NCBI GenBank assembly: GCA_025454635.1
Contig: JALOOB010000012.1
Location: forward strand, 1-39,131
Origin: Anaerolineae bacterium
GTDB lineage: Bacteria > Chloroflexota > Anaerolineae > CG2-30-64-16
Direction: 5' to 3'
DNA length: 39,131 nt
The notes under the pieces were generated by a model. That model had not been told where the DNA came from. It did no database searches and was given only the letters and a program-made list of their open reading frames with translations. Position 1 is the stretch's first letter, and every line of letters begins with the position of its first letter. This document shows, in pieces, positions 1 through 39,131 of the stretch. A program made the position numbers and the translations under genes.

Positions 1-584
1 CCGTACGCCTGGAACGCGTAGTACAGGCCGAGGGCGTGGGGCACGAAGAAGATCACCCACAGGCAGATCGCACCGCATCCGAGCGTCACCGCCGTCAGGA
101 TCGTGAAGACGACGGTCGCGACGATCTCATAGACGATTGCCGCGCCGTAGAAGATCAGCGACGTCACGGCATGGTGCCGCTGGAACGGCCGGTCCTTCGT
201 GCTCGGGCTCAGCAACTGGATGATCGAGACGATCGGCAGTTGCAGGATCACCATCGACAACCACGCCAGCATGGACATCAGGCGGTCGTCGTCCGTGCCC
301 TCCGGCGTGAAGCTCGCCCCGCTGGCGCGCGCCCCGCTGACTGGAGCGGTCGCGACAGGCAACACAGGTTCCTCGATGACCGGCTCAATCGCCGGCTCAA
401 CCGGGGGAGCGACCGCCTCCGCTTCGAGCGGCGGTTCCGCCGGCGGCGGCATGAGTTCGTCCTGCAGGTCCCGCAGATCGCGGGTCACCGAGTCCGCCGT
501 GTCGCCCAGCTCCTGACCCAGCCGATCCACCGGTTCCTGCGAGCCGGTCTCAGGCGATTCTTCCTTGCGTTCTTCCTCTGACAT
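1..584 (-). CDS. DUF4870/Tic20-like membrane protein, C-terminus cut by window edge
   Basis: The reading frame is open from the ATG at 584 to the left edge (194 codons), so the C-terminus is missing. An AGGAGG site seven bases upstream supports the start. Residues 1-95 are hydrophilic, acidic and rich in Pro/Glu/Ala, a probable cytoplasmic tail. From about residue 98 the sequence resembles DUF4870-type small membrane proteins: DDRLMSMLAWLSM, then FQRHHAVTSLIF and YYAFQAYG, with at least two membrane segments (about 103-122 and 142-172). The family has no established biochemical role. The gene is divergent from the membrane protein at 728 and shares a 143-base intergenic region with it. Family assignment is by motif resemblance only. 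Confidence 0.75.
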   Translation of the reverse strand, partial: MSEEERKEESPETGSQEPVDRLGQELGDTADSVTRDLRDLQDELMPPPAEPPLEAEAVAPPVEPAIEPVIEEPVLPVATAPVSGARASGASFTPEGTDDDRLMSMLAWLSMVILQLPIVSIIQLLSPSTKDRPFQRHHAVTSLIFYGAAIVYEIVATVVFTILTAVTLGCGAICLWVIFFVPHALGLYYAFQAY

Positions 585-647
585 CGTGAAGCCTCCTCAC
601 TGGTTCTACACCCTTTACGCATGGGGCGTGGAGAAGTTTCAGGGCTC

Positions 648-668
648 GGGCGCAACCCGTTTGCGCCC
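648..668. promoter_or_regulatory. Inverted repeat, 8-bp arms, in divergent intergenic region
   Basis: GGGCGCAA and TTGCGCCC face each other across the 5-base loop CCCGT. The repeat lies between the divergent starts at 584 and 728. It could be an operator or a transcript hairpin. It has no T-tract, so it is not a convincing terminator. Confidence 0.45.
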
Positions 669-693
669 GCTGCGTATAGCACAGTAACGCAAT

Positions 694-710
694 CAGTTAT
701 GGCATAACTG
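694..710. promoter_or_regulatory. 17-bp palindrome just upstream of the ribosome site of the 728 gene
   Basis: CAGTTAT-GGC-ATAACTG is a perfect inverted repeat with 7-base arms. It ends three bases before the GGGGAGG ribosome site (714-720) of the gene starting at 728. The size and position fit a dimeric repressor operator, but no regulator gene is nearby, so the function is inferred. Confidence 0.4.
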
Positions 711-727
711 CCAGGGGAGGCATCCTG

Positions 728-1360
728 ATGAACAACAACCGCACCGGCGCGATTGCCGTGGGAGCTCTGCTTGTGGCATTCGGCGTCCTGTTCCTGCTGC
801 AAAACTTCGGCCTGTTTGGCTCGATCGCTAATCTAATCTGGCTGTTCATCTTCGGCGCGGCAGGGTTGACGTTCCTTTTCGTCTTCGCGACGAATCGGGA
901 GAATTGGTGGGCCGTCATACCCGGCTTCACGCTGCTTGGACTCGCGGTGCTGATCGCCTTCGGTGACCGTCTCGGCGCATGGGGCGGCGCGTTCTTCCTC
1001 GGCAGCATCGGGCTGTCCTTCTGGGTTATATACGCAGTGCGCCGCGAGTTCTGGTGGGCGCTCATCCCCGCCGGCACCCTGAGCACACTTGCGGTGGTGG
1101 CTGCGCTCGCCGAGCAGACCGACGGCATGGTGGTCGGCGGCATCCTGTTCCTGGGCATGGCCGCCACCTTCGCGCTGGTCTATGTCCTGACGGGGGCGGG
1201 TGAACGGCAGCGCTGGGCGCTCATTCCTGCCGGCATCCTGGCCGCGATCGGCATGCTGCTGATCCTGTCGCTCGGCGGCCTGGTCAACTACGTCTGGGCG
1301 CTGGCCCTGATCGGTGTGGGCGTGTACCTGTTGATGCGCTCGAAATTGCTGCAACGGTAG
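728..1360 (+). CDS. Polytopic membrane protein, DUF5668-like repeats
   Basis: A 210-residue, almost wholly hydrophobic protein with about seven to eight short membrane helices. It looks internally repetitive. Segments such as WWAVIPGFTLLGLAVL (about 58-73), WWALIPAGTLSTLAVV (about 108-123) and RWALIPAGILAAIGML (about 161-176) resemble each other, so the protein probably arose from a repeated two-helix hairpin. The N-terminal hydrophobic unit resembles the LiaI/LiaF-type segment (DUF5668) of the next gene. The ATG at 728 is preceded by GGGGAGG at seven bases. The next gene begins 38 bases downstream, so the two are probably co-transcribed. By analogy with Lia systems a role in envelope-stress sensing is possible, but no catalytic motif is present. 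Confidence 0.75.
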   Translation: MNNNRTGAIAVGALLVAFGVLFLLQNFGLFGSIANLIWLFIFGAAGLTFLFVFATNRENWWAVIPGFTLLGLAVLIAFGDRLGAWGGAFFLGSIGLSFWVIYAVRREFWWALIPAGTLSTLAVVAALAEQTDGMVVGGILFLGMAATFALVYVLTGAGERQRWALIPAGILAAIGMLLILSLGGLVNYVWALALIGVGVYLLMRSKLLQR

Positions 1361-1398
1361 TTATGAGGCGGCCCGCTCGAGGGCCGGGGAGAAGGACC

Positions 1399-2331
1399 AT
1401 GGAAGAGAAACGCCATTATCGCGGTGGGTTCGTGTGGCCTGTGATGCTGATCGGCGCAGGCGTGGTGTTCCTGCTCAATAACCTGGGCCTGGTAAGCTGG
1501 GACGTGTGGGGCACGCTGCTGCGGCTGTGGCCGGTGCTGTTGATCGCCATCGGGTTGGATCTGCTTGTCGGACGCCGGTTCCCCCTGGGTTCGGTCTTGT
1601 TGGCAGGGCTGCTGGTGGTCGTGCTGGCGCTGGCGGTGCAAGGCGCGCTGCCCGTGGCGGTGAACGCATCCACATCCGCGAACGTGGACCGGACAGAGAC
1701 CGTCTCGCAGTCAGTCGACGGCGTGGCGCGCGCCACGGTGGACATCGACTTCGGCTCCGGCGAGTTGAATTTGTCCGCGCTGTCCTCGGACAGTGGGCAG
1801 CTCATCGAGGGCGCCGCCGACCTCAGCCGTGGCGAAACGCTGCGCCAGGAGTACCGGAAGAACGGCGACGCGGGCTACTTCACGCTCGAGAGCGCGGGCT
1901 CCTGGTCGTCGGGGCCGGACTTCTTTCTGAACCAGGAGAAGTCGTGGGATCTCGGCTTGAACCGCGACCTCCCGCTCGACCTCGTCGTGAATGCCGGGGC
2001 CGGTAAGTCCATGCTCGACCTGGTCAACCTGAACCTCCGCCGCTTGCAGTTGGACAGCGGCGTCGGACAGGTGACGGTAAAGCTGCCCGAGACGGGCAAG
2101 TACAACGTGCGCATCAACGGCGGCGTCGGCCAGACGATTGTGATGGCGCCCGAAGGACTCGCCGCGCGAATCCAGGTCGACGGGGGTCTCGGTGGGGTGA
2201 GCGCGCAGGGCGACTTCACCCGCGAGGGCGACGCTTATGTGACAGGCGACTTCACCAACGCGGAAAACCGCGCCACGGTCGAGATTGACGGCGGCGTGGG
2301 ACCGATCGTTCTCAAGACGTTGAGCGAATAA
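1399..2331 (+). CDS. LiaF-like / toast-rack domain membrane protein
   Basis: A 310-residue protein. About three membrane helices fill residues 12-85 (WPVMLIGAGVVFLLNNLGL, then LLRLWPVLLIAIGLDLLVG), the usual DUF5668/LiaF N-terminal pattern. Residues 90-310 form a repetitive beta-rich outer domain with recurring GVGQ/GGLGG/GGVGP turns, as in the LiaF C-terminal and toast-rack (DUF2154) families. LiaF proteins modulate cell-envelope stress two-component systems in Firmicutes, but no histidine kinase is visible here. The ATG at 1399 is chosen because GGGAGAAGG (1387-1395) precedes it; an upstream in-frame start at 1363 would add a basic 12-residue tail without a ribosome site. A small hairpin (1369-1386) sits directly before the ribosome site. 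A terminator follows at 2360. Confidence 0.8.
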   Translation: MEEKRHYRGGFVWPVMLIGAGVVFLLNNLGLVSWDVWGTLLRLWPVLLIAIGLDLLVGRRFPLGSVLLAGLLVVVLALAVQGALPVAVNASTSANVDRTETVSQSVDGVARATVDIDFGSGELNLSALSSDSGQLIEGAADLSRGETLRQEYRKNGDAGYFTLESAGSWSSGPDFFLNQEKSWDLGLNRDLPLDLVVNAGAGKSMLDLVNLNLRRLQLDSGVGQVTVKLPETGKYNVRINGGVGQTIVMAPEGLAARIQVDGGLGGVSAQGDFTREGDAYVTGDFTNAENRATVEIDGGVGPIVLKTLSE

Positions 2332-2359
2332 CGCGCTTAACAGCCCCGATAATCAGCAG

Positions 2360-2389
2360 GACGCGGAGCACAGGCTGCTCCGCGTCTTT
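2360..2389 (+). terminator. Rho-independent terminator after the LiaF-like gene
   Basis: GACGCGGAGC (2360-2369) pairs perfectly with GCTCCGCGTC (2377-2386) over a 7-base loop and is followed by TTT. It lies 28 bases after the stop codon at 2331 and separates the membrane-protein pair from the ABC operon. Confidence 0.8.
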
Positions 2390-2451
2390 GTCGTTGTCCG
2401 GACGAATCAGTTTGTCGGGAAGTAGGATGCCAGAACGTGGCCCCAGATATG

Positions 2452-2460
2452 TGCTATAAG
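2452..2460 (+). promoter_or_regulatory. Candidate extended -10 promoter for the ABC/UbiA operon
   Basis: TGCTATAAG matches the extended -10 pattern TGnTATAAT at all but the last base. It lies 45 bases before the GTG start at 2506 and downstream of a terminator. No good -35 box is found at 16-18 bases, which extended -10 promoters tolerate. Confidence 0.35.
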
Positions 2461-2505
2461 GCACGTAGCGGGCGGTCCTCGGGCGCACCCCTTGGAGATA
2501 AGCAA

Positions 2506-3546
2506 GTGACGACTCAAGCTGCAATCCAAACGCGCGAACTGGGGCGCGTCTATAAACTGCGCGGAACAAAGCGCAAGGAAGACCCGAAAGAACTGGTCGC
2601 CCTGCAAGGCGTCGACCTAACCGTTGAAGCGGGCGAGATGTTCGGCTTGCTCGGACCGAACGGCGCGGGCAAAACCACGCTGATCAAGATCCTGACTACG
2701 CTGCTTCTGCCGACGAAGGGAAGCGCCACCGTGCTCGGCCGGGACGTCGTAAGCGACGCGCAGGAAATACGCCGCAGCATCGCCATGGTCAGCGGCGGCG
2801 AGACCAGCGGGTACGGCCTGCTGACCGTCGAAGAGAACCTTTGGATGTTCGCGCGGCTGTACGGGTTGGAGAGCAAGGTTGCGAAGCAGCGCATCGGCGA
2901 GCTAATGGACGTTGTCGGCATTGCGGACCGGAAGAACTCCAAGATTTCAGACCTGTCGACGGGCCTGCGCCAGAAGATGAACTTCATTCGCGGGTTCATC
3001 AGCGACCCCGACGTCGTGTTTCTCGACGAGCCGACGCTGGGGCTGGACGTGAGCGCGGCGCGCCAGGTGCGCGCGTTCGTCAAGGACTGGATGGCTAAGC
3101 ACCCGGACCGCACGCTCCTGCTCACCACGCACTACATGGCCGAGGCGGACGAGTTGTGCGATAGGCTGGCGATCATCGACAAAGGCAAGCTGCTGGCGCT
3201 CGACACGCCCGAAGGGCTCAAACACCGGCTGCAGCAGGATGCGATTTACAAGCTGCGCGTGGCGCCGCTCGGCCACCGGCCTGCGAACGGCGACGGCCTG
3301 ATCGAATCGGTGCCCGGCGTGCGGCAGGTCACGGTCAACGAGGTCGAAGGCGCAAGCGAGCTGACCCTGATCCTGGCGGGCGACGACGCGCTGGGCGGGG
3401 TGTTGGGCCACCTGCAGGGCCGCGGCTCCGGTTTGCTCTCGCTTGAGAAGCGCGAGCCGACGCTGGAGGACGTGTTCATCGACCTGGTCGGCCGCGGCCT
3501 GGATGTGGACACATCACACGGAGACAACGGCAATGGCAACAAGTGA
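2506..3546 (+). CDS. ABC transporter ATP-binding protein (DrrA/ABC-2 type)
   Basis: A 346-residue ATPase expected to energise export through the ABC-2 permeases encoded downstream. Walker A is GPNGAGKTT (about 50-58), the signature is LSTGLRQKM (about 150-158), Walker B is VVFLDEPTLGLD (about 170-181) and the switch His lies in LLTTHYMAEADEL. The Q-loop region reads AMVSGGET, a variant I recall from one DrrA-like subgroup. Residues 245-346 form the C-terminal extension typical of drug and lipid exporters. GTG at 2506 is chosen over an ATG at 2437 because GGAG lies eight bases upstream and homology begins at once. The stop overlaps the next gene by 14 bases. The substrate is unknown. Confidence 0.9.
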   Translation: MTTQAAIQTRELGRVYKLRGTKRKEDPKELVALQGVDLTVEAGEMFGLLGPNGAGKTTLIKILTTLLLPTKGSATVLGRDVVSDAQEIRRSIAMVSGGETSGYGLLTVEENLWMFARLYGLESKVAKQRIGELMDVVGIADRKNSKISDLSTGLRQKMNFIRGFISDPDVVFLDEPTLGLDVSAARQVRAFVKDWMAKHPDRTLLLTTHYMAEADELCDRLAIIDKGKLLALDTPEGLKHRLQQDAIYKLRVAPLGHRPANGDGLIESVPGVRQVTVNEVEGASELTLILAGDDALGGVLGHLQGRGSGLLSLEKREPTLEDVFIDLVGRGLDVDTSHGDNGNGNK

Positions 3547-4408
3547 GGCCGTGATAGGCGGCGGCCTGAGCTCGGCGGAGCGCGCCCGCAAGGCGCGCGG
3601 GCTGCGCCTGTTCTGGTATGCCATGTGGGCGCGCGCCTACCCGCGCATCGTCGGCGCGCTGCGCGAGCGAAGCTGGATGTTCTTCGAGACACTGCTGCCG
3701 GTGCTGGCGGTTGCGGGCTACGTCTTCATCTACCGGGCCATCGGCGCGCCGGCTGAATACACCGGCTTCGCGGTGCTCGGCGGCGCAATGACTGCGTTTT
3801 GGCTCAACGTGCTGTGGTCGATGGCGAGCCAGTTGTACTGGGACAAGGACGGCGGCAACCTCGAATTGTATGTGCTCTCGCCCGCGCCGCTCATGTCCGT
3901 GCTGTTGGGCATGGCCGTCGGCGGCCTGCTCATGACCGCCACGCGCGCAGTGACGATCCTCGTCGTCTGCTCGCTCGCGTTCGGGGTGACCTACACCGTG
4001 ACCAGCCCGCTGCTGCTGATCGCCGTGTTCCTGGTGACCATGGCCGCGCTGTACGGCATGGGGATGCTGTTCGCGTCGATTTTTCTCGTCGCCGGCCGCG
4101 AGGCTTGGCACCTGTCAAACTTGCTGCAAGAGCCGATCTACCTCGCCTCGGGCTTCTACTTCCCGGTGCGCGCGCTCGGCTTCTGGGCGGCGACCGCCGC
4201 GTCGATTATCCCGCTCACCCTGGGCATGGACGCGATGCGGCAGCTCATTTTCGCCAGCGGCCCGGCGCTCGGTTTCCTGTCAGTCCGCGTCGAGTTGTTG
4301 ATTCTGCTTGTGTTGGCAGTGGTGTTCATTGCCACGGCGAGCGTGGTGCTCGCCCGGCTCGAAGTGATCGGCCGGAGAGAAGGCCGCATCATCGAACGCA
4401 GGAGGTAA
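3533..4408 (+). CDS. ABC-2 type transporter permease
   Basis: A 291-residue integral membrane protein with about six helices after a 45-residue cytoplasmic N-terminus. The pattern is that of ABC-2 permeases: a long helix at LPVLAVAGYVFIYRAIGAP, the segment WDKDGGNLELYVLSPAPLMS corresponding to the coupling region, and EPIYLASGFYFPVRALG before the last helices. The ATG at 3533 overlaps the ATPase stop by 14 bases. GGAG at about 3520 is a plausible ribosome site. A second permease of the same type is encoded at 5499, so the transporter is probably a heterodimer of permeases with one ATPase. The two differ clearly in sequence and are not a recent duplication. Confidence 0.88.
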   Translation: MATSEAVIGGGLSSAERARKARGLRLFWYAMWARAYPRIVGALRERSWMFFETLLPVLAVAGYVFIYRAIGAPAEYTGFAVLGGAMTAFWLNVLWSMASQLYWDKDGGNLELYVLSPAPLMSVLLGMAVGGLLMTATRAVTILVVCSLAFGVTYTVTSPLLLIAVFLVTMAALYGMGMLFASIFLVAGREAWHLSNLLQEPIYLASGFYFPVRALGFWAATAASIIPLTLGMDAMRQLIFASGPALGFLSVRVELLILLVLAVVFIATASVVLARLEVIGRREGRIIERRR

Positions 4409-4412
4409 GCGT

Positions 4413-5417
4413 ATGAATTTGGCAATGTGGGGCCAGGCGCTGCGGATCATCCCGCGCCTGAGCAAACCGGAGTGGGACAAGCTGGATGCCGTGTCGAAGT
4501 GGCTCATCGCCACCCGCGCGGCCGTGCTCATCATGACATTCATCTCGGCGGCCATCGCCGGCATCTTCGCGTTCCGCGCGGGCCAGTTCAACATCGTGTC
4601 CTGGCTGCTGCTGGCGATCGGGCTGGTGATGTCGCATGCGACTAACAACCTGTTGAACGACCTCACCGACTACCGCCGCGGGGTCGACAAGGACAACTAC
4701 TTCCGCACCCAATACGGCGCGCAGCCGCTGGAGCAGGGCCTGTGGTCCGAACGCGACCTGCTGCGGTACGCGGCGGTGACCGGCGTGATCGCGCTGATCT
4801 GCGGCGTCTACTTCGTCGCGCTGCGCGGCTGGCCCGCGGCCCTGCTGCTGGGACTGGGTGCGATCTTTGTCCTGTTCTACACCTGGCCGCTCAAGTACAT
4901 CGGCCTCGGTGAGATCGCGGTGATCATCGTCTGGGGTCCGCTCATGGTTGGCGGGGGCTACTACGTCATCACCGGCCAGTGGGACTGGAGCGTCGCGCTG
5001 GCAAGCATCGCCTACGCGCTCGGCCCCACCACGGTCATCTTCGGCAAGCACATCGACAAGCACGACCCGGACAAGGCGAAGGGCATCCACACGCTGCCGG
5101 TGATTATCGGGGAGCGCGCAGCGCGCGGCGTGGCAAAGGCGATGTTCATCCTCCAGTACGCGCTCGTCGTGCTGCTGGTCGTCACCGGGTTCTTCACCCC
5201 GGTCATGCTGCTCGTGCTGCTGGCCGCGGTCAACCTGCCGCGCGTGTGGCGCACCTTCAACCAGCCGTACCCGAAGGAGAAGCCGGCCGACTTCCCGGCG
5301 GAGGCCTGGCCGACCTACTTCGCGGCCAACGCTTTCTTCCACAACCGGACTTACGGCCTGATCTTCATCGCCGCGCTGCTGATCGACTCGGTGCTCAGGG
5401 TCACCGGGGTAATGTAG
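4413..5417 (+). CDS. UbiA-family prenyltransferase (MenA-like)
   Basis: A 334-residue membrane enzyme of the UbiA superfamily, which moves a prenyl group from a polyprenyl diphosphate to an aromatic or other acceptor. The first Asp-rich motif is NDLTDYRRGVD (about 82-92) and the second is IDKHDPDKAKG (about 214-224); both bind the Mg-diphosphate. About eight to nine helices follow the family pattern, and the C-terminal loop FNQPYPKEKPADFPAEAWP is an insertion facing a membrane surface. The start is supported by AGGAGG seven bases upstream. The gene sits four bases after the first permease and before the second permease, so the operon may make and move a prenylated compound. The acceptor cannot be told from sequence; MenA-like quinone synthesis is the nearest analogy. 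Confidence 0.85.
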   Translation: MNLAMWGQALRIIPRLSKPEWDKLDAVSKWLIATRAAVLIMTFISAAIAGIFAFRAGQFNIVSWLLLAIGLVMSHATNNLLNDLTDYRRGVDKDNYFRTQYGAQPLEQGLWSERDLLRYAAVTGVIALICGVYFVALRGWPAALLLGLGAIFVLFYTWPLKYIGLGEIAVIIVWGPLMVGGGYYVITGQWDWSVALASIAYALGPTTVIFGKHIDKHDPDKAKGIHTLPVIIGERAARGVAKAMFILQYALVVLLVVTGFFTPVMLLVLLAAVNLPRVWRTFNQPYPKEKPADFPAEAWPTYFAANAFFHNRTYGLIFIAALLIDSVLRVTGVM

Positions 5418-5432
5418 GCCGAACCTATCGAC

Positions 5433-5484
5433 TTGCCACAGAGGGCGCAGAGGCGCTCGGAGCTCTCCGTGTCCTCTGTGGCAA
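5433..5484. repeat. Intergenic inverted repeat with 12-bp arms
   Basis: TTGCCACAGAGG (5433-5444) is repeated inverted as CCTCTGTGGCAA (5473-5484) with 28 bases between. The inner sequence GCGCAGAGGCGC is also G/A-rich in the same style. It fills most of the gap between the UbiA gene and the next permease. It resembles the CACAGAG/CTCTGTG-type repeats I recall from intergenic regions of several environmental phyla. Only one copy is seen in this window. Confidence 0.6.
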
Positions 5485-5498
5485 AGAAAGCCGCACCT

Positions 5499-6389
5499 AT
5501 GACAGTTGCTCAACGCCTGTTGGATACGCCCCTGGCCCGCCGCAGCGACGGGCTGCGATCGTTCGCGGTCGCGGCCTGGCTCGGCTGGCAAATCGAATCC
5601 AACTGGGCCGATCCGTTCCTGTTCGCGGTCTACTCCATCGCGCGGCCGATCGCCAGCGCGCTCATCCTGGTCGTGATGTACTCGGTGATCACGAACGGCG
5701 CGTTCCAGGAACCCATCTTCCCGTACATCTACCTCGGCAACGCGCTCTACATCCTCGTCGGCTCGATTATCGTCGGCGTAAGCTGGGCGATCATCGACGA
5801 CCGCGAACACTATCGCGTGGCCAAACACCTGTACACCGCGCCGATCAACGGTTACTCGTACCTGTTCGGCCGCGGCCTCGCCCGCCTGATCATCGGCGCG
5901 ATCTCGGTCATCATTACGATCGTCTTCGGCGTCATCGCGTTCAAGCTGCCGATCACGTTCGCGTCGGTCGACTGGGGGCTGCTCGCGATTTCGACGGCGC
6001 TCGGCATCGCGTCACTCGCAGGGCTGGGCATCCTGGTCGGCGCGTGGACGATGACCATGGCGCGGCACTTCTGGTCGGTGGGTGAGGCAGTGTCCGCGGG
6101 GATGTATCTCTTCTCCGGCGCAATCTTCCCGCTGGACGTTCTGCCGGCCTGGCTGCGGTGGATCGGCTTCCTCTTCCCCGCGACCTACTGGCTGGAGCTG
6201 TCGCGCCGCGCGCTGCTTGGGCCGGCCGCGGCCGGCTTTGAGACGTTCAGTGCGCTCTCGAATGGCGCGCTGCTCGCCATCCTGGCCGCGTTCACGGTCG
6301 TTCTGCTCACAGGCTCCTGGTTCTTCTATCGCTGGGCGCTTAGCAACGCGAAGGATAAGGGGCTGCTTGACATGGAGAGCGCGTACTAG
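5499..6389 (+). CDS. ABC-2 type transporter permease, second subunit
   Basis: A 296-residue integral membrane protein with about six helices. Features typical of ABC-2 permeases are the N-terminal amphipathic segment LGWQIESNWADPFLFAVYSI, the coupling region DDREHYRVAKHLYTAPINGY and the conserved turn AGMYLFSGAIFPLDVLPAWL before the final helices. It probably pairs with the permease at 3533 and the ATPase at 2506. The ATG at 5499 is preferred: in-frame TTG/GTG codons upstream lie inside the inverted repeat at 5433-5484, and homology starts only after residue 1. The ribosome site (GAAAG) is weak, so a GTG at 5480 remains possible. The TAG stop interlocks with the stop of the convergent gene. 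Confidence 0.85.
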   Translation: MTVAQRLLDTPLARRSDGLRSFAVAAWLGWQIESNWADPFLFAVYSIARPIASALILVVMYSVITNGAFQEPIFPYIYLGNALYILVGSIIVGVSWAIIDDREHYRVAKHLYTAPINGYSYLFGRGLARLIIGAISVIITIVFGVIAFKLPITFASVDWGLLAISTALGIASLAGLGILVGAWTMTMARHFWSVGEAVSAGMYLFSGAIFPLDVLPAWLRWIGFLFPATYWLELSRRALLGPAAAGFETFSALSNGALLAILAAFTVVLLTGSWFFYRWALSNAKDKGLLDMESAY

Positions 6390-7618
6390 CGGACGGCCGC
6401 AAGCAGGCTCTCCAGCTCGTCCGCATGGCGCAGGAGGGTCTGCGGCGGCCGCACGCCCTCCCGCAGCCGCGCGAGCCGCTCGGGGGAATCGACCAACGCC
6501 TGTAGGGCCGCGCGCCACGCAGCCACGTCGCCGGATGGGAGAAGCAGTCCGTCCTCGCCATCGCGCACCCGGTCTGCGATCGGGCCGAGCCGCGACGCCA
6601 GCACCGGCAGCCCCGCCGCAAACGCTTCGGATATGACGAACGAGTAGGTCTCGTACCACAGCGTCGGCACCGCGACCACATCCGCCGCAGCAAGCGCGGC
6701 CCAGACACCTGCGCGATCCAACCGGCCCAGGAAGCGCACGCGCTTCCCCGCCAGCGCGCGCAGACGTTGGCTGTACTGGGGATCCGCCGTTTCGTCACCG
6801 GCTATCAGCAGTTCCGCGTCCCCTTCGACGCCCCCGAATGCCTCGACCAGCGCATGCACGCCCTTCTGCGCTGAGAGCCCGCCGATGTAGAGCGCGCGGA
6901 ACGGGCGCGGCGCCTGCTGCGAGGGCAGCGCGCCGGTGTACGCCAGCGCGGGCGCCAGGGTCGCGAGACGTTCCGCCGGAAATCCATGGCCCGCGTACCA
7001 CCGGCGCACAAACTCGGTCGGCGCAATAAGCCGCGCAGCGCCGTCCACGACGGCCGACAGCGCGCGATTCCGCTGCGCCATCAGCGGCGCCAGCGCGGGG
7101 AGCGCGGGCAGCAAGTTCGGATGCCCCGCCCTTGCGGCGGCGCAGCGCGCGCAGTTCAGATAGGTTCGCGCCGGACCGGCGCAAATCTCCTGGCTGTAAT
7201 TGGTCAATAACTGCGCGTTGGCGCAGCGCCACCAGAAATCCCACAAAGTGATGACATAGGGGATGCCGCGACGGCGCAGTTCCTCCGCCAGGGACGCGGG
7301 CAGCCCCATCATGTGCTGGACGTGGACGACGTCGGGGCGAAAGTCGTCGAGGAAGCGAGCGAATGACTCGTGAAGCGCGGGGTTGCGGTAGGTGGCGAGA
7401 AAGCGCTGCGCAGGTGACATCGCGCCCGCGCTCGCGGCGACCACGGTCACGGCGCCGTCCTCCCGCCTTTCGACTCCCCGCTCAGGCCGGTCAGACCGGT
7501 AGAAGACCGCCACCTCATGCCCGCGCGCGGCCATCTCCGCGCTGATCGCCTCCGTGTACAGCTCGGTCCCGCCCACACGCTCCGGCAGGTACTGGTGGAC
7601 GAGATTCAGGATGCGCAC
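6386..7618 (-). CDS. Glycosyltransferase family 4
   Basis: A 410-residue GT-B fold enzyme that probably adds one sugar from a nucleotide donor to a lipid-linked glycan on the cytoplasmic side. The N-terminal acceptor domain begins RILNLVHQYLPERVGGTE, with the glycine-rich GGTELYTE turn near residue 15. The donor domain starts near 215 with YIGGLSAQKGVHALVEAF and carries the retaining-GT4 E-x7-E element in WYETYSFVISEAF. A Cys cluster (CAGPARTYLNCARC) near residue 155 is shared with some GT4 enzymes. GTG at 7618 is chosen because homology starts there; a longer reading would run into low-complexity Arg-rich sequence. It overlaps the preceding gene by 13 bases. The stop interlocks with the convergent permease stop at 6387-6389. 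Confidence 0.88.
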   Translation of the reverse strand: MRILNLVHQYLPERVGGTELYTEAISAEMAARGHEVAVFYRSDRPERGVERREDGAVTVVAASAGAMSPAQRFLATYRNPALHESFARFLDDFRPDVVHVQHMMGLPASLAEELRRRGIPYVITLWDFWWRCANAQLLTNYSQEICAGPARTYLNCARCAAARAGHPNLLPALPALAPLMAQRNRALSAVVDGAARLIAPTEFVRRWYAGHGFPAERLATLAPALAYTGALPSQQAPRPFRALYIGGLSAQKGVHALVEAFGGVEGDAELLIAGDETADPQYSQRLRALAGKRVRFLGRLDRAGVWAALAAADVVAVPTLWYETYSFVISEAFAAGLPVLASRLGPIADRVRDGEDGLLLPSGDVAAWRAALQALVDSPERLARLREGVRPPQTLLRHADELESLLAAVR

Positions 7619-8830
7619 GGGTGCTTCCCTCGCTCGGCAAGCCCGCAATACAGCGCCTCGATCTGCGGGAACTTCTTCTCCCACGTGTGCTCCGCGTGGA
7701 CCTTCGCGCGGCCGGCTTCGCCCATCGCCGCGCGCCGCGCCGGATCGTCCAGCAGCGACCCCAGCGCGGCAGCCAGTTGCGCCGGATCGCCGAACGGAAC
7801 GAGCAACCCGTCGACCCCGTCTCGGATCACGTCCATCACGCCCCACGTTCGCGCGCCGATGACAGGCTTGCCATACAGCCACGCTTCCAGGTAGACGATG
7901 CCGAAGGAATCGGTCCGGCTCGGCATCGCGAAGATGTCCGCCGCGGCGAGCAGGTCGCGCTTCTCCTCGTCCGAGATGGGGCCTAGCACGCGCACGCGCC
8001 GCCTGTCTGCCTCGGGCAGGGCGTTCATGAACGCGGCGAACTCCGGCATCACCGCGCCCGCCAGCGCTATATCCACATCACGGCCTTCGCGCCACAGCAT
8101 GCGGACGGCGTCGACCAGATGAGTCGTGCCTTTGTCCGCCATCATGGCCGACAAGGACACGACGAGCGGTCCGCGCGTGCCATGCTTCGCCCGAAACGCC
8201 TCGCCATCGCCGCCGAGCACTGCGCCCGGCTCCACGGCGGAGCCTATGACAGCGATGCGACGGGGATCCGCGCCGGCCGCCGCGTAGAAATCGCGCTCGG
8301 CTGGCGTCATGGCAACGACGCAGTCCGCCTCCCGCGCGAGCGCCACCTGGTGTCGCATCGTGTAAAAGCGGCTCAACTCGTCCGCGCCCGGCCGCGCGCC
8401 CGCGCCAAGGTGCGTCAGCGGAGCAGATGGTGGTGGTGCCGACGACATCAAATCGCTCGGGGGTCTTGGCAAGCCAGGCTTCGAGTTCGGGCACGCGCGG
8501 GGTGATCTGCGCGCCCCTGCGGGCCAGGCCGGTGGGCAGGCGCAGCGCGGATGCGAGCCACAACAGCCGGCGCACGCCCGCATAGGCCAGCCCGGGCGCG
8601 GGCAGATGCCGCACGGGAAAGCGCAGGACGCGCGCGCCGTCGATTTCGGCCTCGCGCTCGGCGATGCGTTTGCCCGACGGGTTCCAGAACAACTCAATGT
8701 CGAAGGCGTCTGTTGTGAGGATCGTGACCGAGTGGCCGGCGCGAACGAGGCGGCGCGAGATGTGAGCAAGGTGCTCCTCTGCGCCGCCCCGCGCGGGAAG
8801 GTATCGTTGAGAAATGTGGAGTACGCGCAT
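7606..8830 (-). pseudogene. Glycosyltransferase family 4, frameshifted
   Basis: Two overlapping reading frames together make one GT4 enzyme of about 407 residues. The first frame starts at ATG 8830 (MRVLHISQRYLPARGGAEEH) and is homologous until about FDVVGTTTI. The second frame carries the rest: LTHLGAGARPGADELSRFY, VVSLSAMMADKGTTHLVDAV and the donor-site segment RTDSFGIVYLEAW. The switch lies between about 8440 and 8410, near the (ACC)3 run. It corresponds to one extra base, or two missing, in the coding strand. The first Glu of the E-x7-E motif is Asp here. Everything else looks intact, so either a very recent inactivation or an assembly error is likely. The start lies 13 bases after the upstream stop, and the end overlaps the next GT4 by 13 bases. 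Confidence 0.8.
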
Positions 8831-8843
8831 CTGCGCGATTGTA

Positions 8844-11800
8844 CTACTTCTGAACAGTCAGCGGCAAGAAGACCAGGTTCACCTTGTTGATCATCCTGAC
8901 ACTTATGGTCACCTTCGTGTCGTCAATCGTCGCTCCGCTGGCATCCTTCGCGGTGAGCCGCAGTGTGGCCGTATGGTTGCCCTCCGGCAACCTCCCCACG
9001 CTTACAATCACCGCGCCGGGCGTCTTGCCGCTCGTGGCGGACAACTTCACCCAGTCAGCCGACGGGCTTGCCGTCCAGTTTAGCTGAGCGCCCCCACTCT
9101 CGATTTTGATCTTCTGCGGCGCCGGCGCCCGGTTCAGGCCGCCGAACATCGACAGCTCCGGCTTGGGAAGGGACAGCTCCAGGCCGGCCACACCGCGGCC
9201 GTCCGCCAACTCCAGGTCCATCGCGCTGCCGTCCGCCCAGTGGCCCCATGCGAGCGGCCCGGGCGCGGGCGCCGCACCCCCGGTCCATACTCCACCGAAC
9301 TTGTCCAGCAGGTAGTATCCTTTTTCGTCCTCAGTGAGCTCGAAGTCGCGCGCCCAGTCCTCATTGTTGTGGGCTGAGTAGTTCGGCTTGAGCGCGGGCG
9401 CATTCCCGCCCGCATGGACGTTGCCCCAGCGGTCGAGGACGTAGTAGCCCCTACCGTCGTGACGCAGTTTGATCTTGATGGCAATATCGCCCCCGAAGAC
9501 CGGCGTCGCAGGGTTCAGGGCGGGCGCGGCGCCGGAAGGATAGACCCGTCCGTTGCCGTCGAGCGTATACACGCCCGTGTAATCCCGGGTCAGCGCAAAC
9601 GACCGCACGCGCGGATCGCCGAACACCGGTGGCGGAGGATTGATAAAGGGTGCGTCGGAGAGCGTCGCGCCACTCGTGGCGCGTAAGTTGCCGTATTGAT
9701 CCATCACCAGCACATCTTCGCCGTCAGGACCGAGCACCATCTCGACCTCCGGCCGCGTGCCGATGCTCCCGATGTTCGGGGCGCTCCCGGCCCACATAAA
9801 GTAGGCTTCTTCGTCGAGAAGGTAGTAACCGCGACGATCTTTCGTCAAGCCGAAAGCGCGCGCTCGGTGCCACCATACCTCCACACCGGGGGGTGGGATA
9901 TTATAGCGGGCATCGCTGGCGTAGACTCCGCCTCCGGGCGCTGCGCGCAAGGCAAACAGGAGCGGCGCCGAGCCAACTTTGACCTCCAGCGCTACGGCCC
10001 GGCCAAACTGGTGGCCGTCACCGCGCATCATGCGCCAGCGCATTTCATAGAAACCCGTCTGGCCGGGCGCAGTGATATCGAACGCGAACGTGACCTGCTC
10101 TCCCGGCGCAACGGACGTTCCCCCTGGCAGCGGCACCCGATCCGCGCCGTAGAAGTCCCGATCTGCCGCAAGAGCATAACCTCCGCCGCTGGTCCAGGTC
10201 GAACTGCCGTTGTTCCGCAGCGTGATCTCCACCCGCGCCGACTGCCCGGGCCGGAGCAGCTCCGGCACAGAGCGGTCCAGGATAACCGCATCATCCGGCA
10301 TCGCGCAGGGCCGCAGCCCTGAGCGATTTGTGTTTCGCTTGAGTTTGGACCAATCCGCGTCGAGACCCTGCGCGCGTGACCCATTGAGGGGCCAGACGTA
10401 GACCGTCCCGCGACCACCGCCTTCGCCACCTTCGGCGCCCGCGGCCACAAGTTCCAGCTTGCCGTCACCGTTGACATCTGCGATGCCCGGCGGCGCGTCG
10501 ATGGTGTAGTTGGCGAAGAAGGTTGGCTTCTTGTCCGGGTTGCTGCCCGCGCCATCCCACGTCATCTGCCGGCCCACCGAGTCCAACTCGGTCACTTCCC
10601 AGCCGTAGTTGGTGAAGATCTCCGGCTTGCCATCGCCGTTGGCGTCGGCCACGATGGGCGAATGAACCGGATAAGAGGCGCCCATGTAGTTGCGCGGGGT
10701 GACCGGGAATCCGGGCGCAGGCTGCCCGTTGCTCGTCCACGCATACAGACGCTGATCCCAGCTTCCGACAATCACCTCAGGTCGCCCGTCCCGATTCAGG
10801 TCGGCGATGGCCGGTGAGCCGGTCACATGGTGGCCGGTGGAGACGGGCCAACCGGGCAACGGCTGGCCAAAGCGGTTAACTGCATGGACCTTGTAACCTG
10901 CCGGGCCATGATCGTAGAACGAGCCGCCGCCGATGACGATGTCGAGGAAGCCGTCGCCATCGAGGTCGGTAAGCGCCGGCATCGACTCAAAGTTCTCGGG
11001 CATATAGATCGGGAAGCCCGGGAACGGCGTGCCGTCGTGACGGAAGACGTACAGCGCGCCGCCGTCGATCGAGCCGAAGTAGGGGTTGTGATGCGAGTCG
11101 ACGCCGATGACGACTTCCAACAAACCGTCATGGTCGAGGTCGCCCACGGATGGCGACGACCAGACCGTGTCGAACACGTGCTTCGGCCAACCCTTGACCC
11201 AGGCGCCGTCGTGGTGCCACGCGTACACGCGGTGATCCCACGAGCCGGCGATGATCTCAAGATCACCGTCGTTGTCCAGGTCCGCGACCGCAGGGGGCGT
11301 CCCGATGCCTTCCGTGTGCGTGTCCCGGTACTTCTCGAAGGTCATCTGCGGCCAGCCCGGCTTGAGTTTGCCGTCGTGCGTCAGCACGACCATGCCGCCG
11401 TTCTGGTTCGCGGTTGGAACCTCGCCGACCGGAACAATGACCTCGTTCCAGCCGTCGCGGTCGAGATCGGCAATCGCAGGCGCGCCACGGATGGTCGTGC
11501 CGCTGGGAGTGTGAGCGAGCGCGTTGAGCGCAGCGGCGGTGTCGAAATTCCAGAGCACGGTGCCCGCGGCGGTGTCGGGCTTGATCGCGACGACACGCCC
11601 GTCGACAGAACCGATTACGATCTCCTGATACGGGTCGTGATCCAGATCCGCGATTGCAGGCGAAGCGAACTGCACTCGCCCTGCGTTAGCAACCGCTTTG
11701 ACGAGGTACGCGACGCGATTGAGGCTGCCGTCAGGCTCCCCGGCGGCCGGCGATGCGGCCAGGGGCTGCGGCAGCAGGAGGGAAACGACGATGAGTGTTA

Positions 11801-11873
11801 TCGTGGGCAACAAGGCTCGCAACGAAACTCGACGGGTTCTGTTTGCAGAACTTGGGTTCATTGTGGGCTGCAT
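8844..11873 (-). CDS. Secreted FG-GAP beta-propeller protein with Ig-like, second-repeat and BACON domains
   Basis: A 1009-residue exported protein. A signal peptide spans about residues 13-40 (hydrophobic core LLPTITLIVVSLLLP, then AASPAAG). Residues 70-500 hold eight FG-GAP/VCBS repeats with Ca-binding loops such as DLDRDGWNE, DLDNDGDLE, DLDGDGFLD and DVNGDGKLE at about 55-residue spacing, a probable beta-propeller. Residues 530-635 form an Ig-like domain (RPGQSARVEITLRNNGSSTW). Residues 640-895 contain a second repeat class with GYYLLD or GYYVLDRWGNVHAGG units. Residues 905-993 resemble a BACON domain (NWTASPSADWVKLSATSGK). The protein ends VNLVFLPLTVQK, a possible surface-sorting tail. 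It is likely a cell-surface carbohydrate- or protein-binding protein. No strong ribosome site precedes ATG 11873; ATG 11861 is an alternative. It probably leads the transcript of the two GT4 genes downstream. Confidence 0.88.
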   Translation of the reverse strand: MQPTMNPSSANRTRRVSLRALLPTITLIVVSLLLPQPLAASPAAGEPDGSLNRVAYLVKAVANAGRVQFASPAIADLDHDPYQEIVIGSVDGRVVAIKPDTAAGTVLWNFDTAAALNALAHTPSGTTIRGAPAIADLDRDGWNEVIVPVGEVPTANQNGGMVVLTHDGKLKPGWPQMTFEKYRDTHTEGIGTPPAVADLDNDGDLEIIAGSWDHRVYAWHHDGAWVKGWPKHVFDTVWSSPSVGDLDHDGLLEVVIGVDSHHNPYFGSIDGGALYVFRHDGTPFPGFPIYMPENFESMPALTDLDGDGFLDIVIGGGSFYDHGPAGYKVHAVNRFGQPLPGWPVSTGHHVTGSPAIADLNRDGRPEVIVGSWDQRLYAWTSNGQPAPGFPVTPRNYMGASYPVHSPIVADANGDGKPEIFTNYGWEVTELDSVGRQMTWDGAGSNPDKKPTFFANYTIDAPPGIADVNGDGKLELVAAGAEGGEGGGRGTVYVWPLNGSRAQGLDADWSKLKRNTNRSGLRPCAMPDDAVILDRSVPELLRPGQSARVEITLRNNGSSTWTSGGGYALAADRDFYGADRVPLPGGTSVAPGEQVTFAFDITAPGQTGFYEMRWRMMRGDGHQFGRAVALEVKVGSAPLLFALRAAPGGGVYASDARYNIPPPGVEVWWHRARAFGLTKDRRGYYLLDEEAYFMWAGSAPNIGSIGTRPEVEMVLGPDGEDVLVMDQYGNLRATSGATLSDAPFINPPPPVFGDPRVRSFALTRDYTGVYTLDGNGRVYPSGAAPALNPATPVFGGDIAIKIKLRHDGRGYYVLDRWGNVHAGGNAPALKPNYSAHNNEDWARDFELTEDEKGYYLLDKFGGVWTGGAAPAPGPLAWGHWADGSAMDLELADGRGVAGLELSLPKPELSMFGGLNRAPAPQKIKIESGGAQLNWTASPSADWVKLSATSGKTPGAVIVSVGRLPEGNHTATLRLTAKDASGATIDDTKVTISVRMINKVNLVFLPLTVQK

Positions 11874-12063
11874 CCATTGAAGGAGTCGCCGCGCAAGCAG
11901 AAGCAGGCCAAACTATCCGGGCCTTCTCTGATACCGACTTCATGAGCAGAAAACGCGCAATGCGCGAGGCGGACCGGCGTTTGCAGAGCCGGCGCATGAA
12001 GAAGAATATTACGCGGCGCTAGGTAGTTTTACTATAACCGACAACGGATGAAATCCAAAACCG
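11874..12063. other. 190-base intergenic region upstream of the propeller-protein gene
   Basis: This is the longest non-coding gap in the minus-strand glycan locus and is more AT-rich at 12007-12060. On the minus strand TATAGT (12029-12034) resembles a -10 box, but no clear -35 box lies at the right distance. A promoter for the propeller-protein gene is expected here, though not proven by sequence. No terminator-like hairpin was seen for the upstream GT4 gene. Confidence 0.3.
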
Positions 12064-13257
12064 TTACGGAAAGCACGCAAGCTGAGTGAACCAATGAACA
12101 AATCGGTCTTCCAGCGTTTCCCAGCGGTATTCGCGCTGAACGTATGCTTGCCCATTCCGGCCCAGTTCGCTTGCAAGCTCAGGCCGCGCGGCGAGGAGCG
12201 AGAGCAACGCGCGGAACTCGGGGTAGTTGTAGTAGTAGAACCCGGCGTTGCTGCGCGCGCAATGGCCTTGCAGCACGTCGCACTGCCCGTTCACCAGGAC
12301 CGGCGCGCCGAGCGCAAAGGCTTCGAGCGCGACGATGGACAGGCTTTCCACGGGTGACGGCAGGACCACCGCCGCGGCCCGCGCCATCAACTCATACGGC
12401 TCCTCGGCAAGGAACCCGAGCGGCACGATGTCCGGGTGCTGCGGGACCGGCATTGTCACGCCGCCAACGAGCACCAGCTTATGCGGACAGTCCGTCTCCG
12501 ACTTAAAACGCAAAAAGTGGGCGAATAATTCATCGCACCCTTTGCTCGGATCGACGCGGCCGACATAGATGATGTACGGCGCGCCGCCGGTGACGGAGTC
12601 CGCTTCAGGCGCGGCGGCACGCGCCTGCTCGCCGATTTGCGCCAGCCGCGCAGTGTCCACGCCGCTGCCGAACACCCGGCCGGGAATATGCTCGTTACGG
12701 AACGTCCGGTGAATCAGGTCGCGCTCTTCCGGCGAGTTGAAGATGAACGCCTTGGGGAGGTGAAAAAGCGGACGGTAGATGCCCAGACGCAGCCATTGGT
12801 CATCGTGCGCATTGGCGAGCAGCACTGCGCGTCGCGGCGCGAGTTGTAGCCCCACATAGGTGGTCGCATAGAGATACGTGGAGAACAGAAGCGCATCGTA
12901 GCGGTCGCCCTCGGCTTCGAGGAAACGAAACAACTCCGGCGTGTCCGGCCCCTGCAATTCCATCCAGCGAACTTCATCGAAGTAGGAGTGCGGCCCGGCG
13001 AGCAGCCTGGCGCTAAATGCGTCAAACTCGCGCATGTCGCGTTCGCGCTGCGCAGGAAAACGCCGCACAGGGATGTCGTTCACGGCGTCGGCGCCGGGCC
13101 GGTAGACGTTGCGCCAGGTGTGGTAATCCTGCGCGCACGTCGTGATAATCTCCACGTCCATGTGGCGCGCCATGCGCTCGGCTATCTGGCGGCATTGCAT
13201 TTCCGCGCCGCCGTTCACCTCCAGCCCGTACCGCTGAACAACGATCCCCAGGCGCAT
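12064..13257 (-). CDS. Glycosyltransferase family 4
   Basis: A 397-residue GT-B enzyme. The acceptor domain opens MRLGIVVQRYGLEVNGGAEM, with the GGAEMQCRQIAERM helix typical of GT4. A distinctive middle segment contains LLFSTYLYATTYVGLQ and NAHDDQWLRLGIYRPLF. The donor domain starts near residue 225 with YVGRVDPSKGCDELFAHF and ends with the E-x7-E element VESLSIVALEAF followed by VLVNGQCDVLQGHC. The same architecture, including the TxYLYxTTY segment and the final GQC/GGC loop, recurs in the GT4 at 14869-16092, so the two are paralogues. It starts three bases after the upstream stop, without a clear ribosome site, which suggests coupling. Donor and acceptor are unknown. Confidence 0.88.
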   Translation of the reverse strand: MRLGIVVQRYGLEVNGGAEMQCRQIAERMARHMDVEIITTCAQDYHTWRNVYRPGADAVNDIPVRRFPAQRERDMREFDAFSARLLAGPHSYFDEVRWMELQGPDTPELFRFLEAEGDRYDALLFSTYLYATTYVGLQLAPRRAVLLANAHDDQWLRLGIYRPLFHLPKAFIFNSPEERDLIHRTFRNEHIPGRVFGSGVDTARLAQIGEQARAAAPEADSVTGGAPYIIYVGRVDPSKGCDELFAHFLRFKSETDCPHKLVLVGGVTMPVPQHPDIVPLGFLAEEPYELMARAAAVVLPSPVESLSIVALEAFALGAPVLVNGQCDVLQGHCARSNAGFYYYNYPEFRALLSLLAARPELASELGRNGQAYVQREYRWETLEDRFVHWFTQLACFP

Positions 13258-13260
13258 AAG

Positions 13261-14394
13261 CTACTGCTGGGGCTCGGGCGCCGGAGCAAAGCTCTTCACC
13301 GCTTCGATGGCCGGATGCGCGCTCTGCCCTTGATGGGCCGCGGCCAGATCCGTCATCAGCTTGCCCACATTCTCCAGCAGCGCCTCGTCGGTGAACCAAC
13401 TGGACCGCTTCAACGCGTTCTCCTGCAGCGTCTGATATGCCGAGGCATTGTCCCACACGTCGCTGATCATGCGCCCCGCGCTTACGGGATCGGTCTTGTC
13501 GATCAACACGCCCGCATCGCCAACGTTCTCGGGCAGCGGCACCGCGCCCGCGTTGATCACCGGCAGCCGGAAGAACATGGCTTCGCCGGTGGGCACACAG
13601 CAATTCTCCCACTCCGAGAGACTCACCAGGAACTTGGCATGGCGGTAGAGGCTCGTCAGCATCGCGCGGTTGCTGATCTTGTCGGTCATCCGCACGCGCT
13701 CCGCAACGCCCAGCCGCTTGATCTCATCGCGCACCTGCTGCACGTACCCCGGCAGCACGTCGTGCCCGCCGACGAGGAACAGACACGCGTCGGGCCGGTG
13801 CTTGTGGACCTCCCCGAACACGCGAATAATCGAGAGCACGTCCTTCTGCGGCACGATCCGGCCGACGAAAAGAATGTACTCCAGCCGGCTGAGCATCTCC
13901 GAAAGCTCCCGGTCTTCCTCGATGCCGAAAAAGGCGGTGTCGACCGGCAGCCGCACCTTGGAGAAGTTGGTGTAGCCCGCTTCCTCGAGGTCCCATCGCC
14001 CGTTCTCCGCGTGATAGACGCACCAGTCGAAGACCGAGGCGTACTTCGGCAGCGCGTCGATCGCGGTCTGGCACAGGGCGGCCATCTTCGGGTCGAAATC
14101 GATCGACAGGTGCGGCGGCGCGACCCCGTGATAATCCATGATCTTGAAGTCAGTGCTCTTGTCGAGCGCCGTGAAGTTCTCGCTCCAGATGGAGTAATGG
14201 AAATACAAGATGTCCTGGCCGGTCGGCCGGTATGCGCTCGTCGGCCTTGCATCGTGCTTGAACGCGGGGTCAATATGGTCGGCATACAGCCGCACGCTCA
14301 CGCCGAGCTTGCGGAAGACTCGCTGCAAACTGACCGCGTAATTTCCGATCGCGTCTCCGGTCGTCAGCACCGGCGTCATCATGTGGATACGCAT
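13261..14394 (-). CDS. Glycosyltransferase family 4 (paired with coiled-coil gene 14400-14876)
   Basis: A 377-residue GT-B enzyme of a divergent GT4 type. The N-terminus MRIHMMTPVLTTGDAIGNYA contains the GDAIGN turn in place of GGxE. Residues 80-110 hold YFHYSIWSENFTAL and IMDYHGVAPP, a pattern of GT4 enzymes that act on lipid-linked acceptors. The donor domain begins near 205 with FVGRIVPQKDVLSIIRVF, and the E-x7-E motif lies in SEWENCCVPTGEAMFF. The C-terminal 20 residues are Pro/Ala-rich. It lies five bases downstream of a small coiled-coil gene, the third instance of this arrangement in the locus. A GAGG-containing ribosome site precedes ATG 14394. The sugar specificity cannot be read from sequence. 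Confidence 0.87.
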   Translation of the reverse strand: MRIHMMTPVLTTGDAIGNYAVSLQRVFRKLGVSVRLYADHIDPAFKHDARPTSAYRPTGQDILYFHYSIWSENFTALDKSTDFKIMDYHGVAPPHLSIDFDPKMAALCQTAIDALPKYASVFDWCVYHAENGRWDLEEAGYTNFSKVRLPVDTAFFGIEEDRELSEMLSRLEYILFVGRIVPQKDVLSIIRVFGEVHKHRPDACLFLVGGHDVLPGYVQQVRDEIKRLGVAERVRMTDKISNRAMLTSLYRHAKFLVSLSEWENCCVPTGEAMFFRLPVINAGAVPLPENVGDAGVLIDKTDPVSAGRMISDVWDNASAYQTLQENALKRSSWFTDEALLENVGKLMTDLAAAHQGQSAHPAIEAVKSFAPAPEPQQ

Positions 14395-14399
14395 AAAAC

Positions 14400-14876
14400 C
14401 TAACCTCGTCTCGTCGGGGCCGCAGCCGGCGCTTCGCCGGCCGCTTCGAGCGCGGCCAACCGCGCCTCGAGGCTTGCCACCTGAGCCTCCAATGCCGCCA
14501 CCCGCGCCTCGGCAGTCGCCAGCGCCTCAACTGCGGTCACCGTTTCCCGGTTGAAGCGGCCCTGCGCCTGCGCGAACCGCGACAGATAGTACACCACCAA
14601 CCGATGGAATTCGAGCCGGACGCGATCCAGCAGCCCGCCAATCACGGGCACCCCCGCCGGCGTCAGTTGCGGCCCCGTCACCATCGCGGCCACGCTCGCT
14701 TCCGCTTCTCGCAGTCGGTCGACGAAGCGCGGGTCCGGTTCCACCTGCCCTGTGCGAGCCACGCGCTGCGGCCGGCCCGCGCTCTCCCCCAGGTGCGCGC
14801 GCACCTGCCGCATGATCGACTCCACGTCGGGCGCGGCCGGATCGTACTCGATCCGGCTCACGATGTCATCACCCAT
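14400..14876 (-). CDS. Small glycosyltransferase-associated coiled-coil protein (paralogue 1)
   Basis: A 158-residue soluble protein with no enzyme motif. Residues 16-29 (DVESIMRQVRAHLG) form a short amphipathic helix like the N-terminal tags I recall on some polysaccharide-cluster enzymes. Residues 69-110 are a conserved block: LTPAGVPVIGGLLDRVR, then HRLVVYYLSRFAQAQGRFNR. Residues 108-147 form a coiled coil with Ala/Leu/Glu heptads (VAALEAQVASLEARLAALEA). The conserved block recurs in the products of 16098-16486 and 19844-20275. The gene overlaps the upstream GT4 by eight bases and is followed after five bases by another GT4. AAGGG upstream of ATG 14876 is the ribosome site. An adaptor or scaffold role for its partner GT4 is inference; no function is established. 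Confidence 0.8.
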   Translation of the reverse strand: MGDDIVSRIEYDPAAPDVESIMRQVRAHLGESAGRPQRVARTGQVEPDPRFVDRLREAEASVAAMVTGPQLTPAGVPVIGGLLDRVRLEFHRLVVYYLSRFAQAQGRFNRETVTAVEALATAEARVAALEAQVASLEARLAALEAAGEAPAAAPTRRG

Positions 14877-16092
14877 GGACCACCCTTGCCGCCTCCCGGC
14901 TCGTCCAGTACTCCTCGATCAACTCGCGATACCGCTTCACCATCGGCCCCCACGCGAAGTTCTGGCGCACGTACTCGGCGCCGTTCGCGCCGAGTCGACG
15001 CGCCAGTTGGGGCCGCGTGAGCAGCAGATCGAGACAAAGCTCGAACTCTGCGTAGCTCTCGAAGTAAAGCCCGCCGTTCGCCCGCGCCGCATGGTCGCGC
15101 GTCACCGCGCAGCCGCCGTGGACAAGGCACGGGGTCCCCGCGGCCCACGCCTCCATCACCACGAGCGAGAAGCTCTCATGGGTCGACGGTTGGCACAGGA
15201 CGGTTGCGGCCGCGTACGCGTCCCGCTTGTCCTGGAGCGACACGTACCCGAGGTCAATAACGCCTTCCCGGCCGGCTCCCACCGGCTGCCCGCCGCCGAT
15301 CAGGACGAGGTCGCAAACGCTCCCGCGTCGCTGCTGATACCGGCCCATAAAGTCGACCAGCAGCTCGACATTCTTCCCGGCATCCTTGCGTCCTGCGTAC
15401 AGGACGAACGGCCGAGTCAGCCCGTGCCGCGCCCGGAACCGCTCCCCGTCGTACGCAAAGTCGCTCTCCACTCCCTGCCCGACAACGACCGCCTGCGGCG
15501 CAGGACCACCCGTCAACGCTTCGAGCGTCCGCAACTCAGGCTCGCTCAGCATGAGCAGTCGCCGCGCGCTCGTCAGCATGGTCTGGATGCGCGGCAGCCG
15601 CGCGTATCCTTCGTCGTGGAGGCACGGGATCAGATAGGCGTCGCCCCCGCACGCGCGCATCCCGTCATAGGTCGTCCCGTAGAGATACGGTGTGAAGATA
15701 AACAGGTATTCGTCACGGTGGGCCGCAATGAAGTCCGTCATCGCAAGGCTGTTAATGTTGTTTTGGAGGAACGCGGCTTCCTCCTCCTGCGTGACCCGCC
15801 CCCCGGCCATTAGTTTGAGATTTGCCGCGTCGAACGCCGCCCGATCGCGCTTGCCCACCGCAAAGCGCCGGACAAGCACGCCGTTCTCGGTGTCTGGGCC
15901 GGCGGGCAGGACATTGCGTGACCAATCGGAGCGAAAATCAGGCACGCGGGTGGTCAGAACTTCCACCGGCAACCCGTCCGCGGCCAATCGCTCAGCGGTT
16001 TCGCGCGCAGCGGTCTCCGCGCCGCCCGTCGCAGCCGCGCCATACCACGGGGTAACGAACGCTGTCTTGCGCGCAGGACGCTCGCTCGCCAA
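14869..16092 (-). CDS. Glycosyltransferase family 4 (paired with coiled-coil gene 16098-16486)
   Basis: A 407-residue GT-B enzyme. The acceptor domain has FVTPWYGAAATGGAETAARE near residue 12 and the middle segment FTPYLYGTTYDGMRACGGD. The donor domain begins near 230 with YAGRKDAGKNVELLVDFM, and the E-x7-E motif is HESFSLVVMEAW, followed by LVHGGCAVTRDHAARANGG. It is paralogous to the GT4 at 12064-13257. The start is a TTG at 16092, since no in-frame ATG or GTG precedes the conserved region and GGAG lies eight bases upstream. It starts five bases after the restored stop of the coiled-coil gene and overlaps the next coiled-coil gene by eight bases. Confidence 0.86.
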   Translation of the reverse strand: MASERPARKTAFVTPWYGAAATGGAETAARETAERLAADGLPVEVLTTRVPDFRSDWSRNVLPAGPDTENGVLVRRFAVGKRDRAAFDAANLKLMAGGRVTQEEEAAFLQNNINSLAMTDFIAAHRDEYLFIFTPYLYGTTYDGMRACGGDAYLIPCLHDEGYARLPRIQTMLTSARRLLMLSEPELRTLEALTGGPAPQAVVVGQGVESDFAYDGERFRARHGLTRPFVLYAGRKDAGKNVELLVDFMGRYQQRRGSVCDLVLIGGGQPVGAGREGVIDLGYVSLQDKRDAYAAATVLCQPSTHESFSLVVMEAWAAGTPCLVHGGCAVTRDHAARANGGLYFESYAEFELCLDLLLTRPQLARRLGANGAEYVRQNFAWGPMVKRYRELIEEYWTSREAARVVHG

Positions 16093-16097
16093 CGCGG

Positions 16098-16486
16098 CTA
16101 CTCCGCGGGCAGCGCGGGCGCGGCTGCGCCCTGTTCGAGCCGGTCAAGCCGCTCGCGCAGCGCGCGCACTTCCGCGCGCAGCGCCGGTTGAATGCCACCT
16201 GCGCGCCCGCATGTCGATTCACGTAATACACAACCAACTGGTGCGCGGACGCGCGCACGCGCTGCCAGAGGCCGCCGATAATGGGCGCGCCCGAAGGCGT
16301 GAGGAACGGTTGCACATGGACGGAGTCCGCAAGCACCGCGGCCTCGTCGATGCGGTCATAGGTGGTCTCTGAGAAGTGCCCCTTACGCGCAGCAGCCGGC
16401 GGCGCGGGGGGCGCGCTGCGATGGGTGGCAATATGGTCGGTGATGTGAGCCAGCAGCGTGTCAACTGATGACGTTGTTGAAGTCAC
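16098..16486 (-). pseudogene. Small glycosyltransferase-associated coiled-coil protein (paralogue 2), frameshifted
   Basis: GTG 16486 overlaps the upstream stop as GTGA and has AAGGA before it. The frame encodes a DTLLAHITDHIATH tag (about 9-22) and the conserved block LTPSGAPIIGGLWQRVR / HQLVVYYVNRHAGAQ / VAFNR, but then runs into Cys/Arg-rich nonsense. One added G at 16185-16187 (GG to GGG in the coding strand) restores FNRALRAEVRALRERLDRLE, a coiled coil matching FNRALLDELAALRAE of paralogue 3. The frame then stops at 16098-16100, five bases before the next start. The restored length is 129 residues. Because the restored frame is so well preserved, a sequencing or assembly error in a G run is the likeliest explanation, with recent mutation second. 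Confidence 0.75.
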
Positions 16487-18663
16487 GGCGATCCTTCCGG
16501 GGATTGAACGGTCCGCACCCCAATCTGCCACTCGATGGGCAGAACCTTCTCAGGCCGGGCCTCGAATGTGTTCTCCAGGAACTGCGAGCGCAAGGCAAAG
16601 CCGGCTGCGGGGCCGAGCGACTCTTCGCCCAGCGGCCACGGTTGCGCCGCGTCGGTCTGCAGCAGCACGACCTCGTAGCCCTCTTTCCGCCAGGCGCTGA
16701 CGGCATCGGCGAGCGCTGCCGCAAGCCCGCTCGCATCCGCCTCCGCACTAGCCGGTTCCTGCCGCAGCAGGAAGACTGGGCGGCCATGCAAAAAGCGCAG
16801 CGGCGTGCCGATGAAATCGGCGACGCCTACAGGCGCCGGGTCATTAAACAGCACAACTGCCTTGCTCGGCAAGGCAGCGTTCAACTCGCTTATTTGCGCG
16901 GCCAGCCCGCGGTAATCAACCTGTGTGGCAAAACGCGCGCTCGACAGCAATATACTGATTAACCAGCCGCCTGTCAACAGAGCGGCCACGACGCGGCCGG
17001 CCGGTGGGCGCTGCGCGCAGAGCCACCGGAGCAGATAGACCGCGCCGATGGTGAATAACGGCAACACCTGCGGCACGTAGCGCCGCATCGCATAAATCTG
17101 GTGCGGGTTTGCGCCGATGCGCCAGATGAAGACGACGGAGAAGAATCCCGCCGCGGCCAGAATGAACGCGGTCCGTCGGTTGAGCTCGCGCGCCAGCATC
17201 AAGGCGATGCCGCCCACGCCGAGCGCAAGGCCAAGCGGCGAGAGATACCACCCCAGCCGCGCAAAGTTCTCGCGGTCGAGCACCGGCAGCGCGCCCCCCC
17301 CGAACCAGTAGTTGCCAGAGCGCGCCGCGCCGAGTTCGGGGCGGACGAAATAAGCGAACAATGCCAGCAGGACGATAAGCACCGCGGCGCTGCGCAGGAG
17401 CAGCGGCAAGACGGACCGCGCCCGTTCGACGAGCCACGCGCGACGTTCGGGCCTTCCTCGCAGCGCCAGCCAACCCAGCGCGGCGACTATGAGCGCAAGG
17501 ACCACCGCTGCGAACGCGATCTGCTGGCCGGTCGAGCGCAGCAGGGTCCGCGCGCCCGAACCGAGCGAGAATGCGAAGTAGGGCCGGGTGATCAGCAGGC
17601 CGTGGATGATCGAGTGCGCGGCCAACAGCAGAAACGGCGCGAAGAACCAGAGGGCATCGCGCCGCCACCCGCGGATCGCGGTGAACCAGACCGCGAGCGC
17701 AACGGGCAGCGCAAGCAGGACGTAGGTGTCGACGCGCGCCAGAAAGACCTGGCCGAGCGCCGCGCCCGCAACGAACGCCCACAGCGACGGCGGCTCCTCA
17801 CGCGCCAGCCATTGCCCGAGCGCCCACGCGCCGGTCCAAAAGAGGTACTGCGTCAACGCCTCCGCGGTGGGATACCGCGCAAACCAGACTTGCAGCGCCG
17901 TGGCCGAGAGCGCGACGAGCGCAAGCAGCGCGGGCCGCCAGCCCCACAAGGACCGCACCGTCATGTAAACCGCCAGGCAGCCGAGCAGCCCCCAGAGCGG
18001 CGTAATCAGCAGTTCTGCGTCGAGCCCGCCGAGCGCGTGCCCGACCGCCTGCCAGGTCGGGTGGAGGTGGAAGAACTGCGGCGTGACGAGATCGGGAGGC
18101 GCGCCGGTCACATAAAAGCCGGGAAGCAGATAGAACGGCGCGGCCTCGCGCGCCGGCATCGCGCGCAGCAGCGCGCCGCGCAGCGGCTCGTCCAGCGCGC
18201 CGAGCAGGGGATCGCGCACCAGAATGCTACCGGTTTGGCTGATGCTCGCGCCGAGGTTGACATAGACGCCCGCGTCCGCGCCGCCAATGATGAACTCGTG
18301 CGGCCGGAGGTAGAAGAAGCTCGCGATGACTAGCCAACCGGCCAGCGCAAGCGCCTCATAGCGATTCCAACGCGAGACGCCGGCCGGGGCGAGCGCCGCG
18401 GGGTTGCGGCGCAGAGCGACCAGCGCCAGCAGGGTGGCACTGACCGCCGCCCAGATCGCGGCAAGCGCGGCTAGGGAAAAGCGGCCGGTCTCCGCGAGCA
18501 GAAGCCCGCTCCAGCCGATCAGCAGCAACCCGAGCGTGAGCGCGACAAAGACGAATTCGACCGGATCGGTGGAGAACTGCTTGCGCCACAGTCGCAACGC
18601 CGCCCAGCCGGTGAGACCGGCGGCGAGGAGGATTATGAGCAGAGCGGCCGGGGGCGGAGTCAT
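16483..18663 (-). CDS. Large polytopic membrane protein, GT-C glycosyltransferase-like
   Basis: A 726-residue protein with about 14 membrane helices and a soluble C-terminal domain (about 600-726). The first outer loop holds RPHEFIIGGADAGVYVN (about 120-136), an acidic motif where GT-C enzymes place their catalytic Asp; D130 is the candidate. Further loops contain WFARYPTAEALTQYLFW and RRYVPQVLPLF. GT-C enzymes use polyprenyl-phosphate sugars and act on the outer membrane face. Family membership is inferred from topology and this motif. The ATG at 18663 overlaps the upstream GT4 stop as ATGA, and the stop overlaps the next gene as GTGA, so translation is coupled on both sides. An O-antigen-ligase or polymerase role is the main alternative. 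Confidence 0.75.
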   Translation of the reverse strand: MTPPPAALLIILLAAGLTGWAALRLWRKQFSTDPVEFVFVALTLGLLLIGWSGLLLAETGRFSLAALAAIWAAVSATLLALVALRRNPAALAPAGVSRWNRYEALALAGWLVIASFFYLRPHEFIIGGADAGVYVNLGASISQTGSILVRDPLLGALDEPLRGALLRAMPAREAAPFYLLPGFYVTGAPPDLVTPQFFHLHPTWQAVGHALGGLDAELLITPLWGLLGCLAVYMTVRSLWGWRPALLALVALSATALQVWFARYPTAEALTQYLFWTGAWALGQWLAREEPPSLWAFVAGAALGQVFLARVDTYVLLALPVALAVWFTAIRGWRRDALWFFAPFLLLAAHSIIHGLLITRPYFAFSLGSGARTLLRSTGQQIAFAAVVLALIVAALGWLALRGRPERRAWLVERARSVLPLLLRSAAVLIVLLALFAYFVRPELGAARSGNYWFGGGALPVLDRENFARLGWYLSPLGLALGVGGIALMLARELNRRTAFILAAAGFFSVVFIWRIGANPHQIYAMRRYVPQVLPLFTIGAVYLLRWLCAQRPPAGRVVAALLTGGWLISILLSSARFATQVDYRGLAAQISELNAALPSKAVVLFNDPAPVGVADFIGTPLRFLHGRPVFLLRQEPASAEADASGLAAALADAVSAWRKEGYEVVLLQTDAAQPWPLGEESLGPAAGFALRSQFLENTFEARPEKVLPIEWQIGVRTVQSPEGSP

Positions 18664-19847
18664 TTGGGAGCGCCGCCGGGCGCGAGGACCTGCTCGACGA
18701 ACGCGAGATAGGCCGCGGCCGCGTTTGCGGGCGCGTGTCGTTCCCGAGCGGCGCGCTGCCCGCGGCTGCCCAGTTCAGCCCGCCCGAGGGGATTTGCCGC
18801 CAGGTCGCGCATCGCCCGTTCCAGCGCGGCCTGATCCAGCGGCGGCAGCTTGACGCACGCCTCCGACGGCAATTCGGCGTACCACCCCTCGTCATAGACC
18901 AGCAGCGCGCGGCCCGCCGCCAACGCGCGCAGCGCAATGGCGGACGTCTCCCCAACGGTTGGATGCCGCAAGTTAATCACGACGTCGACAGCCGCGAGCC
19001 AGCCGAGAAACTCGCGCAGATCCGGTACGTGGCCCAGGCAGCGCACGGCCCCGTTCAACCCGAGCCGCTCGACCAGCGCGGGCAGGTCGACGTCGCGCGG
19101 GTCCCATTCGCCCACGAGGAGATAATAACAGTTTGGCGAACTCTGCCGGACCGCCGCAAACGCGCGCAGCGCGGCCTCGAGCTGCTTGTGGTGCGACACG
19201 ATGCCGAAACTGCCGAACAGGCATGCTCCTACGGGCAGGTCAAGCCGGTCGCGCAGGGATGGTGACTCGTCCAACGCGATGGGAGCAGGGACAACCGCGA
19301 TCCGCTGTTGCGGGAGCCGCCCGCGCAGGCGCTCGGCCACGTATTCGCTGTGCGCGAGGATGCCAAGCGCAGTGTCGGCAAACCGCGCGTTCAGCGGCTC
19401 CTCAAAGTGCGGCAGGTCGCGCAGACCGGCCTGCGCCTCCGCAGCCCAACGGGCGCCTTCCGCCCCGCGCGCATAGGCCATCTCGCGCGCATACCGGACA
19501 TAGTCGCCCACCGCCACTGTCTGCGACGCCCACAGTTGGTGCAGTCCGTACTCGTGCAGCACGACGATGCCGCCATAACGCAACGCCATCTGCCCGATCG
19601 AACGGTGATAAGCGCTGTTGCCGAGTTGATAGATCGCAATATCGAAGTCCCAGCGTCGCGCCGCGTAGGCGTCGGGGGGGAAAGCCGCCAATCCGCAGAA
19701 CTCCGCAGCGTCGAGCTGCGCATGCTGATCGGAGAACAGGGTGATTTCGGCAAGCTGCGCCAGGTGGGGCAGGAGCTCGCGGCTGTAATCAGCGATGCCC
19801 GTGTGAGCCGGCGGCAGGGGACTGAAGTAGGCTATCTTTCGCTTCAT
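18660..19847 (-). CDS. Glycosyltransferase family 4 (paired with coiled-coil gene 19844-20275)
   Basis: A 395-residue GT-B enzyme of the subgroup beginning KIAYFSPLPPAHTGIADYS, where TGIADYSRELLPHL is the acceptor-side helix. Middle motifs are YQLGNSAYHRSIGQMAL and VVLHEYGLHQLWAS. The donor domain starts near 210 with FGSFGIVSHHKQLEAALRAF. In the donor motif INLRHPTVGETSAIALRALA the second Glu of E-x7-E is replaced by Arg, as I recall for this subgroup. It lies directly downstream of a coiled-coil gene with an ATGA overlap and overlaps the GT-C-like gene after it, also as ATGA. These couplings suggest the three products work together. Confidence 0.88.
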   Translation of the reverse strand: MKRKIAYFSPLPPAHTGIADYSRELLPHLAQLAEITLFSDQHAQLDAAEFCGLAAFPPDAYAARRWDFDIAIYQLGNSAYHRSIGQMALRYGGIVVLHEYGLHQLWASQTVAVGDYVRYAREMAYARGAEGARWAAEAQAGLRDLPHFEEPLNARFADTALGILAHSEYVAERLRGRLPQQRIAVVPAPIALDESPSLRDRLDLPVGACLFGSFGIVSHHKQLEAALRAFAAVRQSSPNCYYLLVGEWDPRDVDLPALVERLGLNGAVRCLGHVPDLREFLGWLAAVDVVINLRHPTVGETSAIALRALAAGRALLVYDEGWYAELPSEACVKLPPLDQAALERAMRDLAANPLGRAELGSRGQRAARERHAPANAAAAYLAFVEQVLAPGGAPK

Positions 19848-20275
19848 GCGGGATCGTCGCCGGAATCTGAGGATGCGTTGTCCCCGATGGCTTGCGCCGG
19901 GCGATCGAGTTGCCGCATCAGTTGGCCGAGCCGGGATGCCGTCTCGCTAAGATCGTGGCGCAGTTCGGCCTGGTCGCGATCCTGGCTTATCAGCCACTCC
20001 TGCAGCGGCGCGATCAGGGCTTGCAGTTCCGCGCGCAAAGCCGCGTTTTCGGCTCGCAGCGCGGCTAGTTCATCGAGCAACGCCCGGTTGAACAGCGACT
20101 GCTGGTGCGCCAGCGGCCTGACGTACCAGCGAGTGGAGATATTGTTCCACGCGGTGCGGAATCCGGCGATTAATGGGCCCAGAACCGGGACGCGCGAAAC
20201 AAACGGCTGCTCGCTCAGCACCGCCAACTCGCTCAGCCTTCTGAGCCGCTCCTGACCGTCCGCCGCATCGGCCAC
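19844..20275 (-). CDS. Small glycosyltransferase-associated coiled-coil protein (paralogue 3)
   Basis: A 143-residue soluble protein with no enzyme motif. Residues 24-64 are the block shared with the other two paralogues: PFVSRVPVLGPLIAGFR, then WYVRPLAHQQSLFNR. Residues 65-127 form a coiled coil, with strong heptads in LLDELAALRAENAALRAELQ and more polar ones after 95. The last 15 residues are acidic (ASSDSGDDPA). It lacks the N-terminal helix tag of paralogues 1 and 2. GTG 20275 is preceded by AGGAG at seven bases and lies nine bases after the Wzt stop. The end overlaps the next GT4 as ATGA. Its place between the exporter ATPase and a glycosyltransferase fits an adaptor between synthesis and export, which is inference. 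Confidence 0.8.
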   Translation of the reverse strand: MADAADGQERLRRLSELAVLSEQPFVSRVPVLGPLIAGFRTAWNNISTRWYVRPLAHQQSLFNRALLDELAALRAENAALRAELQALIAPLQEWLISQDRDQAELRHDLSETASRLGQLMRQLDRPAQAIGDNASSDSGDDPA

Positions 20276-20284
20276 GCTGCGCTC

Positions 20285-21559
20285 CTACCGGCGAGCCTCC
20301 CACCGGCACGGAATGAAGATCACGCCATCCTGACGTTCCTCGTCTCCGGGCACGACCGTGAAAGTCGCCATTTTGTCCCAGTGATCGTAGGGGTGAGTGA
20401 CAAGGTGATCGTAGATGGCAACGGTGAGATCGTAGCGTCCGTTCAGCAGGGGCAGCGCGTCGACCACGTAGTCCACGACGCCGCGCCCCTGCGCGACCTG
20501 CGGCCCGCCATTGCTCCACACAGTGTTCGGCCCGTTCAGCCGGTTGCCCAACTCGTCATAAATCGACACGCCGAACGCGGGCGACTCGATGCGGCGATGC
20601 GCGTTGTACCAAATTCGGACGACAAAGGGCGCCCCCGTGCGAAACACGGTTGCGGGCTCCCCATCCGGCCCGATGATTCGCGCGCGCTCGATCCGGATTT
20701 CGCCAGAACCCCAGCGCGCGCCCTGTTGCCGCCCGCTGTCCGACGCCTCGAGCTGCGTCGCGCCGTCTCCGGCTTCTTCCGCGAACTCCGCGCCGTCCGG
20801 CCGCGCGCGCTGCGCCTGCTCGTTCCACAGGCCCGACAGGTATTGCCCCGCGACCGCATCCGTCTTGCCGTCCGCGCAGACGCGCCCGTCGTCCAACCAG
20901 ATCGACCGCCGGCACAACTTCTTCACCGATGTCAGGTCGTGCGAGACAAGCATAATCGTCGCGCCCTGCCGCTGAATCTCCAGGATTCGGCGCATACAGC
21001 GATCCTGGAATGCCTGATCGCCGACCGCCAGCACCTCGTCGATGAGCAGAATCTCGGGCTGGAACGCCGTCGCGACCGCAAAGCCGAGCCGCATCAGCAT
21101 GCCCGAGGAGTAGTTGCGGATCGGCACATCGATGAAGCGTTCCAGTTCCGAGAAACTGATAATCTCGTCCACCTGGCTGCGCACCTGCTGGCGGCGCAGG
21201 CCGAGGATCGAGCCGGTCAGGTCGATGTTCTCGCGGCCGGTCAGATCGGGATGAAACCCCGCGCCCAACTCCAGCAGCGCGGCGACGCGCCCGCGCGTCG
21301 TGACTGCGCCCGCGGAGGGATAGATGATGCGCGAGATCAGCTTGAGAATCGTGCTCTTGCCCGAGCCGTTGGACCCGATGATGCCGACCGCGTCGCCCTT
21401 CTCGATCTTGAACGACACATCGCGCAGCGCCCAGAACACCTCCGGCTCGCCGCTCCCGTTGCGCGAGCGTCCCAGCGCGCGCACCAGCTTCTCCTGAAAA
21501 GAGCGCGCGCGGTCCTCGTCAATAATGAACTGTTTGGAAACTCCGTTGAATTCGATCAT
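20285..21559 (-). CDS. wzt: Wzt-type ABC transporter ATPase with C-terminal glycan-binding domain
   Basis: A 424-residue ATPase of the polysaccharide-export type, working with Wzm (24667-25524) to move a lipid-linked glycan across the membrane. Walker A is GSNGSGKST (62-70), the Glu-rich loop RENIDLTGSILGL precedes signature YSSGM (150-154), Walker B is ILLIDEVLAVGD (170-181) and the H-loop is VSHDLT (H207). A polar linker (245-285) leads to a beta-sandwich at 286-424 with FGVSIYDELGNRLNG and LLNGRYDLTVAIYDH, the Wzt_C fold. In E. coli O8/O9a this domain binds the finished glycan end, giving length and substrate selection. ATG 21559 is chosen since the family starts there and it overlaps the upstream stop as ATGA. 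Confidence 0.93.
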   Translation of the reverse strand: MIEFNGVSKQFIIDEDRARSFQEKLVRALGRSRNGSGEPEVFWALRDVSFKIEKGDAVGIIGSNGSGKSTILKLISRIIYPSAGAVTTRGRVAALLELGAGFHPDLTGRENIDLTGSILGLRRQQVRSQVDEIISFSELERFIDVPIRNYSSGMLMRLGFAVATAFQPEILLIDEVLAVGDQAFQDRCMRRILEIQRQGATIMLVSHDLTSVKKLCRRSIWLDDGRVCADGKTDAVAGQYLSGLWNEQAQRARPDGAEFAEEAGDGATQLEASDSGRQQGARWGSGEIRIERARIIGPDGEPATVFRTGAPFVVRIWYNAHRRIESPAFGVSIYDELGNRLNGPNTVWSNGGPQVAQGRGVVDYVVDALPLLNGRYDLTVAIYDHLVTHPYDHWDKMATFTVVPGDEERQDGVIFIPCRWEARR

Positions 21560-23103
21560 CGTTTGCGTTCGTATATCGTAACGACCCGTGGCCCTTCGCT
21601 CACGCTCGCTACCGGCGCGAAATCCGCCGCGACGCGCGCTTCGACGGCTGGGACGCGCTCTTGTGGCAATGCGAGCCACGTCGGCGTGTCCCAGACGAGA
21701 AGCCGCGCGCCGGCCAGCGCGCGTTGAATTGCGGGTTCATCCATTGTGTACAACGTAAGATAGCGCCGATCCGCGTAATAGGCAATCACAGGGCCCTGGT
21801 GCGCAACGACCAGCACTTCTCCTGGTTCGGAGAGGCGCGCGGCCTCTTCGCCCGCACGCGCCAGGAGAGCATAATGCGCATCGCCGGCGAGACGGTCGCG
21901 GTACGACGGCGTCAACCCGGCGCTCGTCCCCATCCCGAGCAGCCCCCACGGCCCGCTCAACAGCAGCAGCAGCGCAATCCCGGTCGCTGCCAATCCTCGC
22001 TGCGCAGGGCGATGCTCAGCTGCTTGCCACATGCCGGCCAACGCCACGCCGCTCAAAATCGCCGCGACGGGCGCCAGCGCGATCAGGTGACGCGGCTCGC
22101 GCAGCCGGACCGCGAGGGACAGGCCCAGCGCCAGCGCCAGATATCCCCAGAGCAGCGCCTCGCGGCCGTCCACCCGGCCCCGCCGCCTCACAAGCCACAC
22201 CACCGCGACCGCCAGGCCGATGACCAGTCCGGGGCCGAACAAGTCAGCCCCAAGCTGGCCGAGCCATTCCGGCGTCGAGGTGAACGCGCGCGGATCCGTA
22301 ACCGGCCCACCGGCTGCCGAATGCAGCCAGCGCTCCATCGCCGCGCGGAACTGTGTCGGCCAGAGCGCACTCGCCCAGACGCCCCAGGCGAGGAGCGCGA
22401 GCAGCGGGGGCGCCGCGACCGCCATCGCGGCCGCGGCGCGCGAGCGTATCGCTTTGCCCCCGGTCAGCGCGGCAAAGACCGCTGCAGGAACGACGGCCAC
22501 GAGCGCGAACTCCTTGAACAGGGTGGCCGCGGCCAGCGCGATCCCTGCCCCGAGACAATGACCCAGCGTGAGCGGGCGGCGCCGGACGAGGAGATAAAAC
22601 GCGGCCAGGATCCCCGCGGCCATGAACGTCTCCATCCGGACGAAGTACGCATACACGGCCAGGAACGCGTTCAGCGCCACAAACGCGGCCGCGAGGAGGC
22701 CGGCCCGCCGGCCCGCAAGCGCAGCGGCGATGGCGTAGGAAAGCAACACGCACAGCAGGCCGGCCAGCGCCGTCACCCCGCGCGCAAGGAACAGACCGTC
22801 TCCGGGTTTGGGGGCGTAAAGGCTGAGCAGAAATGCGTAAGCCGGCGTGTGCTCGAGCAGCGGCGCGCCGCCCGTCCCGACGGATCGCAGCGGCAGGCCG
22901 ACCCGCTGGATATTCCGCGCCGCGTCGAGCAGGACCGCTTCGTCGTACTCTGCGATGCGCGTGTTGAGCGCCAGCGGAAGGATCATCAGGAGCGCGAGCC
23001 CGATTATGGCCGGCAATGCCAGACGCCGCGCCCAGACCGCGAACCCGCGCGAATCGGACACAGACGGCGCGTCTAGCGAGTCATTACGGGCAGATAAGTC
23101 CAT
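21556..23103 (-). CDS. GT39/ArnT-like polyprenyl-phosphate-sugar membrane transferase
   Basis: A 515-residue protein with about 11-12 membrane helices. The first outer loop has AEYDEAVLLDAARNIQR (about 51-67), containing the DE pair (D54, E55) that is catalytic in PMT/ArnT-type enzymes. Further family features are HTPAYAFLLSLYAP, VRMETFMAAGILAAFYL (the region equivalent to R-x-E in PMT_2) and REPRHLIALAPVAAIL near the last third. Such enzymes move a sugar from polyprenyl phosphate to a lipid, glycan or protein acceptor outside the cytoplasm. ATG 23103 is chosen: an upstream extension would be low-complexity. It overlaps the end of the preceding gene by 31 bases and abuts wzt with ATGA. The acceptor is unknown. 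Confidence 0.82.
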   Translation of the reverse strand: MDLSARNDSLDAPSVSDSRGFAVWARRLALPAIIGLALLMILPLALNTRIAEYDEAVLLDAARNIQRVGLPLRSVGTGGAPLLEHTPAYAFLLSLYAPKPGDGLFLARGVTALAGLLCVLLSYAIAAALAGRRAGLLAAAFVALNAFLAVYAYFVRMETFMAAGILAAFYLLVRRRPLTLGHCLGAGIALAAATLFKEFALVAVVPAAVFAALTGGKAIRSRAAAAMAVAAPPLLALLAWGVWASALWPTQFRAAMERWLHSAAGGPVTDPRAFTSTPEWLGQLGADLFGPGLVIGLAVAVVWLVRRRGRVDGREALLWGYLALALGLSLAVRLREPRHLIALAPVAAILSGVALAGMWQAAEHRPAQRGLAATGIALLLLLSGPWGLLGMGTSAGLTPSYRDRLAGDAHYALLARAGEEAARLSEPGEVLVVAHQGPVIAYYADRRYLTLYTMDEPAIQRALAGARLLVWDTPTWLALPQERVPAVEARVAADFAPVASVSEGPRVVTIYERKR

Positions 23104-24659
23104 CCTGAGCCTACAAAAACGCGGCCCTTGAGCACGTTGTCGAGCTCGTTCGACTCCTCCCAGAAGTTCGGCGAGTCCACGACCACCCAGTAATCCCACC
23201 ACCCAGGTGTCCGCCCCGGCCACACGACGCTCGCTGGCACCCCGTTGGCCTCGCACCCGCGCAGCCGGTCGATCAGGATGGACGAACCAATGGGCTGCGT
23301 GAGCGCCGCGTCCGCATAAAAGGTCACGGTCGTCTTGCCGCTGGTTTCATTTGCGCCCACGTTGCGGACTTCGGCGCGTAGAACGACCTTCGACACGCCG
23401 CCGACTGCAGGTAGCGCCGTGCCGGAAGTTGAGGCGGGGAAAAGGTTGATGTAGCGCGCCGCCGCAGCAGCCCGGGTCGAGTAGGCCCCTCCCGGGAGCG
23501 TCAGGGCGGTGCCAGAAGGATTCAGCAAGTTGCTTGCCTGCCCCACACCCGTGTTGGCAATGCTAAACCACAGCCACCGCTGCACGAGGCGGTTGCCGTC
23601 CCGCGCATAGCCCAGATTCGGATCGGCCGCGGTTTCGAGGTAGCTCATGCTGTTGTTGAGGAACGTGCGCACACGCTCGGGCGTGAAGCAATTGCCGTAT
23701 TCGTCCTGCAGGAAGCAACTTCCCGGCGAATCAACCTCGTAGGGGTAGAGGATCGAGTATTCCGACAGCATGAGCGGCTTCTGCTGTTGGCCGCGGTCCT
23801 TCATCCAGGTGCGCATGGCACGGACCTGCTTGGTGAACTCGGTCATATTGTCGTGCTCAGCCCAGCAGTATACGTTCGGGTCGGCGCACTTGTTCTTGTC
23901 GTTGCCGCTCTCGCGGATGCCCAGCGCCGGATCAGTGCCCACCGCCACGCCTGCGATCCCGTTCGGCTTCCCGGCCGGGTCCACCTCGGGCAAGACGTAC
24001 AGGTGCATGTTCCACACGTCGACGGGCCAGTTGCCGCCGTAGAAGCGCTGATACGCGTCCCACACCTTGTCGAGATATTGCAGCCGTCCCGGAGTCACCT
24101 GCACCAAACCGGCATTGGCGACGCGCGCAGTCGGGTCAATGTTTTTGATGTAGTAGTAGATATCGTGATAGGCGCGCGCGTATACGTCCGGATGCGTGTC
24201 GTCCTGAACGCCCTGCGTGCAGCTCTCCGGGTTAGGCCCCCGATCGGGCTCGTTGCCGACGATCCACAAATGGCCGGGCCGGCTCAACACCGCCGCGCCC
24301 AGCCCCTGAGGCGTAAGCGGCGGATCAGCCTTGTAGCCCGGAAGATATGCGCAGCCCTGTTTGTTCTGCTTGACGCGTACGATCGGCACGAACTCGGGCT
24401 GTCCGCTGCTGTCGCCATTTGGACCAAACGTGACAAACCAGCCCGCGTTCAAATCGTCCATCCACGCAAGTTGCCCCTGGCCCAGGGCAGCGACTCCGTA
24501 CCGGCAGCTCGGACCGAGCTCCTGTGGCGCGGAGAAATCGCCTGCGGAAGCCGGCGCGCCTGCGGCCGATGCGACCTGTGCGCTCGCCGCAAAGGCGATG
24601 ATGGAGGTTGCGACGATGAACGCGAGCAGTGAAGAGCGAGTCAGCTTCGCGATATTCAT
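23073..24659 (-). CDS. Secreted glycoside-hydrolase-like protein (clan GH-A type) with CARDB-like C-terminus
   Basis: A 528-residue exported protein. The signal peptide spans about 1-33 (LLAFIVATSIIAFAASAQ, cleavage near ASA-AG). Residues 50-400 look like a TIM-barrel glycosidase: LWIVGNEPDRG supplies the N-E-P motif (acid/base candidate E137), VDVWNMHLYVLPE follows strand 6, and KPLMLSEYSILYP gives the nucleophile candidate E300. Residues 420-515 form a CARDB-like Ig domain (VVLRAEVRNVGANETSGKTT, then NFWEESNELDNV). The protein ends GWTYLPVMTR, similar to the tail of the propeller protein at 8844. It may trim or remodel the exported glycan, which is inference. ATG 24659 lies seven bases after the wzm stop, and its position inside the exporter operon is unusual. 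Confidence 0.75.
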   Translation of the reverse strand: MNIAKLTRSSLLAFIVATSIIAFAASAQVASAAGAPASAGDFSAPQELGPSCRYGVAALGQGQLAWMDDLNAGWFVTFGPNGDSSGQPEFVPIVRVKQNKQGCAYLPGYKADPPLTPQGLGAAVLSRPGHLWIVGNEPDRGPNPESCTQGVQDDTHPDVYARAYHDIYYYIKNIDPTARVANAGLVQVTPGRLQYLDKVWDAYQRFYGGNWPVDVWNMHLYVLPEVDPAGKPNGIAGVAVGTDPALGIRESGNDKNKCADPNVYCWAEHDNMTEFTKQVRAMRTWMKDRGQQQKPLMLSEYSILYPYEVDSPGSCFLQDEYGNCFTPERVRTFLNNSMSYLETAADPNLGYARDGNRLVQRWLWFSIANTGVGQASNLLNPSGTALTLPGGAYSTRAAAAARYINLFPASTSGTALPAVGGVSKVVLRAEVRNVGANETSGKTTVTFYADAALTQPIGSSILIDRLRGCEANGVPASVVWPGRTPGWWDYWVVVDSPNFWEESNELDNVLKGRVFVGSGWTYLPVMTR

Positions 24660-24666
24660 GTGTGGC

Positions 24667-25524
24667 CTAAACCTTCTCCCCGAAGTCGTAGCTGTGGCGC
24701 ACAAAGTACCAGTAGCCGGCAATCAGGACCGCAATCGCTGTCACGGCCGTCCGCAGGAAGAAATCGAGGTCCGTGCGGTAGCCCCAGTAGAGCAGATCGC
24801 GATACGCAGCAATCAGCGACGCCATGGGATTCAAGATATACATCAGCCGTTGCACGTTGACCGTCACGCCCAGGATCTCGTAGCTGGAAGGCAGGATGGC
24901 TATGGAGTACACAACCGGGGTGAGGAAAAACCATGCCAGCAGGACGACGTCCATGATCATCAGCGTGTCCCGATAGTACACGTTGATGGCGGCCAGAAAG
25001 AATGCGACGCCGAGCGTAAAGCAGGTCTGAATCAGGATGACGACGGGCAGCAGCCAGAGCCACGGGCTGAAATGGCTGTGAAAGAAGATCAGCGCGACGA
25101 ACAGCACGGCCAGCCCAAGCAGGAAATTCACCAGGTTTGCCAGCACCGCGCTCAGCGGCAGCACCTCGCGCGGGAAGTAAACCTTCTTGACCAGGTTCGC
25201 GTTGCCGATCACGCTGTTAATGGATAGCATCAGCGCGCCGGTGAAGAAATTCCACGGCAGCAACCCGCAAAGCAGAAAGATCGGGTAGTTCTCGATCTGG
25301 CTTGGCATGATGATGGTGAAGACCACGGTGAAGACCAGCATCATCGCCAGCGGGTTGAGCAAGCTCCACAGGAAACCAAGCACGCTGCGCTTGTAACGGG
25401 ACTTTAGATCGCGCACGACGAGGTTCAGCACGAGGCTTCGATAGCGAAGCAATTCGCGCAGATGCCAGATCAGCGAAGGAGCTGAACCATCCCGCCGCGG
25501 AGTAGAAACCAGGGGAAACGCCAA
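24667..25524 (-). CDS. wzm: Wzm-type ABC transporter permease for polysaccharide export
   Basis: A 285-residue ABC-2 permease with six helices. Hallmarks of the polysaccharide exporters are RDLKSRYKRSVLGFLWSLLN after the cytoplasmic N-terminus, LCGLLPWNFFTGALMLS, the coupling segment LVKKVYFPREVLPLS (about 110-125), INVYYRDTLMIMDVVLLAWF and LNPMASLIAAYRDLLYWG. It partners with Wzt (20285-21559), although two other genes lie between them. The start is a TTG at 25524 with GAGG close upstream, 11 bases after the preceding GT4 stop. A later internal start would remove the conserved N-terminal helix. Confidence 0.92.
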   Translation of the reverse strand: MAFPLVSTPRRDGSAPSLIWHLRELLRYRSLVLNLVVRDLKSRYKRSVLGFLWSLLNPLAMMLVFTVVFTIIMPSQIENYPIFLLCGLLPWNFFTGALMLSINSVIGNANLVKKVYFPREVLPLSAVLANLVNFLLGLAVLFVALIFFHSHFSPWLWLLPVVILIQTCFTLGVAFFLAAINVYYRDTLMIMDVVLLAWFFLTPVVYSIAILPSSYEILGVTVNVQRLMYILNPMASLIAAYRDLLYWGYRTDLDFFLRTAVTAIAVLIAGYWYFVRHSYDFGEKV

Positions 25525-25535
25525 AACTACCTCAA

Positions 25536-26873
25536 TTACCTAGTCGGTCCGGCCGCGCTTCGGCCGGTGGAATACTCGTTCGCCGCGCCCCGCTGAAGCG
25601 ACCGCGATGCTGCGCCAGGGGCAGGCAGCCGCCCCAGCAAGCCCGCATACGCCCGCGTGATCTGCTCGGCCACACCGTCCCAGCGATAGCAGGTCAGCGC
25701 GCGCTCGCGCAGCCGCCCGCCGCTGGCGCGGATCGCGGAGGCTTCTTCGCCAACGGATGCCAGCGCGCGCGCCAGTTGCGCTGCGAGCGCCTCGACATTG
25801 CCGGGCTCGGCATAGAGGCCGTCGTTGCCCAGATACTCCCGCGCGACCGGCGTGTCGAAGGACACGGTTGGCAGGCCCATCGCCATATAGTTCAGCAGCT
25901 TGCCCGCGCCCTCAGTCAGGCTCAGCTTCGGAGAGACCGCCACGTCGCCGAGGGCCAGCATCTGAGGCGCGAAATCGTACGGCACTCGCCCGGTTAGGGT
26001 CACGCGGTCGCCGATACCGAGCGCCTGCGCTTGCTGCCGGTAGCGCTCCACGTTGGGAAAACCCATCAGCAGCAGGTGCGCGTCAGGATTGCGCGCGGCC
26101 AACCGGGCCATCGCATCGAGCAATAAACCGGTTCCCTGGTACTCCGCAAGCAGGCCCAGATAGACGATCAGCCGGCTGTTTGCCGGGATGCCCAGGTTGA
26201 CGCGCAGCTCGACGAGCGCGGCAGGATCCTGTTGGGCCGCGGGGCGGAACTTCTCCCCGTTGACCGCGTCCGGCAGCACGGTCACCCGTTCGGGCGCGCA
26301 CCCGAACTCGTCAAGCAACAGCCCGCGCGCATTGACTGAACTGGTGAAGATGACCGGCGAGCGACGGTCGATCCACGTTTCGAGCCGGCGCATCGGTTTA
26401 TAAAAGCGCCCATCCGGTCGAAGAAAGCCGTGATCGAGCATTTCGCCCGTCATCGAGCCCTGAAAGTCGAAGACGGTGGGGATGCGCCACAACCGCCCGA
26501 GTGTGAGCGCCATCAGCGCACCTTCATGCAGGTGGCCGTGGATCACGTCGAAACGCTCTCGCGCCAGCAACGACAGAATGCGCGCGCCGAGCAGCGCGTC
26601 AAACGCGATCTTGTGGCGGCTGGAGCCGACCTCGAAGCTGCTCCGGCCAGGGACGGCCAGCGAGCGGCGGATGTCCAGGCCCGGCGCCGTGCTGCCGTTG
26701 TGGTAAGTCGCAATGGTCACCCTGTGGCCCATCGCCTGGAGCGCCTGGGCCTCCTCGAGGATCCGGACATGACATCCGTAGTCCGCGAAAAAGCTGGTCG
26801 GCGCGACCATCAGAACACGGAAGCGCAGCCCGTCTCGCAGCAAATCATCATTCATCTCAACGAATTGTACCAT
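25536..26873 (-). CDS. Glycosyltransferase family 4
   Basis: A GT-B enzyme of about 445 residues. The acceptor domain has RVLMVAPTSFFADYGCHVRI near residue 18, in place of the usual GGxE turn, and VIHGHLHEGALMALTLG. VFDFQGSMTGEMLDHGFL is a subgroup feature. The donor domain starts near 240 with YLGLLAEYQGTGLLLDAM. In the donor motif SLTEGAGKLLNYMAMG the second Glu of E-x7-E is replaced by Tyr, which could affect donor handling or merely mark the subgroup. ATG 26873 has GGAG nine bases upstream; ATG 26855 is an alternative without a ribosome site. It follows a 136-base gap and is the first gene of the ABC-export glycan locus, so its promoter probably lies at 26874-27009. Confidence 0.85.
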   Translation of the reverse strand: MVQFVEMNDDLLRDGLRFRVLMVAPTSFFADYGCHVRILEEAQALQAMGHRVTIATYHNGSTAPGLDIRRSLAVPGRSSFEVGSSRHKIAFDALLGARILSLLARERFDVIHGHLHEGALMALTLGRLWRIPTVFDFQGSMTGEMLDHGFLRPDGRFYKPMRRLETWIDRRSPVIFTSSVNARGLLLDEFGCAPERVTVLPDAVNGEKFRPAAQQDPAALVELRVNLGIPANSRLIVYLGLLAEYQGTGLLLDAMARLAARNPDAHLLLMGFPNVERYRQQAQALGIGDRVTLTGRVPYDFAPQMLALGDVAVSPKLSLTEGAGKLLNYMAMGLPTVSFDTPVAREYLGNDGLYAEPGNVEALAAQLARALASVGEEASAIRASGGRLRERALTCYRWDGVAEQITRAYAGLLGRLPAPGAASRSLQRGAANEYSTGRSAAGPTR

Positions 26874-27009
26874 CGGCAGGGTCTCCGCCCAAACTCTCTC
26901 AGCCGAGCGGCTTTCAATACCAACAAACGCATGGCAAGGCATTTAGAGTCGCGTGGGGGATGGGAGCGATGTGGGGCAGCGTTAGCGGGCAAGCGAGTTG
27001 TTGGGAGGT

Positions 27010-27645
27010 CTAGCCGTTAGCCGGCCTCCGGTTACGGTAGAGCGTCGCGTCGACGGCTGCCGCCATCGCAGTCGCTTCCAAATCGACGCCCAGGAGCTCG
27101 CGCACCTGCGCCACGAAGGTCGTGGGGGCGGCCATCATGGCGTTATAGTCAACTTCTAGCAGGGCAATGTTCGGCTGACTTGCAGCCCACTGCCGCACGC
27201 TCGCCGCGTGCTCTTCCAGCAACGCGCTCATTGCTGCGTCATCGTCCGGCGCGGGCTGACCGCGGCGCTCGAGCATTTTGCGCTGCGAGCGCAGCACCTC
27301 TTCCAGGTGCCGCCGCATGAAGATCACGTCGTATCGGTGCGTCGGCGGCAGGTATGTAAGCAGCGCCGAGATAACCTTCACGCACTTGCCGCGCGCCTCG
27401 TCGAGCCACGCCACGTCGCCCTGCGGCAGCCGCTTCACGCGCTCGAATTCGAAGTACCCCCGCGGGTTATCAACGTCCGCTGCGCGAATCTCGTCCGTTA
27501 GCGGCGCAAGCCCGCCCGCCTCCAGCACGCGCATCATCATCGACGTTCCAGAACGCGGCAGGCCCGAAACCACGGCTATCCGCTCATAGCCCGCGACGGG
27601 TCGAAGAGCGGAAGCTGGACGCGCAGCGCCACTCTGATCAGGCAT
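27010..27645 (-). CDS. Sulfotransferase family protein
   Basis: A 211-residue cytoplasmic enzyme that would transfer sulfate from PAPS to a sugar or other hydroxyl. The 5'-phosphosulfate loop is GLPRSGTSMMMR (28-39), and the 3'-phosphate site is in VIFMRRHLEEVLRSQRKMLE (about 107-126). NPRGYFEFERVKRL is a further family motif. Basic Arg-rich residues end the protein. At 211 residues it is near the short end of the family. It lies 26 bases after the lipoprotein gene and 136 bases before the GT4 at 26873. It suggests that a product of the neighbouring glycan clusters is sulfated, which is inference. GGGGA before ATG 27645 supports the start. Confidence 0.85.
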   Translation of the reverse strand: MPDQSGAARPASALRPVAGYERIAVVSGLPRSGTSMMMRVLEAGGLAPLTDEIRAADVDNPRGYFEFERVKRLPQGDVAWLDEARGKCVKVISALLTYLPPTHRYDVIFMRRHLEEVLRSQRKMLERRGQPAPDDDAAMSALLEEHAASVRQWAASQPNIALLEVDYNAMMAAPTTFVAQVRELLGVDLEATAMAAAVDATLYRNRRPANG

Positions 27646-27671
27646 CTAACTTCCCCGGCCTGTCGGCGTCT

Positions 27672-28223
27672 TCAGCGGAGGTCCACTTCGAGGTCGCCGA
27701 AGTCCGTCACCTTGTCCGCCTCGACCTTCCAGATCAGCGGCTGGTTCGCTGAATTGGCCAGGATCGTGTGCTTCGCCTCGGGGTTGCCGACAACCATGAC
27801 GTATTCCCCTGCCTTGATGCTCGCAAAGGTAAAGCGGCCCGCGTTGTCGGTCAGGGTGGAGGGGTCGAAAGCCGCGTCGATCGCGTAGACGCACAGGTCC
27901 CGCTTATCCTCTTCGGCCACATCTGGCGGACAGATGATCGCGCCGAGGCTCAGGCTCTGATTCGTGAGCGGTTCGCTCGTGCTCGCGTTGATCAGGCGCC
28001 CGGTCGCTGATGCCGTTCCGGCATCCGGCGTAACCGGAACAGGCAGCGGGCTCTCCAGGACGCCCGGGGTGTTGGCCGCTGCGGTCGGCAGCGGGGCCTG
28101 GGTCGGCAAAGGACTGACTGGCAGCGTTGGCGCAGGCGGCACGGTCAACCCGGGGTTGCACGCAGCCAGCGCCAGGATCAGAATGCCGAGCAATGCGGCA
28201 AGCGCAAATCGTTGAAGAACCAT
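27672..28223 (-). CDS. Lipoprotein with Pro-rich linker and carboxypeptidase-regulatory-like domain
   Basis: A 183-residue protein with a lipoprotein signal peptide: the hydrophobic stretch ends in the lipobox LALAAC with C22 as the lipid-modified residue. Residues 24-70 are a Pro/Thr-rich linker (PPAPTLPVSPLPTQAPLPTA) that would span the cell wall. Residues 72-183 form a beta-sandwich similar to carboxypeptidase-regulatory or prealbumin-like domains, with GRLINASTSEPLTNQSLSLG, FDPSTLTDNAGRFTFASIKA and GEYVMVVGNPEAKH. Two Cys (ICPPDV and DLCVYA) could form a disulfide. ATG 28223 has AGGA seven bases upstream. It is divergent from the repeat protein at 28450 and probably co-transcribed with the sulfotransferase. 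Function unknown. Confidence 0.82.
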   Translation of the reverse strand: MVLQRFALAALLGILILALAACNPGLTVPPAPTLPVSPLPTQAPLPTAAANTPGVLESPLPVPVTPDAGTASATGRLINASTSEPLTNQSLSLGAIICPPDVAEEDKRDLCVYAIDAAFDPSTLTDNAGRFTFASIKAGEYVMVVGNPEAKHTILANSANQPLIWKVEADKVTDFGDLEVDLR

Positions 28224-28337
28224 CTCACTTCCTGTATGCGCAGCCCTCAGGCGCTCGCGCGGCCGCAGCGATGCGGCTTTGCCTTGCCTGAAGGGCGAAT
28301 AATCCCGCTCGGGGGCGACAATACTACCATCGGAGTA

Positions 28338-28367
28338 TTGCCTTTCGGTTCTGCCGGATGTTACACT
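28338..28367 (+). promoter_or_regulatory. Candidate sigma-70-like promoter for the repeat surface protein
   Basis: TTGCCT (28338-28343) and TACACT (28362-28367), 18 bases apart, each match four of six consensus bases. They would give a 5' leader of about 75 bases before ATG 28450. Sequence alone is weak evidence. Confidence 0.35.
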
Positions 28368-28379
28368 GCAACGGCAAAT

Positions 28380-28407
28380 AGATCAAGTCAGGCGTTTCGA
28401 TTGATCT
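28380..28407. promoter_or_regulatory. Inverted repeat in the leader of the repeat surface protein
   Basis: AGATCAA (28380-28386) and TTGATCT (28401-28407) are perfect inverted copies separated by 14 bases. The pair lies between the promoter candidate and the ribosome site at 28437-28442. It may be an operator or a leader hairpin. Confidence 0.4.
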
Positions 28408-28449
28408 TGCGCGAAATAACACTCGCTGTTCTCTTGAAAGGAGAAAATT

Positions 28450-29895
28450 ATGCGGCGACATCAGATGGTACTTTTGCTGAGCGTGGTCCTTCTCCTGGCC
28501 TCGGTTGGCATGGTTTCTGCGGAGACCGGCTACGAGACCAAGTTCGCCTCGGCAATCACCTACCAAAATGTCAGCAATGCGCCGGCGCATGTGGTCTTTA
28601 GCTTCTATAATGAGAAGAGCGCAAGCGCCCACACCGTCGAGCGCGACCTGGCGGCCAACGCTGGTTCGTCCCTCGCCCTCGGCAGCCTCTCCGGCGCCGA
28701 GGCCCTTCCCGCCGGCTTCATGGGTTCGGCCGTGCTGAGCTCCGATCAGTCGATCGTCGCGACGCTGGTGCAGATCCCGCAGCCGACCACGAGCACGGTG
28801 AGGAACCGCCCGCTGTCCAATGGCTTCTCGGCAGGCGCTCCCCAGGTGCTGCTGGCCTCCGTCCTGAAGAATCAGTTCAATACCAGCAGCAAGTTCTCGA
28901 TCCAGAATGCGTCGGACGGTGCGGTTGATATCACCGTGAAGTTCTTCCGCGTCGGCGAGCTCGCTGCGGCCCACACCATGACCGAGACCAACGTCCCGGC
29001 TGGCGCGGCTAAGTATTACGATGCGGGCGCGATCACTGAACTCGGCCCCGCCTTCGACGGTTCGGCCGTTGCCTCGGCAGTCGCCACCGGCACGGCCAAT
29101 GCCGCGAACATCGTGGGCACTGTCCTTGAGCTGCAGACGAACAACGTCGGCGTGCGCGCCTTCGAGGGCATTCCGAGCTCGGCTGCGGGCAACACCGTCT
29201 ACATGGCGACTGCGCTCTGCCAGGCCTTCGGCACCACCTCCGCCTACGCCGTGCAGAACACCAGCAGCGCGGATGCGGCGAACGTGACCGTGACCTACTC
29301 GAACGGCGCAACCGAGACCGCCAGCATCGCGGCCGGTGGCAAGCGGAGCTTCAGCGGCTGCACGACCGGCGTGCCGGCCGGCTTCTCCGGCGCGGCCACG
29401 ATCACGAGCACGGGCGCCCCGATCGTTGTGATCGGCAAGGTCGGTGGCTCGGGCCGCTACACCGCGTTCCTCGGCGAGACGAGCGGCGCTGCCAAGCTGG
29501 CCCTGCCGTACGTTCGCTGGAGCGAGACCAAGTTCTCGACCGGCCAGTACCAGCGCGGCGCCATCGCCATCCAGAACATCGGCGGCGCGGCTGTGAATGG
29601 CGTGAGTGTTCGGTACCTGAACAAGAACGGCCAGGTTGTCGGCACGCACACCATCGCCTCGATCCCGGCCGGCGAAAAGTCCAACTCGAATGCGATGATG
29701 GCCACTGCGACGAACCCGGGCACGCAGGAACTGAGCGAGTTCGGCAATCCTGAGGCGAATCCGGGCGGCGGCTTCGGCGGCTCCGTGATCGTCGAAGGGC
29801 CGTCTGGCAGCCAGCTGGTTGCGATCGTCCGCATCTCCTCGCAGACCGCTGCGGGCATCGTGGCCGAGGACTACAACGGCACGCCCGTTCAATAA
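28450..29895 (+). CDS. Secreted four-repeat Ig-like protein, candidate S-layer or major surface protein
   Basis: A 481-residue exported protein. The signal peptide is about 1-24 (LLLSVVLLLASVGMVSA, cleavage before ETGY). The mature part is four repeats of about 90-110 residues, each carrying a Q-N strand signature: ITYQNVSN, FSIQNASDG, YAVQNTSSA and IAIQNIGGA. Three repeats then have PAGF.GSA-like or FGGSV-like turns (ALPAGFMGSAVLSSD, VPAGFSGAATITS, GGGFGGSVIVEG). It is rich in Ala/Ser/Thr/Gly, with few charges and a single Cys pair. There is no C-terminal anchor. A consensus AAAGGAG site at seven bases, its own promoter candidate and its own strong terminator suggest a highly expressed single-gene transcript. 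An S-layer-like or glycan-carrying role is inference; the family is not one I can name. Confidence 0.82.
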   Translation: MRRHQMVLLLSVVLLLASVGMVSAETGYETKFASAITYQNVSNAPAHVVFSFYNEKSASAHTVERDLAANAGSSLALGSLSGAEALPAGFMGSAVLSSDQSIVATLVQIPQPTTSTVRNRPLSNGFSAGAPQVLLASVLKNQFNTSSKFSIQNASDGAVDITVKFFRVGELAAAHTMTETNVPAGAAKYYDAGAITELGPAFDGSAVASAVATGTANAANIVGTVLELQTNNVGVRAFEGIPSSAAGNTVYMATALCQAFGTTSAYAVQNTSSADAANVTVTYSNGATETASIAAGGKRSFSGCTTGVPAGFSGAATITSTGAPIVVIGKVGGSGRYTAFLGETSGAAKLALPYVRWSETKFSTGQYQRGAIAIQNIGGAAVNGVSVRYLNKNGQVVGTHTIASIPAGEKSNSNAMMATATNPGTQELSEFGNPEANPGGGFGGSVIVEGPSGSQLVAIVRISSQTAAGIVAEDYNGTPVQ

Positions 29896-29953
29896 GTTCG
29901 CGACGCGGCCCTGACGCTCTTGCAGCGGAGAGACCGCCCTCGCTAATCCAAGA

Positions 29954-29977
29954 CCTGCCGGCCAGATGGCTGGCAGG
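29954..29977. other. Hairpin after the repeat surface protein gene
   Basis: CCTGCCGGCC pairs with GGCTGGCAGG (one G-U pair) over a 4-base loop. No T-tract follows, so it may stabilise the mRNA 3' end ahead of the true terminator at 29986. Confidence 0.5.
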
Positions 29978-29985
29978 CCTTGACC

Positions 29986-30038
29986 GAGACCTCACGCAAG
30001 CGCTCGCCCTAATGAGTGTTGCGTGGGGTCTCTTGTTT
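29986..30038 (+). terminator. Strong rho-independent terminator
   Basis: GAGACCTCACGCAA (29986-29999) pairs over 14 bases, with one T-G pair, with TTGCGTGGGGTCTC (30019-30032). The loop is 19 bases, and TTGTTT follows. It ends 21 bases before the methyltransferase ATG, so the leader of that gene must be short or the gene depends on read-through. Confidence 0.82.
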
Positions 30039-30058
30039 CCGCGAGTTAATTGGCTCCT

Positions 30059-30778
30059 ATGCCTGATAACCTTCTGACCCGGGCGCTGACCAGCGCTCGC
30101 CTCGGGCTAAGCGATCCGGCCATGCGCGCGTTGATTCGCGACGTGCGCCGGCGGAAACTAACCTACCTGAGCAGCCAGGCGCTGACCGATCTCTACGACG
30201 CGGTCCGGCAACTGGAAGCGCGCCAGGCCGCGGGCGTCATCATCGAGGCGGGAGTAGCCCTTGGGGGCTCCGCGATCATCCTTGCGCGTTCTAAGGCGCG
30301 GGAGCGGTCGCTGGAGCTCTATGACGTTTTCGGCATGATCCCGCCGCCGTCCGCGAGCGATGGGCCGGATGCGCATGCGCGCTACGCTGAGATCGCGAGC
30401 GGCAAATCGGCCGGCATCCAGGGCGACCACTACTACGGCTACGAGGACGGCCTGCTGACGAAGGTGCAGCGGAACCTCGAGTTCTTCGGCGTCGAGCTGG
30501 CGCAGGAGCGTGTGCGCTTGTATCCGGGGCTGTTCGAGGACACGCTGCGCGTCGACGAGCCCGTCGCGCTGGCGCACATCGACTGCGACTGGTATGAGTC
30601 CGTCATGCTATGCCTGGAGAGGATCACGCCGCACCTTGTCGTGGGCGGGATGTTGGTGATCGACGACTACCGGGACTGGTCCGGGTGCAAACGCGCGGTG
30701 GACGAGTTCTTTGCGGGCCGCGAGGATGAGTTCCGGTGGACGCAGCGCGCGCGGCTGCGCATCGAGCGGACCAGGTGA
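30059..30778 (+). CDS. TylF/MycF-type SAM-dependent O-methyltransferase
   Basis: A 239-residue cytosolic enzyme of the TylF (macrocin O-methyltransferase) family, which methylates a sugar hydroxyl using SAM and a metal. RRKLTYLSSQALTDLYDAVR (30-49) precedes the SAM site GVIIEAGVALGGSAI (59-73). ALAHIDCDWYESV (about 171-183) and VIDDYRDWSGCKRAVDEFF (about 200-218) give the metal-binding Asp residues (D175 or D177, D202, D203). ATG 30059 is chosen over TTG 30050. No clear ribosome site is seen, and the strong terminator just upstream leaves only about 20 bases of leader, so the transcript may be nearly leaderless. It is convergent with the flippase gene (12 bases apart). It probably caps or decorates a glycan made by the neighbouring clusters. 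Confidence 0.87.
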   Translation: MPDNLLTRALTSARLGLSDPAMRALIRDVRRRKLTYLSSQALTDLYDAVRQLEARQAAGVIIEAGVALGGSAIILARSKARERSLELYDVFGMIPPPSASDGPDAHARYAEIASGKSAGIQGDHYYGYEDGLLTKVQRNLEFFGVELAQERVRLYPGLFEDTLRVDEPVALAHIDCDWYESVMLCLERITPHLVVGGMLVIDDYRDWSGCKRAVDEFFAGREDEFRWTQRARLRIERTR

Positions 30779-30790
30779 ATGCCGCGCGAC

Positions 30791-32056
30791 TTACGGCGCG
30801 GGCCGGCGCAGCAGCCACGGACGGGCCGCGCCGAGCGCCAGCCAGTAACCGACCAGAATAACAGCCTCAGTAAAGACGTAGACCCAGGCGACCCCCCGCA
30901 CGCCAAACGCATTAACGATGGCCAGATTGACGAAGACGCTCAGCGCGGCGGCGACACCCTGCACGTACAAGCGGCGAGTCTGCCGGCCCGTCGCGACGAC
31001 CGCGGCAGCCAACGCAAACGTAACGCAGCGCAAGCCCAGCACCAGCGAGAGAATGGCAAGCAAGGGCCCGCTGGCCACGTACTGCGCCCCGTAGAGCCGC
31101 GCCACAACCCAGCTTGCGGAAAGGGCCAGGGCTCCGGCGAGAACCGCGCCCATTACCGTGTTCGCCACCACGAAAAGGCGCAATGTCTGGGCGAACGAGC
31201 GATCGTCGGCCGCGTAGGCGCGCGTGAACACGGGGACCATCACCGAGTACGCGGCTAGCGGCACGAGAAAGAGGGTCGTGGTGATCGTCGACGCAGGGCC
31301 GTAGATGCCTGCCTGCTCAGCGCCGAGAAACTGCGCGACGATGGTCACGTCGACACGCTCGTAGATGAGGGCGAGCATCAGCGAGACGGCAAACGGGGCG
31401 GCCGCCCGCAACATGGGCGCCATCGCAGTCCGCTCAAAGCCAAGCCCGAAGTTGCGGCGAAGTAGGGCGATGCCGACAAGGCAGCCCAGCGCCGAGACGG
31501 CCAGCCGCCCCCACAGAAAGGGCAGCAGATACTGCGCGCCCGCATAGATCAGCGCGAGCGTGACCAGCACGAGCCCGAGTTGGATGGGCGCAATGAGCTT
31601 GAGCGTCACGTCGTTGCGCAGGGTGCTCTTGAAGACACTCCACGCCGTGTTCGTCATGTCATCGGTCCACACAAACAGGGCGGTCGTCATGAGGACGACG
31701 GGCGGGAAGACCTCGGGGTTCAACACGCGCGACGCGAGATACAGCCCGCCCAGCCACAGGAATCCAAGGCTGAGCTTCCAGGTCAGCGTATTGCCGCTCT
31801 GCACCGCAAGTTCGCTCTTCGACGCGTTGCTGCCCCGCCAGAGAATCCAGCTGTCCAGGCCCCAGGAGAAGGCCACCGACGTGAGCCGCGCCAGCGAGAA
31901 GCAGGCGAGGTACTGGCCGTAGGCGCTGGGACCAACCTGGCGCGCGAGCAGGATCAGCGCCACGGCGGTCATCAACCGGGCGAAGCCCATGCCGGAGACC
32001 AGCGCAGCGAAGTTGGCGAGGATTTGCTTGCGACTGGGCAACGCGCCGAGCGCCAT
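30791..32056 (-). CDS. Wzx-like oligosaccharide flippase (MOP superfamily)
   Basis: A 421-residue protein with about 12-14 membrane helices of the polysaccharide_synt/MATE-like fold. It would flip undecaprenyl-linked oligosaccharide to the outer face. Family features are ANFAALVSGMGFARLMTAVA at the N-terminus, LARQVGPSAYGQYLACFSLA in loop 1 and LIYERVDVTIVAQFLGAEQA (about 228-247), then YGPASTITTTLFLVPLAAYS. ATG 32056 lies one base after the stop of the sulfatase-like gene. An upstream extension would be a low-complexity antisense stretch. It is the last gene of the right-hand cluster. No Wzy polymerase is visible in this part of the cluster. Confidence 0.87.
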   Translation of the reverse strand: MALGALPSRKQILANFAALVSGMGFARLMTAVALILLARQVGPSAYGQYLACFSLARLTSVAFSWGLDSWILWRGSNASKSELAVQSGNTLTWKLSLGFLWLGGLYLASRVLNPEVFPPVVLMTTALFVWTDDMTNTAWSVFKSTLRNDVTLKLIAPIQLGLVLVTLALIYAGAQYLLPFLWGRLAVSALGCLVGIALLRRNFGLGFERTAMAPMLRAAAPFAVSLMLALIYERVDVTIVAQFLGAEQAGIYGPASTITTTLFLVPLAAYSVMVPVFTRAYAADDRSFAQTLRLFVVANTVMGAVLAGALALSASWVVARLYGAQYVASGPLLAILSLVLGLRCVTFALAAAVVATGRQTRRLYVQGVAAALSVFVNLAIVNAFGVRGVAWVYVFTEAVILVGYWLALGAARPWLLRRPAP

Positions 32057-32057
32057 G

Positions 32058-33527
32058 TTAGTCCAGGTATCCGAGCGCGCGCAGGCGGGCGGCAACTTCC
32101 GGCGCGACTTCCGGCCGGGCAGCAGGCGCGCTTCCCTCAGTCGACGCCAGCCCAACCTCCGCCCGCCACTGCGCGAGCAGGCCCTGCATCCGCGCCAGTA
32201 GCTCCGGCGCATCGCCGACGCGGTTCACGCTCTCGCCTGGATCGCTCGCAAGATCATACAGCTCCACAACCCCGTCGGAACCGATAATGAGTTTGTGTTG
32301 CCCTGTGCGCACCGACTGGAGGCTGCGGAGGAAAGGCGCAAAGTCCTCGGCGCGGAGGCCATAGCGCGTCAGGAGCTCGTGGTGGGGAACGCGCGGGGCG
32401 CCGTACTCGGAGACGATCCAGGACCGCGCAGCGCCCGCATCCAGCAGCGAGCGCGCGCCGGGCGGGAGCGTCGCGCCGGCAGCCGCAAGCGCCGTGCCGT
32501 AGATGTCGTTCGTCTGCGCGAGGCTGCTGACCCGCTTGCCCTTCTCGATCCCCGGCCCGCGCATGACTAGCGGCACGCGGATTAGCGGCTCGTACAGGCC
32601 GTAGAGGTGGTTCAGGAGACTATGCTCGCCGAGACTCTCGCCGTGATCCGCCACCACAATGGTGAGCGTGTCATCGCTGCGACCCGTGTGCTCCAGCCAG
32701 CGCAGCAACTGCCCCATTGCGTCATCCTGATACGCCACCTCCGCGGCATACAGCTGCCCCCAAACGCGCAACTCGTCGTCGGTCAGCCGCTCCACGCCCG
32801 TGACGTGCCGGTAACAGAGGCGCGTCTGGTCGGCGGCGAGCAGTTTCTCAGCCAGTGGCCAATCGTCGACAAAGCGGCGTGCCCACTCCTGCGGCGGCTT
32901 GTACTCCAGGTGCGCTTCGAGATAATGGACCATCGCGAACCAGGGTCCGCTCTGCTTCGCGATCCACTGCTGCGCCGGCTTGAGCGTGCGTCGCGCGCCG
33001 TAGTCCGCATCTCGCAGCGGCTTCAATCTCCGACTCGCGAGATTAACCGCGTTCTTCAAGGGATTGCCGCGAGCGATGCCTTTGGCCGCGCCAAACAGCA
33101 GGTTCTGTTCGGGGTAGGCCTGGGCGAGAGTGACCTGCGTCAGGTCGGTGTCGGTCTGAAGCACCTGCCACAGCTTGTGGAAATCGTCGAAATCCCTGGT
33201 CAGCCCGAAAGACGCGCTCAGCCAGCTATTCTTGCTGATCGCGAAGGTCGCATACCCTTCAGCGCGCAGGGCGGCAGGCAGGCTCGGATAATCCTGGGAC
33301 AGGACCCGCTTCGCCTCGATGTCCATTTGCGAAGGATAGAGGCCCGTCAGGATCGACGCCATCGCGGGCAGGGTCCACGGCGCGCAGGCAAACGCATTCT
33401 CGAACACGCATCCTTCCGCGGCCAGTTCTCCCAATGCGGGTGTAGATGGCTGTGCCGGGTTATAAGGCGAGCAGTAGTCCGCGCGCGTGGCGTCCAGGAT
33501 AATCAGAAGAATGTTCGGCTGCTTCAT
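32058..33527 (-). CDS. Sulfatase-superfamily enzyme with Thr at the catalytic Cys position
   Basis: A 489-residue protein of the sulfatase/alkaline-phosphatase superfamily. Metal-site motifs are present: ILLIILDATRADY (D12, D17), MVHYLEAHLEY (H201, H206) and VVADHGESLGEH (D294, H295). True sulfatases have C-x-P-S-R, whose Cys becomes formylglycine. Counting back from the conserved ILTG gives T-L-P-A-M, so the nucleophile is probably T52 as in LtaS/OpgB-type phosphotransferases; the nearby C48 is four residues too early. Phosphate-ester or phosphotransfer activity is therefore more likely than sulfate hydrolysis. No signal peptide or membrane helix is seen. The C-terminus LRALGYLD is usual for the group. 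It follows the GT4 at 33562 by 34 bases. Confidence 0.82.
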   Translation of the reverse strand: MKQPNILLIILDATRADYCSPYNPAQPSTPALGELAAEGCVFENAFACAPWTLPAMASILTGLYPSQMDIEAKRVLSQDYPSLPAALRAEGYATFAISKNSWLSASFGLTRDFDDFHKLWQVLQTDTDLTQVTLAQAYPEQNLLFGAAKGIARGNPLKNAVNLASRRLKPLRDADYGARRTLKPAQQWIAKQSGPWFAMVHYLEAHLEYKPPQEWARRFVDDWPLAEKLLAADQTRLCYRHVTGVERLTDDELRVWGQLYAAEVAYQDDAMGQLLRWLEHTGRSDDTLTIVVADHGESLGEHSLLNHLYGLYEPLIRVPLVMRGPGIEKGKRVSSLAQTNDIYGTALAAAGATLPPGARSLLDAGAARSWIVSEYGAPRVPHHELLTRYGLRAEDFAPFLRSLQSVRTGQHKLIIGSDGVVELYDLASDPGESVNRVGDAPELLARMQGLLAQWRAEVGLASTEGSAPAARPEVAPEVAARLRALGYLD

Positions 33528-33561
33528 CTCGTCGTTGCGCTCCAGTAAGGACGGGCCGCGC

Positions 33562-34737
33562 TCACGCGTTCCGCATCAGGTTCCGGTACAGGGCTTCATG
33601 TTGCCGCGCAATTGCCGAAATGTCGAATTGCGCCGCGGCGCGCTGCCGCGCGCGGCCGGCCATTTCGGCTGCCGTCTCAGGTCGCGCCATGATCCACAGG
33701 ATAACCTCGGCCAGCGCCGCGGCATCACCAGGCGGCGCCAGCAATCCGGTTTCGCGGTCTTCGACCAGCTCGACCGTGCCGGACACGCGCGTGGCGACCA
33801 CGGGCACGCGCGCCGCCATCGCCTCCAGAATCGCGGTCGGCAGGCCCTCCCAAAGGGAGGAAGACACAAACAGGTCGAACGCGGGAAGCAGCCGCTCCAC
33901 GTCCTGCCGCGCGCCGGTAAACAGCACGCGCTCAGCGATCCCCAGTTCCGCGGCCAGCGCGCGGAGCGCGTCCGCCAGCTCGCCGCTGCCCACAATAACA
34001 AACCACGCATCGGCCCGCTGCGCAAGCACGCGTTCCGCGGCGCGTAGCAGCGCGTCGAGACCCTTCTGCGGCGCAAGCCGGCCCACTGTGCAGGCCACGT
34101 AGGCATCCGGCGGAATCCCGAGCCCACGGCGGACTTCCGCCCGGTCGGTCGCGTCCCGATGGTCAAACCGGCCGAAGTCGAGGGCGTTGTAGGCGAGGAT
34201 GCCGCGCCGCCCGAGCAGGCGCGCCAGCGGCCGGGCGTCCAGGTTGCTGACCACCTTCTGCGACACACCGAGTTCGGCCCGGTAGACGAACGGGTACAGA
34301 CCGTTCGTGAACACGACGCGCCGCCATGGCCGTTTTGCCCATTCGCGCTCGTTGTGCGCGGTCCGCAGGAGCGCGCGTGCGGCCAGCCCGCGTCGGAGCG
34401 TCAGCGCCACCAGATCGCCGAAGTCGCACTGGCTGTGGATAATGTCAACCGGAGCCGGGAGTTGCGCCCTGAGCGCGCGGATCGAGTCGAGGATATTACG
34501 CAGGGGCGCCGAGTCGTCTTTCGGCGCGCCGACGAACGCTGCCAGCCCTTCCCCGCGCAGCCGCGCAAGCCAGTCCGCCTCAAAAGGCGAATCCCACTGC
34601 CACAGCCCGGCCAGGACCGGCTCGACTTGGTCCCGATCCAGCGCGCGCGCGAGGCTGAGGGTGAAACGCTCCGCGCCCCCCACCGGCCCGCCCACCGCAA
34701 AGCCGTTGATAAGATATAGCACGCGCAGCGGTTTCAT
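33562..34737 (-). CDS. Glycosyltransferase family 4
   Basis: A 391-residue GT-B enzyme. The N-terminus has YLINGFAVGGPVGGAERFTL with the GGAERF helix. The segment VDIIHSQCDFGDLVALTL is followed by RTAHNEREWAKRPWRRVVF and LGVSQKVVSNLDARPLARLL. The donor domain starts near 220 with TVGRLAPQKGLDALLRAA, and E-x7-E lies in SLWEGLPTAILEAMAARVP, followed by ELVEDRETGLLAPPGD. It is a clear paralogue of the GT4 at 36047-37249, which shares HNEREWxKRP and SQxxxxNLDxRPLAR. ATG 34737 overlaps the upstream stop by one base as TGATG. The substrate is unknown. Confidence 0.9.
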   Translation of the reverse strand: MKPLRVLYLINGFAVGGPVGGAERFTLSLARALDRDQVEPVLAGLWQWDSPFEADWLARLRGEGLAAFVGAPKDDSAPLRNILDSIRALRAQLPAPVDIIHSQCDFGDLVALTLRRGLAARALLRTAHNEREWAKRPWRRVVFTNGLYPFVYRAELGVSQKVVSNLDARPLARLLGRRGILAYNALDFGRFDHRDATDRAEVRRGLGIPPDAYVACTVGRLAPQKGLDALLRAAERVLAQRADAWFVIVGSGELADALRALAAELGIAERVLFTGARQDVERLLPAFDLFVSSSLWEGLPTAILEAMAARVPVVATRVSGTVELVEDRETGLLAPPGDAAALAEVILWIMARPETAAEMAGRARQRAAAQFDISAIARQHEALYRNLMRNA

Positions 34738-36050
34738 CAACGTCCTCGCGCGCTCGGGCCCGCGCCCAACTGCCCGAAGTCAGCCGCGATAGCCGCGACC
34801 GCCGCACGCGCTTCTTCCTGGAGCGCAGGCAGCCGCGCGTCGATCTCCGCGCGCACCTCTGCGCGGCGCTGCCACAGCGCTTCGAGCCGCGCCGACAGCA
34901 GCCCCGCATCGACCTCCTCGATGTCGATCACCCACTCGCTCAGCCCCAGCATCTTGAAGATGCCGTGCGTCTTGTACTGGTAGGCGATCGCCACGGCGAC
35001 CGTCCCGGCGGTCAGCGCGAAAATGTTGGAGTGGAGCCGCGTGCCGATGAACGCGTCCATCTGCCCATACGCGGCGCGCAACTGCCCGGGCGACCAGACC
35101 GCATCGACAAGAACGACCCGCTCGCTCGCAGCCGTCACAAGCTGCGCTACCCGCGCGGCGGGCCGGCGGTCGTCCTCCGCCTGGCTCGGCCCGGTTACCT
35201 GCGGAAAGAGAAACACCGTGCCCCCATGCCGCGCGAGGAACTCGGACACCGCAGCCGCTACTGCCTGCTCGTAGCCGGCCTGTCTCGCAAACCGGCGGTT
35301 AAGCGCGCCCCAGTCGATGACTGTTGCGCCCACATACGGTCGCGGGAGGTCCTCCCCTCGCGCGAGCGCCTCAAACGGCCGGAGATCGCCCGCGCCGCGA
35401 AACAGAAACGCGATGTCGGGCAGGACGCGGCAGCGTTCGCGCGGGATGCCCAACGAGGCGACGGTCGCCAGTGATGTCTCGTCCCGCACTGAAACGAAGC
35501 GCATTCGCCTGAGCACCCAGCCCAGCGACCAGCGTTCGCGCCGCCGGGTGAGCGGACCGATCGTCTGCGGCATCATGTAGAGCGGCTTGCCCGCCAGCCA
35601 GCCGTGGGCAAGCGCGTAGACGGACAGCAGGAAGGGAATCCCCAGGCCCGACGTGCTGAAGAAGAAGTTGCCCGGACAGCTCACGACGAAATCCGACTCG
35701 CGATACGCAAGCAGCAGCTCGCGGCGCGCCGGGTCCTTCGGCAGCGGCCAGGGACGCCCCAGGTAGCGGCCGGTCAGCGCGACGAGCCAGCTCTGAACCG
35801 CCCACACGGGCAGCCACAGCAGGCGACTTCTCCGCCATCCGCCACCCTTGTCGCCCGCGGCCTTGAACCAACCGGTGAACGAGCCGGCGTACCGCGCGCC
35901 AGGACACGCCTCCGCGCCCCGCGCATCGTTGATCGCAACGGTGATCTCGCTCCCCGGAAAGGTGGCGCGCAGTTCTTCCAGGGTCACTTCCAGCAGGACC
36001 CGGTCGCCCGCGTTCTCCGCCGAGTGGACGTTCGTGACGAGTATCTTCAC
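34737..36050 (-). CDS. Polysaccharide pyruvyl transferase family protein
   Basis: A 437-residue enzyme of the PS_pyruv_trans family (CsaB-like), which adds a pyruvyl ketal from phosphoenolpyruvate to a sugar. The N-terminus KILVTNVHSAENAGDRVLLE carries the N-x-G-D element. The middle has SDFVVSCPGNFFFSTSGLG and YMMPQTIGPLTRRRERW. RFVSVRDETSLATVASLGI precedes the catalytic-type loop DAFIGTRLHSNIFALTAGT (about 332-350, with R338 and H340), then YQYKTHGIFKMLGL. GTG 36050 overlaps the upstream stop as GTGA. It lies between two paralogous GT4 genes. In CsaB systems pyruvylated wall polymers anchor SLH-domain S-layer proteins; no SLH domain is seen in this window. Confidence 0.9.
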   Translation of the reverse strand: MKILVTNVHSAENAGDRVLLEVTLEELRATFPGSEITVAINDARGAEACPGARYAGSFTGWFKAAGDKGGGWRRSRLLWLPVWAVQSWLVALTGRYLGRPWPLPKDPARRELLLAYRESDFVVSCPGNFFFSTSGLGIPFLLSVYALAHGWLAGKPLYMMPQTIGPLTRRRERWSLGWVLRRMRFVSVRDETSLATVASLGIPRERCRVLPDIAFLFRGAGDLRPFEALARGEDLPRPYVGATVIDWGALNRRFARQAGYEQAVAAAVSEFLARHGGTVFLFPQVTGPSQAEDDRRPAARVAQLVTAASERVVLVDAVWSPGQLRAAYGQMDAFIGTRLHSNIFALTAGTVAVAIAYQYKTHGIFKMLGLSEWVIDIEEVDAGLLSARLEALWQRRAEVRAEIDARLPALQEEARAAVAAIAADFGQLGAGPSARGR

Positions 36051-37249
36051 GTCCGAGCCGTCCCTCGCTCGCCCATCAGGCTCTCATAGAAGTCGGCGTA
36101 GCGCGCGGCCACCGAGTCGAGCGAGTAGGAGGCCTGCGCGCGTTCGAGCGCCCGCGCGGCCATCTCGGCTGCGGGCGCTGCGCCGTTCGCCATCCTTAAA
36201 ATGGCCTGGGCCAGCGCCGGGGGATCCTCCGGCGGAACCAGCAGCCCGGAAACGCCATCCTCGATCAACTCGCTGTTCCCCGACACCCGCGTCGCCACGA
36301 CCGGCGCCCCCGACGCGATGGCCTCCAGCACCACGGTCGGCAGCCCTTCATAGCGCGACGGGGAGACAAACAGGTCGAACGTCCGCAGCAGCTCGGCCAC
36401 GTCCGGCCGCGCGCCGGTCAGGGTCAGCGCATCCGCAACTCCCAGCGCCCGCGCCTGTTCGACCAGCGCCTCCCGCTGCGCGCCCGCGCCCACCAGGACG
36501 AAGCGAGCGCGCGGGCACTCCGCCAGGACCGCGGGGATCGCGGCCAGAAGCGTGTCGTACCCCTTCTGCGGAACGAGGCGTCCGACGCTGCCGACGACGA
36601 AGGCATCGGAGGGGAGACCCAAGCTCTCGCGCTTCTGCCTCCGGTCCACCCTGACCTGCGTGAAGCGCTCGAAGTTGAGGGCGTTCGGAATGTACAACGC
36701 GCTTTTTCCGAGCGCGCGCGCAAGCGGCCGCCGGTCGAGGTTGTCCGCGGCGCGCTGCGAGACCGCGAGGTCGGCCCCGAAGAACCAGGGATAGACGAAA
36801 TTGGGGAACAGCTTGCCCCACAGCGGCCGCTTGCCCCATTCGCGCTCGTTGTGAACTGTCCGCACGAGGTGTCGCGCGCCGACCTGCCGCCGCACGGCAA
36901 TGGCCGCAAGATCGCTGAACTCGCCGTGGCTGTGCGCAATATCGACCGTGTCGCGCAGTTCGCGACGCAGGCCGGCCAGCCCCGCCACGCAACTCCGGTA
37001 CGCGCCGCTCTCGTCCCACGGTGCGGCAACCACTGTGGGAATCCCGGCTTCGGTCAGAGCAGCAGCCCGCGGCCCTTCGAACGGCGTGCCGTAATCCCAG
37101 ATCGCTGCGATGCTGGCCTGAACGCGCTGCGGATCAAATGCCTGCGCGAGCTCGGTCACAAAGCGCGCCACGCCGCCCGACACCGATTCCAGCGCGAGGC
37201 CGGAGATCAATTCGAGGACGCGCACGGGACGGGAGCGCACGGGCGTCAT
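36047..37249 (-). CDS. Glycosyltransferase family 4
   Basis: A 400-residue GT-B enzyme. The acceptor domain opens with VRVLELISGLALESVSGGVA, where GGVARF replaces GGAERF, then VDIAHSHGEFSDLAAIAV and RTVHNEREWGKRPLWGKLF. The donor domain starts near 225 with SVGRLVPQKGYDTLLAAI, and E-x7-E lies in PSRYEGLPTVVLEAIASG, followed by ELIEDGVSGLLVPPED. It shares its order of motifs with the GT4 at 33562-34737, so the pair probably arose by duplication around the pyruvyl transferase gene. The ATG overlaps the upstream stop as ATGA, and the end overlaps the next gene as GTGA. Confidence 0.9.
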   Translation of the reverse strand: MTPVRSRPVRVLELISGLALESVSGGVARFVTELAQAFDPQRVQASIAAIWDYGTPFEGPRAAALTEAGIPTVVAAPWDESGAYRSCVAGLAGLRRELRDTVDIAHSHGEFSDLAAIAVRRQVGARHLVRTVHNEREWGKRPLWGKLFPNFVYPWFFGADLAVSQRAADNLDRRPLARALGKSALYIPNALNFERFTQVRVDRRQKRESLGLPSDAFVVGSVGRLVPQKGYDTLLAAIPAVLAECPRARFVLVGAGAQREALVEQARALGVADALTLTGARPDVAELLRTFDLFVSPSRYEGLPTVVLEAIASGAPVVATRVSGNSELIEDGVSGLLVPPEDPPALAQAILRMANGAAPAAEMAARALERAQASYSLDSVAARYADFYESLMGERGTART

Positions 37250-38460
37250 GAGCGGAGCGCGCCTTCGTAGATCTGCTCGAAGCGCGCGGCCACGTTGCGC
37301 CAGTTGAACTCGCGCTCGACCGCCCGCCGCGCGCCCGCGCCCAGCGCCGCGCGCAAGAGGGGCTGTTCGAGCACAGTGGCCAGCGCGTCCGCCAGCGCAG
37401 GGGCGTCGTATTCCGGGACGAGCATCCCCGTTTCCCCCGGCTTAACCACCAGTTCCATCCCCGCAACCCGACTTGCGACCACCGGCCGCCCCGCGGCCAT
37501 TGCTTCAAGCACCGTGGTCGGCAGCCCGTCCACATTGCCGTTCTCGTCGTGAACCGAAGGCGCGACGAAGACGTCGCACGCGGCTAGGAGCTCGGGGATG
37601 CGATTCCACTCGACCGGCCCGGCGAACTCGACCCGCTCCGCAATGCCGAGTTCCGCCGCCTGCGTCCTGAGCGGCTCCAACTCCGGGCCCCCGCCCGCAA
37701 TGACGCACCGCGCGAGCGGCGCGCGCGCAAAGACCGCGGGCAGCGCCTGGAGCAGGACATTCAAGCCCTTCTTCTTGACCAAGCGCCCCAGGCTCAGGAT
37801 GATCTGCGCATCGGCCGTGATGCCCAGTTGGCCGCGCGCTTCCGAGCGCTCCGCGATGAAGCGCGCAGGGTCCGCGCCCCAGGGAAGCAGGTGCAGCGCA
37901 CTGGGCCGCGCGCCGAGCGCGCACGCATGGCTCGCGATCTCCTCGCTGCACGCGGTCACCCCGGCCGCGCGCCGCATCGTCCAGCCCGCCACCTTGCCGA
38001 GGAGCGGCTTGCGGACGGAGAAGAAGATGTCGGAGCCGTGCAGGCTGATCACGAGCGGGCGCTTCGTCACGCCTGCGGTCAGCGCCGCCACCGCGCCGTT
38101 CGGGATCACCCAGTGCGCGTGGACGATGTCGTACCGGCGCCGCCGGTGCAGCGACAGCAGCGCGCGCGCTTCGTTGAGCGCAAACAGCGGCGCCAGCGCA
38201 TACGACACGGGCACGAGCGCGGTGTCGCTCACCATGGCCTCCGAATAGCCCATGATGGCGAGCGACGAGGGCCACACATAGCGAAACGCGGTCACCCCGA
38301 TCTTGTCATTCGCAGGCAGTCGCAGGTCGGGATGGTGCGGGATCAGGACGTCGACCTCGTGGCCGCGGTCGACCAGCGCCTCGGCCATGGATCGAATGAA
38401 GCGAGCGGAGCCGTCGGTGGCGTGCTTGGGGAATGACGATGCGACAAAGCAGATGCGCAT
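37246..38460 (-). CDS. Glycosyltransferase family 4
   Basis: A GT-B enzyme of about 404 residues. The N-terminus is MRICFVASSFPKHATDGSAR, with GSARFIRSMAEALVDRGHEV as the acceptor helix. VHAHWVIPNGAVAALTAG and SLHGSDIFFSVRKPLLGKVA follow. The donor domain starts near 205 with SLGRLVKKKGLNVLLQAL. The donor motif carries an acidic insertion, VHDENGNVDGLPTTVLEAMA, seen in a known subgroup of GT4. ATG 38460 is preferred, five bases after the upstream stop. A TTG at 38469 would overlap that stop as TTGA and is a possible alternative; neither has a clear ribosome site. Part of the right-hand glycan operon. Confidence 0.88.
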   Translation of the reverse strand: MRICFVASSFPKHATDGSARFIRSMAEALVDRGHEVDVLIPHHPDLRLPANDKIGVTAFRYVWPSSLAIMGYSEAMVSDTALVPVSYALAPLFALNEARALLSLHRRRRYDIVHAHWVIPNGAVAALTAGVTKRPLVISLHGSDIFFSVRKPLLGKVAGWTMRRAAGVTACSEEIASHACALGARPSALHLLPWGADPARFIAERSEARGQLGITADAQIILSLGRLVKKKGLNVLLQALPAVFARAPLARCVIAGGGPELEPLRTQAAELGIAERVEFAGPVEWNRIPELLAACDVFVAPSVHDENGNVDGLPTTVLEAMAAGRPVVASRVAGMELVVKPGETGMLVPEYDAPALADALATVLEQPLLRAALGAGARRAVEREFNWRNVAARFEQIYEGALRS

Positions 38461-38465
38461 GTTGC

Positions 38466-39131
38466 TCAACCGCGACGGAGCGCAGCGGGCGGCTCACTCC
38501 GAATGCGACCGGCATCGTTGGCCGAGACGCGCTGCCGGTAAACCACCTCTTCCATCATCTTGCGGTTCATGCTAACCAGGTCCGCAACCAGCCCGATCAG
38601 GCCAACTTGAAATCCGACGATCGCTAAAATGGCCGCGAGGATGAGCGATTGCACGTGGCCTGAGCCCGAGCCGCCAAGATAGAAATAGAGGAACCTCAGC
38701 CCGAGGAGCAGCGCCGCGCCGAGCAGCGCCGCGCCGAGCGTCATGAACACGCGCAGTGGCCTGTACATCGTGTAGAACCTGACGATCGTGATGATCGACA
38801 GCATCAGGAAGGAGGGGATACTCCGGATCAGGCGGGACTTGCGCGTCTGGCTGTTGGTCCGGATCGGCGTGAAGGCAACCTTCATACCGCGCTGACCCGC
38901 CTGAATCAGCGTTTCGAGCGTGTAAGTGTACTCGCTCAGCACGTTGAGGCGCAGCGCAGCCTCCCGGCTGAACGCTCGAAAACCGCTGGTCGCGTCGGGA
39001 ATCGGCACGCCCGCCGCCCGCTGCACGACCCAGCTCCCGAACCGTTGCAGGAACCGCTTAACTGGCGAAAACTCCGCATGCGCAGCCACCCCGCGATCCC
39101 CAACGACGATGTCGGCCTCACACGCCAGGAT
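38466..39131 (-). CDS. Glycosyltransferase family 2 with C-terminal membrane segments, N-terminus beyond window
   Basis: The open frame runs off the right edge, so the N-terminal nucleotide-binding half is missing and 221 residues are seen. The visible part begins [12 protein letters not shown] and then [18 protein letters not shown], the end of a GT-A domain of the polyprenol-phosphate-sugar synthase (DPM1-like) type. [19 protein letters not shown] and [20 protein letters not shown] follow. Two helices (about 118-140 and 145-175 of the visible part) end in a basic tail with [18 protein letters not shown] at 39089 is inside the domain and not the true start. It is the first visible gene of the right-hand minus-strand operon. 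It may make the polyprenyl-phosphate sugar used by the GT-C-type enzymes, which is inference. Confidence 0.87.

Follow-up and report, generated by a model that had tools for sequence, protein, structure and literature searches.

A secreted protein of four ASRAH-like repeats linked to surface-polysaccharide genes in Chloroflexota

A gene for a secreted protein made of four ASRAH-like domains lies within the stretch of Anaerolineae DNA analyzed here (39,131 nucleotides, hereafter the window). On balance, we take this stand-alone tetrad to be a structural, lectin-like component of the outer polysaccharide coat. The tetrad protein probably helps to form an outer coat of protein and sugar because it is found phylum-wide together with a partner lipoprotein and surface-polysaccharide genes. 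The libraries searched give it neither a name nor a function, and a stand-alone secreted tetrad is absent from the published description of the ASRAH superfamily (PMC2739507).

The tetrad gene and its flanking signals

The features of the gene are as follows.

28319-28340: palindrome CAATACT-N8-AGTATTG, a candidate operator overlapping the -35 box
28338-28367, plus strand: promoter candidate TTGCCT-18-TACACT (read directly; 8/12 consensus)
28438-28443, plus strand: Shine-Dalgarno sequence AAGGAG, 6 nt upstream of the ATG (read directly)
28450-29895, plus strand: gene for the secreted 481-residue protein with four tandem ASRAH-like repeats (open reading frame; family profile matches)
28450-28521, plus strand: signal peptide, approximately residues 1-24, MRRHQMVLLLSVVLLLASVGMVSA (hydrophobic segment read by eye)
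28522-28839, plus strand: repeat 1, residues 25-130 (alignment; HMM 21-127, E = 9e-21)
28840-29187, plus strand: repeat 2, residues 131-246 (modelled as an eight-strand β-sandwich, pLDDT 83)
29188-29487, plus strand: repeat 3, residues 247-346 (HMM 251-346, E = 2e-22)
29488-29892, plus strand: repeat 4, residues 347-481 (HMM 351-479, E = 2e-17)
29949-29982, plus strand: first hairpin after the stop codon (z = -3.6)
29986-30038, plus strand: terminator hairpin with T-rich tail (z = -7.0)

Gene coordinates are mechanical ORF calls, and a 522-residue ORF on the minus strand opposite the tetrad gene is set aside as a presumed codon-phase artefact of GC-rich DNA. The consensus ribosome site reported in the preliminary description is present ahead of an ATG start, and AAGGAG is kept in the orthologues L014 and L015. 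The product is a 48 kDa protein with no anchor beyond its signal sequence, the region of which (residues 2-19) is helical in a full-length model. Its repeats are diverged β-sandwiches of about 110 residues; the earlier reading of four such repeats is borne out by pairwise Smith-Waterman comparison (z = 2.3-5.5 against shuffles). The Gln-Asn strand signature is also real, with the Asn conserved in 96% and the Gln in 81% of 168 repeats. A Cys pair (C257/C304) lies within repeat 3, and repeat 4 bears the C-terminal signature of subtype A, EGPxGSQL...EDYNGxP.

The promoter candidate is weak and falls under the scan threshold, but its -10 box lies in sequence kept in the 74%-identical orthologue L014. 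An inverted repeat previously proposed in the leader (28380-28407) shows folding at the level of chance (z = -0.5), is not conserved and was rejected as a regulator. The inverted repeat that is conserved is the palindrome at 28319-28340, which occupies the same place in orthologues L014, L065 and L067. Whole-genome searches allowing one mismatch found it as the sole site in the genome of the window and in G007, and in G172 the single match likewise lies upstream of a tetrad gene; a related site precedes the L067 gene. In the form AATACT-N8-(A/G)GTATTG (e.g., L014 308-329 and G172:C21:115239-115259) it always sits approximately 105-131 nt upstream of the tetrad gene and is single in each genome where found.

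Downstream, the region described earlier as a very strong terminator folds at z = -7.2, a value matched by no shuffle, and contains two hairpins, the second of which (29986-30032) is followed by TTGTTT and ends at 30038. A strict terminator scan did not list the hairpins at 29949-30038. Across the family, 33 of 42 genes are followed by an intrinsic terminator no more than 130 nt after the stop codon, compared with 32 of 504 other ORFs. High expression of the tetrad gene is plausible from its terminators and codon usage, although codon adaptation differs between species: it exceeds that of all 52 background genes in Herpetosiphon, but in C. aurantiacus it reaches only the 73rd percentile, and in another species the 19th. 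Codon usage was rejected as proof of high expression on account of this inconsistency. An Rfam search of the window gave no match.

Repeat identity and the ASRAH superfamily

The family was not recognized in the preliminary description, and searches with the whole protein do little to place it. Pfam and NCBIfam returned only sub-threshold CARDB and FlgD_ig matches, a single-sequence phmmer search of the PDB gave nothing meaningful, phage records gave no match, and a viral structure library yielded no convincing one. Among open-licence papers, none was found that names the protein in Chloroflexus. The identity of the family is nevertheless resolvable, and both fold and profile searches lead to the ASRAH domains.

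The ASRAH superfamily, to which Thermotoga TM1070 and the sensory rhodopsin transducer of Anabaena belong, was described by De Souza, Iyer and Aravind in 2009 (PMC2739507). Its members share an eight-strand sandwich with a nearly invariant Asn after strand 2, and are predicted to bind sugars (PMC2739507). A full-length AlphaFold model of the tetrad protein from three sequences was poor (pLDDT 47), and the repeats of three orthologues were therefore stacked, with repeat 2 modelled alone from the resulting 12 repeats. Structure prediction of a single repeat, as the preliminary description had proposed, gave a confident eight-strand β-sandwich (pLDDT 83). In a Foldseek search of the PDB the top match to this model is TM1070 (1nc7; E = 7e-4, TM score 0.61-0.63), with the Anabaena transducer (2ii7-2iia) lower on the list at high probability. 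A 15-repeat profile searched against 177,635 PDB sequences placed 2ii7, 2iia and 1nc7 at ranks 1-3 (E = 0.0019-0.0025) with the Asn aligned. Alignment with hhalign to Chloroflexota PF07100 proteins scored 25.3, compared with at most 10.3 in 20 column shuffles, and the signature Asn again falls on that of the superfamily. This residue stands at the end of strand 2 in 162 of 168 repeats; in repeat 2, N23 ends strand E15-23.

There are departures from the founding proteins. Any Trp within the first 12 residues, where the superfamily has its strand-1 Trp, is present in only 25 of the 168 repeats, but since this residue is described as well conserved and not invariant (PMC2739507), membership is held with this exception. 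PF07100 (the ASRT family) does not match the window protein, and the ASRT cleft signature SHExxCxxN is absent, N-7 being Thr, Asn or Ser and N-3 being Ala, Thr or Gln. By strand alternation, the conserved Gln (N-1) would point the same way as N-3 and N-7, the cleft residues of TM1070. Taken together, the repeats are very probably divergent ASRAH domains. The resemblance to ASRT/TM1070 covers the fold, the aligned core and the Asn after strand 2, and extends to architecture in that the homotetramer of single domains in those proteins parallels the four linked domains here. ASRT/TM1070 members are, however, cytoplasmic and single-domain, and possess the His/Cys cleft signature that the tetrad protein lacks. 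Sugar binding by the founding proteins is itself a prediction, based on ethanediol in the cleft and gene context.

CARDB (PF07705) was considered as an alternative identity. Repeat 4 has a weak match (E = 0.004) and the C. aurantiacus relative lies just above the cut-off, but the match in the window protein reaches 17.8 of 22.7 bits, under the curated cut-off, and fold and profile searches favour ASRAH; the CARDB assignment was rejected.

Two kinds of secreted ASRAH protein have been described, namely dyads and amidase-fused tetrads of Roseiflexus, Chloroflexus and Herpetosiphon (PMC2739507). The actinobacterial lipoprotein dyads are, like the protein studied here, secreted, predicted to bind sugars and linked to a glycosyltransferase, but they have two domains and their own lipid anchor where the tetrad has four domains and a separate lipoprotein. 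These dyads possibly correspond to DUF5719 (PF18986), which matches family member L004 (5.7e-7) but not the window protein. The amidase-fused tetrads are closer, being secreted, four-repeat proteins of the same phylum. When Amidase-2 genes taken from three genomes were scanned with the repeat HMM, RS-1 and C. aurantiacus each proved to have one amidase protein with four C-terminal repeats; in RS-1, the envelopes at 373-461 and 686-789 correspond in position to ASRAH segments already published (373-471 and 679-789; PMC2739507). These fusions were described as always amidase-linked, whereas the window protein has no match to an amidase domain and carries no enzyme domain; unlike them, it also has its own lipoprotein neighbour and a location in a polysaccharide cluster. 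A further large protein, L012 (G013:C178; open, at least 887 residues), has related β-sandwich repeats before a region judged peptidase-like by eye, and is a possible additional ASRAH-type fusion.

Distribution and gene neighbourhood

A family profile was built from 11 full-length relatives that are collinear end to end and as little as 23% identical to the window protein. At E ≤ 1e-5 it has matches in 190 of 298 genomes from the class and in 112 of 400 from the phylum Chloroflexota, mostly once per genome and mostly at full length; the genome of the window (549 contigs, 77% complete) has one copy. Family ORFs span 430-550 residues and are filled by the repeats. All 42 relatives examined have exactly four; a first-pass count with the repeats of the window protein and two orthologues as query had found four in 39 of these 42 and three in the remainder. 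The named relatives are from Anaerolineae/Ardenticatenaceae MAGs. Relatives also occur in genomes that we take to be those of Chloroflexus aurantiacus J-10-fl, C. aggregans DSM 9485, Herpetosiphon aurantiacus and Roseiflexus RS-1; as expected, a chlorosome protein family is present in both Chloroflexus genomes and absent from those of Herpetosiphon and Roseiflexus RS-1. The tetrad gene is not universal in the class, since almost none of the genomes listed for one Anaerolineae family (f28), a well-assembled one, has it.

The neighbouring genes in the window are as follows.

27672-28223, minus strand: small lipoprotein with lipobox LALAAC and a carboxypeptidase-regulatory/transthyretin-like domain, divergent and upstream of the tetrad gene
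30062-30778, plus strand: TylF-type O-methyltransferase, a recurrent neighbour (PF05711, E = 4e-26)
30791-32212, minus strand: Wzx-type polysaccharide flippase, a conserved neighbour (PF01943, E = 7e-15)
33562-34740, minus strand: GT4 glycosyltransferase (PF00534, E = 9e-42)
34737-36050, minus strand: polysaccharide pyruvyl transferase (PF04230, E = 1e-30)
36047-38469, minus strand: two GT4 glycosyltransferases (PF13692, E = 4e-41; PF00534, E = 3e-41)

The preliminary view of a single-gene unit between minus-strand clusters is incomplete in that it overlooks the plus-strand TylF gene and the linked lipoprotein. A lipoprotein profile made from 11 loci was searched in the 298 genomes, and of the 72 matches better than E = 1e-9, 57 have a four-repeat gene no more than 1.6 kb away (median distance 183 bp), a count in which some of the 57 loci helped to build the profile and most did not. 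The linked lipoprotein gene follows the tetrad gene on the same strand in 45 cases and is divergent and upstream in 11. By gene linkage, the lipoprotein is a dedicated neighbour and putative partner of the tetrad gene.

The Wzx, pyruvyl transferase, GT4 and TylF genes recur beside the tetrad gene in the window, two MAG relatives and Herpetosiphon, and all but TylF do so in C. aurantiacus. TylF was found near the tetrad gene at 6 loci in an initial set of 21 and at 4 in a second set of 20. Among 20 independent loci, GT4 genes are present at 14, compared with none in 20 control regions drawn from these genomes (351 and 247 kb, respectively); approximately 6 of the 20 loci have none of the GT4 glycosyltransferases tested. 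Subtype A forms a clade with 100/100 support that mixes Chloroflexia and Anaerolineae, and 13 of its 14 loci have the Wzx/pyruvyl-transferase cassette compared with 3 of 28 others (Fisher p = 3e-7, a post hoc test that ignores shared ancestry). Three subtypes, accompanied by different cassettes, are found among three Chloroflexus genomes, and many subtype-B loci have no detected pyruvyl transferase.

The wider region contains other genes of interest. A sulfotransferase (27010-27645) and a sulfatase (32058-33527) are encoded on either side of the locus, a hint that the surface polysaccharide may be sulfated besides being pyruvylated and methylated. A pair of ABC exporter genes with a Wzt C-terminal domain (20285-21679 and 24667-25524) gives the region an ABC-type route of glycan export besides Wzx. 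Between the two exporter genes, and adjoining a PMT-like glycosyltransferase gene (21556-23256), is a 549-residue CARDB protein (23073-24722; E = 4e-7). The glycosyltransferase region also encodes a 1009-residue FG-GAP/Ig surface-type protein (8844-11873) and a 726-residue protein with no Pfam match (16483-18663).

A role in the outer coat

What, then, might a secreted protein of four predicted sugar-binding domains do? The preliminary suggestion of a surface structural protein tied to glycan genes stands as regards synteny across two lineages of the phylum, the dedicated lipoprotein and the absence of a catalytic domain, but does not stand as regards an S-layer lattice. It is likely that the tetrad protein works with the polysaccharide of the neighbouring genes; a structural role in the coat specifically is given barely better than an even chance. 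The signal peptide would export the protein, and its four linked β-sandwiches probably mimic the homotetramer of the single-domain relatives. Synteny suggests that it could bind and cross-link the polysaccharide produced by the neighbouring Wzx, glycosyltransferase and pyruvyl-transferase genes, and the tight linkage of the membrane lipoprotein suggests that its transthyretin-like domain may tether or assemble the coat.

The tetrad might instead be a glycoprotein, an acceptor rather than a binder, with the glycan of the cluster attached to its Ser and Thr residues. These make up 20% of the protein compared with 6-14% in its neighbours, the PMT-like glycosyltransferase is encoded in the same region and tetrad subtype tracks the glycan cassette. 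Ser/Thr-rich Ig-like repeats are, however, common without glycans, a PMT-type gene was not among the conserved neighbours found and the ASRAH fold points to binding, such that we consider this unlikely.

SLH proteins of Bacillus and Paenibacillus are anchored through pyruvylated polysaccharide, and the tetrad could by analogy be the subunit of a two-dimensional S-layer anchored via the pyruvylated polymer made next door. A secreted repeat protein beside pyruvyl transferase, flippase and glycosyltransferase genes does recall S-layer/secondary-wall-polymer loci (PMC10435577). Litorilinea has a lattice-like protein layer (PMC13319060), Ca. Viridilinea has a polar S-layer (PMC7332563) and the strong terminators of tetrad genes would also suit such a subunit. 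Cryo-tomography, however, showed C. aggregans and R. castenholzii to have an amorphous external layer of 30-50 nm and no S-layer (PMC7332563), yet C. aggregans encodes a full-length relative (G507) and another is present in a Roseiflexus genome. SLH domains are absent from the tetrad protein and from 11 genomes, with 4 control genomes positive, so any pyruvylated polymer that may be made does not serve as a ligand for SLH domains. The pyruvyl transferase of the window also differs from that of SLH-type systems in missing the CsaB cut-off: it was rejected as a CsaB orthologue at 93 of 213 bits, and the WcaK model is likewise under its cut-off. Many subtype-B loci, moreover, lack a detected pyruvyl transferase, and a 48 kDa protein with four lectin-like domains suits a cross-linker at least equally. 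An S-layer subunit, as first suggested for this gene, is therefore as improbable as a glycan acceptor.

Less likely still is a peptidoglycan-binding tetrad that takes part in remodelling the wall or serves as a scaffold bound to it, with the polysaccharide genes incidental: among described proteins of the phylum, its closest relatives carry a fused N-acetylmuramoyl-L-alanine amidase, but the tetrad protein has no such domain, is tightly linked to polysaccharide export genes and not to wall genes, and switches subtype with the cassette inside one genus.

The outer envelope of Chloroflexota is disputed, and external layers have been seen without assigned proteins (PMC7332563, PMC13319060). As a structural coat component, the tetrad protein could help to form the amorphous layer of C. 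aggregans and R. castenholzii. A more tentative proposal, to which we give somewhat less than an even chance, is that the tetrad and lipoprotein form a two-gene module that serves as the general protein scaffold of the Chloroflexota outer coat, with subtypes exchanged together with the polysaccharide cassette in a serotype-like manner so that protein and glycan are matched pairs. The stand-alone secreted architecture adds to a superfamily for which a sugar-binding role has only been predicted since 2009. The family is a specific, mostly single-copy candidate for the external layer, present in cultured Chloroflexus, Herpetosiphon and Roseiflexus, and the composition of this layer becomes directly testable because a candidate protein, its partner and a polysaccharide locus are now given.
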